55,078 bases of DNA from Prevotella sp. (GTDB lineage: Bacteria; Bacteroidota; Bacteroidia; Bacteroidales; Bacteroidaceae): NCBI GenBank assembly GCA_017474925.1, contig JAFVGN010000006.1, positions 1 through 55,078 of the forward strand, in the 5' to 3' direction. Within the stretch, counting starts at the first letter, position 1. Every line of letters starts with the position of its first letter. Position numbers and translations under genes: made by a program. The notes under the pieces are model-generated. The model worked only from the letters and a program-made list of their open reading frames with translations, searched no databases and was not told the origin of the DNA. Below are positions 1 through 55,078 of the stretch, piece after piece.

Positions 1-2
1 AG

Positions 3-62
3 ATTCTCGGTTACATTGTCAGCACGCTCCTTGGAGCGGCTGGTGGAGCGACCTTGATGTAA
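3..62 (+). CDS. C-terminal end of a small Gly-rich hydrophobic protein (partial)
   Basis: An open frame enters from the left edge and stops with TAA at 60-62. The visible 19 residues are hydrophobic and Gly/Ala-rich, ending GAAGGATLM. This resembles the tail of a very short membrane-associated protein of the kind found beside HU-like genes in Bacteroidales ('smalltalk'-type), but too little is visible to name it. A similar tail, ending NGATLM, occurs near 44068. Confidence 0.3.
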   Translation: MLGYIVSTLLGAAGGATLM

Positions 63-126
63 GGCTGACGGCTGATGGCTGATGTCGGAAGGCTGATGGC
101 TGATGTTTGATGTCTGATGGTTGACG
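63..126. repeat. Low-complexity GCTGATG-type repeat
   Basis: The spacer after the partial gene consists of degenerate reiterations of GGCTGATG / GCTGATGT (for example GGCTGATGGCTGATG occurs twice). No gene is proposed here. The next small gene starts about 30 bases downstream. Confidence 0.55.
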
Positions 127-153
127 TCAGATGTGGTGCTAGGAAAAGATGCT

Positions 154-369
154 ATGGAAAACATGCGCTTTAAAATCTCTCAGTATGCCTGTGCGGTGCT
201 GCTCATCGTGAGCAGCATCGCATTGGTGGCTTATCAGGTGGTCACGATTGACGACGTGGCGGGCGGTCTGCTCTACTACGTCGCACAGTCGTTCCTCCTG
301 GCTGGTTCCATTTTCGGACTGGACCAATACATCCGTGTCATTAAGAAACACAATTCTAATTCCCCATGA
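154..369 (+). CDS. Small two-helix membrane protein, unknown function
   Basis: Encodes 71 residues. Two hydrophobic stretches (about residues 10-30 and 37-57) are followed by a basic C-terminus (YIRVIKKH), which suggests a small inner-membrane hairpin protein. I place the start at the ATG at 154 because an AGGAAAAG purine tract lies just upstream; an in-frame ATG at 163 is also possible, while a TTG at 121 has no such signal. No family is recognised. It follows a low-complexity spacer and ends just before an IS1380 relic on the opposite strand, so it sits in a rearranged stretch. Confidence 0.45.
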   Translation: MENMRFKISQYACAVLLIVSSIALVAYQVVTIDDVAGGLLYYVAQSFLLAGSIFGLDQYIRVIKKHNSNSP

Positions 370-374
370 TCTTC

Positions 375-557
375 CTCGCTGTACTGATAGCCTATCAACT
401 TACTGCGAAGTCCCAGGTGGGAGTCGATTACAGAGGAAAGAATACGGTCAAATCTGTCCAAAACGAAAAATATTCCACCAAAAGCGCTGATTTTCTCAGA
501 TTTTTGTTGTACTTTTGCCATGTCATTGATGATTTTGCTTGTCTTGATTTGCAGCAC
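375..557 (-). pseudogene. IS1380-family transposase, N-terminal relic (relic 1)
   Basis: On the minus strand an ATG at 521 opens about 49 residues that match the start of Bacteroides-type IS1380 transposases: MAKVQQKSEKISAFGGIFF, then LSSVIDSHLGLRSK and IGYQYSE. After YQYSE (about 375) the family similarity stops and the remaining ~400 residues are absent. Upstream of the ATG, 522-557 is transposon leader, nearly identical to 4835-4870. The homology ends at GCAGCACT, without the element's terminal repeat. Recognition of the family is from memory of its N-terminus. Confidence 0.75.
510..517 (+). promoter_or_regulatory. Candidate -7 promoter motif TACTTTTG inside IS relic 1
   Basis: TACTTTTG fits the Bacteroidetes -7 consensus TAnnTTTG and reads toward the DUF418 gene that starts at 639. 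It lies antisense to the transposase N-terminus, just before its start codon. The same position in relic 3 carries TATCTTTG, reading toward the M13 peptidase. Use as a promoter is inferred. Confidence 0.4.
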
Positions 558-638
558 TGAAGCATCCATCCGTCACTTACTATTCCCGTCGGCATTTCGA
601 CAAGCCTTTCCATTTTGAACTCTCACAGACGAATTAAG

Positions 639-1760
639 ATGTATAAATCCCGCAAACTCCCCAACACCAGAATCGATGTGGCTGATGCCCTGCGAGGCAT
701 CGCTGTGGCAGGTATCATCCTGTATCACTCCGTAGAGCACTTCAACATCTTCACGCAAGAGCCGATAGTCCATCCGCTGGCGAGTGACCAGACGGTAGCG
801 GATGTACTGGCATGGCTGCTCTCAGGCAAGATGTACGGCATCTTCGCGATGCTCTTCGGACTGAGTTTCTTCATCATGAACGACAACCAGCAGCAGAAGG
901 GCAAGAACTTCTCCTTACGTTTTGCCTGGCGCATGTGCCTGTTGTTCGGCTTCGGCATTGTCAACGTGGCTTTCTACGATGGCGACATCCTGATGCTCTA
1001 TGCCTGCTACGGTCTGCTACTCATCCCGATTAGTTATTTGCCGTCGAAGTGGGTGTGGTGTATTATTGCCTTATTAGCTATACAGCCTGTGGAACTCTTC
1101 TGCCTGCTGACAGGCTATGAGATTGACCATACCAGATTCTACGAGATATCTGGCATCATCAATGCCGCTCATGAACATGGTACGTTCTGGGAGAACACAC
1201 TCACCAACCTGCAATATGGTTTTGAAGTGAATCTGCGCTTCAACATCTTCAGCGGACGACTGACACAGTTACTCTGCCTCTTCATCCTCGGCATGCAGTT
1301 GGGGCGTCAGAGGCTCTTTTACAATGAGGGGAGACATCTGAAGATCTGGCATAACATTCTCTTTTGCTCTGCTATCGTAGTCCTAGCGTTGAGTTTCGTG
1401 GATTTAGGTGAACTTGACTCCTGGTTGAAGCCTATTTACAGCCTTATCATACTGTTGATGATCGTCTCGGCAATAGTTTCTGCCTGGTACGCTTTCGAGG
1501 GTGTTCGGCGTGTGCTTCATCACCTCTGTATCTTCGGTCGCATGAGTCTTACCAACTATCTGCTCCAGTCCGTCATCGGCTGTGCCATCTTCTGCGGCTA
1601 TGGCCTTGCCTGTTATCGCTATTTGGGTGTTACCTATGCCGTCATTGTGGGATGTGGAATGGTCGTTTGTCAATATCTCTTTGCCCGTTATTGGTTCAGC
1701 AACCATCCTCGCGGACCGTTAGAGGGCCTTTGGAGAAAACTGACATGGATTAATTTTTAA
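639..1760 (+). CDS. DUF418 (YeiB-type) integral membrane protein
   Basis: Encodes 373 residues. The N-terminus has the family's RIDVADALRGIAVAGIIL start. Eight or more hydrophobic segments follow. The C-terminal third is the DUF418 domain proper, with GRMSLTNYLLQS and the closing YWFSNHPRGPLEGLWRKLTW. Members are inner-membrane proteins of uncertain function, possibly acyl-transfer or transport. I choose ATG 639; an in-frame TTG lies at 615. The gene sits between two pieces of the same IS left end (to 557, and from 1774) and its stop is followed directly by half of a dispersed palindrome. That arrangement suggests it arrived, or was re-sited, during IS-related rearrangement. Confidence 0.85.
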   Translation: MYKSRKLPNTRIDVADALRGIAVAGIILYHSVEHFNIFTQEPIVHPLASDQTVADVLAWLLSGKMYGIFAMLFGLSFFIMNDNQQQKGKNFSLRFAWRMCLLFGFGIVNVAFYDGDILMLYACYGLLLIPISYLPSKWVWCIIALLAIQPVELFCLLTGYEIDHTRFYEISGIINAAHEHGTFWENTLTNLQYGFEVNLRFNIFSGRLTQLLCLFILGMQLGRQRLFYNEGRHLKIWHNILFCSAIVVLALSFVDLGELDSWLKPIYSLIILLMIVSAIVSAWYAFEGVRRVLHHLCIFGRMSLTNYLLQSVIGCAIFCGYGLACYRYLGVTYAVIVGCGMVVCQYLFARYWFSNHPRGPLEGLWRKLTWINF

Positions 1761-1773
1761 CCTCTGTGTCCCC

Positions 1774-1811
1774 TATAAAGAAAGTTAAATTAAAGTGCTG
1801 CGGAATTTAGG
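1774..1811 (-). mobile_element. IS1380-family terminal end (relic 2)
   Basis: Read on the minus strand this is CCTAAATTCCGCAGCACTTT followed by ATTTAACTTTCTTTATA. It matches the outer end of the longer relic at 4753-5000 with few differences. It is an IS left end reduced to its terminal repeat and about 20 further bases. The outer end overlaps the last codons of the MATE gene and supplies its TAA. The inner edge abuts CCTCTGTGTCC, half of the palindrome found at 3563, 4722 and 7087. Confidence 0.65.
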
Positions 1812-3519
1812 TCCATACTATAGTCGTTACATTCATGGAGAACATGTAGCGGTAGGTGGCAGAGCGGGCGCCTACTGATGCGGCATCCATACCATTGTGT
1901 ACCGGGTCGTAGGGACGGCCGCAGTCTTTGATGGTCATCTGGACCCCGTCGTCTAACTCGCAGAGCGTGATGTCAAGATATTTAAGATGACGACTTCTAC
2001 GCTCCCGTGCATTGTTTAAGAGCGCCAGGATAGTAGAGTACATCTTAGAACTCAATTCGTCGCTCATCTCGCAGATGACGGCAAATAACTTGATCATCTT
2101 CTTCATCTCTTCAAGATTATGTTGCTCGTAATCTATCGAACATTCGAACTTAATACACGAAGGCATCTTATCGACCAACGAGAACTTGGTATAGAACGGG
2201 TACTTGAGGTGCTTCCTGTAGCCGTAGGCCAGGCTGGCCACAAGGATAGGCACACCACCCACAATCAATCCCAGCCACATGGCATCGGCACTGACCTTCG
2301 AAAGGCCAAGCATACTCAGATAGGCTATGATACCCATGGCGAATACCAGCACAATCTTGGCCGCTACGTGACCTGCCAGTTGCAGTACGACTGTGGCATA
2401 CACCGCTACCGCACAGAAGCAGAAGTAGTAGATGCCAAAGCAGGTGAATACCCTGCGGGCCAGGGCGAGGTCGATACCGTCGAGCCCAAAACACCACAGG
2501 AAGAACTGCGGCACAGCCACCATTAACAGCAGTAGCACACCGTAGAATCTTACCAGTATGCTGGCAGTAATATTCATGATGCGCCGCAGTCCGTAGATGT
2601 CGCCGGTAGCACGCATGTAGGTGACGAGCGAGACGCCAGCCATAGTGAGTCCCAAAACAACCGAGAACGTGGCCGACTGTATCTGCAGACATACATCAAA
2701 GAGCGTCAGCCCATCGTGTCCTGCCACTTTCAGTACCAATGCGTTGCCCAGCAGCATAAAGGCATTTACCACGATAAAAAATACGTTGAAGCCGAAGCCA
2801 TGCTTGAGGTTATCGCCGATGATGGCACCCAGGTCGCCCTGCGGCCGCACCAATCTGAACTGGCTCTTGCCCTTAAGGAAATGGGGCGATATGAGCGCGA
2901 GATTGATGAGACTCGAAATGACCGTACCCCATGCCGCACCGCTGATGCCCATGCCGAGAACACCGATGAAAAGGATGTCGAGCACCACATTGGCCGCACT
3001 GCCCGTAGCCACGGCTCGGGTGGCTAACTGCGGAACTCCCTCTTGCGTTGCAAAGTCGTTGAACGTGTTGTTTAGCGGCAGGATGAGCAGGTAAATGACG
3101 ATCACCTGTAGGTACTCGCGGGCATAGGCTGCGCTCTCGGGTCTGCCGGTCAGCCCCGAAGAGATACTGTCGAGGTTTAACCAGATGCCTAACGCCGCTA
3201 ATACCGCCACCATCACCGCCGAGGCCAAAGCCGCCGTGTATATACGGTTGGCCTTGTCGCGGTTGCCCTTGGCCAGCTGACCTGCTGCAAGCACTGCGCC
3301 GCCGCGTTCACATATCATCGTCAGCACGCTCACTGCATTGACTATAGGTAGCGCTACACTCACTGCGATGAAAGCATCGTTGCCCAACAGGTTGCTCGAG
3401 AAAAGCCCATCTACCAGCGTCGCTATGAGCGGTGCCAATGCTGTAAGCGTAACGCTCACCAGTGTTAGCCGGTAAGCCTTGTCGATAAGATAGCTGTTAC
3501 GAAAATTGCTAATATTCAT
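1807..3519 (-). CDS. MATE-family efflux transporter with C-terminal histidine-kinase-type ATPase-like domain
   Basis: Encodes 570 residues. Residues ~1-440 are a MATE-type transporter with about twelve membrane segments; such proteins export drugs or metabolites by Na+ or H+ antiport. The remaining ~125 residues are soluble and resemble an anti-sigma-factor-type HATPase: an N-box-like ILALLNNARE, then TIKDCGRPYDPV (DxGxPFDP motif), then a GARSATYRYMF segment at the G2 position. The fusion is unusual, and the Asp/Gly pattern is only partly canonical. I start at ATG 3519; an in-frame ATG at 3570 lies in a dispersed palindrome. The stop codon falls in an IS1380 end, so the original C-terminus may be longer. 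Confidence 0.8.
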   Translation of the reverse strand: MNISNFRNSYLIDKAYRLTLVSVTLTALAPLIATLVDGLFSSNLLGNDAFIAVSVALPIVNAVSVLTMICERGGAVLAAGQLAKGNRDKANRIYTAALASAVMVAVLAALGIWLNLDSISSGLTGRPESAAYAREYLQVIVIYLLILPLNNTFNDFATQEGVPQLATRAVATGSAANVVLDILFIGVLGMGISGAAWGTVISSLINLALISPHFLKGKSQFRLVRPQGDLGAIIGDNLKHGFGFNVFFIVVNAFMLLGNALVLKVAGHDGLTLFDVCLQIQSATFSVVLGLTMAGVSLVTYMRATGDIYGLRRIMNITASILVRFYGVLLLLMVAVPQFFLWCFGLDGIDLALARRVFTCFGIYYFCFCAVAVYATVVLQLAGHVAAKIVLVFAMGIIAYLSMLGLSKVSADAMWLGLIVGGVPILVASLAYGYRKHLKYPFYTKFSLVDKMPSCIKFECSIDYEQHNLEEMKKMIKLFAVICEMSDELSSKMYSTILALLNNARERRSRHLKYLDITLCELDDGVQMTIKDCGRPYDPVHNGMDAASVGARSATYRYMFSMNVTTIVWT

Positions 3520-3562
3520 AGTTGCGATTGTTTTGTTTGACTGTTTTACAGCACCTTCTTCC

Positions 3563-3593
3563 AGGAACACAGCGGGACAGACCCTCTGTGTCC
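3563..3593. repeat. Dispersed palindrome, copy 1 (GGAACACAG...CTGTGTCC)
   Basis: GGAACACAGCGGG, a short loop, then CCCTCTGTGTCC form a hairpin of about 12 pairs. Near-identical copies lie at 4722-4752 and 7087-7122, and a half copy at 1761-1771. This one lies between two tandem minus-strand genes and may act as a terminator or processing site. Confidence 0.75.
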
Positions 3594-3610
3594 TGAAGTC
3601 CCTGTGACCT

Positions 3611-4591
3611 CTAAAATTTACTCATTATCAGCTCGAAAGCGTAAATACTATAGAAAATGCCGATAAGGAACAGCAGGATGGTGATGACGAAGGGGATAAA
3701 CGACACCAATACGCGCCAGACGGTGTTAACGAAACCGTAGCCCGTCAGCTGCTTAATGGCGAAGAGGGCCATCAGCAACGACAGCAGATTGTAGTTGACT
3801 TCAGTCCGAGGACTGAAGCACAAGAGAGAAGGCAGGATGTTGAAGATAAGCAGCATGTTGATGATATAGACCATCGCCACGAAACACTCGGAGAAGCGGA
3901 GGTCGGGCGTAGCAGGTCCGTGACGGAACAACAGCCAGAGCGGCACGGAGAAGAGCATCAGGAAGATCAGCTCCGTCACCGCACCATGCTTCTCGCACCA
4001 CTCAAAGGCTACGTCAACGAGCGAGTGGGCTTTCTTCTTGGTCTCCGCTTTCGCCTCGTTTTGTTCCTTGGCCTCTTCGGTGGGCTTCTCCTCTACCTTC
4101 CCTCTGGATTCCTTTTCCTGCGCCTTGTGGGTCTCGATGGCATGATTGAAGGGGGTAAACCAGGATTTCTGGATTTCCGAATACTCATTCTCGTACTTCT
4201 CGGCACGGTTGATGCCCTGGATGTTCAGCCCCGTATCCACCAGAATCGAGAGTGTGCAGAGCAGGAAGAACATCTTGAACGGCGGGAAATAGGCCATCTG
4301 CATGCCTGAGAGATAGTCGCGGATCATGTAGCCAGGACGCAGCATGAGGTCACGGATAGAGCGGAACATACCTCGATTGCCCACACCCCAGACATCAAGA
4401 AACAGCAACAGGGCGTTCTTGAACGAGTAGCGCCCTATCCTTGCTGACTGTCCGCAACAGGGACAGTAGTTTCCCTGAAACTCCAGTCCACAGGTATGAC
4501 AGCGATGATGCCCTTCCGTCATCTTCGGTATCAGCGAGGGGCGCTGTTGCCACTCACAAAACGCTCTCCATTTTTCTGAAATATTATTCAT
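3611..4591 (-). CDS. DUF3667 membrane protein with N-terminal zinc ribbon
   Basis: Encodes 326 residues. Residues ~30-50 hold a zinc ribbon (CHTCGLEFQGNYCPCCGQ), followed by the DUF3667 signature RYSFKNALLLFLDVW, LRPGYMIRDYLSG and YFPPFKMFFLL. A charged Glu/Lys-rich linker (~150-190) precedes three or four C-terminal membrane helices. The family is common in Bacteroidetes and its function is unknown. The gene is on the same strand as the MATE gene, but a palindromic repeat separates them, so co-transcription is uncertain. Confidence 0.88.
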   Translation of the reverse strand: MNNISEKWRAFCEWQQRPSLIPKMTEGHHRCHTCGLEFQGNYCPCCGQSARIGRYSFKNALLLFLDVWGVGNRGMFRSIRDLMLRPGYMIRDYLSGMQMAYFPPFKMFFLLCTLSILVDTGLNIQGINRAEKYENEYSEIQKSWFTPFNHAIETHKAQEKESRGKVEEKPTEEAKEQNEAKAETKKKAHSLVDVAFEWCEKHGAVTELIFLMLFSVPLWLLFRHGPATPDLRFSECFVAMVYIINMLLIFNILPSLLCFSPRTEVNYNLLSLLMALFAIKQLTGYGFVNTVWRVLVSFIPFVITILLFLIGIFYSIYAFELIMSKF

Positions 4592-4721
4592 CTACACAAA
4601 TAATGCTTCAATCGACTGCAAAAATAGATAATATTTTCGAAAGGAACAAATAAATAAGCGTTTTTTCTTTGCGTTCTGCATTTCCGGGAACACTAGGGAC
4701 AGGTCAGCGTTTCACTCCTAA

Positions 4722-4752
4722 AGGAACACAGCGGGACAGACCCTCTGTGTCC
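4722..4752. repeat. Dispersed palindrome, copy 2
   Basis: Same hairpin as at 3563-3593. Its right edge coincides with the inner truncation of IS1380 relic 3: transposase similarity begins at 4753. A looser partial copy (GGGAACACTAGGGACAGG) lies at about 4685-4703. The rest of the 410-base gap (4592-5001) is IS relic. Confidence 0.75.
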
Positions 4753-5000
4753 GAATAGAGTCGAATTTGTCCAAAACGAAAAATATTCCACAAAAAGCGG
4801 TGATTTTCTCAGATTTTAGTTGTATCTTTGCCATGTCATTGATGATTTTGCTTGTCTTGATTTGCAGCACTAAGGTAAGTGAAAAATCTGACATGGCCAA
4901 ATCCTGAGCCGCTCGGCTCTGCCGCTTGCCACAGCAAGAACTTTTTGTTGCTCAGGTACTTATAAAGAAAGTTAAACTAAAGTGCTGCGGAATCTAGGAT
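4753..5000 (-). mobile_element. IS1380-family left end with transposase N-terminus (relic 3)
   Basis: The minus strand reads from the outer end CCTAGATTCCGCAGCACTTT through a ~130-base leader containing GCAGCACT again. It continues into an ATG at 4834 encoding MAKIQLKSEKITAFCGIFF and VLDKFDSI, 27 residues in all, and then stops at a dispersed palindrome. This is the most complete of three copies of the same IS end and shows that relics 1 and 2 are its inner and outer parts. The outer end lies two bases before the ATG of the M13 peptidase gene. Confidence 0.75.
4823..4830 (+). promoter_or_regulatory. Candidate -7 promoter motif TATCTTTG inside IS relic 3
   Basis: TATCTTTG fits TAnnTTTG and reads toward the M13 peptidase gene at 5002. 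No better motif is seen between here and the gene. If used, the leader would be about 165 nt and consist of antisense IS sequence. Confidence 0.4.
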
Positions 5001-5001
5001 A

Positions 5002-7068
5002 ATGAAAAAGATATTTCGATTTCTGATGCTGTTGACTCTGCCGATGATGCTGGGTCTGACATCGTGTTCCGACAAGGACGATAGTGAAGAACCGGCGAAA
5101 GCAAGCACCGGCATTAACATTAACAACCTCGACACGTCGGTTCGGCCTGCCGATGATTTCTACCAGTATGCCAACGGCGGCTGGATGGCAAACAATCCGC
5201 TGCCCCCTGCCTACTCGCGCTACGGCACCTTAGATAAGCTGACGGAGGAGAACACTACGCGCATCAAGGCAATTTTAGACGGCATGCAGAACGCCAGCTT
5301 TTCCAGTGGTTCGACGGAACAGAAACTCTGCGACCTCTATCGTCTGGCCATGGACACCAATCGCCGCAACGCAGAAGGCGTGCAGCCCCTGATGGGACTC
5401 ATCCAGCAACTGGAGCAGGCCACCACCAACGAGGAGCTGTTCCAGATTCACCTGCAGCTGGCACCGCAGGGCTACGCGGGATTTATGAATATATCCCTGG
5501 GGGCCGACGAGAAGAACGCCACGCAGAACATACTGAATGTGAAGCAGGGCGGAACAACGCTCGAGCAGAAAGAATACTACCTGGACACCGACGCAGAAAT
5601 GACCAAAATCCGAGAAGCATACAAGCAGGAAATCGTCAAGATGATGCAGCTCTTCGGATTCAGCGAGGAGCAGGCCACGCAGAAGATGAAGAACATCCTC
5701 CGCCTGGAAACCGAGCTGGCCAAGGTGAGCCGCTCGGAAACCGAACTGCGCGACCCTGAGGCTAATTACAACAAGATGACCCTCACTCAGTTTCAGGCCG
5801 CCTACCCTAACCTGCAGTTAGAGAAGGTGATGAACGCGAGTGGCGTGCAGTCGGCCTACATACAGGAACTTGTCGTGGGGCAGCCGGAGTTCTTCGCCGG
5901 TGCCGACAAGCTCATCGCCTCGATGACCGTCGACGAATACCGCGACTATATGGAATGGAGACATATAAAAATCGCTGCCCCGTACCTCGATGACACAACC
6001 GAGGCTACCTATTTCGACTTCTTCGGCAAGGTGCTGTCGGGCCGCCAGGAGGATTACCCCCTATGGCAGCGCGTCATGAATCAGATGGAGAATCTCATGG
6101 GCGAGGCATTAGGAAAACTCTACGTAGAAAAGTATTTCCCCGCCGCAGCCAAGGAGCGCATGCTCCAGCTGACAAAAAACTTGCAAGCGGCCCTCAGCGA
6201 GCGCTTCGATGCCCAGGACTGGATGAGCGCAGCCACCAAGGCCAAGGCCAAAGACAAGCTGGAAGCATTCATCATCAAGGTGGGCTATCCCGACAAATGG
6301 ACGGACATAAGTGCCTTAAACATCAACGCCGAGAAATCGTACTACGAGAACATGGTGTCGTGCCTCCGCTTCCGGTGCGCCTATGATATAGAGCATAAAG
6401 CAGGCAAGCCCGTGGACCGCACCGATTGGGCCATGACCCCGCAGACGGTGAACGCCTACTACAACCCTACTACTAACGAGATTTGCTTCCCCGCTGGCAT
6501 CCTGCAACCGCCCTTCTTCGACATGGAGGCCGACGACGCCTTCAACTACGGCGGCATTGGCGTGGTCATTGGCCACGAGATGACCCACGGCTTCGATGAC
6601 CAGGGTCACCTGTACGACAAGGACGGTAACCTGAAGAGCTGGTGGACGCCGGAAGACGAAGCGAAGTTCAAGGAAAAGGCTGATATGTTTGCCGCCTTCT
6701 TCGACGCCATCCTCGTGCTGCCCGACCTCCATGCCAACGGACGCATGACCCTGGGCGAGAACCTGGCCGACCATGGCGGACTGCAGGTGTCATGGACCGC
6801 CTATAAGAAAGCCACGAAGAACCAGCCGCTGCCCACCGTCGACGGCCTCACGGCCGACCAGCGTTTCTTCCTGGCCAATGCCGGTGTCTGGGCACAGAAC
6901 ATCACCGAGGCGGAGATACGCCGCCTCACCATCGTCGACGTCCACTCCTTGGCTCGCTGGCGTGTGAACGGAGCTTTCCCACACATCGACGCCTGGTACG
7001 AGACCTACGACGTGAAGGATGGTGACAAACTCTATATCCCTAAGTCTCAGCGTCTGAATCTCTGGTAA
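5002..7068 (+). CDS. M13-family zinc metallopeptidase lipoprotein (PepO/neprilysin type)
   Basis: Encodes 688 residues. The signal peptide ends in a lipobox (LGLTSC, Cys22), so the enzyme is probably lipid-anchored in the periplasm or at the outer membrane. The N-terminal M13 domain begins near PADDFYQYANGGWM. The peptidase domain has the zinc motif HEMTH at 525-529, and ENLADHGG at 586-593 supplies the third zinc ligand Glu586. The family's C-terminus is complete (ARWRVNGAFPHIDAWYET, final NLW). Such enzymes cleave oligopeptides. The gene stands alone. Its upstream region is an IS1380 relic, so its present promoter may be IS-derived. Confidence 0.95.
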   Translation: MKKIFRFLMLLTLPMMLGLTSCSDKDDSEEPAKASTGININNLDTSVRPADDFYQYANGGWMANNPLPPAYSRYGTLDKLTEENTTRIKAILDGMQNASFSSGSTEQKLCDLYRLAMDTNRRNAEGVQPLMGLIQQLEQATTNEELFQIHLQLAPQGYAGFMNISLGADEKNATQNILNVKQGGTTLEQKEYYLDTDAEMTKIREAYKQEIVKMMQLFGFSEEQATQKMKNILRLETELAKVSRSETELRDPEANYNKMTLTQFQAAYPNLQLEKVMNASGVQSAYIQELVVGQPEFFAGADKLIASMTVDEYRDYMEWRHIKIAAPYLDDTTEATYFDFFGKVLSGRQEDYPLWQRVMNQMENLMGEALGKLYVEKYFPAAAKERMLQLTKNLQAALSERFDAQDWMSAATKAKAKDKLEAFIIKVGYPDKWTDISALNINAEKSYYENMVSCLRFRCAYDIEHKAGKPVDRTDWAMTPQTVNAYYNPTTNEICFPAGILQPPFFDMEADDAFNYGGIGVVIGHEMTHGFDDQGHLYDKDGNLKSWWTPEDEAKFKEKADMFAAFFDAILVLPDLHANGRMTLGENLADHGGLQVSWTAYKKATKNQPLPTVDGLTADQRFFLANAGVWAQNITEAEIRRLTIVDVHSLARWRVNGAFPHIDAWYETYDVKDGDKLYIPKSQRLNLW

Positions 7069-7086
7069 AAGATGACAATACAAGTG

Positions 7087-7122
7087 ACTGGAACACAGAG
7101 GGACAGACCCTCTGTGTCCAGT
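7087..7122. repeat. Dispersed palindrome, copy 3, between convergent genes
   Basis: ACTGGAACACAGAGGG, loop ACAGA, CCCTCTGTGTCCAGT: the best-paired copy of the family, with a stem of about 15. It lies between the stops of the M13 gene (plus) and the DUF3836 gene (minus), where it could terminate both transcripts. Confidence 0.75.
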
Positions 7123-7137
7123 TCCGCATGATAGTTC

Positions 7138-7683
7138 TCACTTCATAGCGTAGAGTAGGGGCTGGTCGTTGACGACCACTTGGCTGACGAGACGGAAGGG
7201 GGACGAGGTGTCGTCGCGGTGGTAGTAGGTGATGTAGTTGACGGCATCGTCCAGGTAGAGGGCATAGACCATTCTTTCCTGAGGCTGCTCGAAGCGGTGG
7301 GTCTCGTGGTTGTAGCGGCTGTACTCGGCACAATAGCTGTCGCCGGTCAGGGTGTAGTTGAGGCGGGCGACGCACAGCCAGCTGTTCTGCTCGTTGCTCC
7401 AGCGGTAGGTGACGCGGCTGGACAGCATGTCGTCGGGCGTGTAGGTGTACTCGTGCTTCAGGCTGGGCTTGAGGGTGACTTCGCCCTGGGGAGTGCTGAC
7501 CTTCTGATAGGTGTACATCGTGGTGATGTTGCCTTGGGTCCGCTCGGCATGATAGACGAGGTTGCCACTGGTCTGGTTGATGACTTTCTCATAGACATTG
7601 TCGATGGTCTTTGAGGTGATGACTTGTGAATTGGCGCTCATGGCTGCCATGCACATCGTGATTGCAAATACTAACTTTTTCAT
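7138..7683 (-). CDS. DUF3836 secreted protein
   Basis: Encodes 181 residues with a short signal peptide (cleavage likely after SANS). The mature part is a repetitive, Tyr-rich beta-structure (YERTQ/YTYQKV/HEYTYTP/YRWSNEQNSW units) resembling the DUF3836 family of Bacteroides and Prevotella, which has no known function. It is probably periplasmic or surface-exposed. The gene is alone and convergent with the M13 gene. The 277 bases upstream hold no other gene. Confidence 0.8.
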   Translation of the reverse strand: MKKLVFAITMCMAAMSANSQVITSKTIDNVYEKVINQTSGNLVYHAERTQGNITTMYTYQKVSTPQGEVTLKPSLKHEYTYTPDDMLSSRVTYRWSNEQNSWLCVARLNYTLTGDSYCAEYSRYNHETHRFEQPQERMVYALYLDDAVNYITYYHRDDTSSPFRLVSQVVVNDQPLLYAMK

Positions 7684-7896
7684 TGTCGTAGGGTGTTTAA
7701 ATGAATGTTTTTTTTATTCCTTAGACGCAAGGGATGTCGGTTTTACTACACGCCAAACCAAATTTTTTTTTCTGGGTGCAGCGGAACAACCCGGTTTCGC
7801 TTATATAACAGGCTGTGAAAGCAAAAGGTGACTTTCCTATACCTTAATTTATTTTAAAGGTGGGAGGCAACGGCACCGTAATTGGGGAAAGTTTTG

Positions 7897-7904
7897 TACC
7901 TTTG
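7897..7904 (+). promoter_or_regulatory. Promoter -7 motif TACCTTTG for the lipoprotein gene
   Basis: A perfect TAnnTTTG lies 57 bases before the ATG at 7961, followed by an AT-rich leader ending in a poly-A run directly before the start codon, typical of Bacteroidetes translation initiation. Confidence 0.6.
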
Positions 7905-7960
7905 TCGCCATAATTTTATTTCTCATCATTATTTAGTAAATAATTAACTAACAAAAAAAA

Positions 7961-8467
7961 ATGAAAAAAATCATGATGGCCGCAGTTGCCTTAATCTGCA
8001 TGACAATGGTAAGTGTTGCGTTGACCGCCTGTGGTAGTGACGATGACGACAAGGAAATGACCTTTGACTATTATGTTTCAGGCTCAATCACCAGTTCTTC
8101 TTATTCGATGAAGAAAGACGATGCCGATCCCTGGAACGCTGTCGTGAAACAGACTGATGAGAAAGTGAATGCCATCTTGCAAAAATACTCTAAAAGCTGG
8201 AATGTCAAAGCCACATCGTCCAACATGCAGCAAGTCGTTACGATCAACGATAATGAGGCAAAGCAACTGGTTGCCGAAATGAAGGTGGAACTCAACAAGG
8301 TCTTTGCTGACTTGGAGCCTCTGAAATCAGAGTATCCAAACGAATACATCTCCTACCTGGTTAGCATTAAGGCCATGAATAACGCCCCTGAAAACGGTAA
8401 TAAAGGGTGGAACGCCTTTATTAATGAAACAGTCAGCCTCCGCTTCGCAGAAAGTCGTCGTGATTGA
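7961..8467 (+). CDS. Small lipoprotein, unknown function, with altered C-terminus
   Basis: Encodes 168 residues. The signal peptide ends in a lipobox (ALTACG, Cys near 24) followed by an acidic stretch (GSDDDDKE), the usual outer-membrane lipoprotein context in Bacteroidetes. The mature part has predicted helices with no recognised domain. The last ~10 residues (SLRFAESRRD) overlap sequence that in another frame encodes a carboxypeptidase-regulatory-like domain, so a deletion probably fused this gene to its neighbour and replaced its true end. Confidence 0.6.
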   Translation: MKKIMMAAVALICMTMVSVALTACGSDDDDKEMTFDYYVSGSITSSSYSMKKDDADPWNAVVKQTDEKVNAILQKYSKSWNVKATSSNMQQVVTINDNEAKQLVAEMKVELNKVFADLEPLKSEYPNEYISYLVSIKAMNNAPENGNKGWNAFINETVSLRFAESRRD

Positions 8468-8842
8468 CACAGAGGGCAACGGCGTACCCTATGCCTCGGT
8501 GATGACGGCTGAGGCGGAGTTTGTCGGGGTGACCGACCTGGACGGTGTGCTGGCCGACGCCAAGGGCAACACGGACATCACCGTGACGCACGTGGCTTCG
8601 ACGAATTGAAGAAAGACAGGGAGACTGGTACCGAAGAGTATGTCCACTACAGCTATGGCATACAGGTGTTCACCATCGAACGTGCCTACGTGACGAAGAA
8701 CGAGCTGAAGCAGAAGAAGAAGGACAACAAGATGAAGATGAACTACCAAAGCATCCAGCAGTTTGAGCGGCAGAACAACATTCCTCCCCTTGCACCACCC
8801 ATTCAGAAGAAACTGGCTGAGCTCTGGAAAGTTAGTGAATGA
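8436..8842 (+). pseudogene. Remnant of a carboxypeptidase-regulatory-like (CarboxypepD_reg) protein
   Basis: From 8451 one frame encodes KVVVIDTEGNGVPYASVM, then GVTDLDGVLAD and ITVTHVA, the pattern of a CarboxypepD_reg-like surface-protein domain. After VTHVA the frame stops at 8609. Similarity-like coding continues in another frame (FDELKKDRETGTEEYVHY...) to a stop at 8842. The start is also missing, since the left edge merges into the lipoprotein gene. This is a frameshifted, 5'-truncated relic, and no full domain remains in one frame. Confidence 0.55.
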
Positions 8843-8899
8843 ACAGGACGGCGAAATAATAACACATGTTAATAATGCCGCTATTTCGGATTTTATCAT

Positions 8900-8907
8900 T
8901 ATCTTTG
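8900..8907 (+). promoter_or_regulatory. Promoter -7 motif TATCTTTG for the exb operon
   Basis: TATCTTTG lies 21 bases before the ATG at 8929, giving a leader of roughly 15-20 nt containing the purine stretch GAAGGA. It fits the Bacteroidetes -7 consensus. Confidence 0.65.
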
Positions 8908-8928
8908 CAGCCAAATTGTCATGAAGGA

Positions 8929-9789
8929 ATGAAAAGAATAATGTTTTTGACTTTGCTGACGGCGCTGCTGGCATTCCCGCTGACGGGACATGCAGAGGCG
9001 CCGACGGCAAAGGATTCAAGCGAGGTGGTGATGAAACCAGACTCGCTGACGGCAGATTCGCTGTCGGCCGATTCGGCGATGGCTGCCATCGATGCTGCCC
9101 TGACGGGTGCCGACGAGTCGGACGGTGAGGACGGCGGCGGGCTGCACAAGCGGCTGAAGCGCAAGTTCATGGAAGGCTCAGTGGAGTTCATGTCGCTGGT
9201 GGCGCTGGCATTGGTGCTGGGACTGGCTTTCTGCATAGAGCGACTGATATACCTGACGCTGTCGGAAATCAATGCCAGACGACTGATGAAGGATATTGAC
9301 GAGCGGCTGGAAAAGGGCGACGTGGAAGGTGCCAAGGACTTGTGCCGCGAAACGCGCGGACCAGTGGCCAGCATCTGCTATCAGGGACTGCTGCATATTA
9401 AGGAGCCGCTGGAACAGATAGACCGCCAGCTGACGAACTACGGGTCGGTGCTGGTGTCGAACATGGAGAAGGGCTGTACGTGGATCAGACTGTTCATTGC
9501 CGTGGCTCCGTCGCTGGGATTCCTGGGAACGGTGATCGGTATGGTCATGGCTTTCGACCGCATCCAGACGGCAGGCGACATCAGTCCGACGATTGTGGCC
9601 GAGGGCATGAAGCTGGCGCTGATAACGACCATCTTCGGTATCATCGTGGCCATCGTGCTGCAGTTCTTCTACAACTACATACTCTCGAAGATAGAGCGGC
9701 TGACGGCACAGATGGAGGAGAGTGCCATTACGCTGATGGACAGCATAGCGAAACTGAAGAACGGGAAAGGAGAGACGGAAAATGGCTGA
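8929..9789 (+). CDS. exbB: ExbB/TolQ-type proton channel subunit
   Basis: Encodes 286 residues. ExbB with ExbD converts proton motive force into work for TonB-dependent outer-membrane transport. A signal-like N-terminal segment (~1-22) and a low-complexity Asp/Ser linker precede three membrane helices: SLVALALVLGLAFCIERLIY, the APSLGFLGTVIGMVMAFDRI helix and the LITTIFGIIVAIVLQFFY helix. The GFLGTVIGM and TTIFGIIVA segments are the MotA/TolQ/ExbB signature. I place the start at 8929 because a normal leader sequence begins there. The stop overlaps the ATG of the next small gene by 8 bases, which implies translational coupling. Confidence 0.92.
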   Translation: MKRIMFLTLLTALLAFPLTGHAEAPTAKDSSEVVMKPDSLTADSLSADSAMAAIDAALTGADESDGEDGGGLHKRLKRKFMEGSVEFMSLVALALVLGLAFCIERLIYLTLSEINARRLMKDIDERLEKGDVEGAKDLCRETRGPVASICYQGLLHIKEPLEQIDRQLTNYGSVLVSNMEKGCTWIRLFIAVAPSLGFLGTVIGMVMAFDRIQTAGDISPTIVAEGMKLALITTIFGIIVAIVLQFFYNYILSKIERLTAQMEESAITLMDSIAKLKNGKGETENG

Positions 9790-9910
9790 GGCAGGTAGTT
9801 TCCTTTTGGCAGAAGTGATGCTGTGGCTGATGTACATCGTGCTGGGCGTGGCCATCGTCGTGACCATCGTCTCGGCTGTTCGCTCTTTCTGGATAGAGAA
9901 TCACAAATAA
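9782..9910 (+). CDS. 42-residue single-helix membrane protein within the exb operon
   Basis: The ATG at 9782 overlaps the exbB stop by 8 bases, and the frame ends in TAA at 9908-9910, six bases before exbD. The 42 residues have a long hydrophobic core (MLWLMYIVLGVAIVVTIV) and a basic/aromatic C-terminus (RSFWIENHK), i.e. one inner-membrane helix. Its position between exbB and exbD and the tight overlaps point to a component or regulator of the Exb/Ton motor. I do not recognise a named family. Confidence 0.7.
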   Translation: MAEAGSFLLAEVMLWLMYIVLGVAIVVTIVSAVRSFWIENHK

Positions 9911-9916
9911 GGTGGA

Positions 9917-10456
9917 ATGTTCATCCGCAGAAAACATAGAGATATTCCTGAACTCAACACTACATCAACGGCTGACATCTCGTTCATGCTGCTGGTGTTC
10001 TTCCTGGTGACGTCGTCGATGGACAGCGACAAGGGACTGGGACGCAAGCTGGCACCGCTGGACGAACAGCAGGTGGAGATGCGCGACGTACACCGCAGCG
10101 ACGTGCTGCAGATAAGGATTGACGAAAGGGACTCGCTGTATTGCGACGACAAGGCCGTCACCCTGGACGAGCTGCAGCAGCAGGTGGAGTCGTTCGTGGC
10201 GTCGCGACAGACTGACCGCCACATCGTTGCCGTGCAGACCGACCGGACAACCAGCTACGATGCCTACTTCGAAATGCAGAATGCGGTGGTTGCCGCCTAC
10301 CACTCGCTGCGCGACAGGATGGCGAGAAGGGAGTACGGACACGGGCTGGAACAATGTACGCCACAGGAGCGCGAAGCCGTCATGCAGCGCTATCCGCAGC
10401 GCATCAGCGAGGGAATGCCCGTGATGCAGGCGACAGAGAAAGGAGGCAGACAATGA
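9917..10456 (+). CDS. exbD: ExbD/TolR-type subunit, first copy
   Basis: Encodes 179 residues. A cytoplasmic N-terminus (RRKHRDIPELNTTSTAD) leads into one membrane helix (ISFMLLVFFLVTSSM) containing the conserved Asp of the ExbD/TolR family just before it. A periplasmic domain follows (LQIRIDERDSLYCDDKAV, ~65-125). The last ~50 residues extend beyond a minimal ExbD. The stop overlaps the next start by four bases (ATGA), so translation of the two ExbD-like genes is coupled. Confidence 0.9.
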   Translation: MFIRRKHRDIPELNTTSTADISFMLLVFFLVTSSMDSDKGLGRKLAPLDEQQVEMRDVHRSDVLQIRIDERDSLYCDDKAVTLDELQQQVESFVASRQTDRHIVAVQTDRTTSYDAYFEMQNAVVAAYHSLRDRMARREYGHGLEQCTPQEREAVMQRYPQRISEGMPVMQATEKGGRQ

Positions 10457-10908
10457 GCAGGTTCCGCCAGACACAACGCGAGGTGCCGGGACTGAACATG
10501 GCTGCCATGCCCGACCTGATATTCACGGTGCTGTTCTTCTTTATGATTGTTACCCACATGCGCGAGGTGAAGCCGATGGTGCGCTATCAGGTGCCGCAGG
10601 GTACGGAAGTGGAGAAGGCTCGCAAGGCGGGTATGGTCTACCTGTTTATCGGCAAGCCTGTCAACGCCCAGGGCGAGTCGGTGGGCAACGAGTGGCGCAT
10701 ACAGGTGAACGACCACTATGTGACGCTGGACGAGCTGGGACAGGCTATTGCCGCCGAGCGTGCAGCAATGTCGGAGGACGACCGTCAGCACATGGTGGTG
10801 AGCATACGTGCCGACCGCAACACGGAGATGGGCATCATCAGCGACGTGAAGCAGGAACTGCGCAAGGCGGGAGCCTTGAACATCAACTATTCGGCGGTGA
10901 AAAAATAG
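10453..10908 (+). CDS. exbD: ExbD/TolR-type subunit, second copy
   Basis: Encodes 151 residues. The start is the ATG in the ATGA overlap with the previous gene. Layout: short N-terminus (REVPGLNMAAMPD), one helix (LIFTVLFFFMIVTHM), then a periplasmic ExbD domain with the typical VTLDELGQAI and SIRADRNTEMGIISDVKQEL. Two different ExbD proteins after one ExbB are a common Bacteroidetes layout, which may reflect hetero-oligomer formation. No TonB gene follows; downstream genes are convergent. Confidence 0.9.
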   Translation: MSRFRQTQREVPGLNMAAMPDLIFTVLFFFMIVTHMREVKPMVRYQVPQGTEVEKARKAGMVYLFIGKPVNAQGESVGNEWRIQVNDHYVTLDELGQAIAAERAAMSEDDRQHMVVSIRADRNTEMGIISDVKQELRKAGALNINYSAVKK

Positions 10909-10925
10909 GTGTGGTATACGGCTGG

Positions 10926-11405
10926 CTACTCCCTGACATAGTCGGCGAAGGCATAGTCGTAAGCGTGACGCTCATCCTTGGGATGGGCTTCTTTTGTATC
11001 CAGGCGCCAGTCGCTGTAGTCGGGGAAGAAAGTGTCGGCATCGCAGGGCGTGTCGTCGACCTCGGTCAGGCAGAGACGGTCGGCCAGGCTGATGGCCTGC
11101 TCGTAGACACGGGCACCGCCAATGATATAGACATCCTCGTCGGGCCGGCAGCTGGCAAGGGCCGACTCGAGGGTGGGGTAGACGTCGCATCCCGGCAGCT
11201 CGGTCACCGTCCGTGAGAGTACCACGTTGCGACGATTGGGCAATGCTCCCTTGGGCAGCGACTCGTAGGTGTTTCGCCCCATGATAATGGTGTGGCCGGT
11301 AGTCAGCTGCTTGAAACGCTTGAGGTCGTTGGGCAGCCAATAGATGAGCTTGTTGTTGAATCCGATGGCCCTGTTGTTGGCCACAGCAGCAATAATATTA
11401 ATCAT
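10926..11405 (-). CDS. folA: Dihydrofolate reductase
   Basis: Encodes 159 residues, normal for the enzyme. It reduces dihydrofolate with NADPH, regenerating the cofactor consumed by thymidylate synthase next door. Visible motifs: N-terminal IIAAVANNRAIGFNNKLI, WLPNDLKRFKQLT (substrate-binding helix with the acidic residue in PNDL), IIMGRNTYESLP (NADPH site) and VYIIGGARVYEQAI. It lies 18 bases after thyA on the same strand, forming an rRNA methyltransferase-thyA-folA operon. The stop is convergent with the exb operon, 17 bases away. Confidence 0.97.
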   Translation of the reverse strand: MINIIAAVANNRAIGFNNKLIYWLPNDLKRFKQLTTGHTIIMGRNTYESLPKGALPNRRNVVLSRTVTELPGCDVYPTLESALASCRPDEDVYIIGGARVYEQAISLADRLCLTEVDDTPCDADTFFPDYSDWRLDTKEAHPKDERHAYDYAFADYVRE

Positions 11406-11423
11406 AAATACCTAATTTTCAGT

Positions 11424-12218
11424 TTATACGGCTACTGGGGCCTTGATGTGTGGCCAGGGGTCGTAGCCTTCGAGTTGGAAGTCCTCGTAGCGGAAGTCGA
11501 AAATGGACTTCACGTCCGGATTGATTCTCATAGTGGGCAGGGGACGCGGCTCGCGGGTGAGTTGCAGGCGGGCTTGTTCAAGGTGGTTCAGATAGAGGTG
11601 GGTGTCGCCCGTGGTGTGGATGAAGTCGCCGGGACGGTAGCCTGTGACCTGTGCCATCATCTGCAGCAGCAGGGCATAGGAGGCTATGTTGAACGGCACG
11701 CCCAGGAAGGTGTCGGCACTACGCTGGTAGAGCTGTAGGGAGAGACGGTCGCCGGCAACGTAGAACTGGAAGATGGTGTGGCAAGGTGGCAGGGCCATCT
11801 GGTTGACCTCGGCAACGTTCCAGGCAGAGACAATCATACGGCGCGAGTCGGGATTGTTCTTCAGCTGGTCGATGACGTATTGTATCTGGTCGATGACGCC
11901 GCCGTTGTAGTCGGGCCACGAGCGCCACTGGTGCCCGTAGACTGGTCCAAGGTCGCCGTCGGCATCGGCCCACTCGTCCCAGATGGTGACTCCGTGTTCC
12001 TGCAGGTAGTGGATGTTGGTGTCGCCACGCAGGAACCACAGCAGTTCGTAGATGATGGACTTCAGGTGCAGCTTCTTGGTGGTCAGCAGGGGAAATCCGT
12101 CGTCAAGGTTGTAACGGCTCTGCGTGCCGAAGATGCTGAGGGTGCCTGTGCCGGTGCGGTCGCCCTTCTGGGCACCTTCGCGGAGAATGCGGTCGAGTAT
12201 GTCTAAATACTGTTTCAT
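11424..12218 (-). CDS. thyA: Thymidylate synthase
   Basis: Encodes 264 residues, identical in length to E. coli ThyA. It methylates dUMP to dTMP using methylene-tetrahydrofolate. Motifs: [12 protein letters not shown] (phosphate-binding Arg), [10 protein letters not shown], the catalytic Cys146 in [21 protein letters not shown] and [16 protein letters not shown]. It is complete and in the classical order next to folA. The start overlaps the end of the upstream methyltransferase by four bases. Confidence 0.98.
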
Positions 12219-13444
12219 AACGGTCTAAGTATGGGTTCGTATTCGTTGGGTATATGGGTTGTCTTGATTTTCCACTCTTTGGGATACAGGTTGTTGGCGC
12301 GTGTGCCAATGTTCTTTGCCTGTCCGAGGACGTGGCCGAGGAAGCAGACCTCGACAATGCCGCGAGGCGTGTCAGGTGACAGCTGGAGGGCTTCGTGGCG
12401 CAGGTAGGCCATGGCCGAGGGGTAGTCGAGTTCGACGCGTGGAAGCGTGCCTTGGGGAGCAGGAAGCGGCGAGATGACTCTCAGCTCGGGGTGTTTCGAC
12501 CAATAGTCCCCGCTGCTGCGAACGCGCTCACGGACTGGTGGCTGACCTTGCTTGTGGACAACACAGACAAAGAGTCCTTCGCTGCGCGAGATGCCGGGGA
12601 TGAAGCGGTAGACGGGTTCGTGGAAACCATCCAGCAGCGAACCTGTGATGTGCCAATCAGGACGGACGTCGACAGGCAATACCTCGGCATCGCCGAACTC
12701 GTCCAACATCCACCGGATGTTTTCCTCGTTCTCTTTCGTATTAAAGGTACACGTACTGTATATCAGCAGTCCTCCGGCTTTGAGACAGGCCCAGGCGTCA
12801 CAGACAATGTCGCGCTGGAGCTGCCAGCACTTCTCCACCTGCTGTGGACTCCACTCGCGAATGGTGGCAGGGTCTTTGCGGAACATGCCTTCGCCAGAGC
12901 AAGGCACGTCGCAGACGATGAGGTCGAACTGCATTTTCGACTTCCTGTAGTCGCGGGGGTAGGCATTGGTGACATAATGGTTGCCGTATCCCCATTTTGC
13001 CACGTTTTCGGACAAGATGGCGGCGCGCAGGCGCACGGGTTCATTGGAATAGAGAACGCTGTCGGGAGGCAATGCCGAGCGCAGTAGGGTCGACTTGCCA
13101 CCAGGAGCAGCACACATATCCAGGGCAGTATGAACCAGGACGGAAGCTGTAAGATGCTGTCGCAACACTTCGTCGAGGAACATGGAAGCGGCTTCCTGAA
13201 CATAGTAGCAGCCCGCATGAAGCAGGGGATCCATGGTGAAGTTGGGGCGACAGGGCAGATAGTAGCCGTTGCGGCACCAGGGCACCGGTTCGCCTCCGAT
13301 GACCGCCATGTCGGCAGCTTTCAACGGATTGAGGCGGATGCTGACAGGCGACTGCTCGTCGAACGAATGCAAAAAGCGCTCGAAGCGGTCAGGACCCATC
13401 AGCAGGCGGGTGGATTCGGTAAATGAAACGGGTAATTCTGCCAT
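12215..13444 (-). CDS. RsmF/Nol1-Nop2-Sun-type rRNA (cytosine-C5) methyltransferase
   Basis: Encodes 409 residues and transfers methyl from SAM to a cytosine in rRNA. The SAM-binding core has [10 protein letters not shown] (from ~109). Both catalytic cysteines are present: [11 protein letters not shown] (Cys182) and STCTF (Cys232). The [11 protein letters not shown] form is typical of RsmF. The C-terminal ~130 residues are a PUA-like RNA-binding part. I choose ATG 13444: a -7 motif lies just upstream, and the open frame further upstream is non-coding in character. It is first in the operon with thyA and folA. Confidence 0.9.
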
Positions 13445-13452
13445 ATTGCATG

Positions 13453-13460
13453 CAAAAGTA
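13453..13460 (-). promoter_or_regulatory. Promoter -7 motif TACTTTTG for the methyltransferase-thyA-folA operon
   Basis: On the minus strand TACTTTTG ends nine bases before the ATG at 13444, so the transcript would be nearly leaderless. It is back to back with the plus-strand motif at 13474, making a compact divergent promoter. Confidence 0.6.
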
Positions 13461-13473
13461 CAAAAAATATTTG

Positions 13474-13481
13474 TAACTTTG
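13474..13481 (+). promoter_or_regulatory. Promoter -7 motif TAACTTTG for the DUF6249-PspC-sigma cluster
   Basis: TAACTTTG lies 64 bases before the ATG at 13545, divergent from the methyltransferase promoter with only 13 bases between the two motifs. Activity of one promoter may affect the other. Confidence 0.6.
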
Positions 13482-13544
13482 CAACTTAAAGCCAACTTGT
13501 TGCGTCTAAAAGGTAAAAGAAATAATAAAAGCAACACTAAGGAT

Positions 13545-14237
13545 ATGAAGAAATTACTGATTACAATCACGATGATGCTGGCGCTTGGCGCAGCTGTTGA
13601 TGCGGTAGCGCAGAAGCACCGCCACACTCCCCAGGTTGAGCAGGAACTGGTCGATTCGACAAGTCAGGATGCCGTTGAGGTGTACTCTGATACCACGTCG
13701 GCAACGCAATCTTCCCACAAGGGGACGGTGAGCATTACCACCAAGACCTCGCCTTGGTCGTCCACTACAAAGACCTTCGATATAGACACAGACGAGGATG
13801 TGGATGGCACCATACACTCCATCTTCAGCCAGTTGGATGCCAAGGATATTACTGGTATGATTTTTATTCTGGGCATACTGCTGATTATCTTTGTACTGGC
13901 TCCCATATTGATCATCATAGCCCTGTTCTACTTTATCAACAAGAACCGCAAGCAGAAAATGAAGCTGGCCCAGATGGCCATGGAGCAGGGACAGCCCATT
14001 CCCGACCAATTGCTGGAGGAGAGAAATGACGATGTGGCTGACGAGTACCAGAAAGGCATGCGCCAATGCTTCGTGGGCGTGGGACTGATGATTTTCCTGG
14101 GACTGGTAGCCGGGGAGGTAGGATTCGGCATCGGTGCGCTGGTGTTCTGCATCGGACTGGGAAAGGTGTTCGTCTCGAAGACGGCAGGCAGACGGCAGGA
14201 TGACTTAAGAAACGATTTAAGAAATAATCAATTCTAA
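13545..14237 (+). CDS. DUF6249-type membrane protein
   Basis: Encodes 230 residues. A signal peptide (to about VDAVAQ) is followed by a Ser/Thr/Asp-rich periplasmic segment (~25-95), a hydrophobic helix (MIFILGILLIIFVLAPILII), a cytoplasmic basic stretch with MAMEQGQPIPDQLLEE as in DUF6249 proteins, and a second Gly-rich hydrophobic segment near the C-terminus. Function is unknown. PspC and an ECF sigma factor follow on the same strand with 14- and 30-base gaps, suggesting an envelope-stress unit. ATG 13545 starts the signal peptide, and the open frame upstream overlaps the divergent gene. Confidence 0.8.
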   Translation: MKKLLITITMMLALGAAVDAVAQKHRHTPQVEQELVDSTSQDAVEVYSDTTSATQSSHKGTVSITTKTSPWSSTTKTFDIDTDEDVDGTIHSIFSQLDAKDITGMIFILGILLIIFVLAPILIIIALFYFINKNRKQKMKLAQMAMEQGQPIPDQLLEERNDDVADEYQKGMRQCFVGVGLMIFLGLVAGEVGFGIGALVFCIGLGKVFVSKTAGRRQDDLRNDLRNNQF

Positions 14238-14251
14238 AAAGATAGACAACT

Positions 14252-14443
14252 ATGACAAAGAGACTTTTTCGCAGCAATGACCGCGTGTTAGGCGGTGTCT
14301 GTGCAGGATTTGCAGAGTATATGGACTTTGATCCCGTAGCAGTAAGGCTGGGCTATGCAGCATTGACGCTGTTCACGGCCTTTGCGGGAATACCTTTCTA
14401 TATTGTGGCCTGGATTATCATGCCTGAAAAGAGCAGGCTGTAG
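14252..14443 (+). CDS. PspC-domain membrane protein
   Basis: Encodes 63 residues that are almost entirely a PspC domain: KRLFRSNDRVLGGVCAGFAE, then YMDFDPVAVRLGYAALTLF, one hydrophobic helix and a closing WIIMPEK. PspC proteins are inner-membrane sensors or effectors of phage-shock-type envelope stress. This stand-alone short form is common in Bacteroidetes. It lies between the DUF6249 gene and the sigma factor, and is likely co-transcribed with both. Confidence 0.92.
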   Translation: MTKRLFRSNDRVLGGVCAGFAEYMDFDPVAVRLGYAALTLFTAFAGIPFYIVAWIIMPEKSRL

Positions 14444-14473
14444 CACACTTGGAAAAGGTTAGGATGTAAGACG

Positions 14474-15046
14474 GTGGAAACACTCACGGATATCTCTCTC
14501 GTTGTGCAGGTGACGGTATCGGGCGACACACGGGCTTTCGATGAGCTTGTACGCCGGTATCAGTCGCCTGTGCGCAGGTTCTTCCTGAACCAGACGCTGG
14601 GAGACGGCCCGTTGAGTGACGACCTGGCACAGGACACGTTCCTGAAAGCTTACACGCACCTCGGGTCGTTCCGGGGACAGGCGTCGTTCCAGACGTGGCT
14701 CATGCGTATAGCCTATAACGTGTTCTACGACTATACCAGGAAGGAAAAGCTGATGGTGAACAGCGAACAAATGCCTGACGGGATATCTGCCGTTGAGCGT
14801 GTGGCGGCGTCAAACGCTTCGCTTGACACCCAGCACTCTTCGCTGAAGATGGATTTGTATGCAGCGTTGGCACAGCTGAAGTCTGACGAGCGGACGTGCA
14901 TCACGCTGCAGCTGATTGACGGATACGACATTGCCAAGATAGCAGAGATTATGCAGATGAAGGAAGGAACGGTGAAGTCGCATCTGTCGAGAGGCAAGGA
15001 GAAATTGGCTAACTATTTAAGAAAGAACGGATATGACAGAAGATAA
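14474..15046 (+). CDS. ECF-type sigma-70 family RNA polymerase sigma factor
   Basis: Encodes 190 residues. Region 2 spans ~20-90 (AFDELVRRYQSPVRRFFL, DDLAQDTFLKAY, FQTWLMRIAYNVFYDY). Region 4 spans ~130-185 (LKSDERTCITLQLIDG, YDIAKIAEIMQMKEGTVKSH, LSRGKEKL). It therefore directs RNA polymerase to a dedicated set of promoters. The start is GTG at 14474; the only nearby ATG (14465) is followed at once by a stop codon. The stop overlaps the next gene by 14 bases, the usual coupling of a sigma factor to its regulator. Confidence 0.92.
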   Translation: METLTDISLVVQVTVSGDTRAFDELVRRYQSPVRRFFLNQTLGDGPLSDDLAQDTFLKAYTHLGSFRGQASFQTWLMRIAYNVFYDYTRKEKLMVNSEQMPDGISAVERVAASNASLDTQHSSLKMDLYAALAQLKSDERTCITLQLIDGYDIAKIAEIMQMKEGTVKSHLSRGKEKLANYLRKNGYDRR

Positions 15047-15425
15047 CGACCTCTTGTTAAAACAGTTTTTCAACGACGCTGCCCAGCAGCAGATAGAAGA
15101 CAACGGATTTACCGAGCGGGTAATGGCGCGGCTGGCAGAAACGCCGCAGTACGCGACAACGGGTGCAAGTCCGTCGGCACAGACTTCTTTCAAGAAGTTC
15201 AACTGCTTGTGGACGCTGACTTGCGTAGCTGTATTTGCGGTATTGTTTGTAGTGCTTCGCGGATGGGAACTGCTGGCCGTGCAGCTGGAGGTGCTGTTGC
15301 GTACTGTGTCAGTAGAGTCGCTCACCATCAATCCAATGATGCTGGCAACAGTCTTGTTCGGTCTGCTGTTTGTCGGCGTGGGCGAGGTGATTTACAATGA
15401 GAAATTGGAAATGAGGAAATTCTAA
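15033..15425 (+). CDS. DUF5056-type membrane protein, probable anti-sigma partner
   Basis: Encodes 130 residues. The soluble N-terminus (LLLKQFFNDAAQQQIEDNGF, then TERVMARL) matches the short DUF5056 proteins of Bacteroidetes. Two hydrophobic helices follow (~63-82 and ~100-120). It overlaps the sigma-factor gene by 14 bases. A small cytosolic domain plus membrane anchor encoded directly after an ECF sigma factor suggests an anti-sigma factor, but this is inferred from context; no zinc anti-sigma motif is seen. Its stop overlaps the convergent PorE-like gene by four bases. Confidence 0.75.
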   Translation: MTEDNDLLLKQFFNDAAQQQIEDNGFTERVMARLAETPQYATTGASPSAQTSFKKFNCLWTLTCVAVFAVLFVVLRGWELLAVQLEVLLRTVSVESLTINPMMLATVLFGLLFVGVGEVIYNEKLEMRKF

Positions 15426-17473
15426 TTTTTCTTGAACAGCCCGTAGGTGGTGCGCAGCACGCGGAACTCCGTGCGACGGTTCAGTTGGTTGCACAGCTCC
15501 TGCTCTTCTTCACCCAGCGTCTTGATGTACTCTTCCGTCAAGACGTCGTTTTCTTTCAGGAAGGGATACTTCTCAGTCAGCTTGCGTCGGATGGTCTTGG
15601 GATTTTCCTTGCCGTAGCCTACAGGTGTCAGGCGGTCCTTGGCTATGCCGTGCTCGATGAGATAGTTGATAACTGACTCGGCACGCCGCTGGGAGAGCCG
15701 CTTGTTGTATTCGGCAGAACCTCGATAGTCCGTGTGGGCCGACAGCTCGATGGTGACGTTGGGATTCTCTTCCAGCAGCTTGACCAGCTGGTCGAGAGCA
15801 GCTGCAGACTCTGGGCGAAGTGTGGCCTTGTCGAAGTCGTAGAAGATATTGTCGATGAGCACCGGAGCCATGATGTTGGCGAGGGGAAACTGCAGTACGT
15901 GTTCCTCAGACTGCTTCACGGGTTCTACGTGCAGGTGTTCCTGGTGGTTGAGGAACCCCTTGCAGGTACCAAGGAAAACATAATCGACACCAGGCTTGAC
16001 TTCCTGGGTAAACGAACCGTCGCCCTTGACGCTGAGCTTGAGATTGGTGCCGTCGTTGCCAACCATATAAACCTGGGCGCTTGGCAGCTCGTAACCGTCT
16101 TTCTCGTACACCCAACCCTTGACAGTCTGGATAATCTCAGGATTGTAGAACGAATAGATATGGTCCCACCCTTTGCCGTCGCCACGGTTTGAGGAGAAGA
16201 AACCTTGGTTCTTCATGCCCTCAAAAGTCATGCCGAAGTCATCGCCTTGTGAATTGAGCGGATAACCAGGATGCTCTATCCTATACGCAGAATTGGGAAT
16301 GGCGGGTGCGGCAGGTTCGTCGTCCTCCGTTTCCAATTCCACATTGCTGACGATGTGGGCAATGTAGATGTCGAGTCCGCCAAGGCCTTCGTGGCCGTTG
16401 CTTGAGAAGTAGAGGTCGCCGTTGGGTCGGAAAGTGGGGAACAGCTCGTCGCCGGGCGTATTGACTGGTGCACCGATGTTCTCGACACCTCCCACGCCGC
16501 TGGTGGTCAGACGGACGCGCCAGATGTCGTAGCCACCCAAGCCGCCAGGCATGTCGCTGGTGAAGTAGAGCCACTGACCGTCAGGCGAAACGGCAGGATG
16601 GGCATAGGCAGAGAGGGTGTCGCGTGTCAGCTGCAGATCGGTTGCCTTGCTCCAGGCAGCATCAGAGCGGTTGGAAGTGGCTATAGTAGCATAGCGAGGA
16701 TAGTCAGGGTCGGTCTTGCATTGGGTCAGATACATGGTCAGTCCGTCGGGTGAGAACGAACAAGCGCCCTCGTCGAAGTCGGTATTCAGCTCGGAATCAA
16801 TAGCCTGTGGCTTCTGCCACTTGCCCTTGTCGTCTTTTTGTGAAAAGAAGATGTCGCCATTCTTCGTTCCTGTAATGCCGCTTAACTCGTCGCCTTTTGA
16901 CTGGTTGCGGGTTGAGGTGAAGAACAGCATGTCGTTGCTTTCGCCAACCAACATCGGGGAGTAGTCGGCGCGGCGTGAGTTGAAGAGATTCTCGCGCTTG
17001 ACGGTATAGTCTGAGCCTTGTTTCTTCCACTCTGCTGCCTGCTGGGCCGAACGCAGGCCTGTGCGTGCCAGGGTTACGGATGGGGACTGGTGGTCGGTAC
17101 TGTCCAGAAACGTCTGGAAATGACGGGCGGCATCCTTGTAGTTACCGTTCTTCATCAGCTGTTGTGCCAGATACAGGTGTGTCAGCGAGTCGCCTTGGTT
17201 ATAGCGGACGGCATTGTTGTAGGCGGCAATGGCCTTTTGCGTGTAGTTGATGCGACGATAGCAGTCGGCCAGCTTCAGGGCCCGTTGTCCTCGGAGGGCG
17301 CGTTCCTTGGCTGGAGTCTGCGAGTAGGCTTTGCGGTATTGTGTGGATGCATCGTAATATTCACCCAGGGCATAGAATTTGTCGCCCTTCTTCATGGCCA
17401 TCTCAGCCCCGCATCCAGTAAGGAGTACGGCTGCCAAGGCTATATATATCGTCAGGAATAAGTTTCTCAGCAT
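15422..17473 (-). CDS. porE: PorE-like OmpA-family lipoprotein (type IX secretion)
   Basis: Encodes 683 residues. A lipoprotein signal ends at Cys21 (LLTGC). TPR repeats (~30-145: GDKFYALGEYYDASTQYRKA, ALKLADCYRRINYTQKAIAA, AQQLMKNGNYKDAARHFQTF) are followed by a PD40/WD40-type propeller (~165-395: SFSPDGLTMYLTQ, AVSPDGQWLYFTSDMPGGLG, FRPNGDLYFSSNGHEGLGGL). Next come a carboxypeptidase-regulatory-like domain (~455-520) and a peptidoglycan-binding OmpA domain from ~540 (YDFDKATLRPES, HTDYRGSAEYNKRLSQRRAE). This order and length match PorE of the type IX secretion system, although paralogues with similar architecture exist. The neighbouring pectate lyase carries a sorting-type tail. Confidence 0.8.
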   Translation of the reverse strand: MLRNLFLTIYIALAAVLLTGCGAEMAMKKGDKFYALGEYYDASTQYRKAYSQTPAKERALRGQRALKLADCYRRINYTQKAIAAYNNAVRYNQGDSLTHLYLAQQLMKNGNYKDAARHFQTFLDSTDHQSPSVTLARTGLRSAQQAAEWKKQGSDYTVKRENLFNSRRADYSPMLVGESNDMLFFTSTRNQSKGDELSGITGTKNGDIFFSQKDDKGKWQKPQAIDSELNTDFDEGACSFSPDGLTMYLTQCKTDPDYPRYATIATSNRSDAAWSKATDLQLTRDTLSAYAHPAVSPDGQWLYFTSDMPGGLGGYDIWRVRLTTSGVGGVENIGAPVNTPGDELFPTFRPNGDLYFSSNGHEGLGGLDIYIAHIVSNVELETEDDEPAAPAIPNSAYRIEHPGYPLNSQGDDFGMTFEGMKNQGFFSSNRGDGKGWDHIYSFYNPEIIQTVKGWVYEKDGYELPSAQVYMVGNDGTNLKLSVKGDGSFTQEVKPGVDYVFLGTCKGFLNHQEHLHVEPVKQSEEHVLQFPLANIMAPVLIDNIFYDFDKATLRPESAAALDQLVKLLEENPNVTIELSAHTDYRGSAEYNKRLSQRRAESVINYLIEHGIAKDRLTPVGYGKENPKTIRRKLTEKYPFLKENDVLTEEYIKTLGEEEQELCNQLNRRTEFRVLRTTYGLFKKN

Positions 17474-17487
17474 AACATATAAAATAA

Positions 17488-17520
17488 CGGGGGGCAGACT
17501 GTTTTATTGTCTGCCCCCCG
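17488..17520. terminator. Strong GC-rich terminator hairpin
   Basis: Perfect 12-base inverted repeat CGGGGGGCAGAC / GTCTGCCCCCCG with a nine-base loop. On the minus strand it follows the pectate lyase stop (17538) and is trailed by an AT-rich run (TTATTTTAT), so it separates the lyase transcript from the PorE-like gene. Confidence 0.85.
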
Positions 17521-17537
17521 TGATAATCGTCCTTGGG

Positions 17538-19349
17538 TTATCGGATAACCTTCTTCGTGGTACTCTGCCCGTTGGACATACGCTCCACGCGGATGTTGAT
17601 GCCATGCTGAGGCTCCGAGAGCCGGCGACCGTCCAGCGAGTAGTATTCTACTGCGGTTACCGTAGCGGAGCTTGCTACGGCCTTGATGGCTGATGTTGTG
17701 GCATCGCTGACTTCAACGAAAAAAACACCACTCTCGCCAGAACCTCTGGTTATCTGATGAGTTCCTGCATTGACACCTTCAATGGTATAGAGCAGCACAC
17801 CTTCACTATCCTCAGGCCTAGTGGCAGCGCTGACGTCCAGCTCCTGTCCGTCAAACTTTAGTGACTTTGGTGTTCCGTGAGGCACGTCGGCGCTCTCCCA
17901 GTCAGACTGGACTATCTTTAAGGTGGCTTCACCTGCATTAGTGAACTGAATTAGCGTAGAACCCTCCATCTTCAGACCTTGTGTATATTCCACTCCGTTG
18001 TATTTGCCAGTGAACTTACTGTTGAAGTTATGCTTGTTGCTGCCGTCGCCAAAACTGAAGTAACCTTCTGTAGACTGGGCATCTTCACCGTTAAACATAA
18101 CAGTATAGATCTTGACCGTTATGGGGCCAGGGTCGTCTCCGCCTTTCGTATAAGGGAGTGTGGCACCGGCATTCTCCTTCACCGTTGCTGGCACTTCGCT
18201 GTAGGGTGCAGCGCTATAGTCATAGGGAACGGTGACGGTGGAACCTTTAGAAGCAGGTAGGGTTCTCGACTCGGCAATGAAATTGTTGGCAGTCCATGTC
18301 ACAGCCTTGGAGTCATTATCAGTATAGTATTTCTTCATTCCAGTATCGAAGTAGTTGCCGTCAATCAGGAACTCAGAGTTGATACGCGGATTAATACCGT
18401 TGCTTGCGGTAGTACTGCTAAAATAATTGTTTAGCATGTGTACCTTTCCAACACGTGCCATAGGCATGCGCTGCTTACAGCCTTTTCCCCACCAGTTGAA
18501 GGCAAAGGTGGTGTTCAAATAGCCCTGCGTTTCAGAATCGCTGCTACCGATGAGATTGGTGTTCTGGTGCATGTACGAACGGTCGGTATAGCTGAAAGTA
18601 CACCAACTGACGGTGAAGAAGTCCGACGAATTGGTAATATCGAAATTGCCGTCCATGCCGTCTATAAATGCGCAATGGTCTACCCAGCAATGCTTGGCAC
18701 CTGTAGCAGAGATAAGGTCGTAGCCTCCAACATCAACGGAACCAGGACCTACGAATGTGAGGTTGCGGATGATAACGTTCTCTTTGTTCAGGCTGAATAT
18801 ACCTGATTTGCGATAGCTCTCATTGTTGTCGCCAGTCAGATTTATAATAATCAGGCGCGTGTAGTACTCGGCCTGTTCCTTTACATACTGTCCGTTGGGC
18901 AAAGTGCCGCCTCCGCTGCTGGTACTCATGCTTGGAACACCTGCTTCGTCAAGGGCTGCCTTTATCTCGTCGGTCATGTACCACTTGGTACAAAGGCGTG
19001 CGTTGTTGATACCTATCAGCGTCTTGTTGCCTCTTTCGAAGCTGATACTGCTCGACACGATGAAGTCACCATTTGAACCGTCAAAAATGATGACGTCATT
19101 CTGCTTGATGGCATTCTGAATGGTACTCTTCATGTCCAGGCCATTAGACTTCAGGACGGAAACTTTGCCCGTAAACCCTTCTGGAATGGGATAGGTATAA
19201 CATCCTCCGCCTGTTATGTCGTAAGTCTTGGATGCGTCTGTGCGTGAAGAGACGGTACAGAAACCAAAGGGTTTGTCCTGGTCATAGTCGGTGGCCATGC
19301 TTGTCAGCGATACAACCAGCGTGACTAATGAAAATAAAAACTTCTTCAT
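17538..19349 (-). CDS. Pectate lyase (polysaccharide lyase family 1) with C-terminal sorting tail
   Basis: Encodes 603 residues. Signal peptide ~1-20. The parallel beta-helix lyase domain (~20-350) has the PL1 signatures CWVDHCAFIDGMDGNFDITN (calcium/catalytic Asp region, D224), FTVSWCTFSYTD, LNTTFAFNWWGKGCKQRMPM and ARVGKVHMLNNYF. It cleaves polygalacturonate by beta-elimination. A jelly-roll, carbohydrate-binding-like domain (~390-545) follows. The end (VEYYSLDGRRLSEPQHGINI then TTKKVIR) resembles a type IX secretion C-terminal signal, implying surface display or release. It is downstream of the GH28-GH105 gene on the same strand. Confidence 0.92.
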   Translation of the reverse strand: MKKFLFSLVTLVVSLTSMATDYDQDKPFGFCTVSSRTDASKTYDITGGGCYTYPIPEGFTGKVSVLKSNGLDMKSTIQNAIKQNDVIIFDGSNGDFIVSSSISFERGNKTLIGINNARLCTKWYMTDEIKAALDEAGVPSMSTSSGGGTLPNGQYVKEQAEYYTRLIIINLTGDNNESYRKSGIFSLNKENVIIRNLTFVGPGSVDVGGYDLISATGAKHCWVDHCAFIDGMDGNFDITNSSDFFTVSWCTFSYTDRSYMHQNTNLIGSSDSETQGYLNTTFAFNWWGKGCKQRMPMARVGKVHMLNNYFSSTTASNGINPRINSEFLIDGNYFDTGMKKYYTDNDSKAVTWTANNFIAESRTLPASKGSTVTVPYDYSAAPYSEVPATVKENAGATLPYTKGGDDPGPITVKIYTVMFNGEDAQSTEGYFSFGDGSNKHNFNSKFTGKYNGVEYTQGLKMEGSTLIQFTNAGEATLKIVQSDWESADVPHGTPKSLKFDGQELDVSAATRPEDSEGVLLYTIEGVNAGTHQITRGSGESGVFFVEVSDATTSAIKAVASSATVTAVEYYSLDGRRLSEPQHGINIRVERMSNGQSTTKKVIR

Positions 19350-19416
19350 ATGCAATTCTTAATTGTTATTTGTTACTCACCGTAATATACAACTCCAAAT
19401 TTCTAACTCTTTATTC

Positions 19417-22065
19417 CTAATTATTCAGGTTTTCTGTGGTGTAGCCGAGCATCTCCATTTCCAGCGAAGCCCAGATGAAAGGACCTACGCCCTTGGCATC
19501 GTTGGCACGGATGGGCTCAGAAAGGTAATAAGCAAATGATCCGTCACGCTTACGGTTTTCCAGAACGCTAGCCTTGGGATTGATTTTCTTCATAGCAGCC
19601 TCTACTTGAGGTGTTACGGCAGGGCCGAGACCGGCAACAGAGCAGCAACGGGTCAGCGAGATGGTCTTGTCGGGGTGTACCTGGATGAAGTTCTGTATCA
19701 TGCCCTTATAGGCACGGATACCTGCATCGAGGTATTTCTTGCCTACATAGCCCTTGCGATATGCCTTGAGGAGTGCATAGGTAAACATGGCTGAGCAGGT
19801 GCTTTCGAGGTAGTTCCCTTCACGCTCAGGACTGTCCATGACCTGATACCACACACCGCTTTTCTTGTCCTGCCATTTCAGGATGGCATCAAAATCCTTC
19901 ACCAACAAGTCGATAACTTCCGAACGCCAGTTGTAGTCTTGTGGAAGTGCATCGAGTACCTCAATGAGTGCCATTGTGTACCATCCCTGAGCACGTCCCC
20001 AACAATGTTGCGAGAGTCCAGTCTCCTTATCTGCCCAGAAGGTGTTGCGTGTTTCGTCGTAGGCATGGCGGTTCAGACCAGTCTCGGGGTCGAGGGTACG
20101 CTGGTAGGTGATTTTCAGCTGGTTGACTGCATCGTCGTAAATGGCTGTGATGGACTTTTTGCTTTGCTCGGTGATGGGTGCTGTCAGTACGCGGAAGGGC
20201 AGTCCCATGAAAATGCCGTCAAGCCATACTTGATAGGCATAGATGGCCTTGTGCCAGAAAACCTTGTCGGCAATGGTGCGCGGCTGGTCTTGTAATTGTT
20301 TCATCATGGTTTGCATGGCAAGGAGATTCTTAGCCTCAGGCCACTTCTGGTACATGCGGGTTACGAAATGTCCAGTACGGATGTTGTCAAGATTGTATTC
20401 AAGAATGTTGTACCCAGTAATGTTGCCTTCTTCGTCAATCATTTTGTCGGTGTACATCTTACAATAGTTCAGAATGTCATCGCCGCCGTATCTGAGATAA
20501 GTGTCAAGCATGCCTTCCAGCTCGATACCCATCACGTACGACCACTTGGGCCTGTCGGAGAAATCGAGCAGGTACGACTTAGGTACACGCTTCATCTCCG
20601 AATAAGTCAGCCATTCCGAATAGTGCTTGTAGGGCATTTCCTGCAGCACCAGGGAACCGTTAATCATGAGGTTCTCATACTTTACGTCCTGAGCAAGACC
20701 AATCTGGTGAATAGGCTTGTTGTATACTCCGTCGAATTGGCAGTTCTTAACGGTAATGTTGTTGACGGTATATGCCAATTTGGGGTCTTCGTAGCCTACT
20801 ATCATGACACCGTATTTTGACTTCTTGCAAGTGACATTTTCCATTGTGACGTTGCGTACGGTCGGGTAGAAACCGCGACAACAAATCTCACGTGGCTCAT
20901 AGTCGGTATTGATCTTAAGAACGGCTTCACCGCATTGTCCAACAGTAATGTTGCGCATGTTGATGTTCTCAATGATGCCGCCTCGGCACGAGTTTGTCTT
21001 GATGCGAAGCACTCGGTCCAGCGAAGGAGAGTCCATTTCGTTGTTCTCGGCAAAGACGTTCTGGCAGCCTCCCGAGATTTCAGAACCAATAACCACACCA
21101 CCATGTCCGTTATGGAACTTGCTGTTACGGATGATGATGTTTTTCGAAGCACGACCGGCATAGCGTCCCTGACCTCCTTCACGACCGTCGTTGTTGCGAC
21201 CGCTCTTGATGGCGATACAGTCATCGCCTGTGTTGAAGTAGCAGTTCTCTATCAGAACGCGGTCGCAGCTTTCAGGATCGCAGCCGTCACCGTTGGGACC
21301 ATCATTATTAATATGTACGCCACGTACTGTTATGTCAGTAGAAAGGAGGGGATGGATGACCCAGAAGGGCGATCGCAGCAAGGTGACATCTTCTATGAGA
21401 ATGCCTTCGCATTGGTTGAAGTTAATCATCTGGGGGCGTAGACCGTCTTTGGGACCGTAGCGGCGCTCATCCATGTCTACACCGTCCTCAGCTTGCTTCA
21501 GCAGTTTTGCGCGGGCACCCATGTTCTGTGCAATACCGCCTTCCTTCATGCCGAATTTCTTACTGCCACACCAAGGCCACCAAGTCTCGTTAGAACCGCC
21601 ACCATCAATGGTTCCCTTACCTGTAATGGCGATGTCCTTTGCTTGATATGCGTAAATCAGCGGCGAAAGATTCCAACAGTCAAGTCCTTCCCAGCGTGTG
21701 GGAACGATGGGGTATAACTCTGGTTCGAATGCGAACTCCAGGGTAGCACCATCTTCAACGACAAGGTTTACTCCGCTCTTCAGTTGAATAGCAGCTGTCA
21801 GGAATTTCTTTCCAGCAGGCACTACTACACGTCCGCCGCCTTTCTTTGAGCATTTATCAATGGCTTTCTGGATAGCTTTCTGGTTTTTGTCAGCTGTGTT
21901 GGCAGGCTTGGCACCATACTTGGTGATGTCATACACCTCGTCTGCAAATTGAGGAACGCGGATGCTCTGCTCAATTTGTCTGTACTGCTGTTCGTCCCAC
22001 CCGTTGGCTTGAACACTAAGAGCGGTAAGGACACAAAACAGCAGCGTCTGGAAAAGTCTTTTCAT
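19417..22065 (-). CDS. GH28-GH105 fusion: polygalacturonase plus unsaturated rhamnogalacturonyl hydrolase
   Basis: Encodes 882 residues with a signal peptide (~1-20). Residues ~45-470 are a GH28 beta-helix (DITKYGAKPANTADKNQKAI; GDDCIA at 280-285 with the catalytic Asp pair; GHGGVVIGSE with His321; RIKTNSCRGG). Residues ~481-880 are a GH105 (alpha/alpha)6-barrel domain (EWLTYSEMKRVPKSYL, FWHKAIYAYQVWLDGIFMGL, HCWGRAQGWYTMALIEVLDA). One polypeptide could cut the pectin backbone and remove the unsaturated uronate left by lyases such as the neighbour. No sorting tail is seen, so it is probably periplasmic. The start follows a promoter-type repeat. Confidence 0.92.
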   Translation of the reverse strand: MKRLFQTLLFCVLTALSVQANGWDEQQYRQIEQSIRVPQFADEVYDITKYGAKPANTADKNQKAIQKAIDKCSKKGGGRVVVPAGKKFLTAAIQLKSGVNLVVEDGATLEFAFEPELYPIVPTRWEGLDCWNLSPLIYAYQAKDIAITGKGTIDGGGSNETWWPWCGSKKFGMKEGGIAQNMGARAKLLKQAEDGVDMDERRYGPKDGLRPQMINFNQCEGILIEDVTLLRSPFWVIHPLLSTDITVRGVHINNDGPNGDGCDPESCDRVLIENCYFNTGDDCIAIKSGRNNDGREGGQGRYAGRASKNIIIRNSKFHNGHGGVVIGSEISGGCQNVFAENNEMDSPSLDRVLRIKTNSCRGGIIENINMRNITVGQCGEAVLKINTDYEPREICCRGFYPTVRNVTMENVTCKKSKYGVMIVGYEDPKLAYTVNNITVKNCQFDGVYNKPIHQIGLAQDVKYENLMINGSLVLQEMPYKHYSEWLTYSEMKRVPKSYLLDFSDRPKWSYVMGIELEGMLDTYLRYGGDDILNYCKMYTDKMIDEEGNITGYNILEYNLDNIRTGHFVTRMYQKWPEAKNLLAMQTMMKQLQDQPRTIADKVFWHKAIYAYQVWLDGIFMGLPFRVLTAPITEQSKKSITAIYDDAVNQLKITYQRTLDPETGLNRHAYDETRNTFWADKETGLSQHCWGRAQGWYTMALIEVLDALPQDYNWRSEVIDLLVKDFDAILKWQDKKSGVWYQVMDSPEREGNYLESTCSAMFTYALLKAYRKGYVGKKYLDAGIRAYKGMIQNFIQVHPDKTISLTRCCSVAGLGPAVTPQVEAAMKKINPKASVLENRKRDGSFAYYLSEPIRANDAKGVGPFIWASLEMEMLGYTTENLNN

Positions 22066-22109
22066 AACGTTTTTGGAGTTTATTTATATTTGTTTCAGTA
22101 GATTGGGTG

Positions 22110-22252
22110 CAAAGGTACGAATAAGCGAGTGAAAAACCAAATTTTTTTGGGTTTTTCCGAGCGAGAGTACCTTCTTGCAAAGCAAAAAGGTACGAAAAAG
22201 GATGAAAAACCAAATTTTTTTGGGTTTTTCCGAGCGAGAGTGCCTTCTTGCA
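22110..22252 (-). promoter_or_regulatory. Promoter-bearing palindromic repeat, two tandem copies
   Basis: Two copies (~22110-22175 and ~22184-22252) of a module containing GAAAAACCAAATTTTTTTGG and TTTTTCCGAGCGAGAGT. On the minus strand the gene-proximal copy ends CTCGCTTATTCGTACCTTTG, with the -7 motif TACCTTTG at 22110-22117, about 45 bases before the GH28-GH105 start. The same module occurs at 30168-30236 and 52976-53058. Confidence 0.65.
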
Positions 22253-22266
22253 ATGCAAAAGATACA

Positions 22267-22293
22267 AAAAGAGGACGATTTTCGTCCTCTTTT
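22267..22293 (-). terminator. trp operon terminator
   Basis: Perfect 12-base inverted repeat AAAAGAGGACGA / TCGTCCTCTTTT with a three-base loop, 22 bases beyond the trpA stop on the minus strand, with U-rich 3' flank. Confidence 0.85.
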
Positions 22294-22314
22294 ACATCAT
22301 TTATGAATTTTGGG

Positions 22315-23094
22315 TCATTGTGCCAATGCTTCGAACAGGTTGTCAAGTGCCAAGTCAGCATTACCTTCGGCTTTGTCGAGGAGGTCAACGAACTTGGAAC
22401 CAATGATGGCTCCTGCAGCGTTATCCTGGGCAGCCTTCAATGTCTGGGCATTCGATATGCCAAAACCAATGACGCGTGGATTGTGCAGGTTCATGGAATC
22501 GATGTGGTGGAAATACTCCTGCTTTTGTTCGTCAAACGATTTCTGGGCACCTGTGATGGCAGCTGAAGAAACCATATAGATGAAACCGTCGGTATTGTTG
22601 TCAATGAAACGGATGCGCTCGTCGCTGGTCTCTGGGGTGATGAGCATGATAACCCTTAGGTCGTATTTGTCAGCAGCAGGTTTGACGATGTTGAGATAGT
22701 CGTCGAAAGGCAGGTCAGGGATAATCATGCCGGAAACACCCGCCTCAACGCATGACTGGCAGAATGCCTCAATGCCATAATGTTGTATGGGGTTGAGATA
22801 GCCCATCAGAATGAGTGGAATCTTTACTTGTTCCTTAATGACTTTCAGCTGGGCGAAGAGAATCTTCAAAGACATGCCATTCTTTAGTGCTTTAGTTGCT
22901 GCTGTTTGAATGACAGGCCCGTCAGCCAGAGGAGCGCTAAACGGTATTCCGACCTCGATGAAGTCGATTCCTCGGCGCTGCATGGTCAGAATGACGTCAG
23001 CAGTACTGTCGAGCTTGGGACAGCCTGCACAAAAGTAAAGGCTGAGTAATTTTCGGTCGCCTCGTTGGGCGAACAGGGAATTGATTTTATTCAT
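22315..23094 (-). CDS. trpA: Tryptophan synthase alpha subunit
   Basis: Encodes 259 residues. It cleaves indole-glycerol phosphate to indole and glyceraldehyde-3-phosphate and passes indole to TrpB. The TIM-barrel motifs are intact: IDFIEVGIPFSAPLADGPVI (catalytic Glu in LxEVGIPFSDP-type motif), ILMGYLNPIQHYG, GMIIPDLPFDD and the glycine-rich phosphate-binding region VIGFGISNAQT. It is the last gene of the operon, overlapping trpF by four bases, although its partner trpB is the first gene. Confidence 0.97.
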   Translation of the reverse strand: MNKINSLFAQRGDRKLLSLYFCAGCPKLDSTADVILTMQRRGIDFIEVGIPFSAPLADGPVIQTAATKALKNGMSLKILFAQLKVIKEQVKIPLILMGYLNPIQHYGIEAFCQSCVEAGVSGMIIPDLPFDDYLNIVKPAADKYDLRVIMLITPETSDERIRFIDNNTDGFIYMVSSAAITGAQKSFDEQKQEYFHHIDSMNLHNPRVIGFGISNAQTLKAAQDNAAGAIIGSKFVDLLDKAEGNADLALDNLFEALAQ

Positions 23095-23711
23095 ATTTGT
23101 TGGAGGAATAGTTTGAGTTTATAGATATCTTTGCGGCCGGGAACTTGCTCAAAGCGTGAGTTCAGGTCGATTCCGATACATTGTGGATGGTGGAAAGACT
23201 TAACGGCTTCTGCATCGTCTGGCCCTATGCCGCCACTTAGCAGGAAGGGTGTCTTTCCTTGGTAATGCGAGAGTACTGACCAGTCGAATTTGGTGCCGTT
23301 GCCGCCTACTCGTTCTGCTTTAGTGTCGAAGAGGAAACAGTCTACTAAGTCTTGGTAGAGTTCTGTAGCTACAAGGTCTTCTGGAGTGGCAACGTTGAAT
23401 GCCTTGATGATGACAAAGTTAGAGCTGTTATCCATGCAACTTGCACGAAGTGCATGAAGATAGTCTGGCATCTCGTGTCCATGCAATTGGATAGCATCAA
23501 GGTGATACTCCTCAACAAGACTCATAACGTTGTCGATAGTAGCGTCAACAAAGACGCCGACACGTTTGCATTTGGTGGGAAGATAGGCAGGACGATGACT
23601 AACATAGCGACTGCTACCTGGCCAGAAGATGAATCCCATCAGGTCGATACCGAGTTCTTCAACGGCGCGAATGTTATCGGCTTCGCGCATGCCACATACC
23701 TTGATTCTCAT
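23091..23711 (-). CDS. trpF: Phosphoribosylanthranilate isomerase
   Basis: Encodes 206 residues. It performs the Amadori rearrangement of phosphoribosylanthranilate to CdRP. Start MRIKVCGMREADNI carries the catalytic Cys in KVCG. GFIFWPGSSRYVSH, IQLHGHE, FDWSVLSHYQGKTPFLLSGG (catalytic Asp) and IDLNSRFEQVPGRKD are all present. It overlaps trpC by four bases and trpA by four bases, and is a separate gene rather than a TrpC-TrpF fusion. Confidence 0.97.
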   Translation of the reverse strand: MRIKVCGMREADNIRAVEELGIDLMGFIFWPGSSRYVSHRPAYLPTKCKRVGVFVDATIDNVMSLVEEYHLDAIQLHGHEMPDYLHALRASCMDNSSNFVIIKAFNVATPEDLVATELYQDLVDCFLFDTKAERVGGNGTKFDWSVLSHYQGKTPFLLSGGIGPDDAEAVKSFHHPQCIGIDLNSRFEQVPGRKDIYKLKLFLQQI

Positions 23712-24463
23712 ATCTTTGAAATGAAGTCATAGAGGGCTTCCCCTGGGTTTGGGGTCTTCATGAAAGTTTCACCAATGAGGAACCCTCGAAAGCCAGCCTG
23801 ACGGAGCGCACGTACATTTTCGGGATTACTGATGCCACTCTCGCTGACAAGGACAGGGGCCTCAGATCCACACCCGCATGCTTCCCGGAGTTTCTCTGCC
23901 AGCCGGAAAGAGTTCTCGACATCAGTATGGAAAGAGCCGAGGTTACGGTTGTTGATGCCGCAGAGGTCAGGATGGAGTTCAGCATATTCCAATTCCTGGT
24001 CGCTATGTACTTCGAGCAACACTTCCATTCCAAGTGCATGAGCTTTGTCGAGCAGGGAGGCACAATCCTTTTTTGACAAGCAGGCTGCTATAAGCAGTAT
24101 TGCAGAAGCTCCACAAAGCATGGCAGCATAAAGCTGGGATTCGTGGATGACAAAGTTTTTATAAAGGATAGGCAGGCAGACGCCGCTTTGACGGGCAGTA
24201 CGGATATAGCTGTCGTGACCACCGAAGTAGTGCTCGTCAGTCAGGATGCTGAGTGCCGCAGCACCGTTTTGCTGGTAGCTTAGCGGTATGAGGTCGGGAC
24301 GTCCGTCTTCCTTAATCCATCCTTTGGAAGGACTGCGTCGCTTGAATTCAGCTATAATGCCGGTGCTGCTTTCTAATAACGCTTGGCGCAGCGAAGGCTT
24401 GGGGGCGAGCATTTGCTCAACCTCCAGTTGCTTATGCTTGATGATTTCTTGTAGTATGTCCAT
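23708..24463 (-). CDS. trpC: Indole-3-glycerol phosphate synthase
   Basis: Encodes 251 residues. It closes the indole ring from CdRP with loss of CO2. Motifs: IIAEFKRRSPSKGWI (active-site Lys in EFKRxSPSxG), ALSILTDEHYFGGH, PILYKNFVIHESQLY, LLEVHSDQELEYA, LCGINNRNLGSFHTDVE and VSESGISNPENVRAL. Length is normal. It overlaps the trpD end by one base and trpF by four bases. Confidence 0.97.
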   Translation of the reverse strand: MDILQEIIKHKQLEVEQMLAPKPSLRQALLESSTGIIAEFKRRSPSKGWIKEDGRPDLIPLSYQQNGAAALSILTDEHYFGGHDSYIRTARQSGVCLPILYKNFVIHESQLYAAMLCGASAILLIAACLSKKDCASLLDKAHALGMEVLLEVHSDQELEYAELHPDLCGINNRNLGSFHTDVENSFRLAEKLREACGCGSEAPVLVSESGISNPENVRALRQAGFRGFLIGETFMKTPNPGEALYDFISKI

Positions 24464-25461
24464 TAGCTGTTCAATTCTACGAATTTCTTAAATGTCTGGA
24501 GTGCTGCACCACTATCGATGCTTTCGCGAGCTTTGGCAACACACTCTTCAATTGATAGGGTACCACGTTCAAGAACCTGGATGCCAAAGGCTGCATTGGC
24601 CAAGACAATGTTCTTCTGGGCCGGCAAAGCATGGTTCTCAAGCACGGCATCAAAGATGGCCTTCGCCTCCTGTTCCGTAGCACCAGCTACCAATTCTTCA
24701 GGTAATGCGCACTCGAAGCCGAGGTCTCTGGGAGAGAAAATGCGCTCATAATGGTTGGTGGTCACCTTGAAGTCGCCGGTGAGTGATATCTCATCATAGC
24801 CGTCTATTGAGTTCACAATGCCATAGTCAACACCTAAACGCTGATAGACCTGTTGGTATAGCCGCATTTGGTTAAGGTTGGCGACGCCCAATAGCTGGCA
24901 GCTGGGCTTGCTGGGATTAACAAGTGGTCCTAACAGATTGAAAATAGTGGGGAATTGCAAAGCTTTACGGATGGGACCAACGAACTTCATAGCACTTGCA
25001 AAAAGTTGGGCATGCAGATATACGATGCCGCACTCATCCATGCAACGGTTTAGTTGGTCCAGGTTGTCTGTGAATTTGACACCATGTTGGGCAATGACGT
25101 TTGAGGCACCAGAGGTAGACGTTGCAGCATAGTTGCCGTGTTTGGCCACTTTGTAACCAGCACCCGCAATGACGAAGCATGAGGTGGTAGAAATGTTAAA
25201 CGTGTTCTTGCGGTCGCCGCCTGTACCTACAACGTCGATGTAGCGTTCACAGTTGAGAGGAACAGGCACTCCCGTTTCAAGAATACCGTCACGGAATCCC
25301 AGTAGTTCGTCGACAGTGACACCACGCATCTGGAGGGCTGTCAAGAGCGCAGTAATTTGCTCGTTGGGATATTCGCTATGTGTAATACCAATCAGAATCT
25401 GTTTCATCTCCTCACGGGAGAGTTCCTCGTGATTGAGGAGTTTGGCTAATATTTCTTTCAT
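24463..25461 (-). CDS. trpD: Anthranilate phosphoribosyltransferase
   Basis: Encodes 332 residues. It adds phosphoribose from PRPP to anthranilate. Visible motifs: DVVGTGGDRKNTFNISTTSC (PRPP-binding GTGGD), VAKHGNYAATSTSGASN, FNLLGPLVNPSKP and the acidic DEISLTGD segment. It is a stand-alone enzyme, not fused to the glutaminase TrpG, which is encoded 35 bases upstream. Confidence 0.97.
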   Translation of the reverse strand: MKEILAKLLNHEELSREEMKQILIGITHSEYPNEQITALLTALQMRGVTVDELLGFRDGILETGVPVPLNCERYIDVVGTGGDRKNTFNISTTSCFVIAGAGYKVAKHGNYAATSTSGASNVIAQHGVKFTDNLDQLNRCMDECGIVYLHAQLFASAMKFVGPIRKALQFPTIFNLLGPLVNPSKPSCQLLGVANLNQMRLYQQVYQRLGVDYGIVNSIDGYDEISLTGDFKVTTNHYERIFSPRDLGFECALPEELVAGATEQEAKAIFDAVLENHALPAQKNIVLANAAFGIQVLERGTLSIEECVAKARESIDSGAALQTFKKFVELNS

Positions 25462-25496
25462 AGTTTTTCCTATTTATAATGTTATACTTTATGATT

Positions 25497-26060
25497 TTAC
25501 AAAAAAAGCCAGTTCTGGATCATTTTACGGCCATCAGGTGTCAAGACACTTTCTGGATGGAACTGGATGCCGCGTACGTTCAAATCCTTGTGCTTCAGAG
25601 CCATAATCTGCCCTTCGTCACTCTCTGCCGTCACCTCCAGGCAGTCAGGAAATCCTTCCCGACTGACCACCCAGGAGTGATAGCGTCCCATCGTGATGCG
25701 ACTGGGAAGTCCAGAGAAAAGGGCATCGTTGCCAAGTTGGGTACCTACAGTTGCTACGCCATGAAATACGTCGCTGAGGTTTTCCAACTTGCCACCAAAT
25801 ACCTCGCCAATGGCCTGATGGCCCAGACATACACCCAAAATAGGCTTGCGTCCGGCATAGGTACGAATGACGTCGCATAACAATCCTGCCTCGGAAGGGA
25901 TTCCAGGACCTGGCGACAGGATAATCTTACTATACGCATCGAGATCTTCCAACTGGAACTTATCGTTTCGCAAGACCGTCACCTCTGTGCCCAGTTCCTT
26001 GACAAGATGAGCCAGATTGTAGGTGAACGAGTCGTAATTGTCAATGATAACTATTTTCAT
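25497..26060 (-). CDS. trpG: Anthranilate synthase glutaminase subunit
   Basis: Encodes 187 residues, a class I glutamine amidotransferase delivering ammonia to TrpE. Nucleophile Cys78 in GVCLGHQAIGEVFGG; oxyanion-hole region ILSPGPGIPSEAGL; the catalytic His-Glu pair in IQFHPESVLTP. It is a single-domain protein without TrpD fusion, and may also serve PabB if one exists elsewhere in the genome (inference). Confidence 0.96.
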   Translation of the reverse strand: MKIVIIDNYDSFTYNLAHLVKELGTEVTVLRNDKFQLEDLDAYSKIILSPGPGIPSEAGLLCDVIRTYAGRKPILGVCLGHQAIGEVFGGKLENLSDVFHGVATVGTQLGNDALFSGLPSRITMGRYHSWVVSREGFPDCLEVTAESDEGQIMALKHKDLNVRGIQFHPESVLTPDGRKMIQNWLFL

Positions 26061-26093
26061 AGAAAAGTAATTTAATGTGGGATTGAACGATGT

Positions 26094-27494
26094 TTATAGG
26101 GACTCTGCTTGGAGAATGGCTTTGCGCAGAGCGCCAAGCTTATTGTTGACTTCCTGCAATTCGTATTCTTCGTTGCTCTTGGCTACGATGCCTCCGCCTG
26201 CTTGGAACCATAATTCACCGTTGCGTGCGACAAAGGTACGGATGGTGATAGCCTGGTTGAGCGAGCCGTCGAGACCGATGACGCCTATACATCCACCGTA
26301 GGCACCACGGTTGTGTGGTTCGTAGTCAGAGATGAGTTGCATGGCACGTACTTTAGGAGCGCCTGAAAGTGTGCCGGCAGGGAACGTGTCGATAAATGCC
26401 TTGATAGGGTCGGCATTCTTGTCAAGCTCGCCGCTGACACGACTGACAAGGTGGATGACGTGTGAGTAATATTGGATGTCTTTGTAGTATTCAACCTTGA
26501 CGTCATGACAATTGCGTGAGAGATCGTTGCGTGCCAAATCCACCAGCATTACATGCTCTGCATTTTCCTTTGGGTCATTGCGCAGGAACTCAGCACCTTT
26601 GCGATCAGACTCAGCATCGCCTGTGCGTTTTGTCGTTCCGGCAATGGGGTCGATATAGGCACGTCGGCCATTAATGCGACAGTGTGTTTCCGGAGAAGAA
26701 CCAAAAATGCGGAAACCGCCAAAGTCAAAGTAGAAAAGGTAAGGCGACGGATTGATGCTGCGCAGGGCGCGGTAGAGCTTAAAGTCATCGCCTTCATAAC
26801 GTTGGATGAACCGCCTTGACAATACAATCTGAAACACGTCTCCACGCAGACAATGCTGGATGCCTCGGCGGATGTTGGCCTTGTGCTCTTCGTCAGTTAG
26901 TGTAGAGCGGACTTCGCCCAAATGTCGGAATTCGTAGGTCTTGACACTATTGCGGTTCATTGCCTTTACAATTTCTGAGCATTCTGAGCTCTCGGAACCA
27001 TCTGAGAGGCAAACCACCTTCAGTAGGTTGTTGTGATGGTCAAAAACGATGACCGATTTATATAGGATGTATAACACATCTGGAGCATCGTTCTTCTCTT
27101 GCGCCTCGTCTTTGACATCAATGTCCTCAAAGTAGCGGACGGCATTAAACGAAGTATAGCCAAAAAGCCCGATGACATTTGCATCCTCACCTTCAACGTG
27201 AATGTGGTCAATGAGGGCATGAATGGCTTCAGCTGTACCGAAATCAGCATTGATTTCTTGACGGAGAGTGGTTCCGTCAGGATAGTTGACGTTGGCTATT
27301 CCGTGTCCCACAGCTACAGAGGCAATGGGATTAATGCCTATAAAAGAGTGCGAGTTGCTTTGGTCGTGATAATCAGAACTCTCCATCAGAGCACTTTGGG
27401 GATAGAGATCGCGCAGTCTCAAATAGACGCCAACAGGCGTGAACAGGTCGGCAAGAATTGTCCGACTGGTCGCAGTATAGTTAAAAGTTTCCAT
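26094..27494 (-). CDS. trpE: Anthranilate synthase component I
   Basis: Encodes 466 residues. It converts chorismate to anthranilate with ammonia from TrpG. The N-terminal domain contains ALMESSDYHDQSN, corresponding to the LLES-type Trp-binding element, so feedback inhibition is likely. The catalytic domain has GDVFQIVLSRRF, PETHCRINGRRAYIDPIAGT and KVRAMQLISDYEPHNRGAYG (chorismate-binding end). I choose ATG 27494 over the ATG at 27548 because AGGAG lies five bases upstream; it overlaps the trpB end by 14 bases. Confidence 0.96.
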   Translation of the reverse strand: METFNYTATSRTILADLFTPVGVYLRLRDLYPQSALMESSDYHDQSNSHSFIGINPIASVAVGHGIANVNYPDGTTLRQEINADFGTAEAIHALIDHIHVEGEDANVIGLFGYTSFNAVRYFEDIDVKDEAQEKNDAPDVLYILYKSVIVFDHHNNLLKVVCLSDGSESSECSEIVKAMNRNSVKTYEFRHLGEVRSTLTDEEHKANIRRGIQHCLRGDVFQIVLSRRFIQRYEGDDFKLYRALRSINPSPYLFYFDFGGFRIFGSSPETHCRINGRRAYIDPIAGTTKRTGDAESDRKGAEFLRNDPKENAEHVMLVDLARNDLSRNCHDVKVEYYKDIQYYSHVIHLVSRVSGELDKNADPIKAFIDTFPAGTLSGAPKVRAMQLISDYEPHNRGAYGGCIGVIGLDGSLNQAITIRTFVARNGELWFQAGGGIVAKSNEEYELQEVNNKLGALRKAILQAESL

Positions 27495-28683
27495 AATCTC
27501 CTGCAAGGTTTTTGTTGTTAAGATAAGTTTCCACGTCTTTGTCTCCACGTCCGCTGACAGTCAGTACGACAATGTCGCTGGGCTTGAAGTTCATTTTCGA
27601 TAAGACAGCAACTGCGTGGGCACTCTCAATGGCAGGGATGATGCCCTCAGTTCGTGTCAGTTCATAGCCGGCATAGATAGCCTCGTCATCATTGATGCTT
27701 AGCACTTGTGAGCGTCCTTGTTTGGCCATGTTGCAATGCATGGGCCCAACACCAGGATAGTCCAAACCGGCAGAAATGGTGAATGCCTCCTGTATTTGTC
27801 CGTCGTCATCCTGCATCAGCAGCATCTTTGAACCATGCAGAATACCAACTGTACCACGATGAATAGTGGCTGCCGTGTAATCTGTATCCCATCCGTGACC
27901 ACCAGCTTCGGCCAGTACTATCTTAACACGCTCATCGTCCATGTAGTGGTAAATGGTGCCGGCAGCATTGCTTCCTCCACCGACGCAGGCGATGAGATAG
28001 TCGGGATAGTTACGTCCTATCTTTTCCTCCAACTGCCACTTGATTTCTTCTGAGATGACACTTTGCATACGAGCCACCAGGTCAGGGTAGGGATGTGGTC
28101 CGATGGTGGAGCCAACGATATAGAATGTGTTAGCGGGATGACAACACCAGTCGCGTATGGCCTCTGAGCAGGCGTCACTTAAGGTCATGTTGCCTGTGCG
28201 TACAGGATGAACCTTTGCTCCCAGCATCTTCATCCGTTCAACGTTAGTGTGCTGGCGCTCCACGTCCGTGGCTCCCATGAACACTTCACACTCCATATTC
28301 ATTAAGGCACATACGGTAGCTGTGGCAACACCATGCTGACCGGCACCGGTCTCTGCAATGATGCGCGACTTCCCCATTTTCTTAGCCAGCAATATCTGTC
28401 CGATAGTGTTGTTGATCTTGTGTGCGCCAGTATGGTTCAAGTCTTCGCGCTTCAGATAAAGCTGACAGCCATATTTCTCACTCATTCGCCTGGCGAAATA
28501 CAATGGACTGGGGCGTCCAACATAGTCACGCAATAGGTCATGATATTCCCGTTTGAATGCTTCAGACTCAATGATGGGCAGATATTGCTCCTGAAGGTTC
28601 TTGACCGTCGCATAGAGAATCTCGGGGATGTAGGCACCTCCGAATTCTCCGTAATAACCTTTTTTGTCTACTAAGTAACTCAT
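27481..28683 (-). CDS. trpB: Tryptophan synthase beta subunit
   Basis: Encodes 400 residues. It condenses indole with serine using PLP. The PLP lysine is K89 in LNHTGAHKINNTIG; GSNAAGTIYHY binds the cofactor phosphate; AETGAGQHGVATATVCALM and the DYPGVGPMHCNMAKQGRSQV region are complete. It is a normal TrpB1-type protein. It is unusual in heading the operon, directly after the attenuator and apart from trpA at the other end. Confidence 0.97.
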   Translation of the reverse strand: MSYLVDKKGYYGEFGGAYIPEILYATVKNLQEQYLPIIESEAFKREYHDLLRDYVGRPSPLYFARRMSEKYGCQLYLKREDLNHTGAHKINNTIGQILLAKKMGKSRIIAETGAGQHGVATATVCALMNMECEVFMGATDVERQHTNVERMKMLGAKVHPVRTGNMTLSDACSEAIRDWCCHPANTFYIVGSTIGPHPYPDLVARMQSVISEEIKWQLEEKIGRNYPDYLIACVGGGSNAAGTIYHYMDDERVKIVLAEAGGHGWDTDYTAATIHRGTVGILHGSKMLLMQDDDGQIQEAFTISAGLDYPGVGPMHCNMAKQGRSQVLSINDDEAIYAGYELTRTEGIIPAIESAHAVAVLSKMNFKPSDIVVLTVSGRGDKDVETYLNNKNLAGDYGNF

Positions 28684-28730
28684 ATTTGTAATTGTTTTAA
28701 TGTTGTTATTCCTTTACGTAAAGAAAAAGA

Positions 28731-28754
28731 GGCTCGCCGCGTAACCGACGAGCC
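28731..28754 (-). terminator. trp attenuator terminator hairpin
   Basis: On the minus strand GGCTCGTCG, loop GTTACG, CGGCGAGCC gives a nine-pair stem with one G-U pair, followed by TCTTTTTCTTT. It ends 38 bases before trpB, placed as a conditional terminator. Confidence 0.85.
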
Positions 28755-28797
28755 CCCTATTCTTACAATCAACATATACAGGCTTCGTACCTCGCGA

Positions 28798-28848
28798 CTA
28801 TTTGAATCTCGAGTTACGCCACCACCAGATGTTGTTCGTTGTCTTCAT
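28798..28848 (-). CDS. trp leader peptide with three consecutive Trp codons
   Basis: ATG at 28848 opens a 16-residue frame, MKTTNNIWWWRNSRFK, ending in TAG at 28798-28800. Three adjacent TGG codons in a 16-codon frame directly before an attenuator and the trp operon cannot be chance. When charged tRNA-Trp is scarce the ribosome would stall here and shift the downstream RNA to the antiterminated form. It starts about 26 bases after the predicted transcription start. Confidence 0.88.
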   Translation of the reverse strand: MKTTNNIWWWRNSRFK

Positions 28849-28877
28849 TTACGTCTAGTTATTTTTAATTACGGTTG

Positions 28878-28885
28878 CAAAATTA
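28878..28885 (-). promoter_or_regulatory. Promoter -7 motif TAATTTTG for the trp operon
   Basis: On the minus strand TAATTTTG (TAnnTTTG) lies 29 bases before the leader-peptide ATG, in an AT-rich region. The stretch 28890-29037 further upstream is AT-rich and shows no gene. Confidence 0.6.
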
Positions 28886-29037
28886 CACTTTTTTTGTTAA
28901 TTACCAAACATTTTGATATATTTTTTTCACTTTTGATGGAAAAGTTGCTTAAAAATTTGCATTTTATACAATAAATGCTTAAATTTGCGCTCGATAAGTT
29001 GGTTATGACCATTGTCAAATGACTTATCATTATAAGT

Positions 29038-29065
29038 GAGGTTGGTAGCGTCCTGCACCAACCTC
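29038..29065. terminator. Hairpin GAGGTTGG...CCAACCTC
   Basis: Eight-base inverted repeat with a 12-base loop, flanked by AT-rich sequence. It lies beyond the ROK kinase stop on the minus strand, after a longer hairpin, and may be a second terminator protecting the trp promoter from read-through. Confidence 0.5.
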
Positions 29066-29075
29066 TTTATAAATT

Positions 29076-29120
29076 CAGACGGATGAGCGAAAAGCAATGC
29101 TTTCTCCGCCCATCCGTCTG
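29076..29120 (-). terminator. Terminator of the ROK kinase gene
   Basis: CAGACGGATG / CATCCGTCTG form a perfect 10-base stem, extended inside by AAAGC / GCTTT pairing, 20 bases past the ROK stop on the minus strand. Confidence 0.75.
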
Positions 29121-29140
29121 ATAATAATAATCTGGTCCCA

Positions 29141-30124
29141 TCAGATTTCCCAACCTATGGCAGAAGCGCCCAAAACGGCAGCAGCTGCACCATCAAGTCC
29201 GCTTACCAGGAACTGGGCCTTACCGCGGAAGATGGGTAGCACGTGCTCGTCGTATGACTTCTTGATAGGATTCATAATCAAATCACCGGCTTTTACCATG
29301 CCACCGAAGAAAATGAAAGCCTCAGGCGATGAGAATGCAGCAAAGTCAGCACAAGCCTGTCCCAGCATATTGCCTGTAAATTCGTAGATTTCCTTGGCCA
29401 GCTCATCACCCTTTCCTGCAGCAATCGATACATCAAGCGAAGTAATATCCTCAGGATTCATTTCGCGAAGTATGCTGGGACGCTCCGTCTTGGCCAGCAG
29501 TTCGCGGGCAGTACGTGCCACACCAGTTGCAGAGCAGTAAGCCTCCAGGCATCCTGTGCGTCCACATCCGCAAGAACGGCCTTCTGCTCCACGTACCATT
29601 GTGACATGTCCCAGTTCGCCGGCAAAACCATCATGTCCATAGAGCAGTTGTCCGTTTACCACGATGCCAGAACCAACACCAGTACCCAAAGTGATAACGA
29701 TGAAGTTCTTCATTCCACGGGCCACTCCGTATACCATCTCGCCTACAGCTGCAGCGTTGGCATCGTTGGTCAGAGCAACAGGAAGCCCTCCTAAGGCATC
29801 GCTGAAAAGCTTTCCCAAAGGTACGACCCCGTTATGAGCCCAAGGCAGGTTAGGAGCATATTCAATGGTTCCTTTGTAGTAGTTGCCGTTAGGGGCACCA
29901 ATGCCCATAGCCTTGATTTTCTCAATGCCGCCCATTTCTTCGATAATGGGTTGCAGCGCGTCGACAGATGCTTTGACATAGTCTTCTACTGTTGCGAATC
30001 CACCAGTTTTGATGGCTGTTGTTGCTTTGATGTCGCCTCGTGCGTCAACAATGCCAAATACGGAGTTTGTGCCCCCCAAGTCTAAACCAATGACGTAGGG
30101 CTTGATACCTTGTTGTTCGTTCAT
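29141..30124 (-). CDS. ROK-family sugar kinase (glucokinase-like)
   Basis: Encodes 327 residues. ROK kinases phosphorylate glucose or similar sugars with ATP. The phosphate-binding loop is IGLDLGGTNSVFGIVD. NDANAAAVGEMVYG contains the catalytic Asp. ITLGTGVGSGIVVNGQLLYG is the central signature, and the zinc-binding ROK region GELGHVTM...CGCGRTGCLEAYCS has its cysteines. There is no DNA-binding N-terminus, so it is an enzyme rather than a NagC-type repressor. It is transcribed from a bidirectional promoter repeat shared with the LysE-type gene. Confidence 0.94.
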   Translation of the reverse strand: MNEQQGIKPYVIGLDLGGTNSVFGIVDARGDIKATTAIKTGGFATVEDYVKASVDALQPIIEEMGGIEKIKAMGIGAPNGNYYKGTIEYAPNLPWAHNGVVPLGKLFSDALGGLPVALTNDANAAAVGEMVYGVARGMKNFIVITLGTGVGSGIVVNGQLLYGHDGFAGELGHVTMVRGAEGRSCGCGRTGCLEAYCSATGVARTARELLAKTERPSILREMNPEDITSLDVSIAAGKGDELAKEIYEFTGNMLGQACADFAAFSSPEAFIFFGGMVKAGDLIMNPIKKSYDEHVLPIFRGKAQFLVSGLDGAAAAVLGASAIGWEI

Positions 30125-30167
30125 ATTGTTCTATGTTTTAAGTTAAAATAATTTGCGGTTTTGTGCA

Positions 30168-30236
30168 CAAAGGTACAAATATGCGAGCGAAAAACCAAAT
30201 TTTTTTTTGTTTTTCGCTCGCTTATTCGTACCTTTG
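30168..30236. promoter_or_regulatory. Bidirectional promoter palindrome between ROK kinase and LysE genes
   Basis: A long inverted repeat: the left arm reads CAAAGGTACAAATATGCGAG then CGAAAAACCAAAT, and the right arm TTTTTCGCTCG then CTTATTCGTACCTTTG. TACCTTTG occurs on both strands (minus at 30168-30175, plus at 30229-30236), facing outward. Its right arm is the same module seen at 22110 and 53051. Confidence 0.75.
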
Positions 30237-30244
30237 CACACGAT

Positions 30245-30910
30245 ATGCCATTTCACGTACCTATTAATATATTAGATTTCATTTTCAAGGGCATGATGAT
30301 AGGCGTAATAGCCTCTGCTCCGATGGGACCTGTGGGTATCCTTTGCGTACAGCGCACGCTGAACAAGGGACGCTGGTTTGGCTTTGCTACAGGTTTGGGG
30401 GCGTCGATAAGCGATATTATCTATGCAGGCATTGCCGGCTTTGGTATGTCTTTTGTGATGGATTTTATTACAAACGACCAGAATCGCTTCTATCTTCAGA
30501 TTGCTGGTAGCATCATGCTGCTTTGCTTTGGACTTTACACTTATCGAACTGACCCGACGCGGAAGATGCACCAGTCTGGACAGAAAAAAGGTTCGCTGTG
30601 GTACAATACCTGGACGGCATTTCTAGTGACCTTTTCCAATCCGCTTATCATTTTCCTTTTTCTTGCCATGTATGCGCAGTTTGCCTTTGTGTTGCCCAAC
30701 CATCCGTTCGAAATGGTAGTGGGGTTTGCCAGCATTGTGGGCGGTGCGTTGCTGTGGTGGTGGGGACTGACGTGGTTGGTAGACAAGATTCGCACCAAGT
30801 TCGACGATTTCGGCATTCGTCTGATAAACCAGTTTATTGGTGTAGCTGTAATCGTCGGCTCCATTATCATGCTGTTGGGAACAACAACGAATCTGTTGAG
30901 ATTTTTTTAA
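30245..30910 (+). CDS. LysE/RhtB-type amino-acid exporter
   Basis: Encodes 221 residues with about six membrane helices. The LysE signature is at the N-terminus: KGMMIGVIASAPMGPVGILC, then VQRTLNKGRWFGFATGLGAS and SDIIYAGIAGFG. Further on is a WTAFLVTFSNPLIIFLFLAM segment. Members export amino acids. ATG 30245 starts only eight bases after the TACCTTTG motif, so the mRNA would be almost leaderless. The next gene starts 3 bases after the stop. Confidence 0.88.
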   Translation: MPFHVPINILDFIFKGMMIGVIASAPMGPVGILCVQRTLNKGRWFGFATGLGASISDIIYAGIAGFGMSFVMDFITNDQNRFYLQIAGSIMLLCFGLYTYRTDPTRKMHQSGQKKGSLWYNTWTAFLVTFSNPLIIFLFLAMYAQFAFVLPNHPFEMVVGFASIVGGALLWWWGLTWLVDKIRTKFDDFGIRLINQFIGVAVIVGSIIMLLGTTTNLLRFF

Positions 30911-30913
30911 TAT

Positions 30914-31459
30914 ATGTTTATTGCAAAAGAATTACGTAAGAAGAATATTGCTGAGTATCTGCTGTACATGTGGCAGATAGAGGATACAATTAGGGCTTTC
31001 GATTGTTCTCTGTCGAGGATACGTCGCGAGTACGTTGCCCGCTTTGACTATACGGACGAACAAAAGGAAGAAGAGACAGACTGGTTTGGCAACCTCATTC
31101 GCATGATGAATTCTGAGGGGTGTCGTGAACAAGGCCATTTGCAGATTAACAAGGTGGTGATGCAACAGCTACAGGAGCTTCATGCCCAGTTATTGTCATC
31201 GTCCAAGTTTCCTTTCTACAATGCCGAGTACTACAAGGTATTGCCCTACATCGTAGAATTGCGCAATCATGGGGCCAATAAGAACGAGAATGAGGTGGAA
31301 ACCTGCTTCAACTCACTTTATGGAGTCATGATGCTACGTTTGCAGAAAAAGGAAATCACTACCAATACGCAGCATGCGGTAAAGGAAATCAGCACCTTCA
31401 TCGGTATGCTGAACGATTACTATTTGAAAGATAAACAAGAACCATTGGAGTTTGAATAG
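30914..31459 (+). CDS. DUF4924 protein
   Basis: Encodes 181 residues, soluble and helical, without signal peptide. KNIAEYLLYMWQIEDTIRAF at the start and the EEETDWFGNLIRMMNSEG, EGCREQGHLQ and YNAEYYKVLPYIVELR segments match the Bacteroidetes DUF4924 family. Function is unknown. It begins 3 bases after the LysE-type gene and ends 2 bases before rfbD, so it is co-transcribed with both. Confidence 0.85.
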   Translation: MFIAKELRKKNIAEYLLYMWQIEDTIRAFDCSLSRIRREYVARFDYTDEQKEEETDWFGNLIRMMNSEGCREQGHLQINKVVMQQLQELHAQLLSSSKFPFYNAEYYKVLPYIVELRNHGANKNENEVETCFNSLYGVMMLRLQKKEITTNTQHAVKEISTFIGMLNDYYLKDKQEPLEFE

Positions 31460-31461
31460 TT

Positions 31462-32310
31462 ATGAACATTTTGATTACAGGCTGTAATGGCCAGTTGGGA
31501 AACGAGATGCAACAGCTGGAGAAGAATTATCCTCAGCATAGTTGGTTTAATACAGACGTGGAGGAATTGGACATTACCAATCAGCTGGCCGTCGAGCAGT
31601 ATGTGGCTCAGCGTCAGATTGACGGTATCGTCAATTGTGCGGCCTATACGGCTGTTGATAAGGCAGAGGACAATAAGGAGCTTTGCACGACCTTGAATAC
31701 GGTGGCACCTTCCTATCTGGCGGCTGCTGTTGAGAAACGTGGCGGATGGATTGTCCAGATTTCTACGGACTATGTGTTCAATGGCACCAAATACACACCA
31801 TATATTGAGACTGATACACCTTGTCCTGACAGCGTTTATGGTTCTACCAAGCTGGCTGGTGAACTGGGCGTTTCCAAGTTTTGCAAACGTTCCATGATTA
31901 TCCGTACGGCTTGGCTGTACTCCACCTTTGGCAGCAATTTCGTGAAGACGATGATACGTCTGGGCAACGAGAAACCAGAATTGGGCGTCATCTTCGACCA
32001 GATAGGCACACCAACCTATGCTCGCGACTTGGCCCGTTTTATTATGGTGGCTATAGAGAAAGGTATCAAACCGGGCGTGTATCACTTCTCCAACGAGGGA
32101 GTCATCTCGTGGTACGATTTTGCCAAAGCTATTCATCGACTGGCAGGCATCAGCAATTGTCATGTTCGTCCGCTCCATACGTCAGAGTATCCGACACCAG
32201 CCCGTCGTCCGCACTACAGCGTTCTCGACAAGACGAAGGTCAAGCAGACCTACGGCATCGAAGTTCCCTATTGGGAGGAATCATTAAAGGAATGTATTGA
32301 GAAATTATGA
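31462..32310 (+). CDS. rfbD: dTDP-4-dehydrorhamnose reductase
   Basis: Encodes 282 residues and catalyses the last step of dTDP-L-rhamnose synthesis for surface polysaccharide. The NAD(P)-binding motif [18 protein letters not shown] is at the start. [35 protein letters not shown] and the catalytic YGSTKLAGE (YxxxK) are present. It is not next to rfbA, B or C here but sits in a tight operon with translation genes; it overlaps prfC by four bases. Confidence 0.94.
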
Positions 32311-33893
32311 ATCAAGAAATAGAGAGAAGAAGAACCTTTGCGATTATTTCGCACCCTGATGCCGGTAAGACGACTCTAACAGAGAAGTTCCTGCTGTTTG
32401 GTGGTCAGATTCAGGTTGCAGGTGCAGTCAAGAACAACAAGATTAAGAAAACAGCTACCTCAGACTGGATGGATATTGAGAAACAGCGCGGTATCTCTGT
32501 GTCCACCTCTGTTATGGAGTTCGACTATACTCCTGAAGGCTCTGACATAGAGTACAAGGTAAACATACTTGATACCCCAGGCCACCAGGACTTTGCTGAG
32601 GATACTTATCGTACGCTGACGGCAGTCGATTCTGCCATCATCGTGGTGGATGGTGCAAAAGGTGTCGAAACGCAGACACGCAAGCTGATGAATGTCTGCC
32701 GCATGCGCAATACGCCTGTCATCATCTTCATCAACAAAATGGATCGTGAGGGTCGTGACCCCTTCGATTTGCTTGACGAGTTGGAGAAGGAGCTCGAAAT
32801 CAAGGTGCGTCCCTTGTCGTGGCCCATCAATCAGGGAGCCAAGTTCAAAGGCGTCTATAACATCTACGAGCAGAAACTCGACCTTTTTACCCCCGACAAG
32901 CAGCGTGTAACAGAAAAAGTTAGTGTCGAGGTCGGTTCCTCTGAGCTCGATCAAAGAGTTGGTGAGCAGGATGCCGCCAAGCTGCGTGAAGACCTGGAAC
33001 TGGTCAGCGGCGTCTATCCTAACTTCGAGGTTGAAACCTATCGCTCTGCCGAAGTGGCACCAGTATTCTTTGGTTCAGCGCTCAACAATTTTGGTGTACA
33101 AGAGCTGTTGAACTGCTTTGTCGAGATTGCCCCCAGTCCCAAGCCCACTAAGGCTGAGGAACGCGACGTACAGCCTGACGAATCCAAGTTTACAGGTTTC
33201 ATTTTCAAGATTACGGCCAACATTGACCCCAACCACCGTTCGTGTATAGCATTCTGCAAAGTCTGTTCAGGCAAGTTCCAACGCAACCAGCCTTATCTGC
33301 ATGTACGTCAGGGCAAGACATTACGTTTCTCGTCTCCGACACAGTTTATGGCTCAGCGCAAGAGTACCATCGACGAAGCTTGGCCTGGCGACATCGTTGG
33401 TTTGCCGGATAATGGCATCTTCAAGATTGGTGATACGCTGACAGAGGGTGAGCTGCTCCACTTCCGAGGACTGCCCTCGTTCTCGCCGGAGCTTTTCAAG
33501 TACATCGAGAACGATGACCCTATGAAGTCGAAACAGCTTCAGAAAGGCATCGACCAGCTGATGGACGAAGGTGTGGCGCAGTTATTTGTCAATCAGTTCA
33601 ATGGCCGCAAGATTGTCGGCACCGTTGGCCAGTTGCAGTTTGAGGTCATCCAGTATCGTCTTGAGAACGAGTACAATGCCAAATGCCGCTGGGAACCGGT
33701 TCACCTTTACAAAGCTTGTTGGATAGAAAGCGATGACGACAAGGAACTGGAGAACTTCAAGAAGCGCAAGTATCAGTATATGGCCAAGGACAAAGAGGGC
33801 AGGGACGTATTCCTTGCCGACTCCGGTTACGTGCTCTCTATGGCCCAAGAGGATTTCAAGCACATCAAGTTTCACTTTACATCAGAGTTTTAA
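32307..33893 (+). CDS. prfC: Peptide chain release factor 3
   Basis: Encodes 528 residues. RF3 is a translational GTPase that recycles RF1 and RF2 after termination. G-domain motifs: [16 protein letters not shown] (G1), [15 protein letters not shown] (G3), [12 protein letters not shown] (G4, NKMD). The switch region [20 protein letters not shown], then [13 protein letters not shown], and the C-terminal HFTSEF are characteristic of PrfC. Length is normal. Its start overlaps the rfbD stop. Confidence 0.97.
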
Positions 33894-33927
33894 AAGCGGA
33901 TTAACACGGACTTTTACAGACTGATTT

Positions 33928-34509
33928 ATGACGAGAGAAGAAGATATAAAGAAAGCCGTAGAGGTGCTTCGCAAGGGTGGGGTGATACTCTATCCTACGG
34001 ACACGGTTTGGGGCATAGGCTGCGATGCCACTAATGCTGAAGCCGTGAAGCGCGTATACGAAATCAAGCAGCGCGACGACTCGAAGGCAATGATCTGCCT
34101 GGTCGATTCCGATGCCCGTCTGCAACGCTATGTACGACAGGTTCCTGATGTTGCCTGGCAGCTTATTGATAGCCTGAAGGAGGGCGATGTCAAGCCCACT
34201 ACCCTTATTTTGGACGGTGCTGTCAATCTGGCTCCCAACCTCATAGCCGAGGATGGCAGCATAGCCCTGCGCATCACCAACGAGACTTTTTCAAAGGAGC
34301 TGTGCTACCGTTTCCAGAAAGCATTGGTGTCCACCTCTGCTAACATTAGTGGCGAGCCTGCCGCCCAGAACTATTGCGACATCGACCCTCGTATCATAGA
34401 GCAGGTCGACTACGTCTGCTGGTCACGTCGCCAGGAACATAAGCCCCATACCCCCTCCTGTATCATCCGTTTACGGCAGAACGGCGAGGTGTCCATTATA
34501 CGTAAATGA
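33928..34509 (+). CDS. tsaC: Threonylcarbamoyl-AMP synthase (Sua5/YrdC family)
   Basis: Encodes 193 residues. It makes threonylcarbamoyl-adenylate for the t6A modification of ANN-decoding tRNAs. Motifs: GGVILYPTDTVWGIGCDATN, VYEIKQRDDSKAMICLV, the KPTTLILDG loop, SIALRITNETFSKELCYRF and LVSTSANISGEPA (STSAN). It is the short YrdC-only form without the Sua5 C-terminal domain. It overlaps the ClC channel gene by four bases. Confidence 0.93.
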   Translation: MTREEDIKKAVEVLRKGGVILYPTDTVWGIGCDATNAEAVKRVYEIKQRDDSKAMICLVDSDARLQRYVRQVPDVAWQLIDSLKEGDVKPTTLILDGAVNLAPNLIAEDGSIALRITNETFSKELCYRFQKALVSTSANISGEPAAQNYCDIDPRIIEQVDYVCWSRRQEHKPHTPSCIIRLRQNGEVSIIRK

Positions 34510-36305
34510 AGAGAACTTCAGCAATGTACAGTTGGCTGACGCGTCTGCATGACTGGCGCGTAACCCATGTGAGCGACAAGATGTTCCTACTCATCCTGGC
34601 GTTCTTGGTGGGTTTCTTGTCAGCTTTGGCTGCGTTTGTGCTGCATGGACTTATCGACGAGATACGCTCTTTGTTGACGGGTAAGTTCCATGCAGAGACC
34701 TACAACTGGCTTTATCTGGTCTATCCCGTCGTTGGTATTTATCTGACGTCGCTGTTTGTCCGGTTTGTCGTCAAAGACAATATCTCACACGGTATTACGC
34801 GCATTCTCTATGCTATCAGCAGCAATAGGTCGCGCCTGAAGACCCACAATACGTGGTCTTCAGTCATTGCCTCTGCCATCACTATTGGCTTTGGTGGTTC
34901 GGTGGGAGCTGAGGCTCCTATCGTGCTGACAGGCTCGGCTATCGGTTCCAATTTGGGACGCCTGTTTAAGTTGGACAACAAGACGCTGATGACTCTTGTG
35001 GGCTGTGGTGCTGCCGGAGCTATTGCCGGCATCTTCAAGGCTCCTATCGCAGGATTGGTGTTTACCCTCGAGGTGCTGATGATTGACCTGACGATGGCCT
35101 CGCTGCTGCCCATTCTCGTGTCGTGTGTGACGGCAACATGCTTCACTTACATTCTTCTCGGCGACGCTTCGCTCTTCACGTTCCATCTGGACTCCGGATG
35201 GACGGTAGTGCGTGTGCCTGCCTGTATTCTGCTGGGCATTACCTGCGGACTGGTGTCGCTCTATTTTATTCGCACCATGAATGCCTGTGAGGACATGTTT
35301 GCCCGTTTCAAGGACAAGCCCTATGTCCGGCTGGCCATTGGAGGAGTGGTTCTGAGCACCCTTATCTTTTTGTTCCCCTCACTCTATGGCGAGGGCTACG
35401 ACAGCATCAACCTGCTTTTGAACGGAAAGACAGATGCAGACTGGAACCAGATACTCGAGGAGTCGCTGTTCTACGGCCATTCCGAATACCTTATATTATA
35501 TATAGGACTGGTCTTGCTGACTAAGGTGTTTGCTACGTCGGCAACAAATGGCGGCGGAGGCTGTGGCGGTACCTTTGCTCCTTCGCTGTTCATTGGCTGC
35601 TTCACGGGCTTTCTCTTCTCGCGGCTGTGGAATGTCTATCAAATAGGTGTCTATGTGCCTGAGAAGAATTTTGCCTTGCTGGGTATGGCTGGTGTTATGT
35701 CGGGAGTGATGCATGCCCCTCTGACAGGCATCTTTCTCATTGCCGAGATTACCAGTGGCTACAATCTTTTCATGCCGCTGATGATAGTCTCGGTTGCCAG
35801 TTACCTGACCATCATTATCTTCGAGCCTCATAGCATCTACGGCATGCGTCTGGCTCGTCAGGGGAAGCTGGTGACCCATCATACCGACCACGCTGCGCTG
35901 ACACTCATGAGTCTTGACTCCGTCATAGACCGCGACTATCAGGCCGTCAACCCAGATATGGAGCTGGGACAGATGGTACACAAAATCAGCCGTTCGCGCA
36001 ACAGCGTGCTGCCCGTTACTGATGCCGCAGGCAGGTTTCTGGGCGAAATCAACATTCTGGAGATACGTCATGTTGTGTTCCGTACGGAGCTGTACCATCA
36101 TTTTATGGCCTCACAGCTGATGGCCGAACCTGCTGCCATCTTGAACGACAACACACCTATGAACGAGGTGATGAAAACCTTTGAGCGTACTCAGGCCGAC
36201 TGGTTGCCGGTATTGGATTCGAACAGCCATCTTAAAGGCTATATCTCGCGCAAGCGTATGTATGACGCTTATCGGAAGATGGTTCATGACCTGAGTCAGG
36301 ATTAG
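34506..36305 (+). CDS. ClC-type chloride channel/antiporter with C-terminal CBS domains
   Basis: Encodes 599 residues. The ClC membrane core spans ~20-430: GFGGSVGAEAPIVLTGSAIG contains the Glu of the gating motif (GAEAP for the usual GxEGP), GAAGAIAGIFKAPIAGLVFT follows, and TNGGGGCGGTFAPSLFIG is the second signature. Two CBS-like motifs occupy ~465-590 (SRSRNSVLPVTDAAGRFLGE; RTQADWLPVLDSNSHLKGYI), which probably bind adenine nucleotides. It is the last gene of the LysE-to-ClC run. Confidence 0.93.
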   Translation: MKRTSAMYSWLTRLHDWRVTHVSDKMFLLILAFLVGFLSALAAFVLHGLIDEIRSLLTGKFHAETYNWLYLVYPVVGIYLTSLFVRFVVKDNISHGITRILYAISSNRSRLKTHNTWSSVIASAITIGFGGSVGAEAPIVLTGSAIGSNLGRLFKLDNKTLMTLVGCGAAGAIAGIFKAPIAGLVFTLEVLMIDLTMASLLPILVSCVTATCFTYILLGDASLFTFHLDSGWTVVRVPACILLGITCGLVSLYFIRTMNACEDMFARFKDKPYVRLAIGGVVLSTLIFLFPSLYGEGYDSINLLLNGKTDADWNQILEESLFYGHSEYLILYIGLVLLTKVFATSATNGGGGCGGTFAPSLFIGCFTGFLFSRLWNVYQIGVYVPEKNFALLGMAGVMSGVMHAPLTGIFLIAEITSGYNLFMPLMIVSVASYLTIIIFEPHSIYGMRLARQGKLVTHHTDHAALTLMSLDSVIDRDYQAVNPDMELGQMVHKISRSRNSVLPVTDAAGRFLGEINILEIRHVVFRTELYHHFMASQLMAEPAAILNDNTPMNEVMKTFERTQADWLPVLDSNSHLKGYISRKRMYDAYRKMVHDLSQD

Positions 36306-36366
36306 TTTTCTCAGCCAGTTAATGAGTTCCTAAATGAAGTGCTTGATACTTCAAGCGTTTATTGTC

Positions 36367-37986
36367 TTACTGATACAAATAGCGCTTGATGCTCATTTTC
36401 GGTGTTTTCTCAAAGGGCTCGGCAACGAGTTCCACTTCATGAATCTTGCTATAGACAGGTAGCGACTTGTTGGCGGTGGTGCGGATGATTTCGGGAATGC
36501 CCGACCTTGTATTCGCGTCCAAGTCATCAGGTATCTCGGCATAGATCAGAGCAACCAACTTCCCCTTTCGTTCTACAACCAGCGATTCGTTCACATAGGG
36601 ACAGCCTGACAGCACGGCCTCCAATTCCTCAGGATAGATGTTCTGTCCGGAAGAGTTGAGAATCATTGACTTGATGCGACCGCGAATGAAAATGTTGTTC
36701 CTTTCGTCCATCAACCCCAGGTCGCCTGTGCGGAACCATCCATCGTCTGTAAACGCAGCTGCATTGGCTTCAGGGTTCTTGTAATAGCCTATCGTGATGT
36801 TGGCGCCCCGTACCTGTATTTCGCCAGGAATGTTCCTCGGGTCGTCAGAACAGATCCTAAGGTCGTGGACGGGCTTGCCACAAGAGCCGGGAACGAACTC
36901 CGTACACCACTCCCAGCCCAGCAGCGGGCAGGCTTCTGTCATTCCGTAGCCAACGGTATAAGGCAGGCGTATCTTGGTGAAGCAGTCCTCCACTTCTGGC
37001 TTCAGGGCCGCACCTCCCATGATGAATCCGCGCACCTGACCGCCGAAGGCTGCCAAGACTTTTTTCCGTACTATCTTGTAAATAGCTTTCCGTGCTTGGG
37101 GCAGGGCTGTCAGCCACTTCATCTTGTCGAGGGCAGGCTTGATGGAATTGGCATACACCTTTTCCATCACCAGCGGTACCGTAACTACCATATAGGGCTT
37201 CACCTCCTGCATAGCTTTGAGAAGCGTCGAGGGCGAGGGTGTCTTGCCGAGGAAATAGACCGTTACGCCGTCGACATTGGGATGGATAAACTCAATGGCC
37301 AGTCCGTACATATGGGCCATAGGGAGCATCGAGACGATAGTCTCGCCAGGCTGGTTGGGGAAATGGCTGTTGCTGAACTCGTCGGTATCTGAAATGGCAC
37401 CGTATGTGAGCATGACTCCCTTGGGGTTGCCGGTAGTACCTGAAGTGTAGTTGATGATGGCCAGCTTGTCCCAATTGTCCGAAGGATAGGAAAGCTTTTC
37501 CCTTGACAGCCCGGTAGGGTGGTGGAGTGCAAAGGCCTCCTCGCGTTTCTCCCAGGCTTCGGCCACCTTCTCGTCGCGGTGCCAGAGCATCTTCGCGTCC
37601 TTCACATTGATGGCAGCCCTGAGGTTAGGCATTTGTCCAGGATTGAGCTTCTCCCATATTTCCTTGTCTGTGAAGAGCAGCACACTATCAGAGTGGTTGG
37701 TGAAGGTCGATATGCTGTTGGGGTGGAAGTCGGCAAGAAGCGGTACGGCTACGCATTCATTGACATTGATGTCCCAGAAAGTCGTGGCCCAGCGTGCACA
37801 GTTTCGTGCACAGATGGCTATCTTGCTGCGCTTGGTGATGCCAGCCTCGTTCAGGAATATTCGAAACTCCTCAATGCCTCTTGCCACATCGGCATAGGTA
37901 AAGGATTCGCCCTCGTAGTCACAGAGTGCCTTTTGGTCCCATTGTTGGCGGATGGTTTCCTCCAGTGTCTTCAGATAGTGCTTCAT
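36367..37986 (-). CDS. AMP-binding acyl-CoA synthetase
   Basis: Encodes 539 residues. It activates a carboxylic (probably fatty) acid via acyl-AMP to the CoA thioester. The ANL signature is IINYTSGTTGNPKGVMLTYG. VGYGMTEACPLLGWE is the A5 region, and WFRTGDLGLMDERNNIFIRG with IKSMILNSSGQNIYPEELE gives A7/A8. The catalytic Lys lies in MSIKRYLY at the end. The length suits a compact long-chain acyl-CoA synthetase; the substrate cannot be read from the sequence. It is monocistronic, with promoter motif at 38056. Confidence 0.92.
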   Translation of the reverse strand: MKHYLKTLEETIRQQWDQKALCDYEGESFTYADVARGIEEFRIFLNEAGITKRSKIAICARNCARWATTFWDINVNECVAVPLLADFHPNSISTFTNHSDSVLLFTDKEIWEKLNPGQMPNLRAAINVKDAKMLWHRDEKVAEAWEKREEAFALHHPTGLSREKLSYPSDNWDKLAIINYTSGTTGNPKGVMLTYGAISDTDEFSNSHFPNQPGETIVSMLPMAHMYGLAIEFIHPNVDGVTVYFLGKTPSPSTLLKAMQEVKPYMVVTVPLVMEKVYANSIKPALDKMKWLTALPQARKAIYKIVRKKVLAAFGGQVRGFIMGGAALKPEVEDCFTKIRLPYTVGYGMTEACPLLGWEWCTEFVPGSCGKPVHDLRICSDDPRNIPGEIQVRGANITIGYYKNPEANAAAFTDDGWFRTGDLGLMDERNNIFIRGRIKSMILNSSGQNIYPEELEAVLSGCPYVNESLVVERKGKLVALIYAEIPDDLDANTRSGIPEIIRTTANKSLPVYSKIHEVELVAEPFEKTPKMSIKRYLYQ

Positions 37987-38055
37987 CGTCTTTATTCATG
38001 CTGGTTATTGTATTCTAGTTTTCATTACTTCCACGCTGTCGTAGCAATGATGCTA

Positions 38056-38063
38056 CAAAGATA
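38056..38063 (-). promoter_or_regulatory. Promoter -7 motif TATCTTTG for the acyl-CoA synthetase
   Basis: On the minus strand TATCTTTG lies 70 bases before the ATG at 37986 and fits TAnnTTTG. Confidence 0.55.
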
Positions 38064-38182
38064 GTGATTAATTGTCACTTTCTGTTGCAAGGCGACATGA
38101 TTCTATCAAGAATTAGTTTTTTTTACCAGTTTAACTTGCGTTAAACTTCCAAAATTTACTTTGTTTTCTCGCAAAATCATTG

Positions 38183-38190
38183 TATTTTTG
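38183..38190 (+). promoter_or_regulatory. Promoter -7 motif TATTTTTG for the LOG-like gene
   Basis: TATTTTTG lies 49 bases before the ATG at 38239, divergent from the synthetase promoter; 119 AT-rich bases separate the two motifs. Confidence 0.5.
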
Positions 38191-38238
38191 CAACACACAT
38201 CTTGTTGTGTTCATAAGTAAAATAAGAAACGAAGAATT

Positions 38239-39222
38239 ATGATTTCAAATCCAGAGTATGAGAAATTGGACGGACTGATGGAGTGGCTGAAATCCGTTCC
38301 ATTCGAAGTGCTTCGCCACGGACGGCTCTACAATGCTGAGGAGCTGTATCGCGGCTACGAACCTTCGGACGACGAGAATAAGGACAGGGCGTCGTTTGCC
38401 AACTGCTACGACAGCCGCGTGTATCAACACTTCATGTCGCACGGGAAGATAGCCAAAGAGGTGTACGAGTCGGTGGCCCGTACGTTCCACGACCACGCTA
38501 TCCACACGTCGCTCATGGCGTTTCTTGCCAACCACGACCCCAGGCGGTGTGTAGGCATCATGGGTGGTCACGCCATCTTGCGCACCGACCCAATGTTCGC
38601 CAGCATAGCCTTGTTGAGCAAGCGGCTTACCGAGGACGGCTTCTTCATGGTCAGCGGCGGCGGTCCAGGGGCGATGGAGGCTACGCATCTGGGAGCATGG
38701 ATGGCTGGACGTACGAACGAAGAGACTGAGGAGGTTGTCCGTATGCTGGCTTCGAAAGCGGAGTCGTTCAAGGACAGGGCGTGGGTGTCGTCTGCGTTTG
38801 AGGTGATGCGCCGCTATCCACAAGACAAGTATGTGAGCCTGGGCATACCCACATGGCTCTACGGTCATGAGCCCTCAACACCGTTTGCCACCCATATTGC
38901 CAAATACTTTGTGAACAGTGTCCGCGAAGACACCATCCTGACCGTAGCCTTTGGCGGCATCATCTATACGCCAGGAAGTGCAGGTACGTTGCAGGAAATC
39001 TTCCAGAACGCGGTGCAGAACCATTACTTGTCGTTCGGATTTGCCAGTCCGATGATATTCCTGGGCAAGCATTTCTGGACAGAGGACGTGCCAGTCTATC
39101 CGATGATACAGCAGATGATGGGGACGGGGAGATACAAGAACCTGCTACTGACGCTGACTGACGATTCCGCGGAAATAGAACAGGTGCTGAAGGATTTCCA
39201 GAAAACAATCCCGTATGATTGA
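38239..39222 (+). CDS. LOG-like Rossmann-fold protein (lysine-decarboxylase-like family)
   Basis: Encodes 327 residues. The central region (~110-290) has the LOG fold features: VGIMGGHAILRTDPMF, then FFMVSGGGPGAMEATHLGAW (nucleotide-binding glycines) and TPGSAGTLQEIFQNAVQNH, corresponding to the PGGxGTxxE motif with Ser in place of the second Gly. True LOG enzymes release cytokinin-type bases from nucleotide monophosphates. The long N-terminus and the altered motif make the substrate uncertain. Confidence 0.8.
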   Translation: MISNPEYEKLDGLMEWLKSVPFEVLRHGRLYNAEELYRGYEPSDDENKDRASFANCYDSRVYQHFMSHGKIAKEVYESVARTFHDHAIHTSLMAFLANHDPRRCVGIMGGHAILRTDPMFASIALLSKRLTEDGFFMVSGGGPGAMEATHLGAWMAGRTNEETEEVVRMLASKAESFKDRAWVSSAFEVMRRYPQDKYVSLGIPTWLYGHEPSTPFATHIAKYFVNSVREDTILTVAFGGIIYTPGSAGTLQEIFQNAVQNHYLSFGFASPMIFLGKHFWTEDVPVYPMIQQMMGTGRYKNLLLTLTDDSAEIEQVLKDFQKTIPYD

Positions 39223-39256
39223 GTGAAAGGGTAGGGGACGAGCTCATTTTTATGTC

Positions 39257-39380
39257 ATGAAGATAATAGACGACAACTTAATGAACGGATTGGCCGGAAC
39301 TGAGCGTCCTGCAGGAGTGCAAGGCTGGCCCATTCGTAGAGCATGAAGTGGACGGGATTCTGGAAACAAATATCCTATGA
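39257..39380 (+). pseudogene. Collapsed WbuC-type cupin gene
   Basis: ATG at 39257 encodes MKIIDDNLMNGLAGTE, like the start of WbuC-family cupin proteins, and stops after 29 codons. Another frame (from about 39286) encodes WPELSVLQECKAGPFVEHEV then DGILETNIL, like that family's C-terminus, and ends in a TGA overlapping the next gene's ATG by four bases. Both ends survive, and the ~100-residue metal-binding core between them is gone with a frame change. Family assignment rests on short segments. Confidence 0.4.
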
Positions 39381-39868
39381 ACAAAGACGAGAAACGAGAA
39401 CTGAGGCGCAAGCGGCTGATGGACAACAAGGCCTATCAGACGATGAACGGCCTGACGCGCTACATGGATCGCTATTATCTCGATGCGCTCATTGGCATCA
39501 TTCCAGGCTGGGGTGATGCCATTGCATTGCTCAGCGTCGTACCGTTCGTCTATTTCTCGTCGAGAGTCATCAAGAGCATCCCTTTGACGTTGGCAGTATT
39601 GAATAATGCCCTTCGTGATGTGCTGATGGGCATGCTACCGTTCTTCGTTGGCGACGTTATTGATTTCTTCCATCGTGCCAACATCCAGAATATGCAGATG
39701 GTTCAAGGTTTCGTTGACGGCGACGAGACCATCATCAAACAGGTGAACCAACGAGCCTGGCAGTCAGCCATTGTCCTGATCGTCCTGCTGCTGCTCATAG
39801 CCTTCATGATATGGGCACTCGTCAGTTTCGGAAGCTACCTGTATTCATTGGTAGCATCCATCTTCTGA
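39377..39868 (+). CDS. DUF4112 membrane protein
   Basis: Encodes 163 residues. The DUF4112 signature covers ~20-110: MNGLTRYMDRYYLDALIGII, then PGWGDAIALLSVVPFVYFSS and MGMLPFFVGDVIDFFHRANI. Three hydrophobic segments follow the basic N-terminus, the last near the C-terminus (~135-160). Function is unknown. Its start overlaps the stop of the collapsed cupin gene, so it was once the second gene of a coupled pair. Confidence 0.88.
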   Translation: MNKDEKRELRRKRLMDNKAYQTMNGLTRYMDRYYLDALIGIIPGWGDAIALLSVVPFVYFSSRVIKSIPLTLAVLNNALRDVLMGMLPFFVGDVIDFFHRANIQNMQMVQGFVDGDETIIKQVNQRAWQSAIVLIVLLLLIAFMIWALVSFGSYLYSLVASIF

Positions 39869-39975
39869 ACCGTCACAGCCAAATTTCTGAGATAAACGGC
39901 ATCGAAATATGACGGGGATGGTATGGCAAATGGCAGAAATGTGAGGAATGGTTTGGTTTTTCACCCGTTTCTTTG

Positions 39976-39983
39976 TACCTTTG
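39976..39983 (+). promoter_or_regulatory. Promoter -7 motif TACCTTTG for the LytTR gene
   Basis: TACCTTTG lies 39 bases before the ATG at 40022. Downstream is a leader containing CTCGGCCAATCATGC, a 15-base string also present in the leader at 46462-46476. Confidence 0.6.
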
Positions 39984-40021
39984 CGGCTTGAAGTTGCGAA
40001 ACTGCTCACGCTCGGCCAATC

Positions 40022-40987
40022 ATGCGAGCTCGTTGGCACTCACTTAATCGCAGCTTTGCCGACCGTATGAAACAGGGACGTAAAGAAACGATAACGACGA
40101 GGATCGTCAGTACCACTTTTATGGTGGTGGCGCTGGCTGTGTTCAAGCCTTTTGGGCTGGATGCGTGGCATTGGCAGGCCTACGTGCATCTGGTAGCTTT
40201 GGGTGTGATTGGTTTCTCGATCTGCATGATAACGGACATCATCCTGAAGTATATTGTCAAGATGCCGAGGTCGTTCAAGAAAGGTGTCGAATACATCATC
40301 CGCCGCAATTTATGGTTCCAGTTTATCAATACACCGCTCGTGGCACTGGGCATTTGTCTCTATCGCCACTTCGTGCTGAGCGACCGTGTAGAAAGTAATC
40401 AGTTTTCTGTCATCAATTTCCTTGAAACCCTTGTCATCATCGCCTTCTGCTCCTTCGCCATCGGGCTCTACTGGCGCTTCAAGTTCCGCAGCAAGTATCT
40501 GGCGATGGAACTGGAAGAGACAAGACTGTTGAATGAGGAGTTGAAGAAGGCACAGGATGAATCAAGGGGACAAGTTCATGATTCGGACAATGTCCTGAAT
40601 CACGCGACCTGTCCCCCTGATTCTTCTCGCCGCCCGCAGGAGCTGACACTCACTGGTACGACCAACGAATCGGTGACGCTCCAGATTTTCCACCTATTAT
40701 TTATTGAGGCCGTTGGCAACTACGTCAAGGTCAGCCATCTGCGCGACGGACAGGTGCATACCGACATGCTTCGTGCCACCATGAAACAGATGGAGGAAAC
40801 GTTGCAGGGCTATCCGATGATTGTCCGCTGCCATCGTGCCTTTCTGGTCAATCTAGGCCAGGTAGAACAGATTGTCTCACATTCTGGCTCCACCCAGCTG
40901 CTCATCAAGCACTGCCACGATTCACTTCCCGTCTCGCGCAGCAACATGTCGCAGGTTCGCGCAGCAATCAAACGAGGGGAAAGCTAG
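40022..40987 (+). CDS. Membrane-bound LytTR-family transcriptional regulator
   Basis: Encodes 321 residues. Four membrane helices (~30-165) are followed by a short coiled segment (AMELEETRLLNEELKKAQDE) and a linker carrying a palindromic insertion (~182-198). The C-terminal LytTR DNA-binding domain is from ~215 (IFHLLFIEAVGNYVKVSHL, MIVRCHRAFLVNLGQVEQIV). It lacks a receiver domain, so the signal is probably sensed through the membrane part. The first ATG (40022) lies inside a repeated leader motif, and the in-frame ATG at 40067 is a plausible alternative start. Confidence 0.85.
   Translation: MRARWHSLNRSFADRMKQGRKETITTRIVSTTFMVVALAVFKPFGLDAWHWQAYVHLVALGVIGFSICMITDIILKYIVKMPRSFKKGVEYIIRRNLWFQFINTPLVALGICLYRHFVLSDRVESNQFSVINFLETLVIIAFCSFAIGLYWRFKFRSKYLAMELEETRLLNEELKKAQDESRGQVHDSDNVLNHATCPPDSSRRPQELTLTGTTNESVTLQIFHLLFIEAVGNYVKVSHLRDGQVHTDMLRATMKQMEETLQGYPMIVRCHRAFLVNLGQVEQIVSHSGSTQLLIKHCHDSLPVSRSNMSQVRAAIKRGES
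40566..40616. repeat. In-frame palindromic insertion in the LytTR gene linker
   Basis: A 51-base hairpin (17 codons): GGGGACAAGTTCATGATTC, a 12-base centre that is itself partly palindromic (GGACAATGTCC), then GAATCACGCGACCTGTCCCC. It is read through as SRGQVHDSDNVLNHATCPP-like linker. The length is a multiple of three, and it lies exactly between coiled segment and DNA-binding domain. Confidence 0.7.
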
Positions 40988-41068
40988 AATCTCCACCTGC
41001 GGAACGGCAGTAGTCATCTAATAGATATACCTACTTCTGATTAACCTGCTTATGCAGGACTTTGCAGG

Positions 41069-41107
41069 TGCGCAATGCTTAAAACACTCGTTTTTAGGTA
41101 TTGCGCA
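41069..41107 (+). terminator. Hairpin terminator after the LytTR gene
   Basis: TGCGCAAT / ATTGCGCA inverted repeat with an inner AAAAC / GTTTT arm, 80 bases after the LytTR stop and followed by TCTTATTTATTT. Confidence 0.6.
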
Positions 41108-41123
41108 TCTTATTTATTTGCCG

Positions 41124-41213
41124 TACCTTTGCACCGTGATTAGAAACCACGGTGCGAGGACAGGCAGCACCTCAGCATAGAGCGAGCTCTCTGCATTCGG
41201 TTTGCACTGTCCT
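41124..41213 (+). promoter_or_regulatory. Promoter and structured leader of the DUF2023-flavodoxin operon
   Basis: TACCTTTG at 41124-41131 is followed by two stems: CACCGTG/CACGGTG (41132-41154) and AGGACAG/CTGTCCT (41157-41213), the latter enclosing smaller stems such as GCAG/CTGC and AGAG/CTCT. The second part (TGCATTCGGTTTGCACTGTC) looks like a Bacteroidales promoter-type repeat and may offer a second start site. No known riboswitch class is recognised. Confidence 0.5.
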
Positions 41214-41240
41214 TGTCAGTCGAAATCAAAAGTAATAAAA

Positions 41241-41714
41241 ATGAGTAACCGACCCAAAGTCGCTTGCAAGGCAAGAACGACGACAGCGATTCCCACAGAA
41301 ATGAAGGCTGCGAGTAAGCGAGAGCAGAGCCAAGCTTGCTTGAGCCATGCCGAGCGTGAACAGGCAGGAGCAACGCTCAAGGTACTGATGAACCATATCT
41401 ACGAACTGCATAAAGGTGTGCGCCACATGGTGCTGTTCACCTGCAACAAGAAGTACAGCGAACTGGCCATACAGCGACTGGAGAGTCAGGGTATTCCTTA
41501 CTTGTTGCAACCAGCTGGACAACAGAACCTAAACGTGTATTTCGGGCGGCGCGAATGCCTGGAGGCCATCCGGCTTATCGTTACCCGTCCGTTGAACCTG
41601 CTCACGCCAGAAGAGGACTTCATCCTCGGAGCTATGCTTGGCTACGACATCTGTGCACAGTGCGAACGGTATTGTAAGCGTAAATGCGACAGTAAGTGCA
41701 TCAACAAGAATTAA
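41241..41714 (+). CDS. DUF2023 protein
   Basis: Encodes 157 residues. The DUF2023 domain covers ~52-155 (VLMNHIYELHKGVRHMVLFT, LESQGIPYLLQPAGQQNLNV and FFGRREC-like YFGRRECLEAI). It ends in a Cys-rich tail (YDICAQCERYCKRKCDSKC) that could bind metal. The N-terminal ~45 residues are basic, low-complexity, and include a repeat-encoded EQSQACLSHAER segment. It lies 22 bases before the flavodoxin gene, an association also seen in other Bacteroidales, suggesting a redox-linked role. I choose ATG 41241; a TTG at 41202 falls in the structured leader. Confidence 0.85.
   Translation: MSNRPKVACKARTTTAIPTEMKAASKREQSQACLSHAEREQAGATLKVLMNHIYELHKGVRHMVLFTCNKKYSELAIQRLESQGIPYLLQPAGQQNLNVYFGRRECLEAIRLIVTRPLNLLTPEEDFILGAMLGYDICAQCERYCKRKCDSKCINKN
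41318..41356. repeat. EQSQ-type palindromic repeat inside the DUF2023 gene
   Basis: GCGAGAGCAGAGCCAAGCTT then GCTTGAGCCATGCCGAGCG, with the hairpin core CAAGC/GCTTG. It is read in frame as REQSQACLSHAER. A relative lies at 48802-48840 (opposite orientation), inside another gene's C-terminus. Confidence 0.65.
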
Positions 41715-41736
41715 CCACATAAATCACATATAATAT

Positions 41737-42231
41737 ATGAACTCAACAATTGTAATCTATGGTTCCTCGACAGGAACCTGCGAGGCCATCGCTGAGAAGA
41801 TTGCCTCGAAACTGGACTGCGAGGCCCTGAACGTACAGGACCTGACAGCCGATGTTGTGGCTGCAAACCAGAATCTGATTCTCGGCACCTCGACTTGGGG
41901 CGCAGGCGAATTGCAGGACGATTGGTACGATGGTCTGAAGACGCTCCAAAGTGCAGATCTCAATGGTAAGACCATTGCCATCTTCGGTTGTGGTGACTGC
42001 TCTTCGTACAGTGACACCTTTGTAGGCGGCATAGGAGAACTCTACAACGGCATCAAGGACAGCGGTGCCAAGTTCATCGGTTCTGTTGAGACCGATGGCT
42101 ACACTTTCGACGACTCTGAGGCCGTCATTGATGGTAAGTTTATCGGTCTGCCCCTCGACGATATCAACGAGGATGACAAGACCGACACTCGCATCGAGGC
42201 CTGGATAGCCGCCATCTCTCCCAACTTGTAA
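41737..42231 (+). CDS. fldA: Flavodoxin
   Basis: Encodes 164 residues, a long-chain flavodoxin carrying FMN and acting as a soluble low-potential electron carrier in place of ferredoxin. The FMN phosphate loop is YGSSTGTCEAIAEKI near the start. GTSTWGAGELQDDWYDGL is the first isoalloxazine-stacking loop, and FGCGDCSSYSDTFVGGIGEL is the second. It is the second gene after DUF2023 and is followed by a strong terminator. Iron regulation is plausible but not visible. Confidence 0.96.
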   Translation: MNSTIVIYGSSTGTCEAIAEKIASKLDCEALNVQDLTADVVAANQNLILGTSTWGAGELQDDWYDGLKTLQSADLNGKTIAIFGCGDCSSYSDTFVGGIGELYNGIKDSGAKFIGSVETDGYTFDDSEAVIDGKFIGLPLDDINEDDKTDTRIEAWIAAISPNL

Positions 42232-42272
42232 TCACAGGTATAAAATTCATAAAGTATTTGTTTAGTTAAGTG

Positions 42273-42308
42273 AGGTGGTTAGTCGGTGACGATCAACCAC
42301 CTTTTTTC
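42273..42308 (+). terminator. Terminator of the DUF2023-flavodoxin operon
   Basis: Perfect AGGTGGTT / AACCACCT stem with a 14-base loop, followed by TTTTTT, 41 bases after the flavodoxin stop. Confidence 0.9.
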
Positions 42309-42419
42309 CTGAATCTCTCTGAATAAATAAGATACCCAAAAAATCGCAGACTGAGCAACAGAAATTACAGATTAGATAATAAATTCAAAAGCAAAGATGG
42401 TTTTTGGGGGAAAAATAAG

Positions 42420-42427
42420 TAATTTTG
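42420..42427 (+). promoter_or_regulatory. Promoter -7 motif TAATTTTG for the panE remnant
   Basis: TAATTTTG lies 30 bases before the ATG at 42458; the promoter survives although the gene is broken. Confidence 0.5.
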
Positions 42428-42457
42428 CAATCGCATTACAAAATTAAGTTATCAAAA

Positions 42458-42980
42458 ATGAGATACGGAATCATTGGTACTGGCGATATTGGCGGTTATT
42501 ATGGAGCCAAATTGGCTCGTGCAGGACAGGAAGTACATTTCCTGCTGCACAGCGACTATGAGTATGTTAAACAGCACGGTCTGCAGGTAAATTCCTGTAA
42601 CGGATCGTTTCATCTGGCTAATGTAAACGTCTATCTGCATACGGAGGACATGCCGCCGTGCGACGTGGTGCTCGTCTGTCTGAAGTCTGTCAACAACGGC
42701 ATGCTGCAGACGTTGCTACCACCATTACTCCATGCCAAGACTTTGGTGGTGCTCATTCAGAACGGCATTGGGGTCGAGGAGGATGTGCAGAAGATGTTCC
42801 CCGACATACAACTGGCTGCGGGTCTGGCCATTATCTGTTCTGCCAAGACTGAGCCCGGTCTTGTCGACCACCAGTGTTATGGCAGCATCAATTTGGCTAA
42901 CTACTCTTGCAGGGACGAAGTGCTGATGCAGGCCAGAGATGCTGGAGGCAGAGCTGCAGTTCCTGACAGAAAATCGATAG
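42458..42980 (+). pseudogene. panE: Collapsed ketopantoate reductase gene
   Basis: The first ~155 codons encode a good PanE N-terminus: MRYGIIGTGDIGGYYGAKLA (NADPH-binding), CDVVLVCLKSVNN, VLIQNGIGVEEDVQKMF and AIICSAKTEPGLVDH. Normal PanE-type proteins run to about 310 residues. At about 42925 the frame departs, and a second frame (42939-42980) encodes MLEAELQFLTENR, a typical end for this family. Both ends survive, while ~130 residues including the catalytic Lys/Glu domain are missing. The first frame runs on to 43021 through unrelated sequence. Confidence 0.75.
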
Positions 42981-43005
42981 TTCTCTATTACATCTCTTGT
43001 TTGAA

Positions 43006-43572
43006 ATGGCTATACAAGTGACATACAGGAGAACCAGGAGGCTGTCAATGCGAATTGTGAAGAACGGTGATGTACATGTGTCGGCACCTATTGGTATGCC
43101 AAAGAAAGAGGTAGAGCGGTTTATTGAAGAACACCGCGAGTGGATAGCCGAGGCACGTAAGAAAACCTACGAGAGTCAGAAACGTAGGGCTGACTTTTAT
43201 AACAAGCTGCCGTTAAAGACGAGAGAACAGGCTGACGATGCCCTGCGGCGATTGAAAGCCTTGATAGAGCCGATGGTGGATCAGCACTCCGAGGAGATGG
43301 GCGTGAAACCGTCCGTAGTATATTACAAGGCGATGATTTCACGTTGGGGTGTCTGCAATGTCAAGGACAAGTCCATCTGCTTCTCTGCCTATCTGCTGCT
43401 GTTGCCGGAATGGTGTGTCGAGCACGTGGTGGTTCATGAATTGTGTCATCTGTTGGAACCAAGCCACAATGCCCGTTTCCATGCACTGATGGACAAGTTC
43501 TTCCCCCGTTGGAAGGAAGCCAGAAAAATGACAAGACAGATATGTAAGATGGAGGAGGACGAAGATGAGTAG
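43006..43572 (+). CDS. YgjP-like (DUF45) zinc metallopeptidase-domain protein
   Basis: Encodes 188 residues. The C-terminal half has the YgjP/SprT-like pattern: SRWGVCNVKDKSICFSAYLL, LPEWCVEHVVVHELCHLLEP (zinc motif HELCH) and NARFHALMDKFFPRWKEARK. The N-terminus resembles the domain's usual start (RRTRRLSMRIVKNGDVHVSA). Such proteins are cytosolic, and their substrates are unknown. I take ATG 43006. It begins 25 bases after the collapsed panE gene. Confidence 0.88.
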   Translation: MAIQVTYRRTRRLSMRIVKNGDVHVSAPIGMPKKEVERFIEEHREWIAEARKKTYESQKRRADFYNKLPLKTREQADDALRRLKALIEPMVDQHSEEMGVKPSVVYYKAMISRWGVCNVKDKSICFSAYLLLLPEWCVEHVVVHELCHLLEPSHNARFHALMDKFFPRWKEARKMTRQICKMEEDEDE

Positions 43573-43598
43573 TATTGCCCTTCTTCCACGAAGTCAGA

Positions 43599-43881
43599 TC
43601 AGCCTTCTGCTCCTTCGCCACCGCCGGGCAGACCGCCGCCGCTATTGGTGTTGTCGCCGCCCTCGGGGTCGTCAGTGGAGTCCGTACCCGTCAGGCTCTT
43701 GATCATCGCCTTGGTCTTCGAGGTGAATGCCAGTCGGGAAGGCTGTGTTGTGGTGGTGCATGTGGTTGGCGAGTTCACGCAAGCCGATGGTTCCCTTGTA
43801 CTTTACGCGAGCGTAGTACTTGCCCAACGTACCCTGAATGGAGTCGTTGGTGTTCTTAGTCAAATTCAATTCTAATGCCAT
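43599..43881 (-). pseudogene. Collapsed HU-like DNA-binding protein gene
   Basis: ATG at 43881 opens MALELNLTKNTNDSIQGTLG, then KYYARVKYKGTIGLRELA and HNTAFPTG, the N-terminus of Bacteroidales HU-like proteins. After ~50 residues that frame passes into unrelated residues and stops at 43672. A second frame encodes AFTSKTKAMIKSLTGTDST, then a Gly-rich tail ending GGGEGAEG at TGA 43599-43601, as in the C-terminus of the same family. The central DNA-binding part (~60 residues) is lost with a frame change. Confidence 0.7.
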
Positions 43882-43922
43882 AATTTTTTCTGTTTTGTTT
43901 AAATTGTTAATACTGTTGTTAC

Positions 43923-43974
43923 TTTCGGAGTAATCGTTTTTTCTTTCGGAGTAACTAGAATTTCCTTCGGAGTA
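43923..43974 (-). promoter_or_regulatory. Three 21-base-spaced direct repeats upstream of the HU-like gene
   Basis: TTTCGGAGTA at 43923-43932 and 43944-43953 and CTTCGGAGTA at 43965-43974 recur with exactly 21-base spacing, i.e. two helical turns. On the gene's strand the unit reads TACTCCGAAA. They lie between the -7 motif (43998) and the start codon (43881), so they could be operators or leader RNA elements. Confidence 0.6.
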
Positions 43975-43997
43975 TCGATTTTATCCGTTTCCGAATG

Positions 43998-44005
43998 CAA
44001 AGATA
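43998..44005 (-). promoter_or_regulatory. Promoter -7 motif TATCTTTG for the HU-like gene
   Basis: On the minus strand TATCTTTG fits the consensus, with a leader of ~115 nt containing three phased repeats. The rest of the 330-base gap up to 44211 contains a short smalltalk-like tail (GATLM then TAA near 44068), low-complexity sequence and the hairpin at 44152; no gene is supported there. Confidence 0.5.
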
Positions 44006-44151
44006 GTAAATATCAAAGAGATGAACAGAAAAAATGAAGTTGAGATAAGTTCACGAATGGAGCGACTTTGATGTAAGATGTAAGATGGATGAAGGCTGAG
44101 GGAAGATGGTAGAGGTACTATTAGCTATGTTTTTGTGCATTTTAAGCGCTG

Positions 44152-44182
44152 TATTGCATAAAAAAGTGTTTTTTATGCAATA
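44152..44182 (-). terminator. Perfect A/T-armed hairpin after the SDR gene
   Basis: TATTGCATAAAAAA / TTTTTTATGCAATA is a perfect 14-base inverted repeat with a three-base loop, 30 bases beyond the SDR stop on the minus strand. The A/U arms would give a U-run on either strand. Confidence 0.65.
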
Positions 44183-44211
44183 GGCTTGCGGAATTGAAAA
44201 TAACCCTATCT

Positions 44212-45024
44212 TCATAAGGCATGTCCACCGGATACTTTAATGACTTGACCTGTTAGCATTCTCGCCTGCTCACTCGCCAAAAACAGAATCGTTTCTGCAA
44301 TATCTTCCGGCTGAATCAGTTTTCCCATAGGAATGATTGGAAGAACAGACTGTTCCAAATCGGTGTCAATCCATCCCGTCTGAGTCGGACCTGGCGCAAC
44401 ACAATTGACGGTAATGCCGTACTTTGCTACCTCCAAGGCTATGCTGCGAGTAAGTGCTTCAAGTGTAGCCTTACTTGCTCCGTAGGCTATTTGCCCGGCA
44501 AAAACCTGTGATGCATCGGTTGAGATATTGATGATGCGTCCATAATCACCGCGATGAGTAATCATCTCCCTTGTCATCAAGATGCTTCCGCGGACATTAA
44601 CCGCAAAAGTGTCATCAATCACATTCTGCGTAATTTTCTCTATGGTGTCAATACCATCCATGTCACCATCAGCCGCATTGTTGACCAGAATATCGACCCT
44701 TCCGTATCGTTCAAGGACTTTCGAATAGATTTCCTTAACGGCAGCTTCATTGGAAATGTCGCTTTCCAGAATCATATAGTCGGCATTCATTTCCTTCAGC
44801 CTGCTCTCTACACGATCAGCATTCCCTGAGTTTGCTTCGAAATACCTGTCCGTACCATTCTTGTCTGTCTTTGATTGATCAAACGGCCTGTGGACTCTCT
44901 TGTATATCAAGACCACCTTTGCCCCTTCACGAGCGAAGGCGAATGCCGTCGTTGCCCCAATCCCCTGTGGGTTATTTGCTCCTGTAATCAGAGCTACTTT
45001 ATTCTTAAGTCCGTAGTTAACCAT
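44212..45024 (-). CDS. Short-chain dehydrogenase/reductase (SDR) family oxidoreductase
   Basis: Encodes 270 residues, a classical SDR. Cofactor motif ALITGANNPQGIGATTAFAF (TGxxxGIG form with a short insertion); VDILVNNAADGD (NNAG-type motif); catalytic Ser in RIINISTDAS and YGASK (YxxxK). GITVNCVAPGPTQTGWIDTD and LTGQVIKVSGGHAL close the fold. It resembles 3-oxoacyl-ACP-reductase-type enzymes, but the substrate is unknown. It is more A/T-rich than its neighbours, so it may be acquired. It shares a strand with the upstream cysteine desulfidase-like gene, 70 bases away. Confidence 0.92.
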   Translation of the reverse strand: MVNYGLKNKVALITGANNPQGIGATTAFAFAREGAKVVLIYKRVHRPFDQSKTDKNGTDRYFEANSGNADRVESRLKEMNADYMILESDISNEAAVKEIYSKVLERYGRVDILVNNAADGDMDGIDTIEKITQNVIDDTFAVNVRGSILMTREMITHRGDYGRIINISTDASQVFAGQIAYGASKATLEALTRSIALEVAKYGITVNCVAPGPTQTGWIDTDLEQSVLPIIPMGKLIQPEDIAETILFLASEQARMLTGQVIKVSGGHAL

Positions 45025-45094
45025 ATATTTATCTTTTTATTTGTTTTATCGGATTATTATTCTCCTATGATTGTTACTGCCAACTCGTTTCGAC

Positions 45095-46366
45095 TTATTT
45101 CAGTTTTTTCGATGTCATGATGCTCAATACCATATCATCGGTTTTACACATGGCCTCGGCACCAATACTCGTAAGATTATGAATGCTTTTGTCAACATCG
45201 TCGTCCACAATTCCTTCATCCTGCGACACGCATTTGCCCTCCATAGCGAGCAGTGCTGATAGCAAGGCAGTGCTAACGCCACTTGTAATCTTCAGCGAAC
45301 ACGATGGTTTGGCTCCGTCGCATATCATACCCGTCAGGTTGGCAATCATATTCTTAACAGCATAGCAGATACGCTCGTAGTCACCTCCCATCAGGTAGGT
45401 AATGCCACAACTGGAGCCAATCGATGCTACCACACAACCACAGAGTGCCGACAACTTACCAAGACTCTGCTTGATATAGATAGCCGTCAGATGACTAAGC
45501 ATCAGGGCTCGCAGCAGTTCTTCCTCCGTGTTCTCGTTTTCTTTGGCATACACGCATACGGGGTTCGTGGCACAAATGCCCTGATTGCCCGATCCTGAGT
45601 TTGACATCACGGGAATCATGGCTCCGCCCATACGGGCATCGCAAGCCGAAGCCGTTCGCGAGATAATGTGAGAATAGATGCTATTGCCGAAGATTCCCTT
45701 AGCCAGCGGACGGTCGATGGTCTTGCCAAGGTTATGACCGTGATTGCCCTTAAGCGCCTCGCGGGCTGCATTCATGTTGTAGGTTCGCGCCTCCTCTATA
45801 AAACGTATCTCCTCCAAAGGTGCAGTTGCAGCAAAGTCGTACACAAGTCGCATGTTGAGTGCTATCTCGTCATCTCCATCGCTCGCAGCTGTCCGAGAGT
45901 AGCTGGCATCGCCAGAAACAAAATGGGTATGACTGCCAGCGATGATAGCCCTTTCCTCGCGGTTACCTGCCGATGCAATAATTTCAATGTACAGTTTGTC
46001 GCACTCGCCCTCCTTTAACTGGATATCAATTCTATTCTCCGAAATATATTGTTTGCCCTCTTCTAGCGCCTCGGGAGTAAGATCCTTCAGTACCTCCAAC
46101 TGGTATTCGCTCTTGCCGATGAGCGCTCCCAGGGCAATAGCGATGGGAAGCCCTATCATACCTGTGCCTGGAATACCAACACCCATGGCGTTCTTTAAGA
46201 TATTGGCACTCAGCAGGGCCACAATCTTTTCTGGGCGATAGCCTAACTGCTCTTTAGCCTTTGCCGTACATAGTGCCACTGCCATCGGCTCGGTACAGCC
46301 GATTGCAGGCACTACTTCTTTATGTACTAGTGCTATAATCTGTTCGCGTATCTCCTTATCTATCAT
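45095..46366 (-). CDS. L-serine/L-cysteine deaminating enzyme of the UPF0597 (CyuA/YhaM) family
   Basis: Encodes 423 residues. The family includes Fe-S-dependent L-cysteine desulfidases and serine dehydratase alpha-like proteins that release pyruvate, ammonia and (from Cys) sulfide. Motifs: PAIGCTEPMAVALCTAKAKE (conserved Cys), MGVGIPGTGMIGLPIAIALG, IIAGSHTHFVSG, MSNSGSGNQGICATNPV, LCGCVVASIGSSCGITYLMG and LTGMICDGAKPSCSLKITSG, giving the cysteines expected for a cluster. Cysteine is the more likely substrate by family resemblance. It has its own promoter, divergent from the metal-domain remnant. Confidence 0.9.
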   Translation of the reverse strand: MIDKEIREQIIALVHKEVVPAIGCTEPMAVALCTAKAKEQLGYRPEKIVALLSANILKNAMGVGIPGTGMIGLPIAIALGALIGKSEYQLEVLKDLTPEALEEGKQYISENRIDIQLKEGECDKLYIEIIASAGNREERAIIAGSHTHFVSGDASYSRTAASDGDDEIALNMRLVYDFAATAPLEEIRFIEEARTYNMNAAREALKGNHGHNLGKTIDRPLAKGIFGNSIYSHIISRTASACDARMGGAMIPVMSNSGSGNQGICATNPVCVYAKENENTEEELLRALMLSHLTAIYIKQSLGKLSALCGCVVASIGSSCGITYLMGGDYERICYAVKNMIANLTGMICDGAKPSCSLKITSGVSTALLSALLAMEGKCVSQDEGIVDDDVDKSIHNLTSIGAEAMCKTDDMVLSIMTSKKLK

Positions 46367-46389
46367 ATTTATCTTCTTATTTTTATTTG

Positions 46390-46397
46390 CAAAGATA
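46390..46397 (-). promoter_or_regulatory. Promoter -7 motif TATCTTTG for the cysteine desulfidase-like gene
   Basis: TATCTTTG on the minus strand lies 24 bases before the ATG at 46366, divergent from a plus-strand TACCTTTG 22 bases away. Confidence 0.6.
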
Positions 46398-46418
46398 CGA
46401 AAAATGAAGAATTTTTGT

Positions 46419-46426
46419 TACCTTTG
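46419..46426 (+). promoter_or_regulatory. Promoter -7 motif TACCTTTG for the HMA-domain remnant
   Basis: TACCTTTG is followed at 46462-46476 by CTCGGCCAATCATGC, the same 15-base leader string found before the LytTR gene at 40011-40025. Confidence 0.55.
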
Positions 46427-46474
46427 CACCAAATATTAACATAAGTTGAATTTTGTCGCAACTCGGCCAATCAT

Positions 46475-46708
46475 GCAGACAAAAAGACGAGTCACTTCGA
46501 TGCCCACAAAACCCACGCCTATCGTCCTGACGTGAAGACCACCACCATCAAGGTGAGCCGTCACGACTCTCACAAGAAGATTGTGACCAAGGTTGAGAAT
46601 ATGAAGGGCGTGATGGATACAAACTGGAACCCCCGCACTCGTGAGTTGACAGTCCGCTACGATGCCAATAAGACTTCAGCCCACAATATCAAGCACTTCA
46701 TGGCGTAA
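46475..46708 (+). pseudogene. 5'-truncated gene for a heavy-metal-associated (HMA)-like domain with His in place of Cys
   Basis: From 46475 the frame encodes ADKKTSHFDAHKTHAYRPDV, then TTTIKVSRHDSHKKIVTKVE, NMKGVMDTNWNPRTREL and TVRYDANKTSAHNIKHFM. The pattern of IKV...KKIVTKVENMKGV...TVRYDANKTS matches an HMA fold, but the metal motif CxxC is HxxH (HDSH). No ATG precedes the domain in this frame, and the region where a signal peptide should lie is replaced by a repeated leader motif. Only an internal GTG (about 46532) could start it. I read it as a gene that lost its 5' end; a terminator still follows. Confidence 0.55.
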
Positions 46709-46731
46709 ACCATTCCATATAATTTCAAAAG

Positions 46732-46765
46732 AAGCCCCGGCTTGCATTTCTGCAGGTCGGGGCTT
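46732..46765 (+). terminator. Terminator hairpin after the HMA remnant
   Basis: AAGCCCCG / CGGGGCTT stem with an 18-base loop, followed by TCT, 24 bases past the TAA at 46706. It supports the preceding stretch having been a gene. Confidence 0.75.
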
Positions 46766-46916
46766 TCTCGCGATATCCGTCTGCCTTGTTCCGTTCCTTG
46801 GGCATAACTTATGTAAACTCAATGATGGCACTCACCTTAGTCCCTATATAGAGTTTCAACTTTCCCTCGCTATTGCAGGTGCTCGTCGTTACCTTGTATG
46901 TTAAGCTGTACATGTC

Positions 46917-47480
46917 CTATTTCAATTGCTTTCCGTCAGAGAATGCCTTGCCTACGGTTTTGCCAAGCTGGATGTAGGTGTGGTGAACGGGATCGAAAGT
47001 AATCAGTTCCATCTTTTCCACATCGGGCTTGCCATCTTCGGCCAGATACTTCTCGTCACAAAGGATGTTTACGATTTCTGCTACGAGATAGTAACCTGTC
47101 TCTGATTCGTCAATCTTCTGTTTCACGCGACATTCCAGCGTCATCGGGAACTCCTTGAATATTGGGGCATTCACATTGGGAGCCTTCTCAATTGTCCAGC
47201 CAGTCTTTTCCATTTTATCAGGAGTGTTCCTGCCGCTGACAATGCCAACATAATCAGAGGCTACCATCGTCTCAGCGGTTGCAAAAGCCACTGTGAATTC
47301 AGGATTCACGGCTAGATTGTTCGTTGTCTGATGAGATCCGAGTGAGATGACGATTTCGTTCATATCCCACTGACCGCCCCAGGCAGCGTTCATGGCGTTG
47401 GGCTTACCTTCTTTGTCATAAGTGCCGATAATCAGCACGGGTTGTGGCAACAGCCACGCAGTTGATTTGAAACTCTTCAT
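46917..47480 (-). CDS. Flavin reductase family protein (FMN-binding)
   Basis: Encodes 187 residues of the flavin-reductase-like split-barrel fold. Motifs: QPVLIIGTYDKEGKPNAMNA (family start), AAWGGQWDMNEIVISLG, EFTVAFATAETMVASDYVGI, APIFKEFPMTLECRVKQKI. Members bind FMN and reduce flavin or other acceptors with NAD(P)H. I choose ATG 47480, which gives the family's normal N-terminus. A Vat-type remnant lies 30 bases upstream on the same strand. Confidence 0.9.
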   Translation of the reverse strand: MKSFKSTAWLLPQPVLIIGTYDKEGKPNAMNAAWGGQWDMNEIVISLGSHQTTNNLAVNPEFTVAFATAETMVASDYVGIVSGRNTPDKMEKTGWTIEKAPNVNAPIFKEFPMTLECRVKQKIDESETGYYLVAEIVNILCDEKYLAEDGKPDVEKMELITFDPVHHTYIQLGKTVGKAFSDGKQLK

Positions 47481-47509
47481 ATTACTTGTGTTATTTGTAA
47501 CTAGAATAA

Positions 47510-47761
47510 TCATAGTCTTGCTTTTATTTCCATCTTTACCTTTTCCAAGTCGCCACATGATAAAATCGGCATGAGGCTTTCTATAACCTCGATGCTTTTG
47601 TCCCACCACTTGAACTGATGCAACAACTCTATCAGTTCGTCATAATAGGTGTAATCGCCGATGATAATACGCGGATTCTTCACCACATTCTTAATATAAC
47701 AGAGGCTCGGAATTTTGGGATTCGGAAAAGCCTCATTTGGATTGGGTCTTTGATTTGCCAT
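47510..47761 (-). pseudogene. In-frame collapsed Vat/CatB-type xenobiotic acetyltransferase
   Basis: Encodes 83 residues where the family has about 210. Residues 1-41 (NPNEAFPNPKIPSLCYIKNV, IIIGDYTYYD) match the start of streptogramin/chloramphenicol hexapeptide acetyltransferases. Residues ~42-83 (FKWWDKSIEVIESLMPIL, GDLEKVKMEIKAR) match their end. The whole left-handed beta-helix with the catalytic His is missing, and the join is in frame. A stable acetyltransferase is not expected. I choose ATG 47761. Confidence 0.75.
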
Positions 47762-47859
47762 CGCTAATTCTCCTAAATAATGTTGCAAATTTAGTCATTT
47801 AAGATGGAATATGAATAATAATGCGTAAATTTGTGCCAAGTTTTGAGAAATATTAGGAT

Positions 47860-48486
47860 ATGTATGGGATGATTATAAAGAAAACCATATTTGTAGTTTT
47901 GGCAATGCTATTTGCAGTTGTACTATCAGCACAAGACATACAAGGTTTTGTGACTAAACAGATGCAGACCTATCCGAAGTCGCGTCTGCTCGACATTTAT
48001 AAGTCATGTTTTCAGGACTACATGGGAGCGGAGCATTTGGTATCAGACAGAGAGCGTGTGAAGGCCTATCTTGACGAGGAGTTACAAACGACCAGTTTTG
48101 ATGACCTGATGCCCTGGTATTATGAGCCATGTGGTGTCAATGGCCAGTATGTCCGTGTCAGTATTAGAGCGATTAAAGAGAATTTGATAACGGAAGATGT
48201 GCTACTTGATGCTTTTATCCGTAGTGCAAACTCTGACATGAGACCAACAGTAGAATCATGGCGCGACAGATGGCACAAGATTGTTGGTACGATTGACCAG
48301 ATGGGACTCAATCTACCAAGCTACCAGCAAGACCGTACATTTATCGACAGTATCCTCTCCGTCGGTAAATATGCTATCAGTCATTCTCCCGAATATCGCG
48401 AGGCATATCGCCCACACTATCGAATCGTAGAGAAGAGCATTTTCGAGAATGAAATAAAGCCTTTAATATTCACAAAAACAAAGTAA
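47860..48486 (+). CDS. Secreted protein of unknown function
   Basis: Encodes 208 residues. The signal peptide ends near VVLSAQD. The mature part contains YPKSRLLDIYKSCFQDYMGA, EHLVSDRERVKAYLDEEL, WYYEPCGVNGQYVRVSIRAI and YREAYRPHYRIVEKSIF. I recognise this as a type common in Bacteroides and Prevotella but know no function or domain name. It is likely periplasmic. A second ATG at 47869 is possible. The next small gene starts 5 bases after its stop. Confidence 0.75.
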   Translation: MYGMIIKKTIFVVLAMLFAVVLSAQDIQGFVTKQMQTYPKSRLLDIYKSCFQDYMGAEHLVSDRERVKAYLDEELQTTSFDDLMPWYYEPCGVNGQYVRVSIRAIKENLITEDVLLDAFIRSANSDMRPTVESWRDRWHKIVGTIDQMGLNLPSYQQDRTFIDSILSVGKYAISHSPEYREAYRPHYRIVEKSIFENEIKPLIFTKTK

Positions 48487-48491
48487 TTCCT

Positions 48492-48638
48492 ATGGCTTAT
48501 ATGAATAAATACCAGTCAGATGACTATCGGCGTGATGAGCTGATACGTATTATCGAACATTCCGTGGAAAAACTGACTTTGGCCGAGTTGGAAGCCCTGT
48601 ACTACGACATGTCTACCAAGTCATATATTAACGATTGA
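48492..48638 (+). CDS. 48-residue conserved-looking small protein
   Basis: ATG at 48492 starts five bases after the secreted-protein gene. The product (MAYMNKYQSDDYRRDELIRI, IEHSVEKLTLAELEALYYDM, STKSYIND) is charged, helical and cytosolic, with balanced codon use. I know no function. It overlaps the convergent GNAT remnant by 11 bases. Confidence 0.5.
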   Translation: MAYMNKYQSDDYRRDELIRIIEHSVEKLTLAELEALYYDMSTKSYIND

Positions 48639-48756
48639 CTACCTTTTGGTAAGCTAATCGTTCGTTGCCAGACTGCCGCATAATCTTCTTCGCAGCATCC
48701 ATGACCAGCATAATCTCAGCCATGTCCGTCTGCCTTGCTTCCCTAATAATCCTCAT
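48628..48756 (-). pseudogene. N-terminal fragment of a GNAT acetyltransferase
   Basis: ATG at 48756 encodes MRIIREARQTDMAEIMLVMD, then AAKKIMRQSGN, the typical start of a GNAT protein in this phylum (usually continuing with a QW.GYP segment). After QSGN similarity stops, and the frame ends 13 codons later. About 120 residues including the acetyl-CoA site are absent. Confidence 0.6.
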
Positions 48757-48798
48757 TCCATTCTGCCATATTTCATTTGACTATCGTCGAATTCCTCC

Positions 48799-49341
48799 TC
48801 ACTCGGCAGAGCTCAAACGAGTTTGGCTCTGCTCTCGCTCGTTCGTCATTTCTTCACCCTGTTTATCATACTGTTTACGCTTGCCTACGGGAGGCTCTAT
48901 CTGGGTAATCTTAACCACTGCTGTACGTTCAAGACTACGGGCAATAGCATCGTCGAAAGCATCCATATGATGAGGGAGAAAACGCTGGCTGATGGCTCTT
49001 AATGCCTCAATCTTCTCCGCATGGTCTGTCACAATCTCTGCCTTACCTACGGCAGTTGCCGATTTGTACTGCAGCGTAAAGCTCCCATCTTTTGGGCCAA
49101 TTGTAGGCGTACATTTTGTAACAGCCGAGAGGAATACCGTCGGACAATGCGCTATGCAGTCCAACTTGTCACCCTCCAAGGCACAATGGAAATAGAAGGT
49201 TTTATCGTCTGTGCGTGCCAATGACAGGGGTAATCCGTATGGACTCCCATCAGGTCGCGTCATGCTGACTGTTACGTATGGAGCCTTATCCAACACCTCC
49301 AATGCGAAGGCGGCATTCATCTCTCTGCTTGCCTTTCTCAT
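48799..49341 (-). CDS. Pyridoxamine 5'-phosphate oxidase-like (Nim-type) FMN-binding protein
   Basis: Encodes 180 residues. The split-barrel fold is indicated by APYVTVSMTRPDGSPYGLPL, KTFYFHCALEGDKLDCIAHC, PTVFLSAVTKCTPTIGP and FTLQYKSATAVGKAEIVTD. Relatives include nitroimidazole reductases (Nim) and putative FMN oxidases, so a resistance role is possible but not shown. The last ~15 residues (NEREQSQTRLSSAE) are encoded by a palindromic repeat that also supplies the end of the gene, so the original C-terminus has probably been replaced. Confidence 0.85.
   Translation of the reverse strand: MRKASREMNAAFALEVLDKAPYVTVSMTRPDGSPYGLPLSLARTDDKTFYFHCALEGDKLDCIAHCPTVFLSAVTKCTPTIGPKDGSFTLQYKSATAVGKAEIVTDHAEKIEALRAISQRFLPHHMDAFDDAIARSLERTAVVKITQIEPPVGKRKQYDKQGEEMTNEREQSQTRLSSAE
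48802..48840. repeat. EQSQ-type palindromic repeat at the 3' end of the Nim-type gene
   Basis: The core GCAGAGCTCAAAC GA GTTTGGCTCTGC (48806-48832) is a near-perfect palindrome with one bulged base. On the minus strand it is read as EREQSQTRLSSAE. It is related to the repeat at 41318-41356. Confidence 0.7.
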
Positions 49342-49353
49342 AATCCTAATCTT

Positions 49354-49902
49354 TCATATAATTTCCTCTAAAGCTCCGGTCTCTGAATCAATGATAAACC
49401 CACGAACCACGATATCCTTTGGCACCAATGGATGAGTCTTGATGGTCTCAACGGTCTTGCGGACGGAGGTTGGAGTGTCCTTGAATCCTTCAAGCCACTG
49501 GTCGAGGTCAATGCCACACTTGCGGATGGTATCGAGCGTCTCATCCTTCACGCCACGGGCAATCATCTCATGGTGGAAGTGGTCATAGCTCATGTGGCAG
49601 GCTCCGCAATGAGAGTGTGCCACCACCATGATTTCCTGTACGCCAAGTTCATAGATGGCAACAATCAGGCTGCGCATGGCTGAGTCGAAAGCCGAGATAA
49701 CCAAGCCACCTGCGTTCTTGATAATTTTCGCATCACCGTTCTTCAGACCAAGTGCTGCAGGCAATAGTTTTGTCAGTCTGGTGTCCATACACGACAGTAC
49801 AGCCAGCTTCTTGTCTGGGTACTTGTCGGTCAGATATTTCTCGTAGCCTTTTTGTGCCACGAAGCTCTTATTGAAGTCGATAATCTGGTCTATCATACTC
49901 AT
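49354..49902 (-). CDS. Beta-class carbonic anhydrase
   Basis: Encodes 182 residues. It interconverts CO2 and bicarbonate. Zinc ligands are visible: LSCMDTRLTKLLPAALG (Cys and Asp) and VVAHSHCGACHMSYDHFHHE (His and Cys). IIKNAGGLVISAFDSAMRSL is the dimer/active-site segment. It is the compact Bacteroidetes/archaeal-like beta form. I prefer ATG 49902; ATGs at 49917 and 49896 are alternatives. It has its own promoter, divergent from the secreted flavin reductase-like gene. Confidence 0.93.
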   Translation of the reverse strand: MSMIDQIIDFNKSFVAQKGYEKYLTDKYPDKKLAVLSCMDTRLTKLLPAALGLKNGDAKIIKNAGGLVISAFDSAMRSLIVAIYELGVQEIMVVAHSHCGACHMSYDHFHHEMIARGVKDETLDTIRKCGIDLDQWLEGFKDTPTSVRKTVETIKTHPLVPKDIVVRGFIIDSETGALEEII

Positions 49903-49931
49903 AATACCTAAAATCATTTAAAATCAGAGGC

Positions 49932-49939
49932 CAAAGTTA
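49932..49939 (-). promoter_or_regulatory. Promoter -7 motif TAACTTTG for the carbonic anhydrase
   Basis: On the minus strand TAACTTTG lies 29 bases before the preferred ATG, back to back with TAAATTTG at 49962-49969 on the plus strand. Confidence 0.6.
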
Positions 49940-49961
49940 CTAATAATTAGGGAATTATTGC

Positions 49962-49969
49962 TAAATTTG
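49962..49969 (+). promoter_or_regulatory. Promoter -7 motif TAAATTTG for the secreted flavin reductase-like operon
   Basis: TAAATTTG lies 51 bases before the ATG at 50021 and fits TAnnTTTG. Confidence 0.55.
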
Positions 49970-50020
49970 CAACGATATTTAGGATAGTTTATAAACAAAC
50001 CCCAACAAAAGACTAAGATT

Positions 50021-50608
50021 ATGAGACAGAAGAAGATGATTATCGCCGCTCTCGCCGCTATGCTGATGGCTGTCACTCCTGCGTGTGCTCAGGAAGAGAA
50101 TGGTTTCAAGAAGTTCAACGTGAGGGAGGATTTCACTGAGAACGGTTTCCAATGGTTCCATGACGCAGAGTTGCTGGCGGTTGGCGACAAGGAGAAGAGC
50201 AATGCCATGACCATCGGCTGGGGTGGCATCGGCACACTCTGGGGACGTACTGCCCTGACGGTCTATGTCGCCGAGAAACGCTACACCAAGGAGTTCTTGG
50301 ACAAAGCTGAGTACTTTACCGTGATGGCCTTCGATGTTGAGCAGAGCAAGGTCCTGAACTACATGGGAACCAAGAGCGGACGCGACGGTGACAAGGCTCA
50401 GGCTCTTGGGCTTCATACTGCTTATACCGCCAATGGAACACCGTACTACACTGAGGCTGCGATGGTGATTGAGTGCAAGATTATGTATGCCGCACCCTTT
50501 GACCCTCAGCATTTCAAGAGCGATGTGCCCAAGAAGATGTATGCCAATTTCCCTGCCGGTATCCACTCCATGTATATCGGTGAGGCCACTAGTGCTTGGA
50601 AGAAATAA
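50021..50608 (+). CDS. Secreted flavin reductase-like protein
   Basis: Encodes 195 residues. A signal peptide (MIIAALAAMLMAVTPACAQ) leads a flavin-reductase-like split barrel: DAELLAVGDKEKSNAMTIGW, GGIGTLWGRTALTVYVAEKR, YTKEFLDKAEYFTVMAF and TGTKSGRDGD-like MGTKSGRDGDKAQALGL. An exported member is less common and implies a periplasmic flavin or redox role. It begins a plus-strand run with cyclophilin (8 bases on), thioesterase and a deoxyribosyltransferase-like gene. Confidence 0.85.
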   Translation: MRQKKMIIAALAAMLMAVTPACAQEENGFKKFNVREDFTENGFQWFHDAELLAVGDKEKSNAMTIGWGGIGTLWGRTALTVYVAEKRYTKEFLDKAEYFTVMAFDVEQSKVLNYMGTKSGRDGDKAQALGLHTAYTANGTPYYTEAAMVIECKIMYAAPFDPQHFKSDVPKKMYANFPAGIHSMYIGEATSAWKK

Positions 50609-50616
50609 ACACAAAT

Positions 50617-51345
50617 ATGAGAGTAAAAATTCAAACCATGCTTGGCGACATTGTAGTCCGCCTTTACGATGAGACTCCCATCCACCGTGACAATTTTGTA
50701 AAACTGGTGAAAGATGGCTATTATGATGGGACACTGTTCCATCGGGTGATAAAGGATTTTATGATTCAGGGAGGTGACCCAGACTCCAAGGGTGCCCCTG
50801 CTGGTAAGATGCTCGGCGTTGGCGGTCCAGACTATACGCTTGAGGCGGAAATCAAGGACGGTCTTTTTCATAAACGTGGAGCTTTGGCTGCTGCAAGACA
50901 AGGTGATGAAGTTAATCCGGAGCGTCGAAGTAGTGGTTCGCAATTCTATATTGTCTGGGGCCAAGTATATAATGAAGGAAAACTTCGTCAGTTCTCCAAG
51001 CAACTGAGGATGCAGAAAGTGCAGGATGCCTTTAATACACTTGCTGCCGAGCATCGTGCTGAGATTATGCAAATGCGCCGTGACAAGAATCGCGAGGGAC
51101 TTCAGGTACTTCAAGACAAACTAGCAGCACAAGCAGAGAGTAAGGTCGGTAAATCAGGATTAACCGATGACCAGTTGAAAATTTACTCTACCATTGGTGG
51201 TACTCCCCATCTTGACGGGCAATACACCGTATTCGGAGAGGTCGAGGAAGGCCTTGATGTGGTTGAGATGATTCAAGGTACTGCTACCGGACGTGCTGAC
51301 AGACCTGTAGATGACATCGAAATGAGAATGTTAGTAATTGAATAA
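50617..51345 (+). CDS. Cyclophilin-type peptidylprolyl isomerase
   Basis: Encodes 242 residues. Cyclophilin motifs: IVVRLYDETPIHRDNFVKLV, GTLFHRVIKDFMIQGGDPDS (active-site FHRV..FMIQGGD), SSGSQFYIVWG, LDGQYTVFGEVEEGLDVVEM. An insert of ~60 helical residues (EGKLRQFSKQLRMQKVQDAF and following) lies between the SQFFI-type strand and the final barrel strands, as in other Bacteroidetes proteins. There is no signal peptide, so it is cytosolic. I choose ATG 50617. Confidence 0.93.
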   Translation: MRVKIQTMLGDIVVRLYDETPIHRDNFVKLVKDGYYDGTLFHRVIKDFMIQGGDPDSKGAPAGKMLGVGGPDYTLEAEIKDGLFHKRGALAAARQGDEVNPERRSSGSQFYIVWGQVYNEGKLRQFSKQLRMQKVQDAFNTLAAEHRAEIMQMRRDKNREGLQVLQDKLAAQAESKVGKSGLTDDQLKIYSTIGGTPHLDGQYTVFGEVEEGLDVVEMIQGTATGRADRPVDDIEMRMLVIE

Positions 51346-51346
51346 T

Positions 51347-51721
51347 ATGCTGGAAGTTGGATTGAAACATACTAGCGAACTGATAGTAAATGATGCTCTG
51401 ACTGCTATTCAGATGGGGTCTGGAGATATGCCAGTCCTTGCCACCCCTGCCATGATGGCACTAATGGAGAATGCTGCCATGCTTGCTGTTATTGACGAAC
51501 TACCTGAAGGTTGCACGACCGTTGGCGGTCATATAGAATCTTCACATCTGAAGCCTTCAAAGATTGGTGACAAGGTAACTGCAAAAGCCGAGGTGACCAA
51601 GGTTGATGGCAAGAAGATACAGTTCAAAGTGTCTGCTTCTTCTGGCGACATCCTACTTGGTGAGGGTACACATCTGAGATTCATTGTTGACAGAGAACGT
51701 TTCATGTCAAAACTTGGATAA
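51347..51721 (+). CDS. Hotdog-fold thioesterase (fluoroacetyl-CoA thioesterase-like)
   Basis: Encodes 124 residues of the hotdog fold: MPVLATPAMMALMENAAMLA (Thr/Glu segment), EGCTTVGGHIESSHLKPSKI (His/Ser region), GDKVTAKAEVTKVDGKKIQF, GEGTHLRFIVDRERF. Related enzymes hydrolyse short acyl-CoA or aromatic acyl thioesters. It starts 1 base after the cyclophilin stop, and the next gene starts at the base following its own stop. Confidence 0.85.
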   Translation: MLEVGLKHTSELIVNDALTAIQMGSGDMPVLATPAMMALMENAAMLAVIDELPEGCTTVGGHIESSHLKPSKIGDKVTAKAEVTKVDGKKIQFKVSASSGDILLGEGTHLRFIVDRERFMSKLG

Positions 51722-52042
51722 ATGGTACAGAACTACAAGGTCATCACCCTCTGCGGAAGCACCCGTTTCAAGGAGCAATACATGGAAGTTCAGAAACGGC
51801 TGACGCTCGAAGGCTGTATTGTCATCAGCGTTGGTCTATTCGGACATTCCGGTGATGAAGAGGTCTGGAAACCTGGCACAAAGGAAATGCTTGATGATAT
51901 GCATCTGCGTAAAATCGACATGGCAGATGAGATCTATGTCATCAATGTAGGTGGCTATATCGGCGAGAGTACCAGACGTGAGATAGCATACGCTGAGAAG
52001 ACAGGAAAGAAAGTGAATTATCTGGAGCCTATCAATCCATAA
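51722..52042 (+). CDS. Nucleoside 2-deoxyribosyltransferase-like protein
   Basis: Encodes 106 residues. KVITLCGSTRFKEQYMEVQK (CGSxRF nucleotide-binding start), SVGLFGHSGDEEVW, MHLRKIDMADEIYVINVGGY and IGESTRREIAYAEKTGK fit the small Rossmann-like fold of deoxyribosyltransferase relatives (DUF4406-type). Its catalytic role is unproven. It directly abuts the thioesterase stop and ends the operon. Confidence 0.75.
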   Translation: MVQNYKVITLCGSTRFKEQYMEVQKRLTLEGCIVISVGLFGHSGDEEVWKPGTKEMLDDMHLRKIDMADEIYVINVGGYIGESTRREIAYAEKTGKKVNYLEPINP

Positions 52043-52044
52043 AC

Positions 52045-52075
52045 AAAACGAGGAACCCCATTGCTGAGATTCCCC
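52045..52075. terminator. Imperfect hairpin between convergent genes
   Basis: ACGAGGAACCCC ... GGGGAATC-type pairing (GGAA/TTCC and ACG/CGT arms with bulges) lies between the deoxyribosyltransferase-like stop (52042) and the minus-strand gene stop (52115). On the minus strand it is followed by CGTTTTGTTT. Confidence 0.45.
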
Positions 52076-52114
52076 GTGAGTCCTTTTGCAAGGCATATAG
52101 AGAGTTTACGGAAA

Positions 52115-52816
52115 TTACCTGCGTCCGCCGAAGTGACCAGAACCGCTGTGATGACCGTTAGGACGACTGGTACTCACCGTCGTATTCTGAGCAATCTGAC
52201 GATTGGGCGTATTGTGATAGCCGTTGCCAGCGTTATGCCCTCTGCCATTGTTCACATTCGCATTTGAGTGGCCATTGTTGCGCCAAGTCTTGTTGTCATT
52301 GTTGTGAGCAACAGGCTTGTTGCTGTGAGCTGTCGGAGTATTGTGATGCACTGCAGGAGCGGGCTTGTTCACGTGACGGTCAGCATAGAAACGATCGTGC
52401 TTGTGGCTGTTTCCACCCTTGTAAGTCACGAATACCCTCGGACGGTCATTGTAGAAATGGCCTCTGTTATAGTGAGAGTACACTGCGAATGTCCAGCCTC
52501 CAGCCTTCCATGCCACGGGGCGATAGAAGTGTGCCAGAGTTATGTACTTGTCGTACTGCCAGGCGTTCAGCACGAAACGGAGGTCAGCATTGCGACGATC
52601 CCACCAGATGCCGAAGACATCACCTTGTCTGTTCAGGCTCATCAGGTAGTCGAGGTTGATCTCATAGACTGCCTCATACTGTGCAGCAGTGAGGTTCAGC
52701 TCGTAAGCCATCTTGTCGCTCAGGAACAGTGCCTCGTTCTTTGCTGCGTTATAGCTCATTGCATTGGCCGAGATAGTCATGACCATCATCACTGCCAGGA
52801 TCATCATCTTCTTCAT
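52115..52816 (-). CDS. Secreted His/Asn-rich protein of unknown function
   Basis: Encodes 233 residues. Signal peptide ~1-19. A folded N-terminal part (~20-130) contains AAQYEAVYEINLDYLMSLNR and GIWWDRRNADLRFVLNAWQY. From ~130 the sequence becomes low-complexity, rich in His, Asn and Gly (HNTPTAHSNKPVAHNNDNK, NGHHSGSGHFGGRR). The tail could bind metal, but nothing proves it. I know of no named family. The gene is monocistronic. Confidence 0.7.
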   Translation of the reverse strand: MKKMMILAVMMVMTISANAMSYNAAKNEALFLSDKMAYELNLTAAQYEAVYEINLDYLMSLNRQGDVFGIWWDRRNADLRFVLNAWQYDKYITLAHFYRPVAWKAGGWTFAVYSHYNRGHFYNDRPRVFVTYKGGNSHKHDRFYADRHVNKPAPAVHHNTPTAHSNKPVAHNNDNKTWRNNGHSNANVNNGRGHNAGNGYHNTPNRQIAQNTTVSTSRPNGHHSGSGHFGGRR

Positions 52817-52975
52817 ATCTTAATCTCCTATACTTTAAATGGTGAGACATTAATTTCTTTTTCTCAGTGCAAAGTACGGCATTTTTCTCGGCATTTACAA
52901 AGGAAAAATCATAATTCGGAGGGGATTTTTCCCTATTTGTAAGTAGGGAAATCTCCTCATTTCAATTTTTATTCG

Positions 52976-53058
52976 TACCTTTGAGCTACGCTCGAAGGCA
53001 CTCCCGCTCGGAAATACTCAAATATATTTGGTATTTCACTCGCTTATTCGTACCTTTG
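52976..53058 (+). promoter_or_regulatory. Promoter-bearing repeat before yjbQ, with two TACCTTTG motifs
   Basis: TACCTTTG occurs at 52976-52983 and 53051-53058. The second is preceded by CTCAAATATATTTGGTATTT and CACTCGCTTATTCG, the same module as at 22110 and 30229. The start codon at 53067 is eight bases beyond. Upstream, 52918-52955 forms a hairpin (CCCTA/TAGGG with longer arms). Confidence 0.65.
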
Positions 53059-53066
53059 TACCTCGT

Positions 53067-53480
53067 ATGGTACAGCAAATTGAAATAACCCTGAAGCCGA
53101 AATGCCGCGGCTTCCATCTGGTGACGAGCGAGATAATGAGCCAGTTGCCGAAATTGCCGAAGACTGGCATTGTGAACATATTCACAAAGCACACCAGTTG
53201 TGGACTGAGTATCAACGAGAACTGCGACCCTGATGTTCGTGTGGATATGGAAACCATCTTCAACCGTCTCGTGCCAGAGAATAGTCCTGAGTACGAGCAT
53301 ACGCTGGAAGGTGCCGACGACATGCCTGCTCATGCCAAATCGACGCTGAGTGGTGTCAGTATCACCATTCCCATCACTGATGGCAGGTTGAACCTCGGCA
53401 CCTGGCAGGGCATCTACTTCTGCGAGTTCCGCAACTACGGCGGCTCCAGAGAGTTGGTAGTAACAATTATTGGAGAATGA
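53067..53480 (+). CDS. YjbQ-family (UPF0047) protein
   Basis: Encodes 137 residues. Motifs: KCRGFHLVTSEIMSQLPKLP, GIVNIFTKHTSCGLSINENC (HTS motif), DDMPAHAKSTLSGVSITIPI (D.HAH.K-type segment) and LGTWQGIYFCEFRNYGG. The family is associated with a secondary thiamine-phosphate synthase activity, but the physiological role is unsettled. ATG 53067 follows the promoter closely. The stop overlaps the transporter start by four bases (ATGA). Confidence 0.92.
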   Translation: MVQQIEITLKPKCRGFHLVTSEIMSQLPKLPKTGIVNIFTKHTSCGLSINENCDPDVRVDMETIFNRLVPENSPEYEHTLEGADDMPAHAKSTLSGVSITIPITDGRLNLGTWQGIYFCEFRNYGGSRELVVTIIGE

Positions 53481-54388
53481 AACAAAAGGGAATCGTCTGT
53501 GGAATACTGTCAGCAATCTGTTACGGAACAAACCCGTTCGGAGCTTTGCCCCTATATGACGAAGGGGTGAATACGGCATCGGTTTTGTTCTACCGTTTCT
53601 CCATGGCTGTAGTCATATTACTTGTGATGCTGTTGATTAGAAGAAAGTCAATGAGGGTCAAAAAGAACGAAATGAAGGTCTTGGCAACTTTGGGCATTCT
53701 GATGGCTGTTGCAAGTATCACCTTCTATCAGAGTTTCCACTATATGGATGCCGGCATTGCTTCCACCATTCTGTTTGTTTATCCTGTAATGGTGGCAGTC
53801 ATCATGTCCGCATTCTTTAAGGAAAGTATAACCCTATCCACCATATCCGCAATTTTCCTGGCGCTTCTGGGCATTGTCATGTTATATCATGGTGGAGAAA
53901 CTGCTACTTTAAGTACATTGGGAGTCATTCTTGTCATACTTTCGTCCCTGACCACTGCCATCTATATCGTGGTGGTTAATCAGTCGCAGATACAGATGTC
54001 ACCACTAAAACTGACATTCTATGTGTTGCTGATATGTGTGATGTTCCTGTTGGCCTATTCCTTCACCTCGTCGGATTTACAGCTCCAACTGCCGCCATCA
54101 CCCAGGGCATGGTTCTTTGCTGGCTGGTTGGGATTGGTGCCGACAGTACTCTCTCTGGTATTCATGACCATTGCCGTTCGTGAGGCAGGAGCCACACCGA
54201 CAGCCATCATGGGAGCCTTGGAACCTCTGACTGCAGTAACCATTGGCGTACTTGTCTTCGGAGAGTCTCTTACCCTTCGGCTGATCATAGGAATCGTCTT
54301 CATATTGTTGGCTGTCATGATTATTGTTCTTGGGAAGAAATTCCACCCGCGTACAATCAAACACTTATTTTCAAAAGCAGTCGATTGA
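53477..54388 (+). CDS. EamA-family (DMT superfamily) transporter
   Basis: Encodes 303 residues with ten membrane helices in two EamA repeats (~1-140 and ~150-290). The first has CGILSAICYGTNPFGALPLY and TFYQSFHYMDAGIASTILFV; the second has VPTVLSLVFMTIAVREAGAT, PTAIMGALEPLTAVTIGVLV and FGESLT. Members export metabolites or amino acids. It is translationally coupled to yjbQ. Confidence 0.92.
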   Translation: MKQKGIVCGILSAICYGTNPFGALPLYDEGVNTASVLFYRFSMAVVILLVMLLIRRKSMRVKKNEMKVLATLGILMAVASITFYQSFHYMDAGIASTILFVYPVMVAVIMSAFFKESITLSTISAIFLALLGIVMLYHGGETATLSTLGVILVILSSLTTAIYIVVVNQSQIQMSPLKLTFYVLLICVMFLLAYSFTSSDLQLQLPPSPRAWFFAGWLGLVPTVLSLVFMTIAVREAGATPTAIMGALEPLTAVTIGVLVFGESLTLRLIIGIVFILLAVMIIVLGKKFHPRTIKHLFSKAVD

Positions 54389-54770
54389 AATTATATTATT
54401 ATGTCAAGACGAGAATACATTCAGCGATGAAGAGCAGACAGGGCATCATACGACTTTGGCCGTCCCAAATGGCATTTGCTGGAAACATTGAAGGTTCCTT
54501 CTACCTATCGTGGCATGCGAATCGTCTATTCGTATGATGATGGTTCCCATGATGATTTCAACGTCAGCGAAGAATTGAATATCGAATACTATGACTGACT
54601 ACGAGTCCATATGGCGCACACAAGATGAAATCAGAACGGTGCCATCCAAGGCCAATTTTTGCGGCTATTTTGCGGCGATTTTTGATGATTCTGTTTGTTT
54701 TAGCGCGTATTTAAGTTATATTTAACTCAAAATCATATTAACAACCTGCCTGCTGCCATAAGACAAAAAT
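54389..54770 (+). other. Stretch with short broken coding remnants
   Basis: No complete gene is supported. One frame open from about 54431 to TGA at 54596-54598 encodes DFGRPKWHLLETLKVPSTYR, then GMRIVYSYDDGSHDDFNVSE and ELNIEYYD, which looks like the C-terminus of a protein without a start. An overlapping 44-codon frame (54591-54725, MTDYESIWRTQDEI...) and a nine-codon frame at 54401 follow no known family. The region adjoins a tRNA-type integration site, so decayed mobile DNA is likely. Confidence 0.4.
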
Positions 54771-54771
54771 T

Positions 54772-54794
54772 CCTGTAAGTTGCTGACTTACAGG
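54772..54794 (-). terminator. Terminator of the disrupted tRNA locus
   Basis: CCTGTAAGT / ACTTACAGG, a perfect nine-base stem with a five-base loop, followed on the minus strand by AATTTTTGTC. It lies 11 bases beyond the tRNA 3' fragment, as expected for the native terminator. Confidence 0.75.
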
Positions 54795-54805
54795 AGATTG
54801 TTTTG

Positions 54806-54827
54806 GGTGCCCGGTGGGACTCGAACC
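54806..54827 (-). tRNA. 3'-terminal fragment of a tRNA gene (attachment site)
   Basis: On the minus strand GGTTCGAGTCCCACCGG continues to GCACC: this is a tRNA T-loop (TTCGAGT), the 3' half of the T-stem and the 3' acceptor strand. The sequence upstream (GAC before the fragment) does not complete the T-stem, and no anticodon arm is present, so only the 3' end remains. With an integrase gene 187 bases away this marks one end of an integrated element. Confidence 0.8.
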
Positions 54828-55013
54828 GTCATTATGAATTTCTAAGATTTTTAAAAAACACACATAGGATACTGTATATCAGCATGTTATAAAGATTATT
54901 AAAATTTTGAGTGTTCAAAAGAATTCATAAAAACTTAAAAATGTTCCATCAATGTTCCATCAATTCAAAAACTTTTTTGTACCTTTGCACCCGATAATCA
55001 AAACAAGATCAAG

Positions 55014-55078
55014 ATGGCAAAAAAGTACTTTCTGAGGACAAAGGAAACAAAGGGACGCGCTAACTTATATATAGAGGT
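55014..55078 (+). CDS. Probable tyrosine-type integrase, N-terminus only (runs off the window)
   Basis: ATG at 55014 opens MAKKYFLRTKETKGRANLYI, cut by the window end. A basic start of this kind followed by a beta-strand is typical of phage/ICE integrases of Bacteroidetes with an arm-binding or SAM-like N-terminus. Assignment rests mainly on the adjacent tRNA 3' fragment. A TACCTTTG motif (54979-54986) and a direct repeat of ATGTTCCATCA (54941-54963) precede it. Confidence 0.5.
   Translation, partial: MAKKYFLRTKETKGRANLYIE

Follow-up and report, generated by a model that had tools for sequence, protein, structure and literature searches.

Hollowed genes in an accessory island of a rumen Prevotella genome and their probable origin

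The window analysed here, a stretch of 55,078 nucleotides from a rumen Prevotella genome bin (66 contigs, estimated completeness 63.65%), holds an accessory island in which six genes within about 10 kb survive as remnants with internal sequence deleted. The explanation that we favor, with a probability of roughly three in four, is the neutral erosion of exchanged, dispensable accessory genes, limited by neighbours that have to be kept.

Hollowed genes and the island that carries them

Aligning the remnants to intact homologues, as the preliminary description had proposed, revealed real internal deletions, with the missing middles present in the intact relatives. That description had reported a collapse in which both gene ends were kept, and the alignments bear this out for the panE, HU and acetyltransferase genes, but not for the cupin gene, whose MsrA half is missing. 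The remnants and the features around them are as follows.

8436..8842, + strand: remnant of a secreted-protein gene that weakly matches CarbopepD_reg; its middle lacks about 640 bp compared with a 365-residue relative
39257..39370, + strand: cupin remnant, derived from a DUF6016-MsrA fusion; a mid-gene stretch follows 13 N-terminal codons; out of frame
39377..39868, + strand: DUF4112 gene, intact, beginning just past the cupin remnant
42458..~42971, + strand: panE/ApbA remnant; 159 codons remain at the N-terminus and about 12 at the C-terminus, with an out-of-frame loss of 386 bp at ~42934; both ends kept
43006..43572, + strand: YgjP-like metallopeptidase gene, intact; begins before the frame of the panE remnant closes at 43021
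43599..43881, - strand: HU-HIG remnant; out-of-frame loss of 290 bp at ~43733; both ends kept
46478..46766, + strand: HMA-domain region, continuous with relatives
46762..46808, - strand: small remnant that corresponds to the first part of a 60-codon frame, one that adjoins the thioesterase gene in locus L147 and that we take to be Sel1-like
46809..46913, - strand: acyl-ACP thioesterase remnant; complete in-frame frame of 34 codons; 597 bp lost at ~46847
46917..47480, - strand: flavin reductase-like gene, separated by 3 bp from the thioesterase remnant; its start codon was picked by eye
47510..47761, - strand: hexapeptide acetyltransferase remnant; in-frame frame of 83 codons; 402 bp lost at ~47640; both ends kept
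47860..48486, + strand: 208-codon gene
48492..48638, + strand: small gene of 48 codons, convergent with the GNAT-like remnant and overlapping its end by 11 bp
48628..48756, - strand: GNAT-like remnant; in-frame frame of 42 codons; 318 bp lost at ~48664; both ends kept

Against intact relatives, the panE, HU, hexapeptide and GNAT-like genes each lack 290–402 bp. The GNAT-like gene had been described as truncated; the loss is real, but with both ends kept it is an internal deletion, of 318 bp relative to the closest relative and 369 bp relative to three others. Its name lacks Pfam support at E ≤ 0.01 in the two intact relatives scanned. The thioesterase, which the preliminary description missed, is a fifth case with both ends kept, its 22 N-terminal and 12 C-terminal residues being what is left of a 233-residue protein. 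The HMA gene, also described as truncated, aligned to its relatives over the whole region without an internal gap. For the remnant at 8436–8842, proposed as a related case, loss of the middle was confirmed, but its first ~33 residues (the signal region) have no match in the relative.

Pfam detected the N-terminal ApbA domain alone in the panE remnant, whose intact relatives show both domains, and assigned no family to the hexapeptide remnant, where intact relatives carry Hexapep. The cupin remnant has an internal loss of 281 bp at ~39296 (5/5 aligned parents) and ends about 172 residues before the end of L134 (303 residues; the best of ten parents, and the one on which this figure is based), a DUF6016 cupin fused to MsrA. 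The glycine-rich tail of the HU-HIG remnant is 129 bp shorter than that of the copy on contig C4 of the same genome. A search of this genome for a second ApbA copy gave window panE as the only match above the cut-off, a weak absence at ~64% completeness. Contig C59 carries a 218-codon hexapeptide gene, and thioesterase matches above the cut-off lie on contigs C6 and C60.

Private changes in the panE remnant amounted to 7 nonsynonymous and 11 synonymous, with no stops and no gaps, compared with 0 and 7 in the intact YgjP-like gene of the window; constraint on panE is thus not clearly relaxed, and these changes do not demonstrate that decay followed the deletion. The parts of the hexapeptide remnant combined gave 1 nonsynonymous and 6 synonymous private changes. 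We rejected the use of relaxed selection as a clock, the changes being too few.

The aligned parts of the island were 78–95% identical to those of 12 relatives and exceeded the core genes (72–76%) in 12/12 comparisons, based on 275–3306 aligned bases per relative at loci fetched for their likeness to the island. We rejected a plasmid and a phage origin, for which matches were weak and scattered (five plasmid records for 39240–46800, covering at most 8% of the query; three phage records for 41700–49340, at most 3%).

The gene settings in these islands change sharply. Counting a setting as shared only where a single alignment continues past the gene, and requiring at least 1 kb on the side in question, we found the YgjP-like gene in 55 different settings upstream (73 loci) and 59 downstream (66 loci); the required room was varied between 150 and 1000 bp in a repeat of the count. 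In 1755 of 2783 pairs, the shared block starts no more than 5 bp from the start codon. Some genes, moreover, are absent with limits that nearly coincide with their start and stop codons. It is conceivable, though quite unlikely, that rumen Prevotella swap accessory genes as units bounded by the start codon through an unfamiliar rearrangement, with the hollowed genes as imprecise excisions.

Losses in relatives and the role of neighbours

Losses were surveyed in 207 non-redundant loci, the window included, most of which were fetched because they resemble genes of the window, so that they do not form a random sample. The losses were compared with a null of randomly placed deletions that leave neighbours intact, a neighbour being a frame of at least 90 codons. 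This survey counted losses of at least 100 bp and another listing of events those of at least 120 bp, cut-offs chosen because of many 72–75 bp in-frame differences, taken as insertions of a dispersed repeat in the longer copy. Repeated breakpoint pairs were removed, and a few rows are non-independent through a common parent gene (L035/L094; two of L115). Two-gene events and losses of at least 95% of one gene were left out, because gain and loss are indistinguishable there.

Of the 41 partial losses of single genes outside the window, 24 had kept both ends, against 20.9 under the neighbour-sparing null (P 0.16). This does not support the earlier argument that random decay would too rarely spare both termini. 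Within the window, all seven scored losses had both breakpoints in one gene, against 3.5 expected (P 0.006), a selection-biased result in that the rows, which include the cupin and two HU gaps, were picked by the original observation. This 7/7 nonetheless favors a dedicated deletion process that excises gene bodies and rejoins their ends.

In six of the seven scored window rows, one neighbour lies within 58 bp in the parent. The opposite neighbour is often 100–350 bp distant, and packing alone is therefore insufficient to force the survival of both ends.

Relatives show independent losses of their own. Relative G031 lacks 416 bp from the middle of the 208-codon gene and 297 bp of the cupin-MsrA gene, and other genomes carry losses of their own in the GNAT-like gene (G074), DUF4112 (G189 and G373) and YgjP (G006 and G083). 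For DUF4112, one breakpoint is common to G189 and G373 while the other ends differ, and in Prevotella sp. P6B1, a record without a MAG label, a DUF4112 fragment is joined to other sequence at a break a few bases away. Such reuse of a breakpoint in related genomes is a second point in favor of a dedicated process. Among the 307 other fetched loci, none spanned a window junction, except G031 at the cupin gene with a different deletion.

Junctions, reading frames and competing explanations

The preliminary description had suggested looking for microhomology or direct repeats at the junctions. These amounted to 4–7 bp in one of six window cases, the hexapeptide gene (three of its five parents have a direct repeat of 7 bp, the other two one of 4 bp), but to only 0–3 bp in the other five. 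The GNAT-like gene has a 3 bp repeat with its closest parent; the cupin, HU and thioesterase genes have 0–1 bp of homology at the best split with most parents; and panE has no exact repeat of at least 3 bp in three of four parents. An apparent 13 bp overlap accompanies the GNAT-like loss in G074.

A further point in favor of a dedicated process is the string GCCRG, which occurs close to 8 of the 33 junctions where 1.7 would be expected. This string was itself picked from the window, and outside it the count falls to 4/26 against 1.3 expected, with a common breakpoint in two of the four. Unbiased k-mer tests of the both-ends junctions gave corrected P values of 0.76 for 4-mers, 0.51 for 5-mers and 0.92 for 5-mers outside the window, and a common junction motif was rejected accordingly. 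In these tests, the 33 both-ends events showed no shared junction sequence of the kind that site-specific excision of the integron cassette or recombinase type would leave. With deletion size, frame and homology length all variable and breakpoints differing among genomes, the special gene-cutting process raised earlier is not supported, and we regard it as very unlikely.

The same junctions bear on whether the contig is wrong and the genes are intact. The origin of the sequence in a fragmented, incomplete bin, the apparently recent age of the remnants and the near-absence of their junctions from other loci would fit an assembly artefact. Assembler collapse, however, needs long shared words, and the junctions have 0–3 bp of homology, which leaves nothing to collapse on, or once 4–7 bp; moreover, separately assembled genomes carry other losses, P6B1 has its own joined DUF4112 fragment, and six coincidences within 10 kb would be required. 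An artefact is thus highly improbable.

Alternatively, the short in-frame products may be selected mini-genes, kept for translation into neighbours or for a function of their own. The thioesterase, GNAT-like and hexapeptide remnants each form an uninterrupted frame with start and stop codon, and 15 of 27 surveyed losses were in frame against an expectation of one third (P 0.014), although some of these may be natural length variants. In addition, Keio excision is described as leaving a 34-residue in-frame peptide meant for translational coupling (PMC8547470). Against this, the losses in panE, HU and the cupin gene break the reading frame and the window junctions do not recur in the fetched loci, making selected mini-genes unlikely.

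Neutral erosion, by comparison, would proceed from accessory genes that are dispensable and probably exchanged between rumen Prevotella species. Deletions of ~100–700 bp would erode them, presumably through end joining that needs hardly any homology, if any, and in some cases between short repeats. Most remnants either overlap a neighbouring gene or have one no more than about 60 bp away to one side or both, and purifying selection on such neighbours would remove deletions running far past the dying gene. As far-running deletions would hurt neighbours and disappear, the survivors would often have ends without a middle. Several of the above observations speak against this reading: the 7/7 internal losses of the window, the distance of the opposite neighbour, the excess of in-frame losses, the reused DUF4112 breakpoint and the panE remnant without clear relaxation of constraint.

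Relation to known systems

With intact relatives available for comparison, the island is a small natural example for studying how bacterial accessory genes die, including deletion size, frame and the role of neighbours. It also calls for caution, as the keeping of both ends is common if deletions must spare neighbours, and a special enzyme is unnecessary. The way in which gene settings in these islands change sharply at the start codon merits separate study. The portions of the literature covered by our search contained no account of such hollowed genes in Prevotella.

Dispensable genes in bacteria lose tens to hundreds of bases by deletion, and their remnants stay recognisable for a while. 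The internal deletions described here resemble such pseudogenes, with the difference that six remnants lie in one 10 kb island and the same families show parallel losses across species of the genus. According to PMC9748784, deletions outnumber insertions in prokaryotes too, and under border-induced selection deletions into conserved borders are purged, so that the edges of neutral stretches persist; that model was fitted to human introns, whereas the borders here are adjacent bacterial genes. The Keio in-frame deletions of E. coli, as described in PMC8547470, keep the last codons, leave a short in-frame peptide and spare the neighbours. One of the natural remnants likewise encodes 34 residues, but Keio scars are engineered and in frame, whereas three of the six window cases are in frame.

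Gene remnants and their intact relatives

The remnants, and the genes lying next to them, are as follows:
8436-8842 (+), remnant at 8.4 kb
39257-39370 (+), cupin remnant
39377-39868 (+), DUF4112 gene
42458-~42971 (+), panE remnant
43006-43572 (+), YgjP-like metallopeptidase gene
43599-43881 (-), HU-HIG remnant
46809-46913 (-), thioesterase remnant
46917-47480 (-), flavin reductase-like gene
47510-47761 (-), hexapeptide acetyltransferase remnant
47860-48486 (+), 208-codon gene
48492-48638 (+), 48-codon gene
48628-48756 (-), GNAT-like remnant

The distance between remnant ends was greater in relatives having both ends than in the window. In junction alignments with chosen intact relatives (parents), panE lacked 386 bp (4/4 aligned parents), the HU gene 290 bp (3/3) and the cupin gene 281 bp (5/5). 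The hexapeptide gene was short by 402 bp against four of five parents and by 323 bp against the fifth (from genome G226, itself 79 bp shorter), and the GNAT-like gene by 369 bp against three of four parents and 318 bp against the closest. The preliminary description had listed genes keeping both termini with the middle gone, and these alignments bear it out for the panE, HU and hexapeptide genes; the GNAT-like gene, described there as truncated, proves to be such a case too. It does not hold for the cupin, whose remnant ends ~172 residues early compared with the long cupin-MsrA relative; cupin relatives at loci L134 and L137 encode 303 and 302 residues, and a scan of one of these showed a DUF6016 cupin with peptide methionine sulfoxide reductase joined to it in one protein. 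Nor does the HMA gene fit: relatives align throughout 46478-46766 with no internal gap. At 8.4 kb the middle is indeed missing, and the first ~33 residues are without a match. The name GNAT is that of the preliminary description; two intact relatives of this gene gave no Pfam family at E ≤ 0.01.

The thioesterase is a further case, absent from that description. At 46848, loci L147 and L244 carry an extra 597 bp and L248 an extra 669 bp, relatives encode 233-257 residues, and the L249 copy matches both acyl-ACP thioesterase domains. The remnant is a complete 34-codon frame, made up of 22 N-terminal and 12 C-terminal residues. Separately, in-frame inserts of 72-75 bp interrupt genes in relatives, the L248 thioesterase among them, and may be of the same kind as a dispersed repeat (41317-41354 and 48802-48839) that lies within coding frames in opposite orientation, 87% complementary.

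Retention of both ends and junction sequence

Random decay had been thought seldom to preserve both termini. We surveyed partial single-gene losses of at least 100 bp (n = 48) in 207 non-redundant sequences (1.36 Mb), using as the null a deletion of the same size placed at random and cutting at most 45 bp into a neighbour. Both breakpoints fell within one gene in 31/48 losses against 24.4 predicted (P = 0.016), an excess that stems from the window, where 7/7 cases, chosen for having this property, compare with 3.5 expected (P = 0.006). Because of that choice, the 41 losses outside the window provide the fairer test; here 24 kept both ends against 20.9 expected (P = 0.16), which lends the earlier argument no support, and these losses fit chance together with spared neighbours.

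The proposal of a specific deletion process likewise found no backing in a k-mer test of 33 both-ends junctions, which returned no shared motif (corrected P = 0.76 for 4-mers and 0.51 for 5-mers). A signal (P = 0.02) emerged once one-end and two-gene losses joined the set (76 events), and its top strings look to us like start-codon contexts. Junction ambiguity at the best split was 0-1 bp for the cupin (4/5 parents), HU (3/3) and thioesterase (3/3); of the four panE parents, three had no exact repeat of at least 3 bp and one had a repeat of 3 bp, the GNAT-like gene had 3 bp with its closest parent, and the hexapeptide gene had 7 bp in 3/5 parents and 4 bp in 2/5. Set against chance expectation (at least 7 bp at 0.0004 of junctions, at least 4 at 0.016, at least 3 at 0.05), one of six window junctions, the hexapeptide, looks repeat-associated.

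Losses were in frame in 15/27 surveyed cases (P = 0.014) and in 3/6 within the window, where they leave small frames, 34, 42 and 83 codons long, that are open throughout. Selection against polar effects could be the cause, although this is a hint, and natural length variants may inflate the excess. The sections of PMC8547470 on Escherichia coli Keio scars describe a 34-residue in-frame peptide left to keep coupling.

Losses and occurrence among relatives

The window genome comprises 2.28 Mb in 66 contigs (estimated completeness 63.65%). Among 307 other fetched loci, none spanned a window junction by at least 16 bp per side, bar genome G031 at the cupin, where an in-frame 297 bp loss of its own differs from the window's. 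In G031 a GNAT-like gene and the complete hexapeptide stretch are both open, but the genome lacks 416 bp of the gene between them, which is open in the window. Losses in other genomes removed 270-321 bp from the GNAT-like gene, depending on parent (G074), 270-273 bp (G006) or 165 bp (G083) from YgjP, and 137 bp (G189) or 115 bp (G373) from DUF4112, the last two having exactly the breakpoint 39753 in common and different left ends. Prevotella sp. P6B1, a record without a MAG label, carries the 3' part of DUF4112 fused to other sequence; such fragments are therefore not limited to metagenome bins. The P6B1 break lies at most a few bases from 39753. In the window's own genome, a second contig (L145, ~2280-2370) has a DUF4112 gene as its 3' end alone.

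Remnants were searched in samples of the genus, with counts that include partial matches as well as the genome holding the window: panE/YgjP matched in 75/150 genomes, cupin/DUF4112 in 123/398, and, out of 249, HU in 40, hexapeptide in 46, HMA in 115, GNAT-like in 121 and the 8.4 kb stretch in 15. A YgjP-like protein search gave 148 relatives, the best 80 of which bore Prevotella, Xylanibacter or Prevotellaceae titles nearly throughout, many with a ruminant origin by title.

The island and its close neighbours

Twelve relatives were 72.1-76.0% identical to the core stretch at 9-37 kb and 78.1-95.3% to alignable parts of 39.2-49.3 kb, a contrast that is indicative, the island loci having been fetched for likeness and some holding a few hundred bases. 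We infer that island genes were probably exchanged more recently than the core. Another contig of the window genome (L144) resembles an alternative form of the island, in that a YgjP copy (81%) occurs there together with a hexapeptide gene and a small-gene relative.

The YgjP-like gene had 58 upstream and 67 downstream settings across 75 loci (55/73 and 59/66 where at least 1 kb of room was required), and its shared block began no more than 5 bp from the start codon in 1755/2783 pairs. Blocks beginning within 10 bp of the start made up 62% of 4271 (300 reading frames with at least three matches) and 46% of 1275 (223 frames with at most 20). Such sharp edges could come from spacer DNA trimmed by the same deletions; a process moving whole reading frames is a possible alternative source. 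YgjP and an adjoining membrane-protein gene appear in swapped order between L236 and L159, and the joints lie close to start and stop codons.

The thioesterase remnant and the flavin reductase gene are 3 bp apart, the GNAT-like remnant shares 11 bp with the convergent 48-codon gene, and the YgjP start falls within the panE remnant frame. In parents, one neighbour was at most 58 bp away in 6/7 window rows and the other 41-348 bp away. A deletion extending beyond the near end of a gene would damage its neighbour; most of the genes are tightly packed against a neighbour at just one end, which slightly lowers our confidence in the spared-neighbour reading. Ordinary erosion of accessory genes, on unusually clear display, is the best reading of the island. 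Its situation, in which a deletion overrunning the near end of a gene would reach a neighbour, is the one that PMC9748784 describes under border-induced selection.
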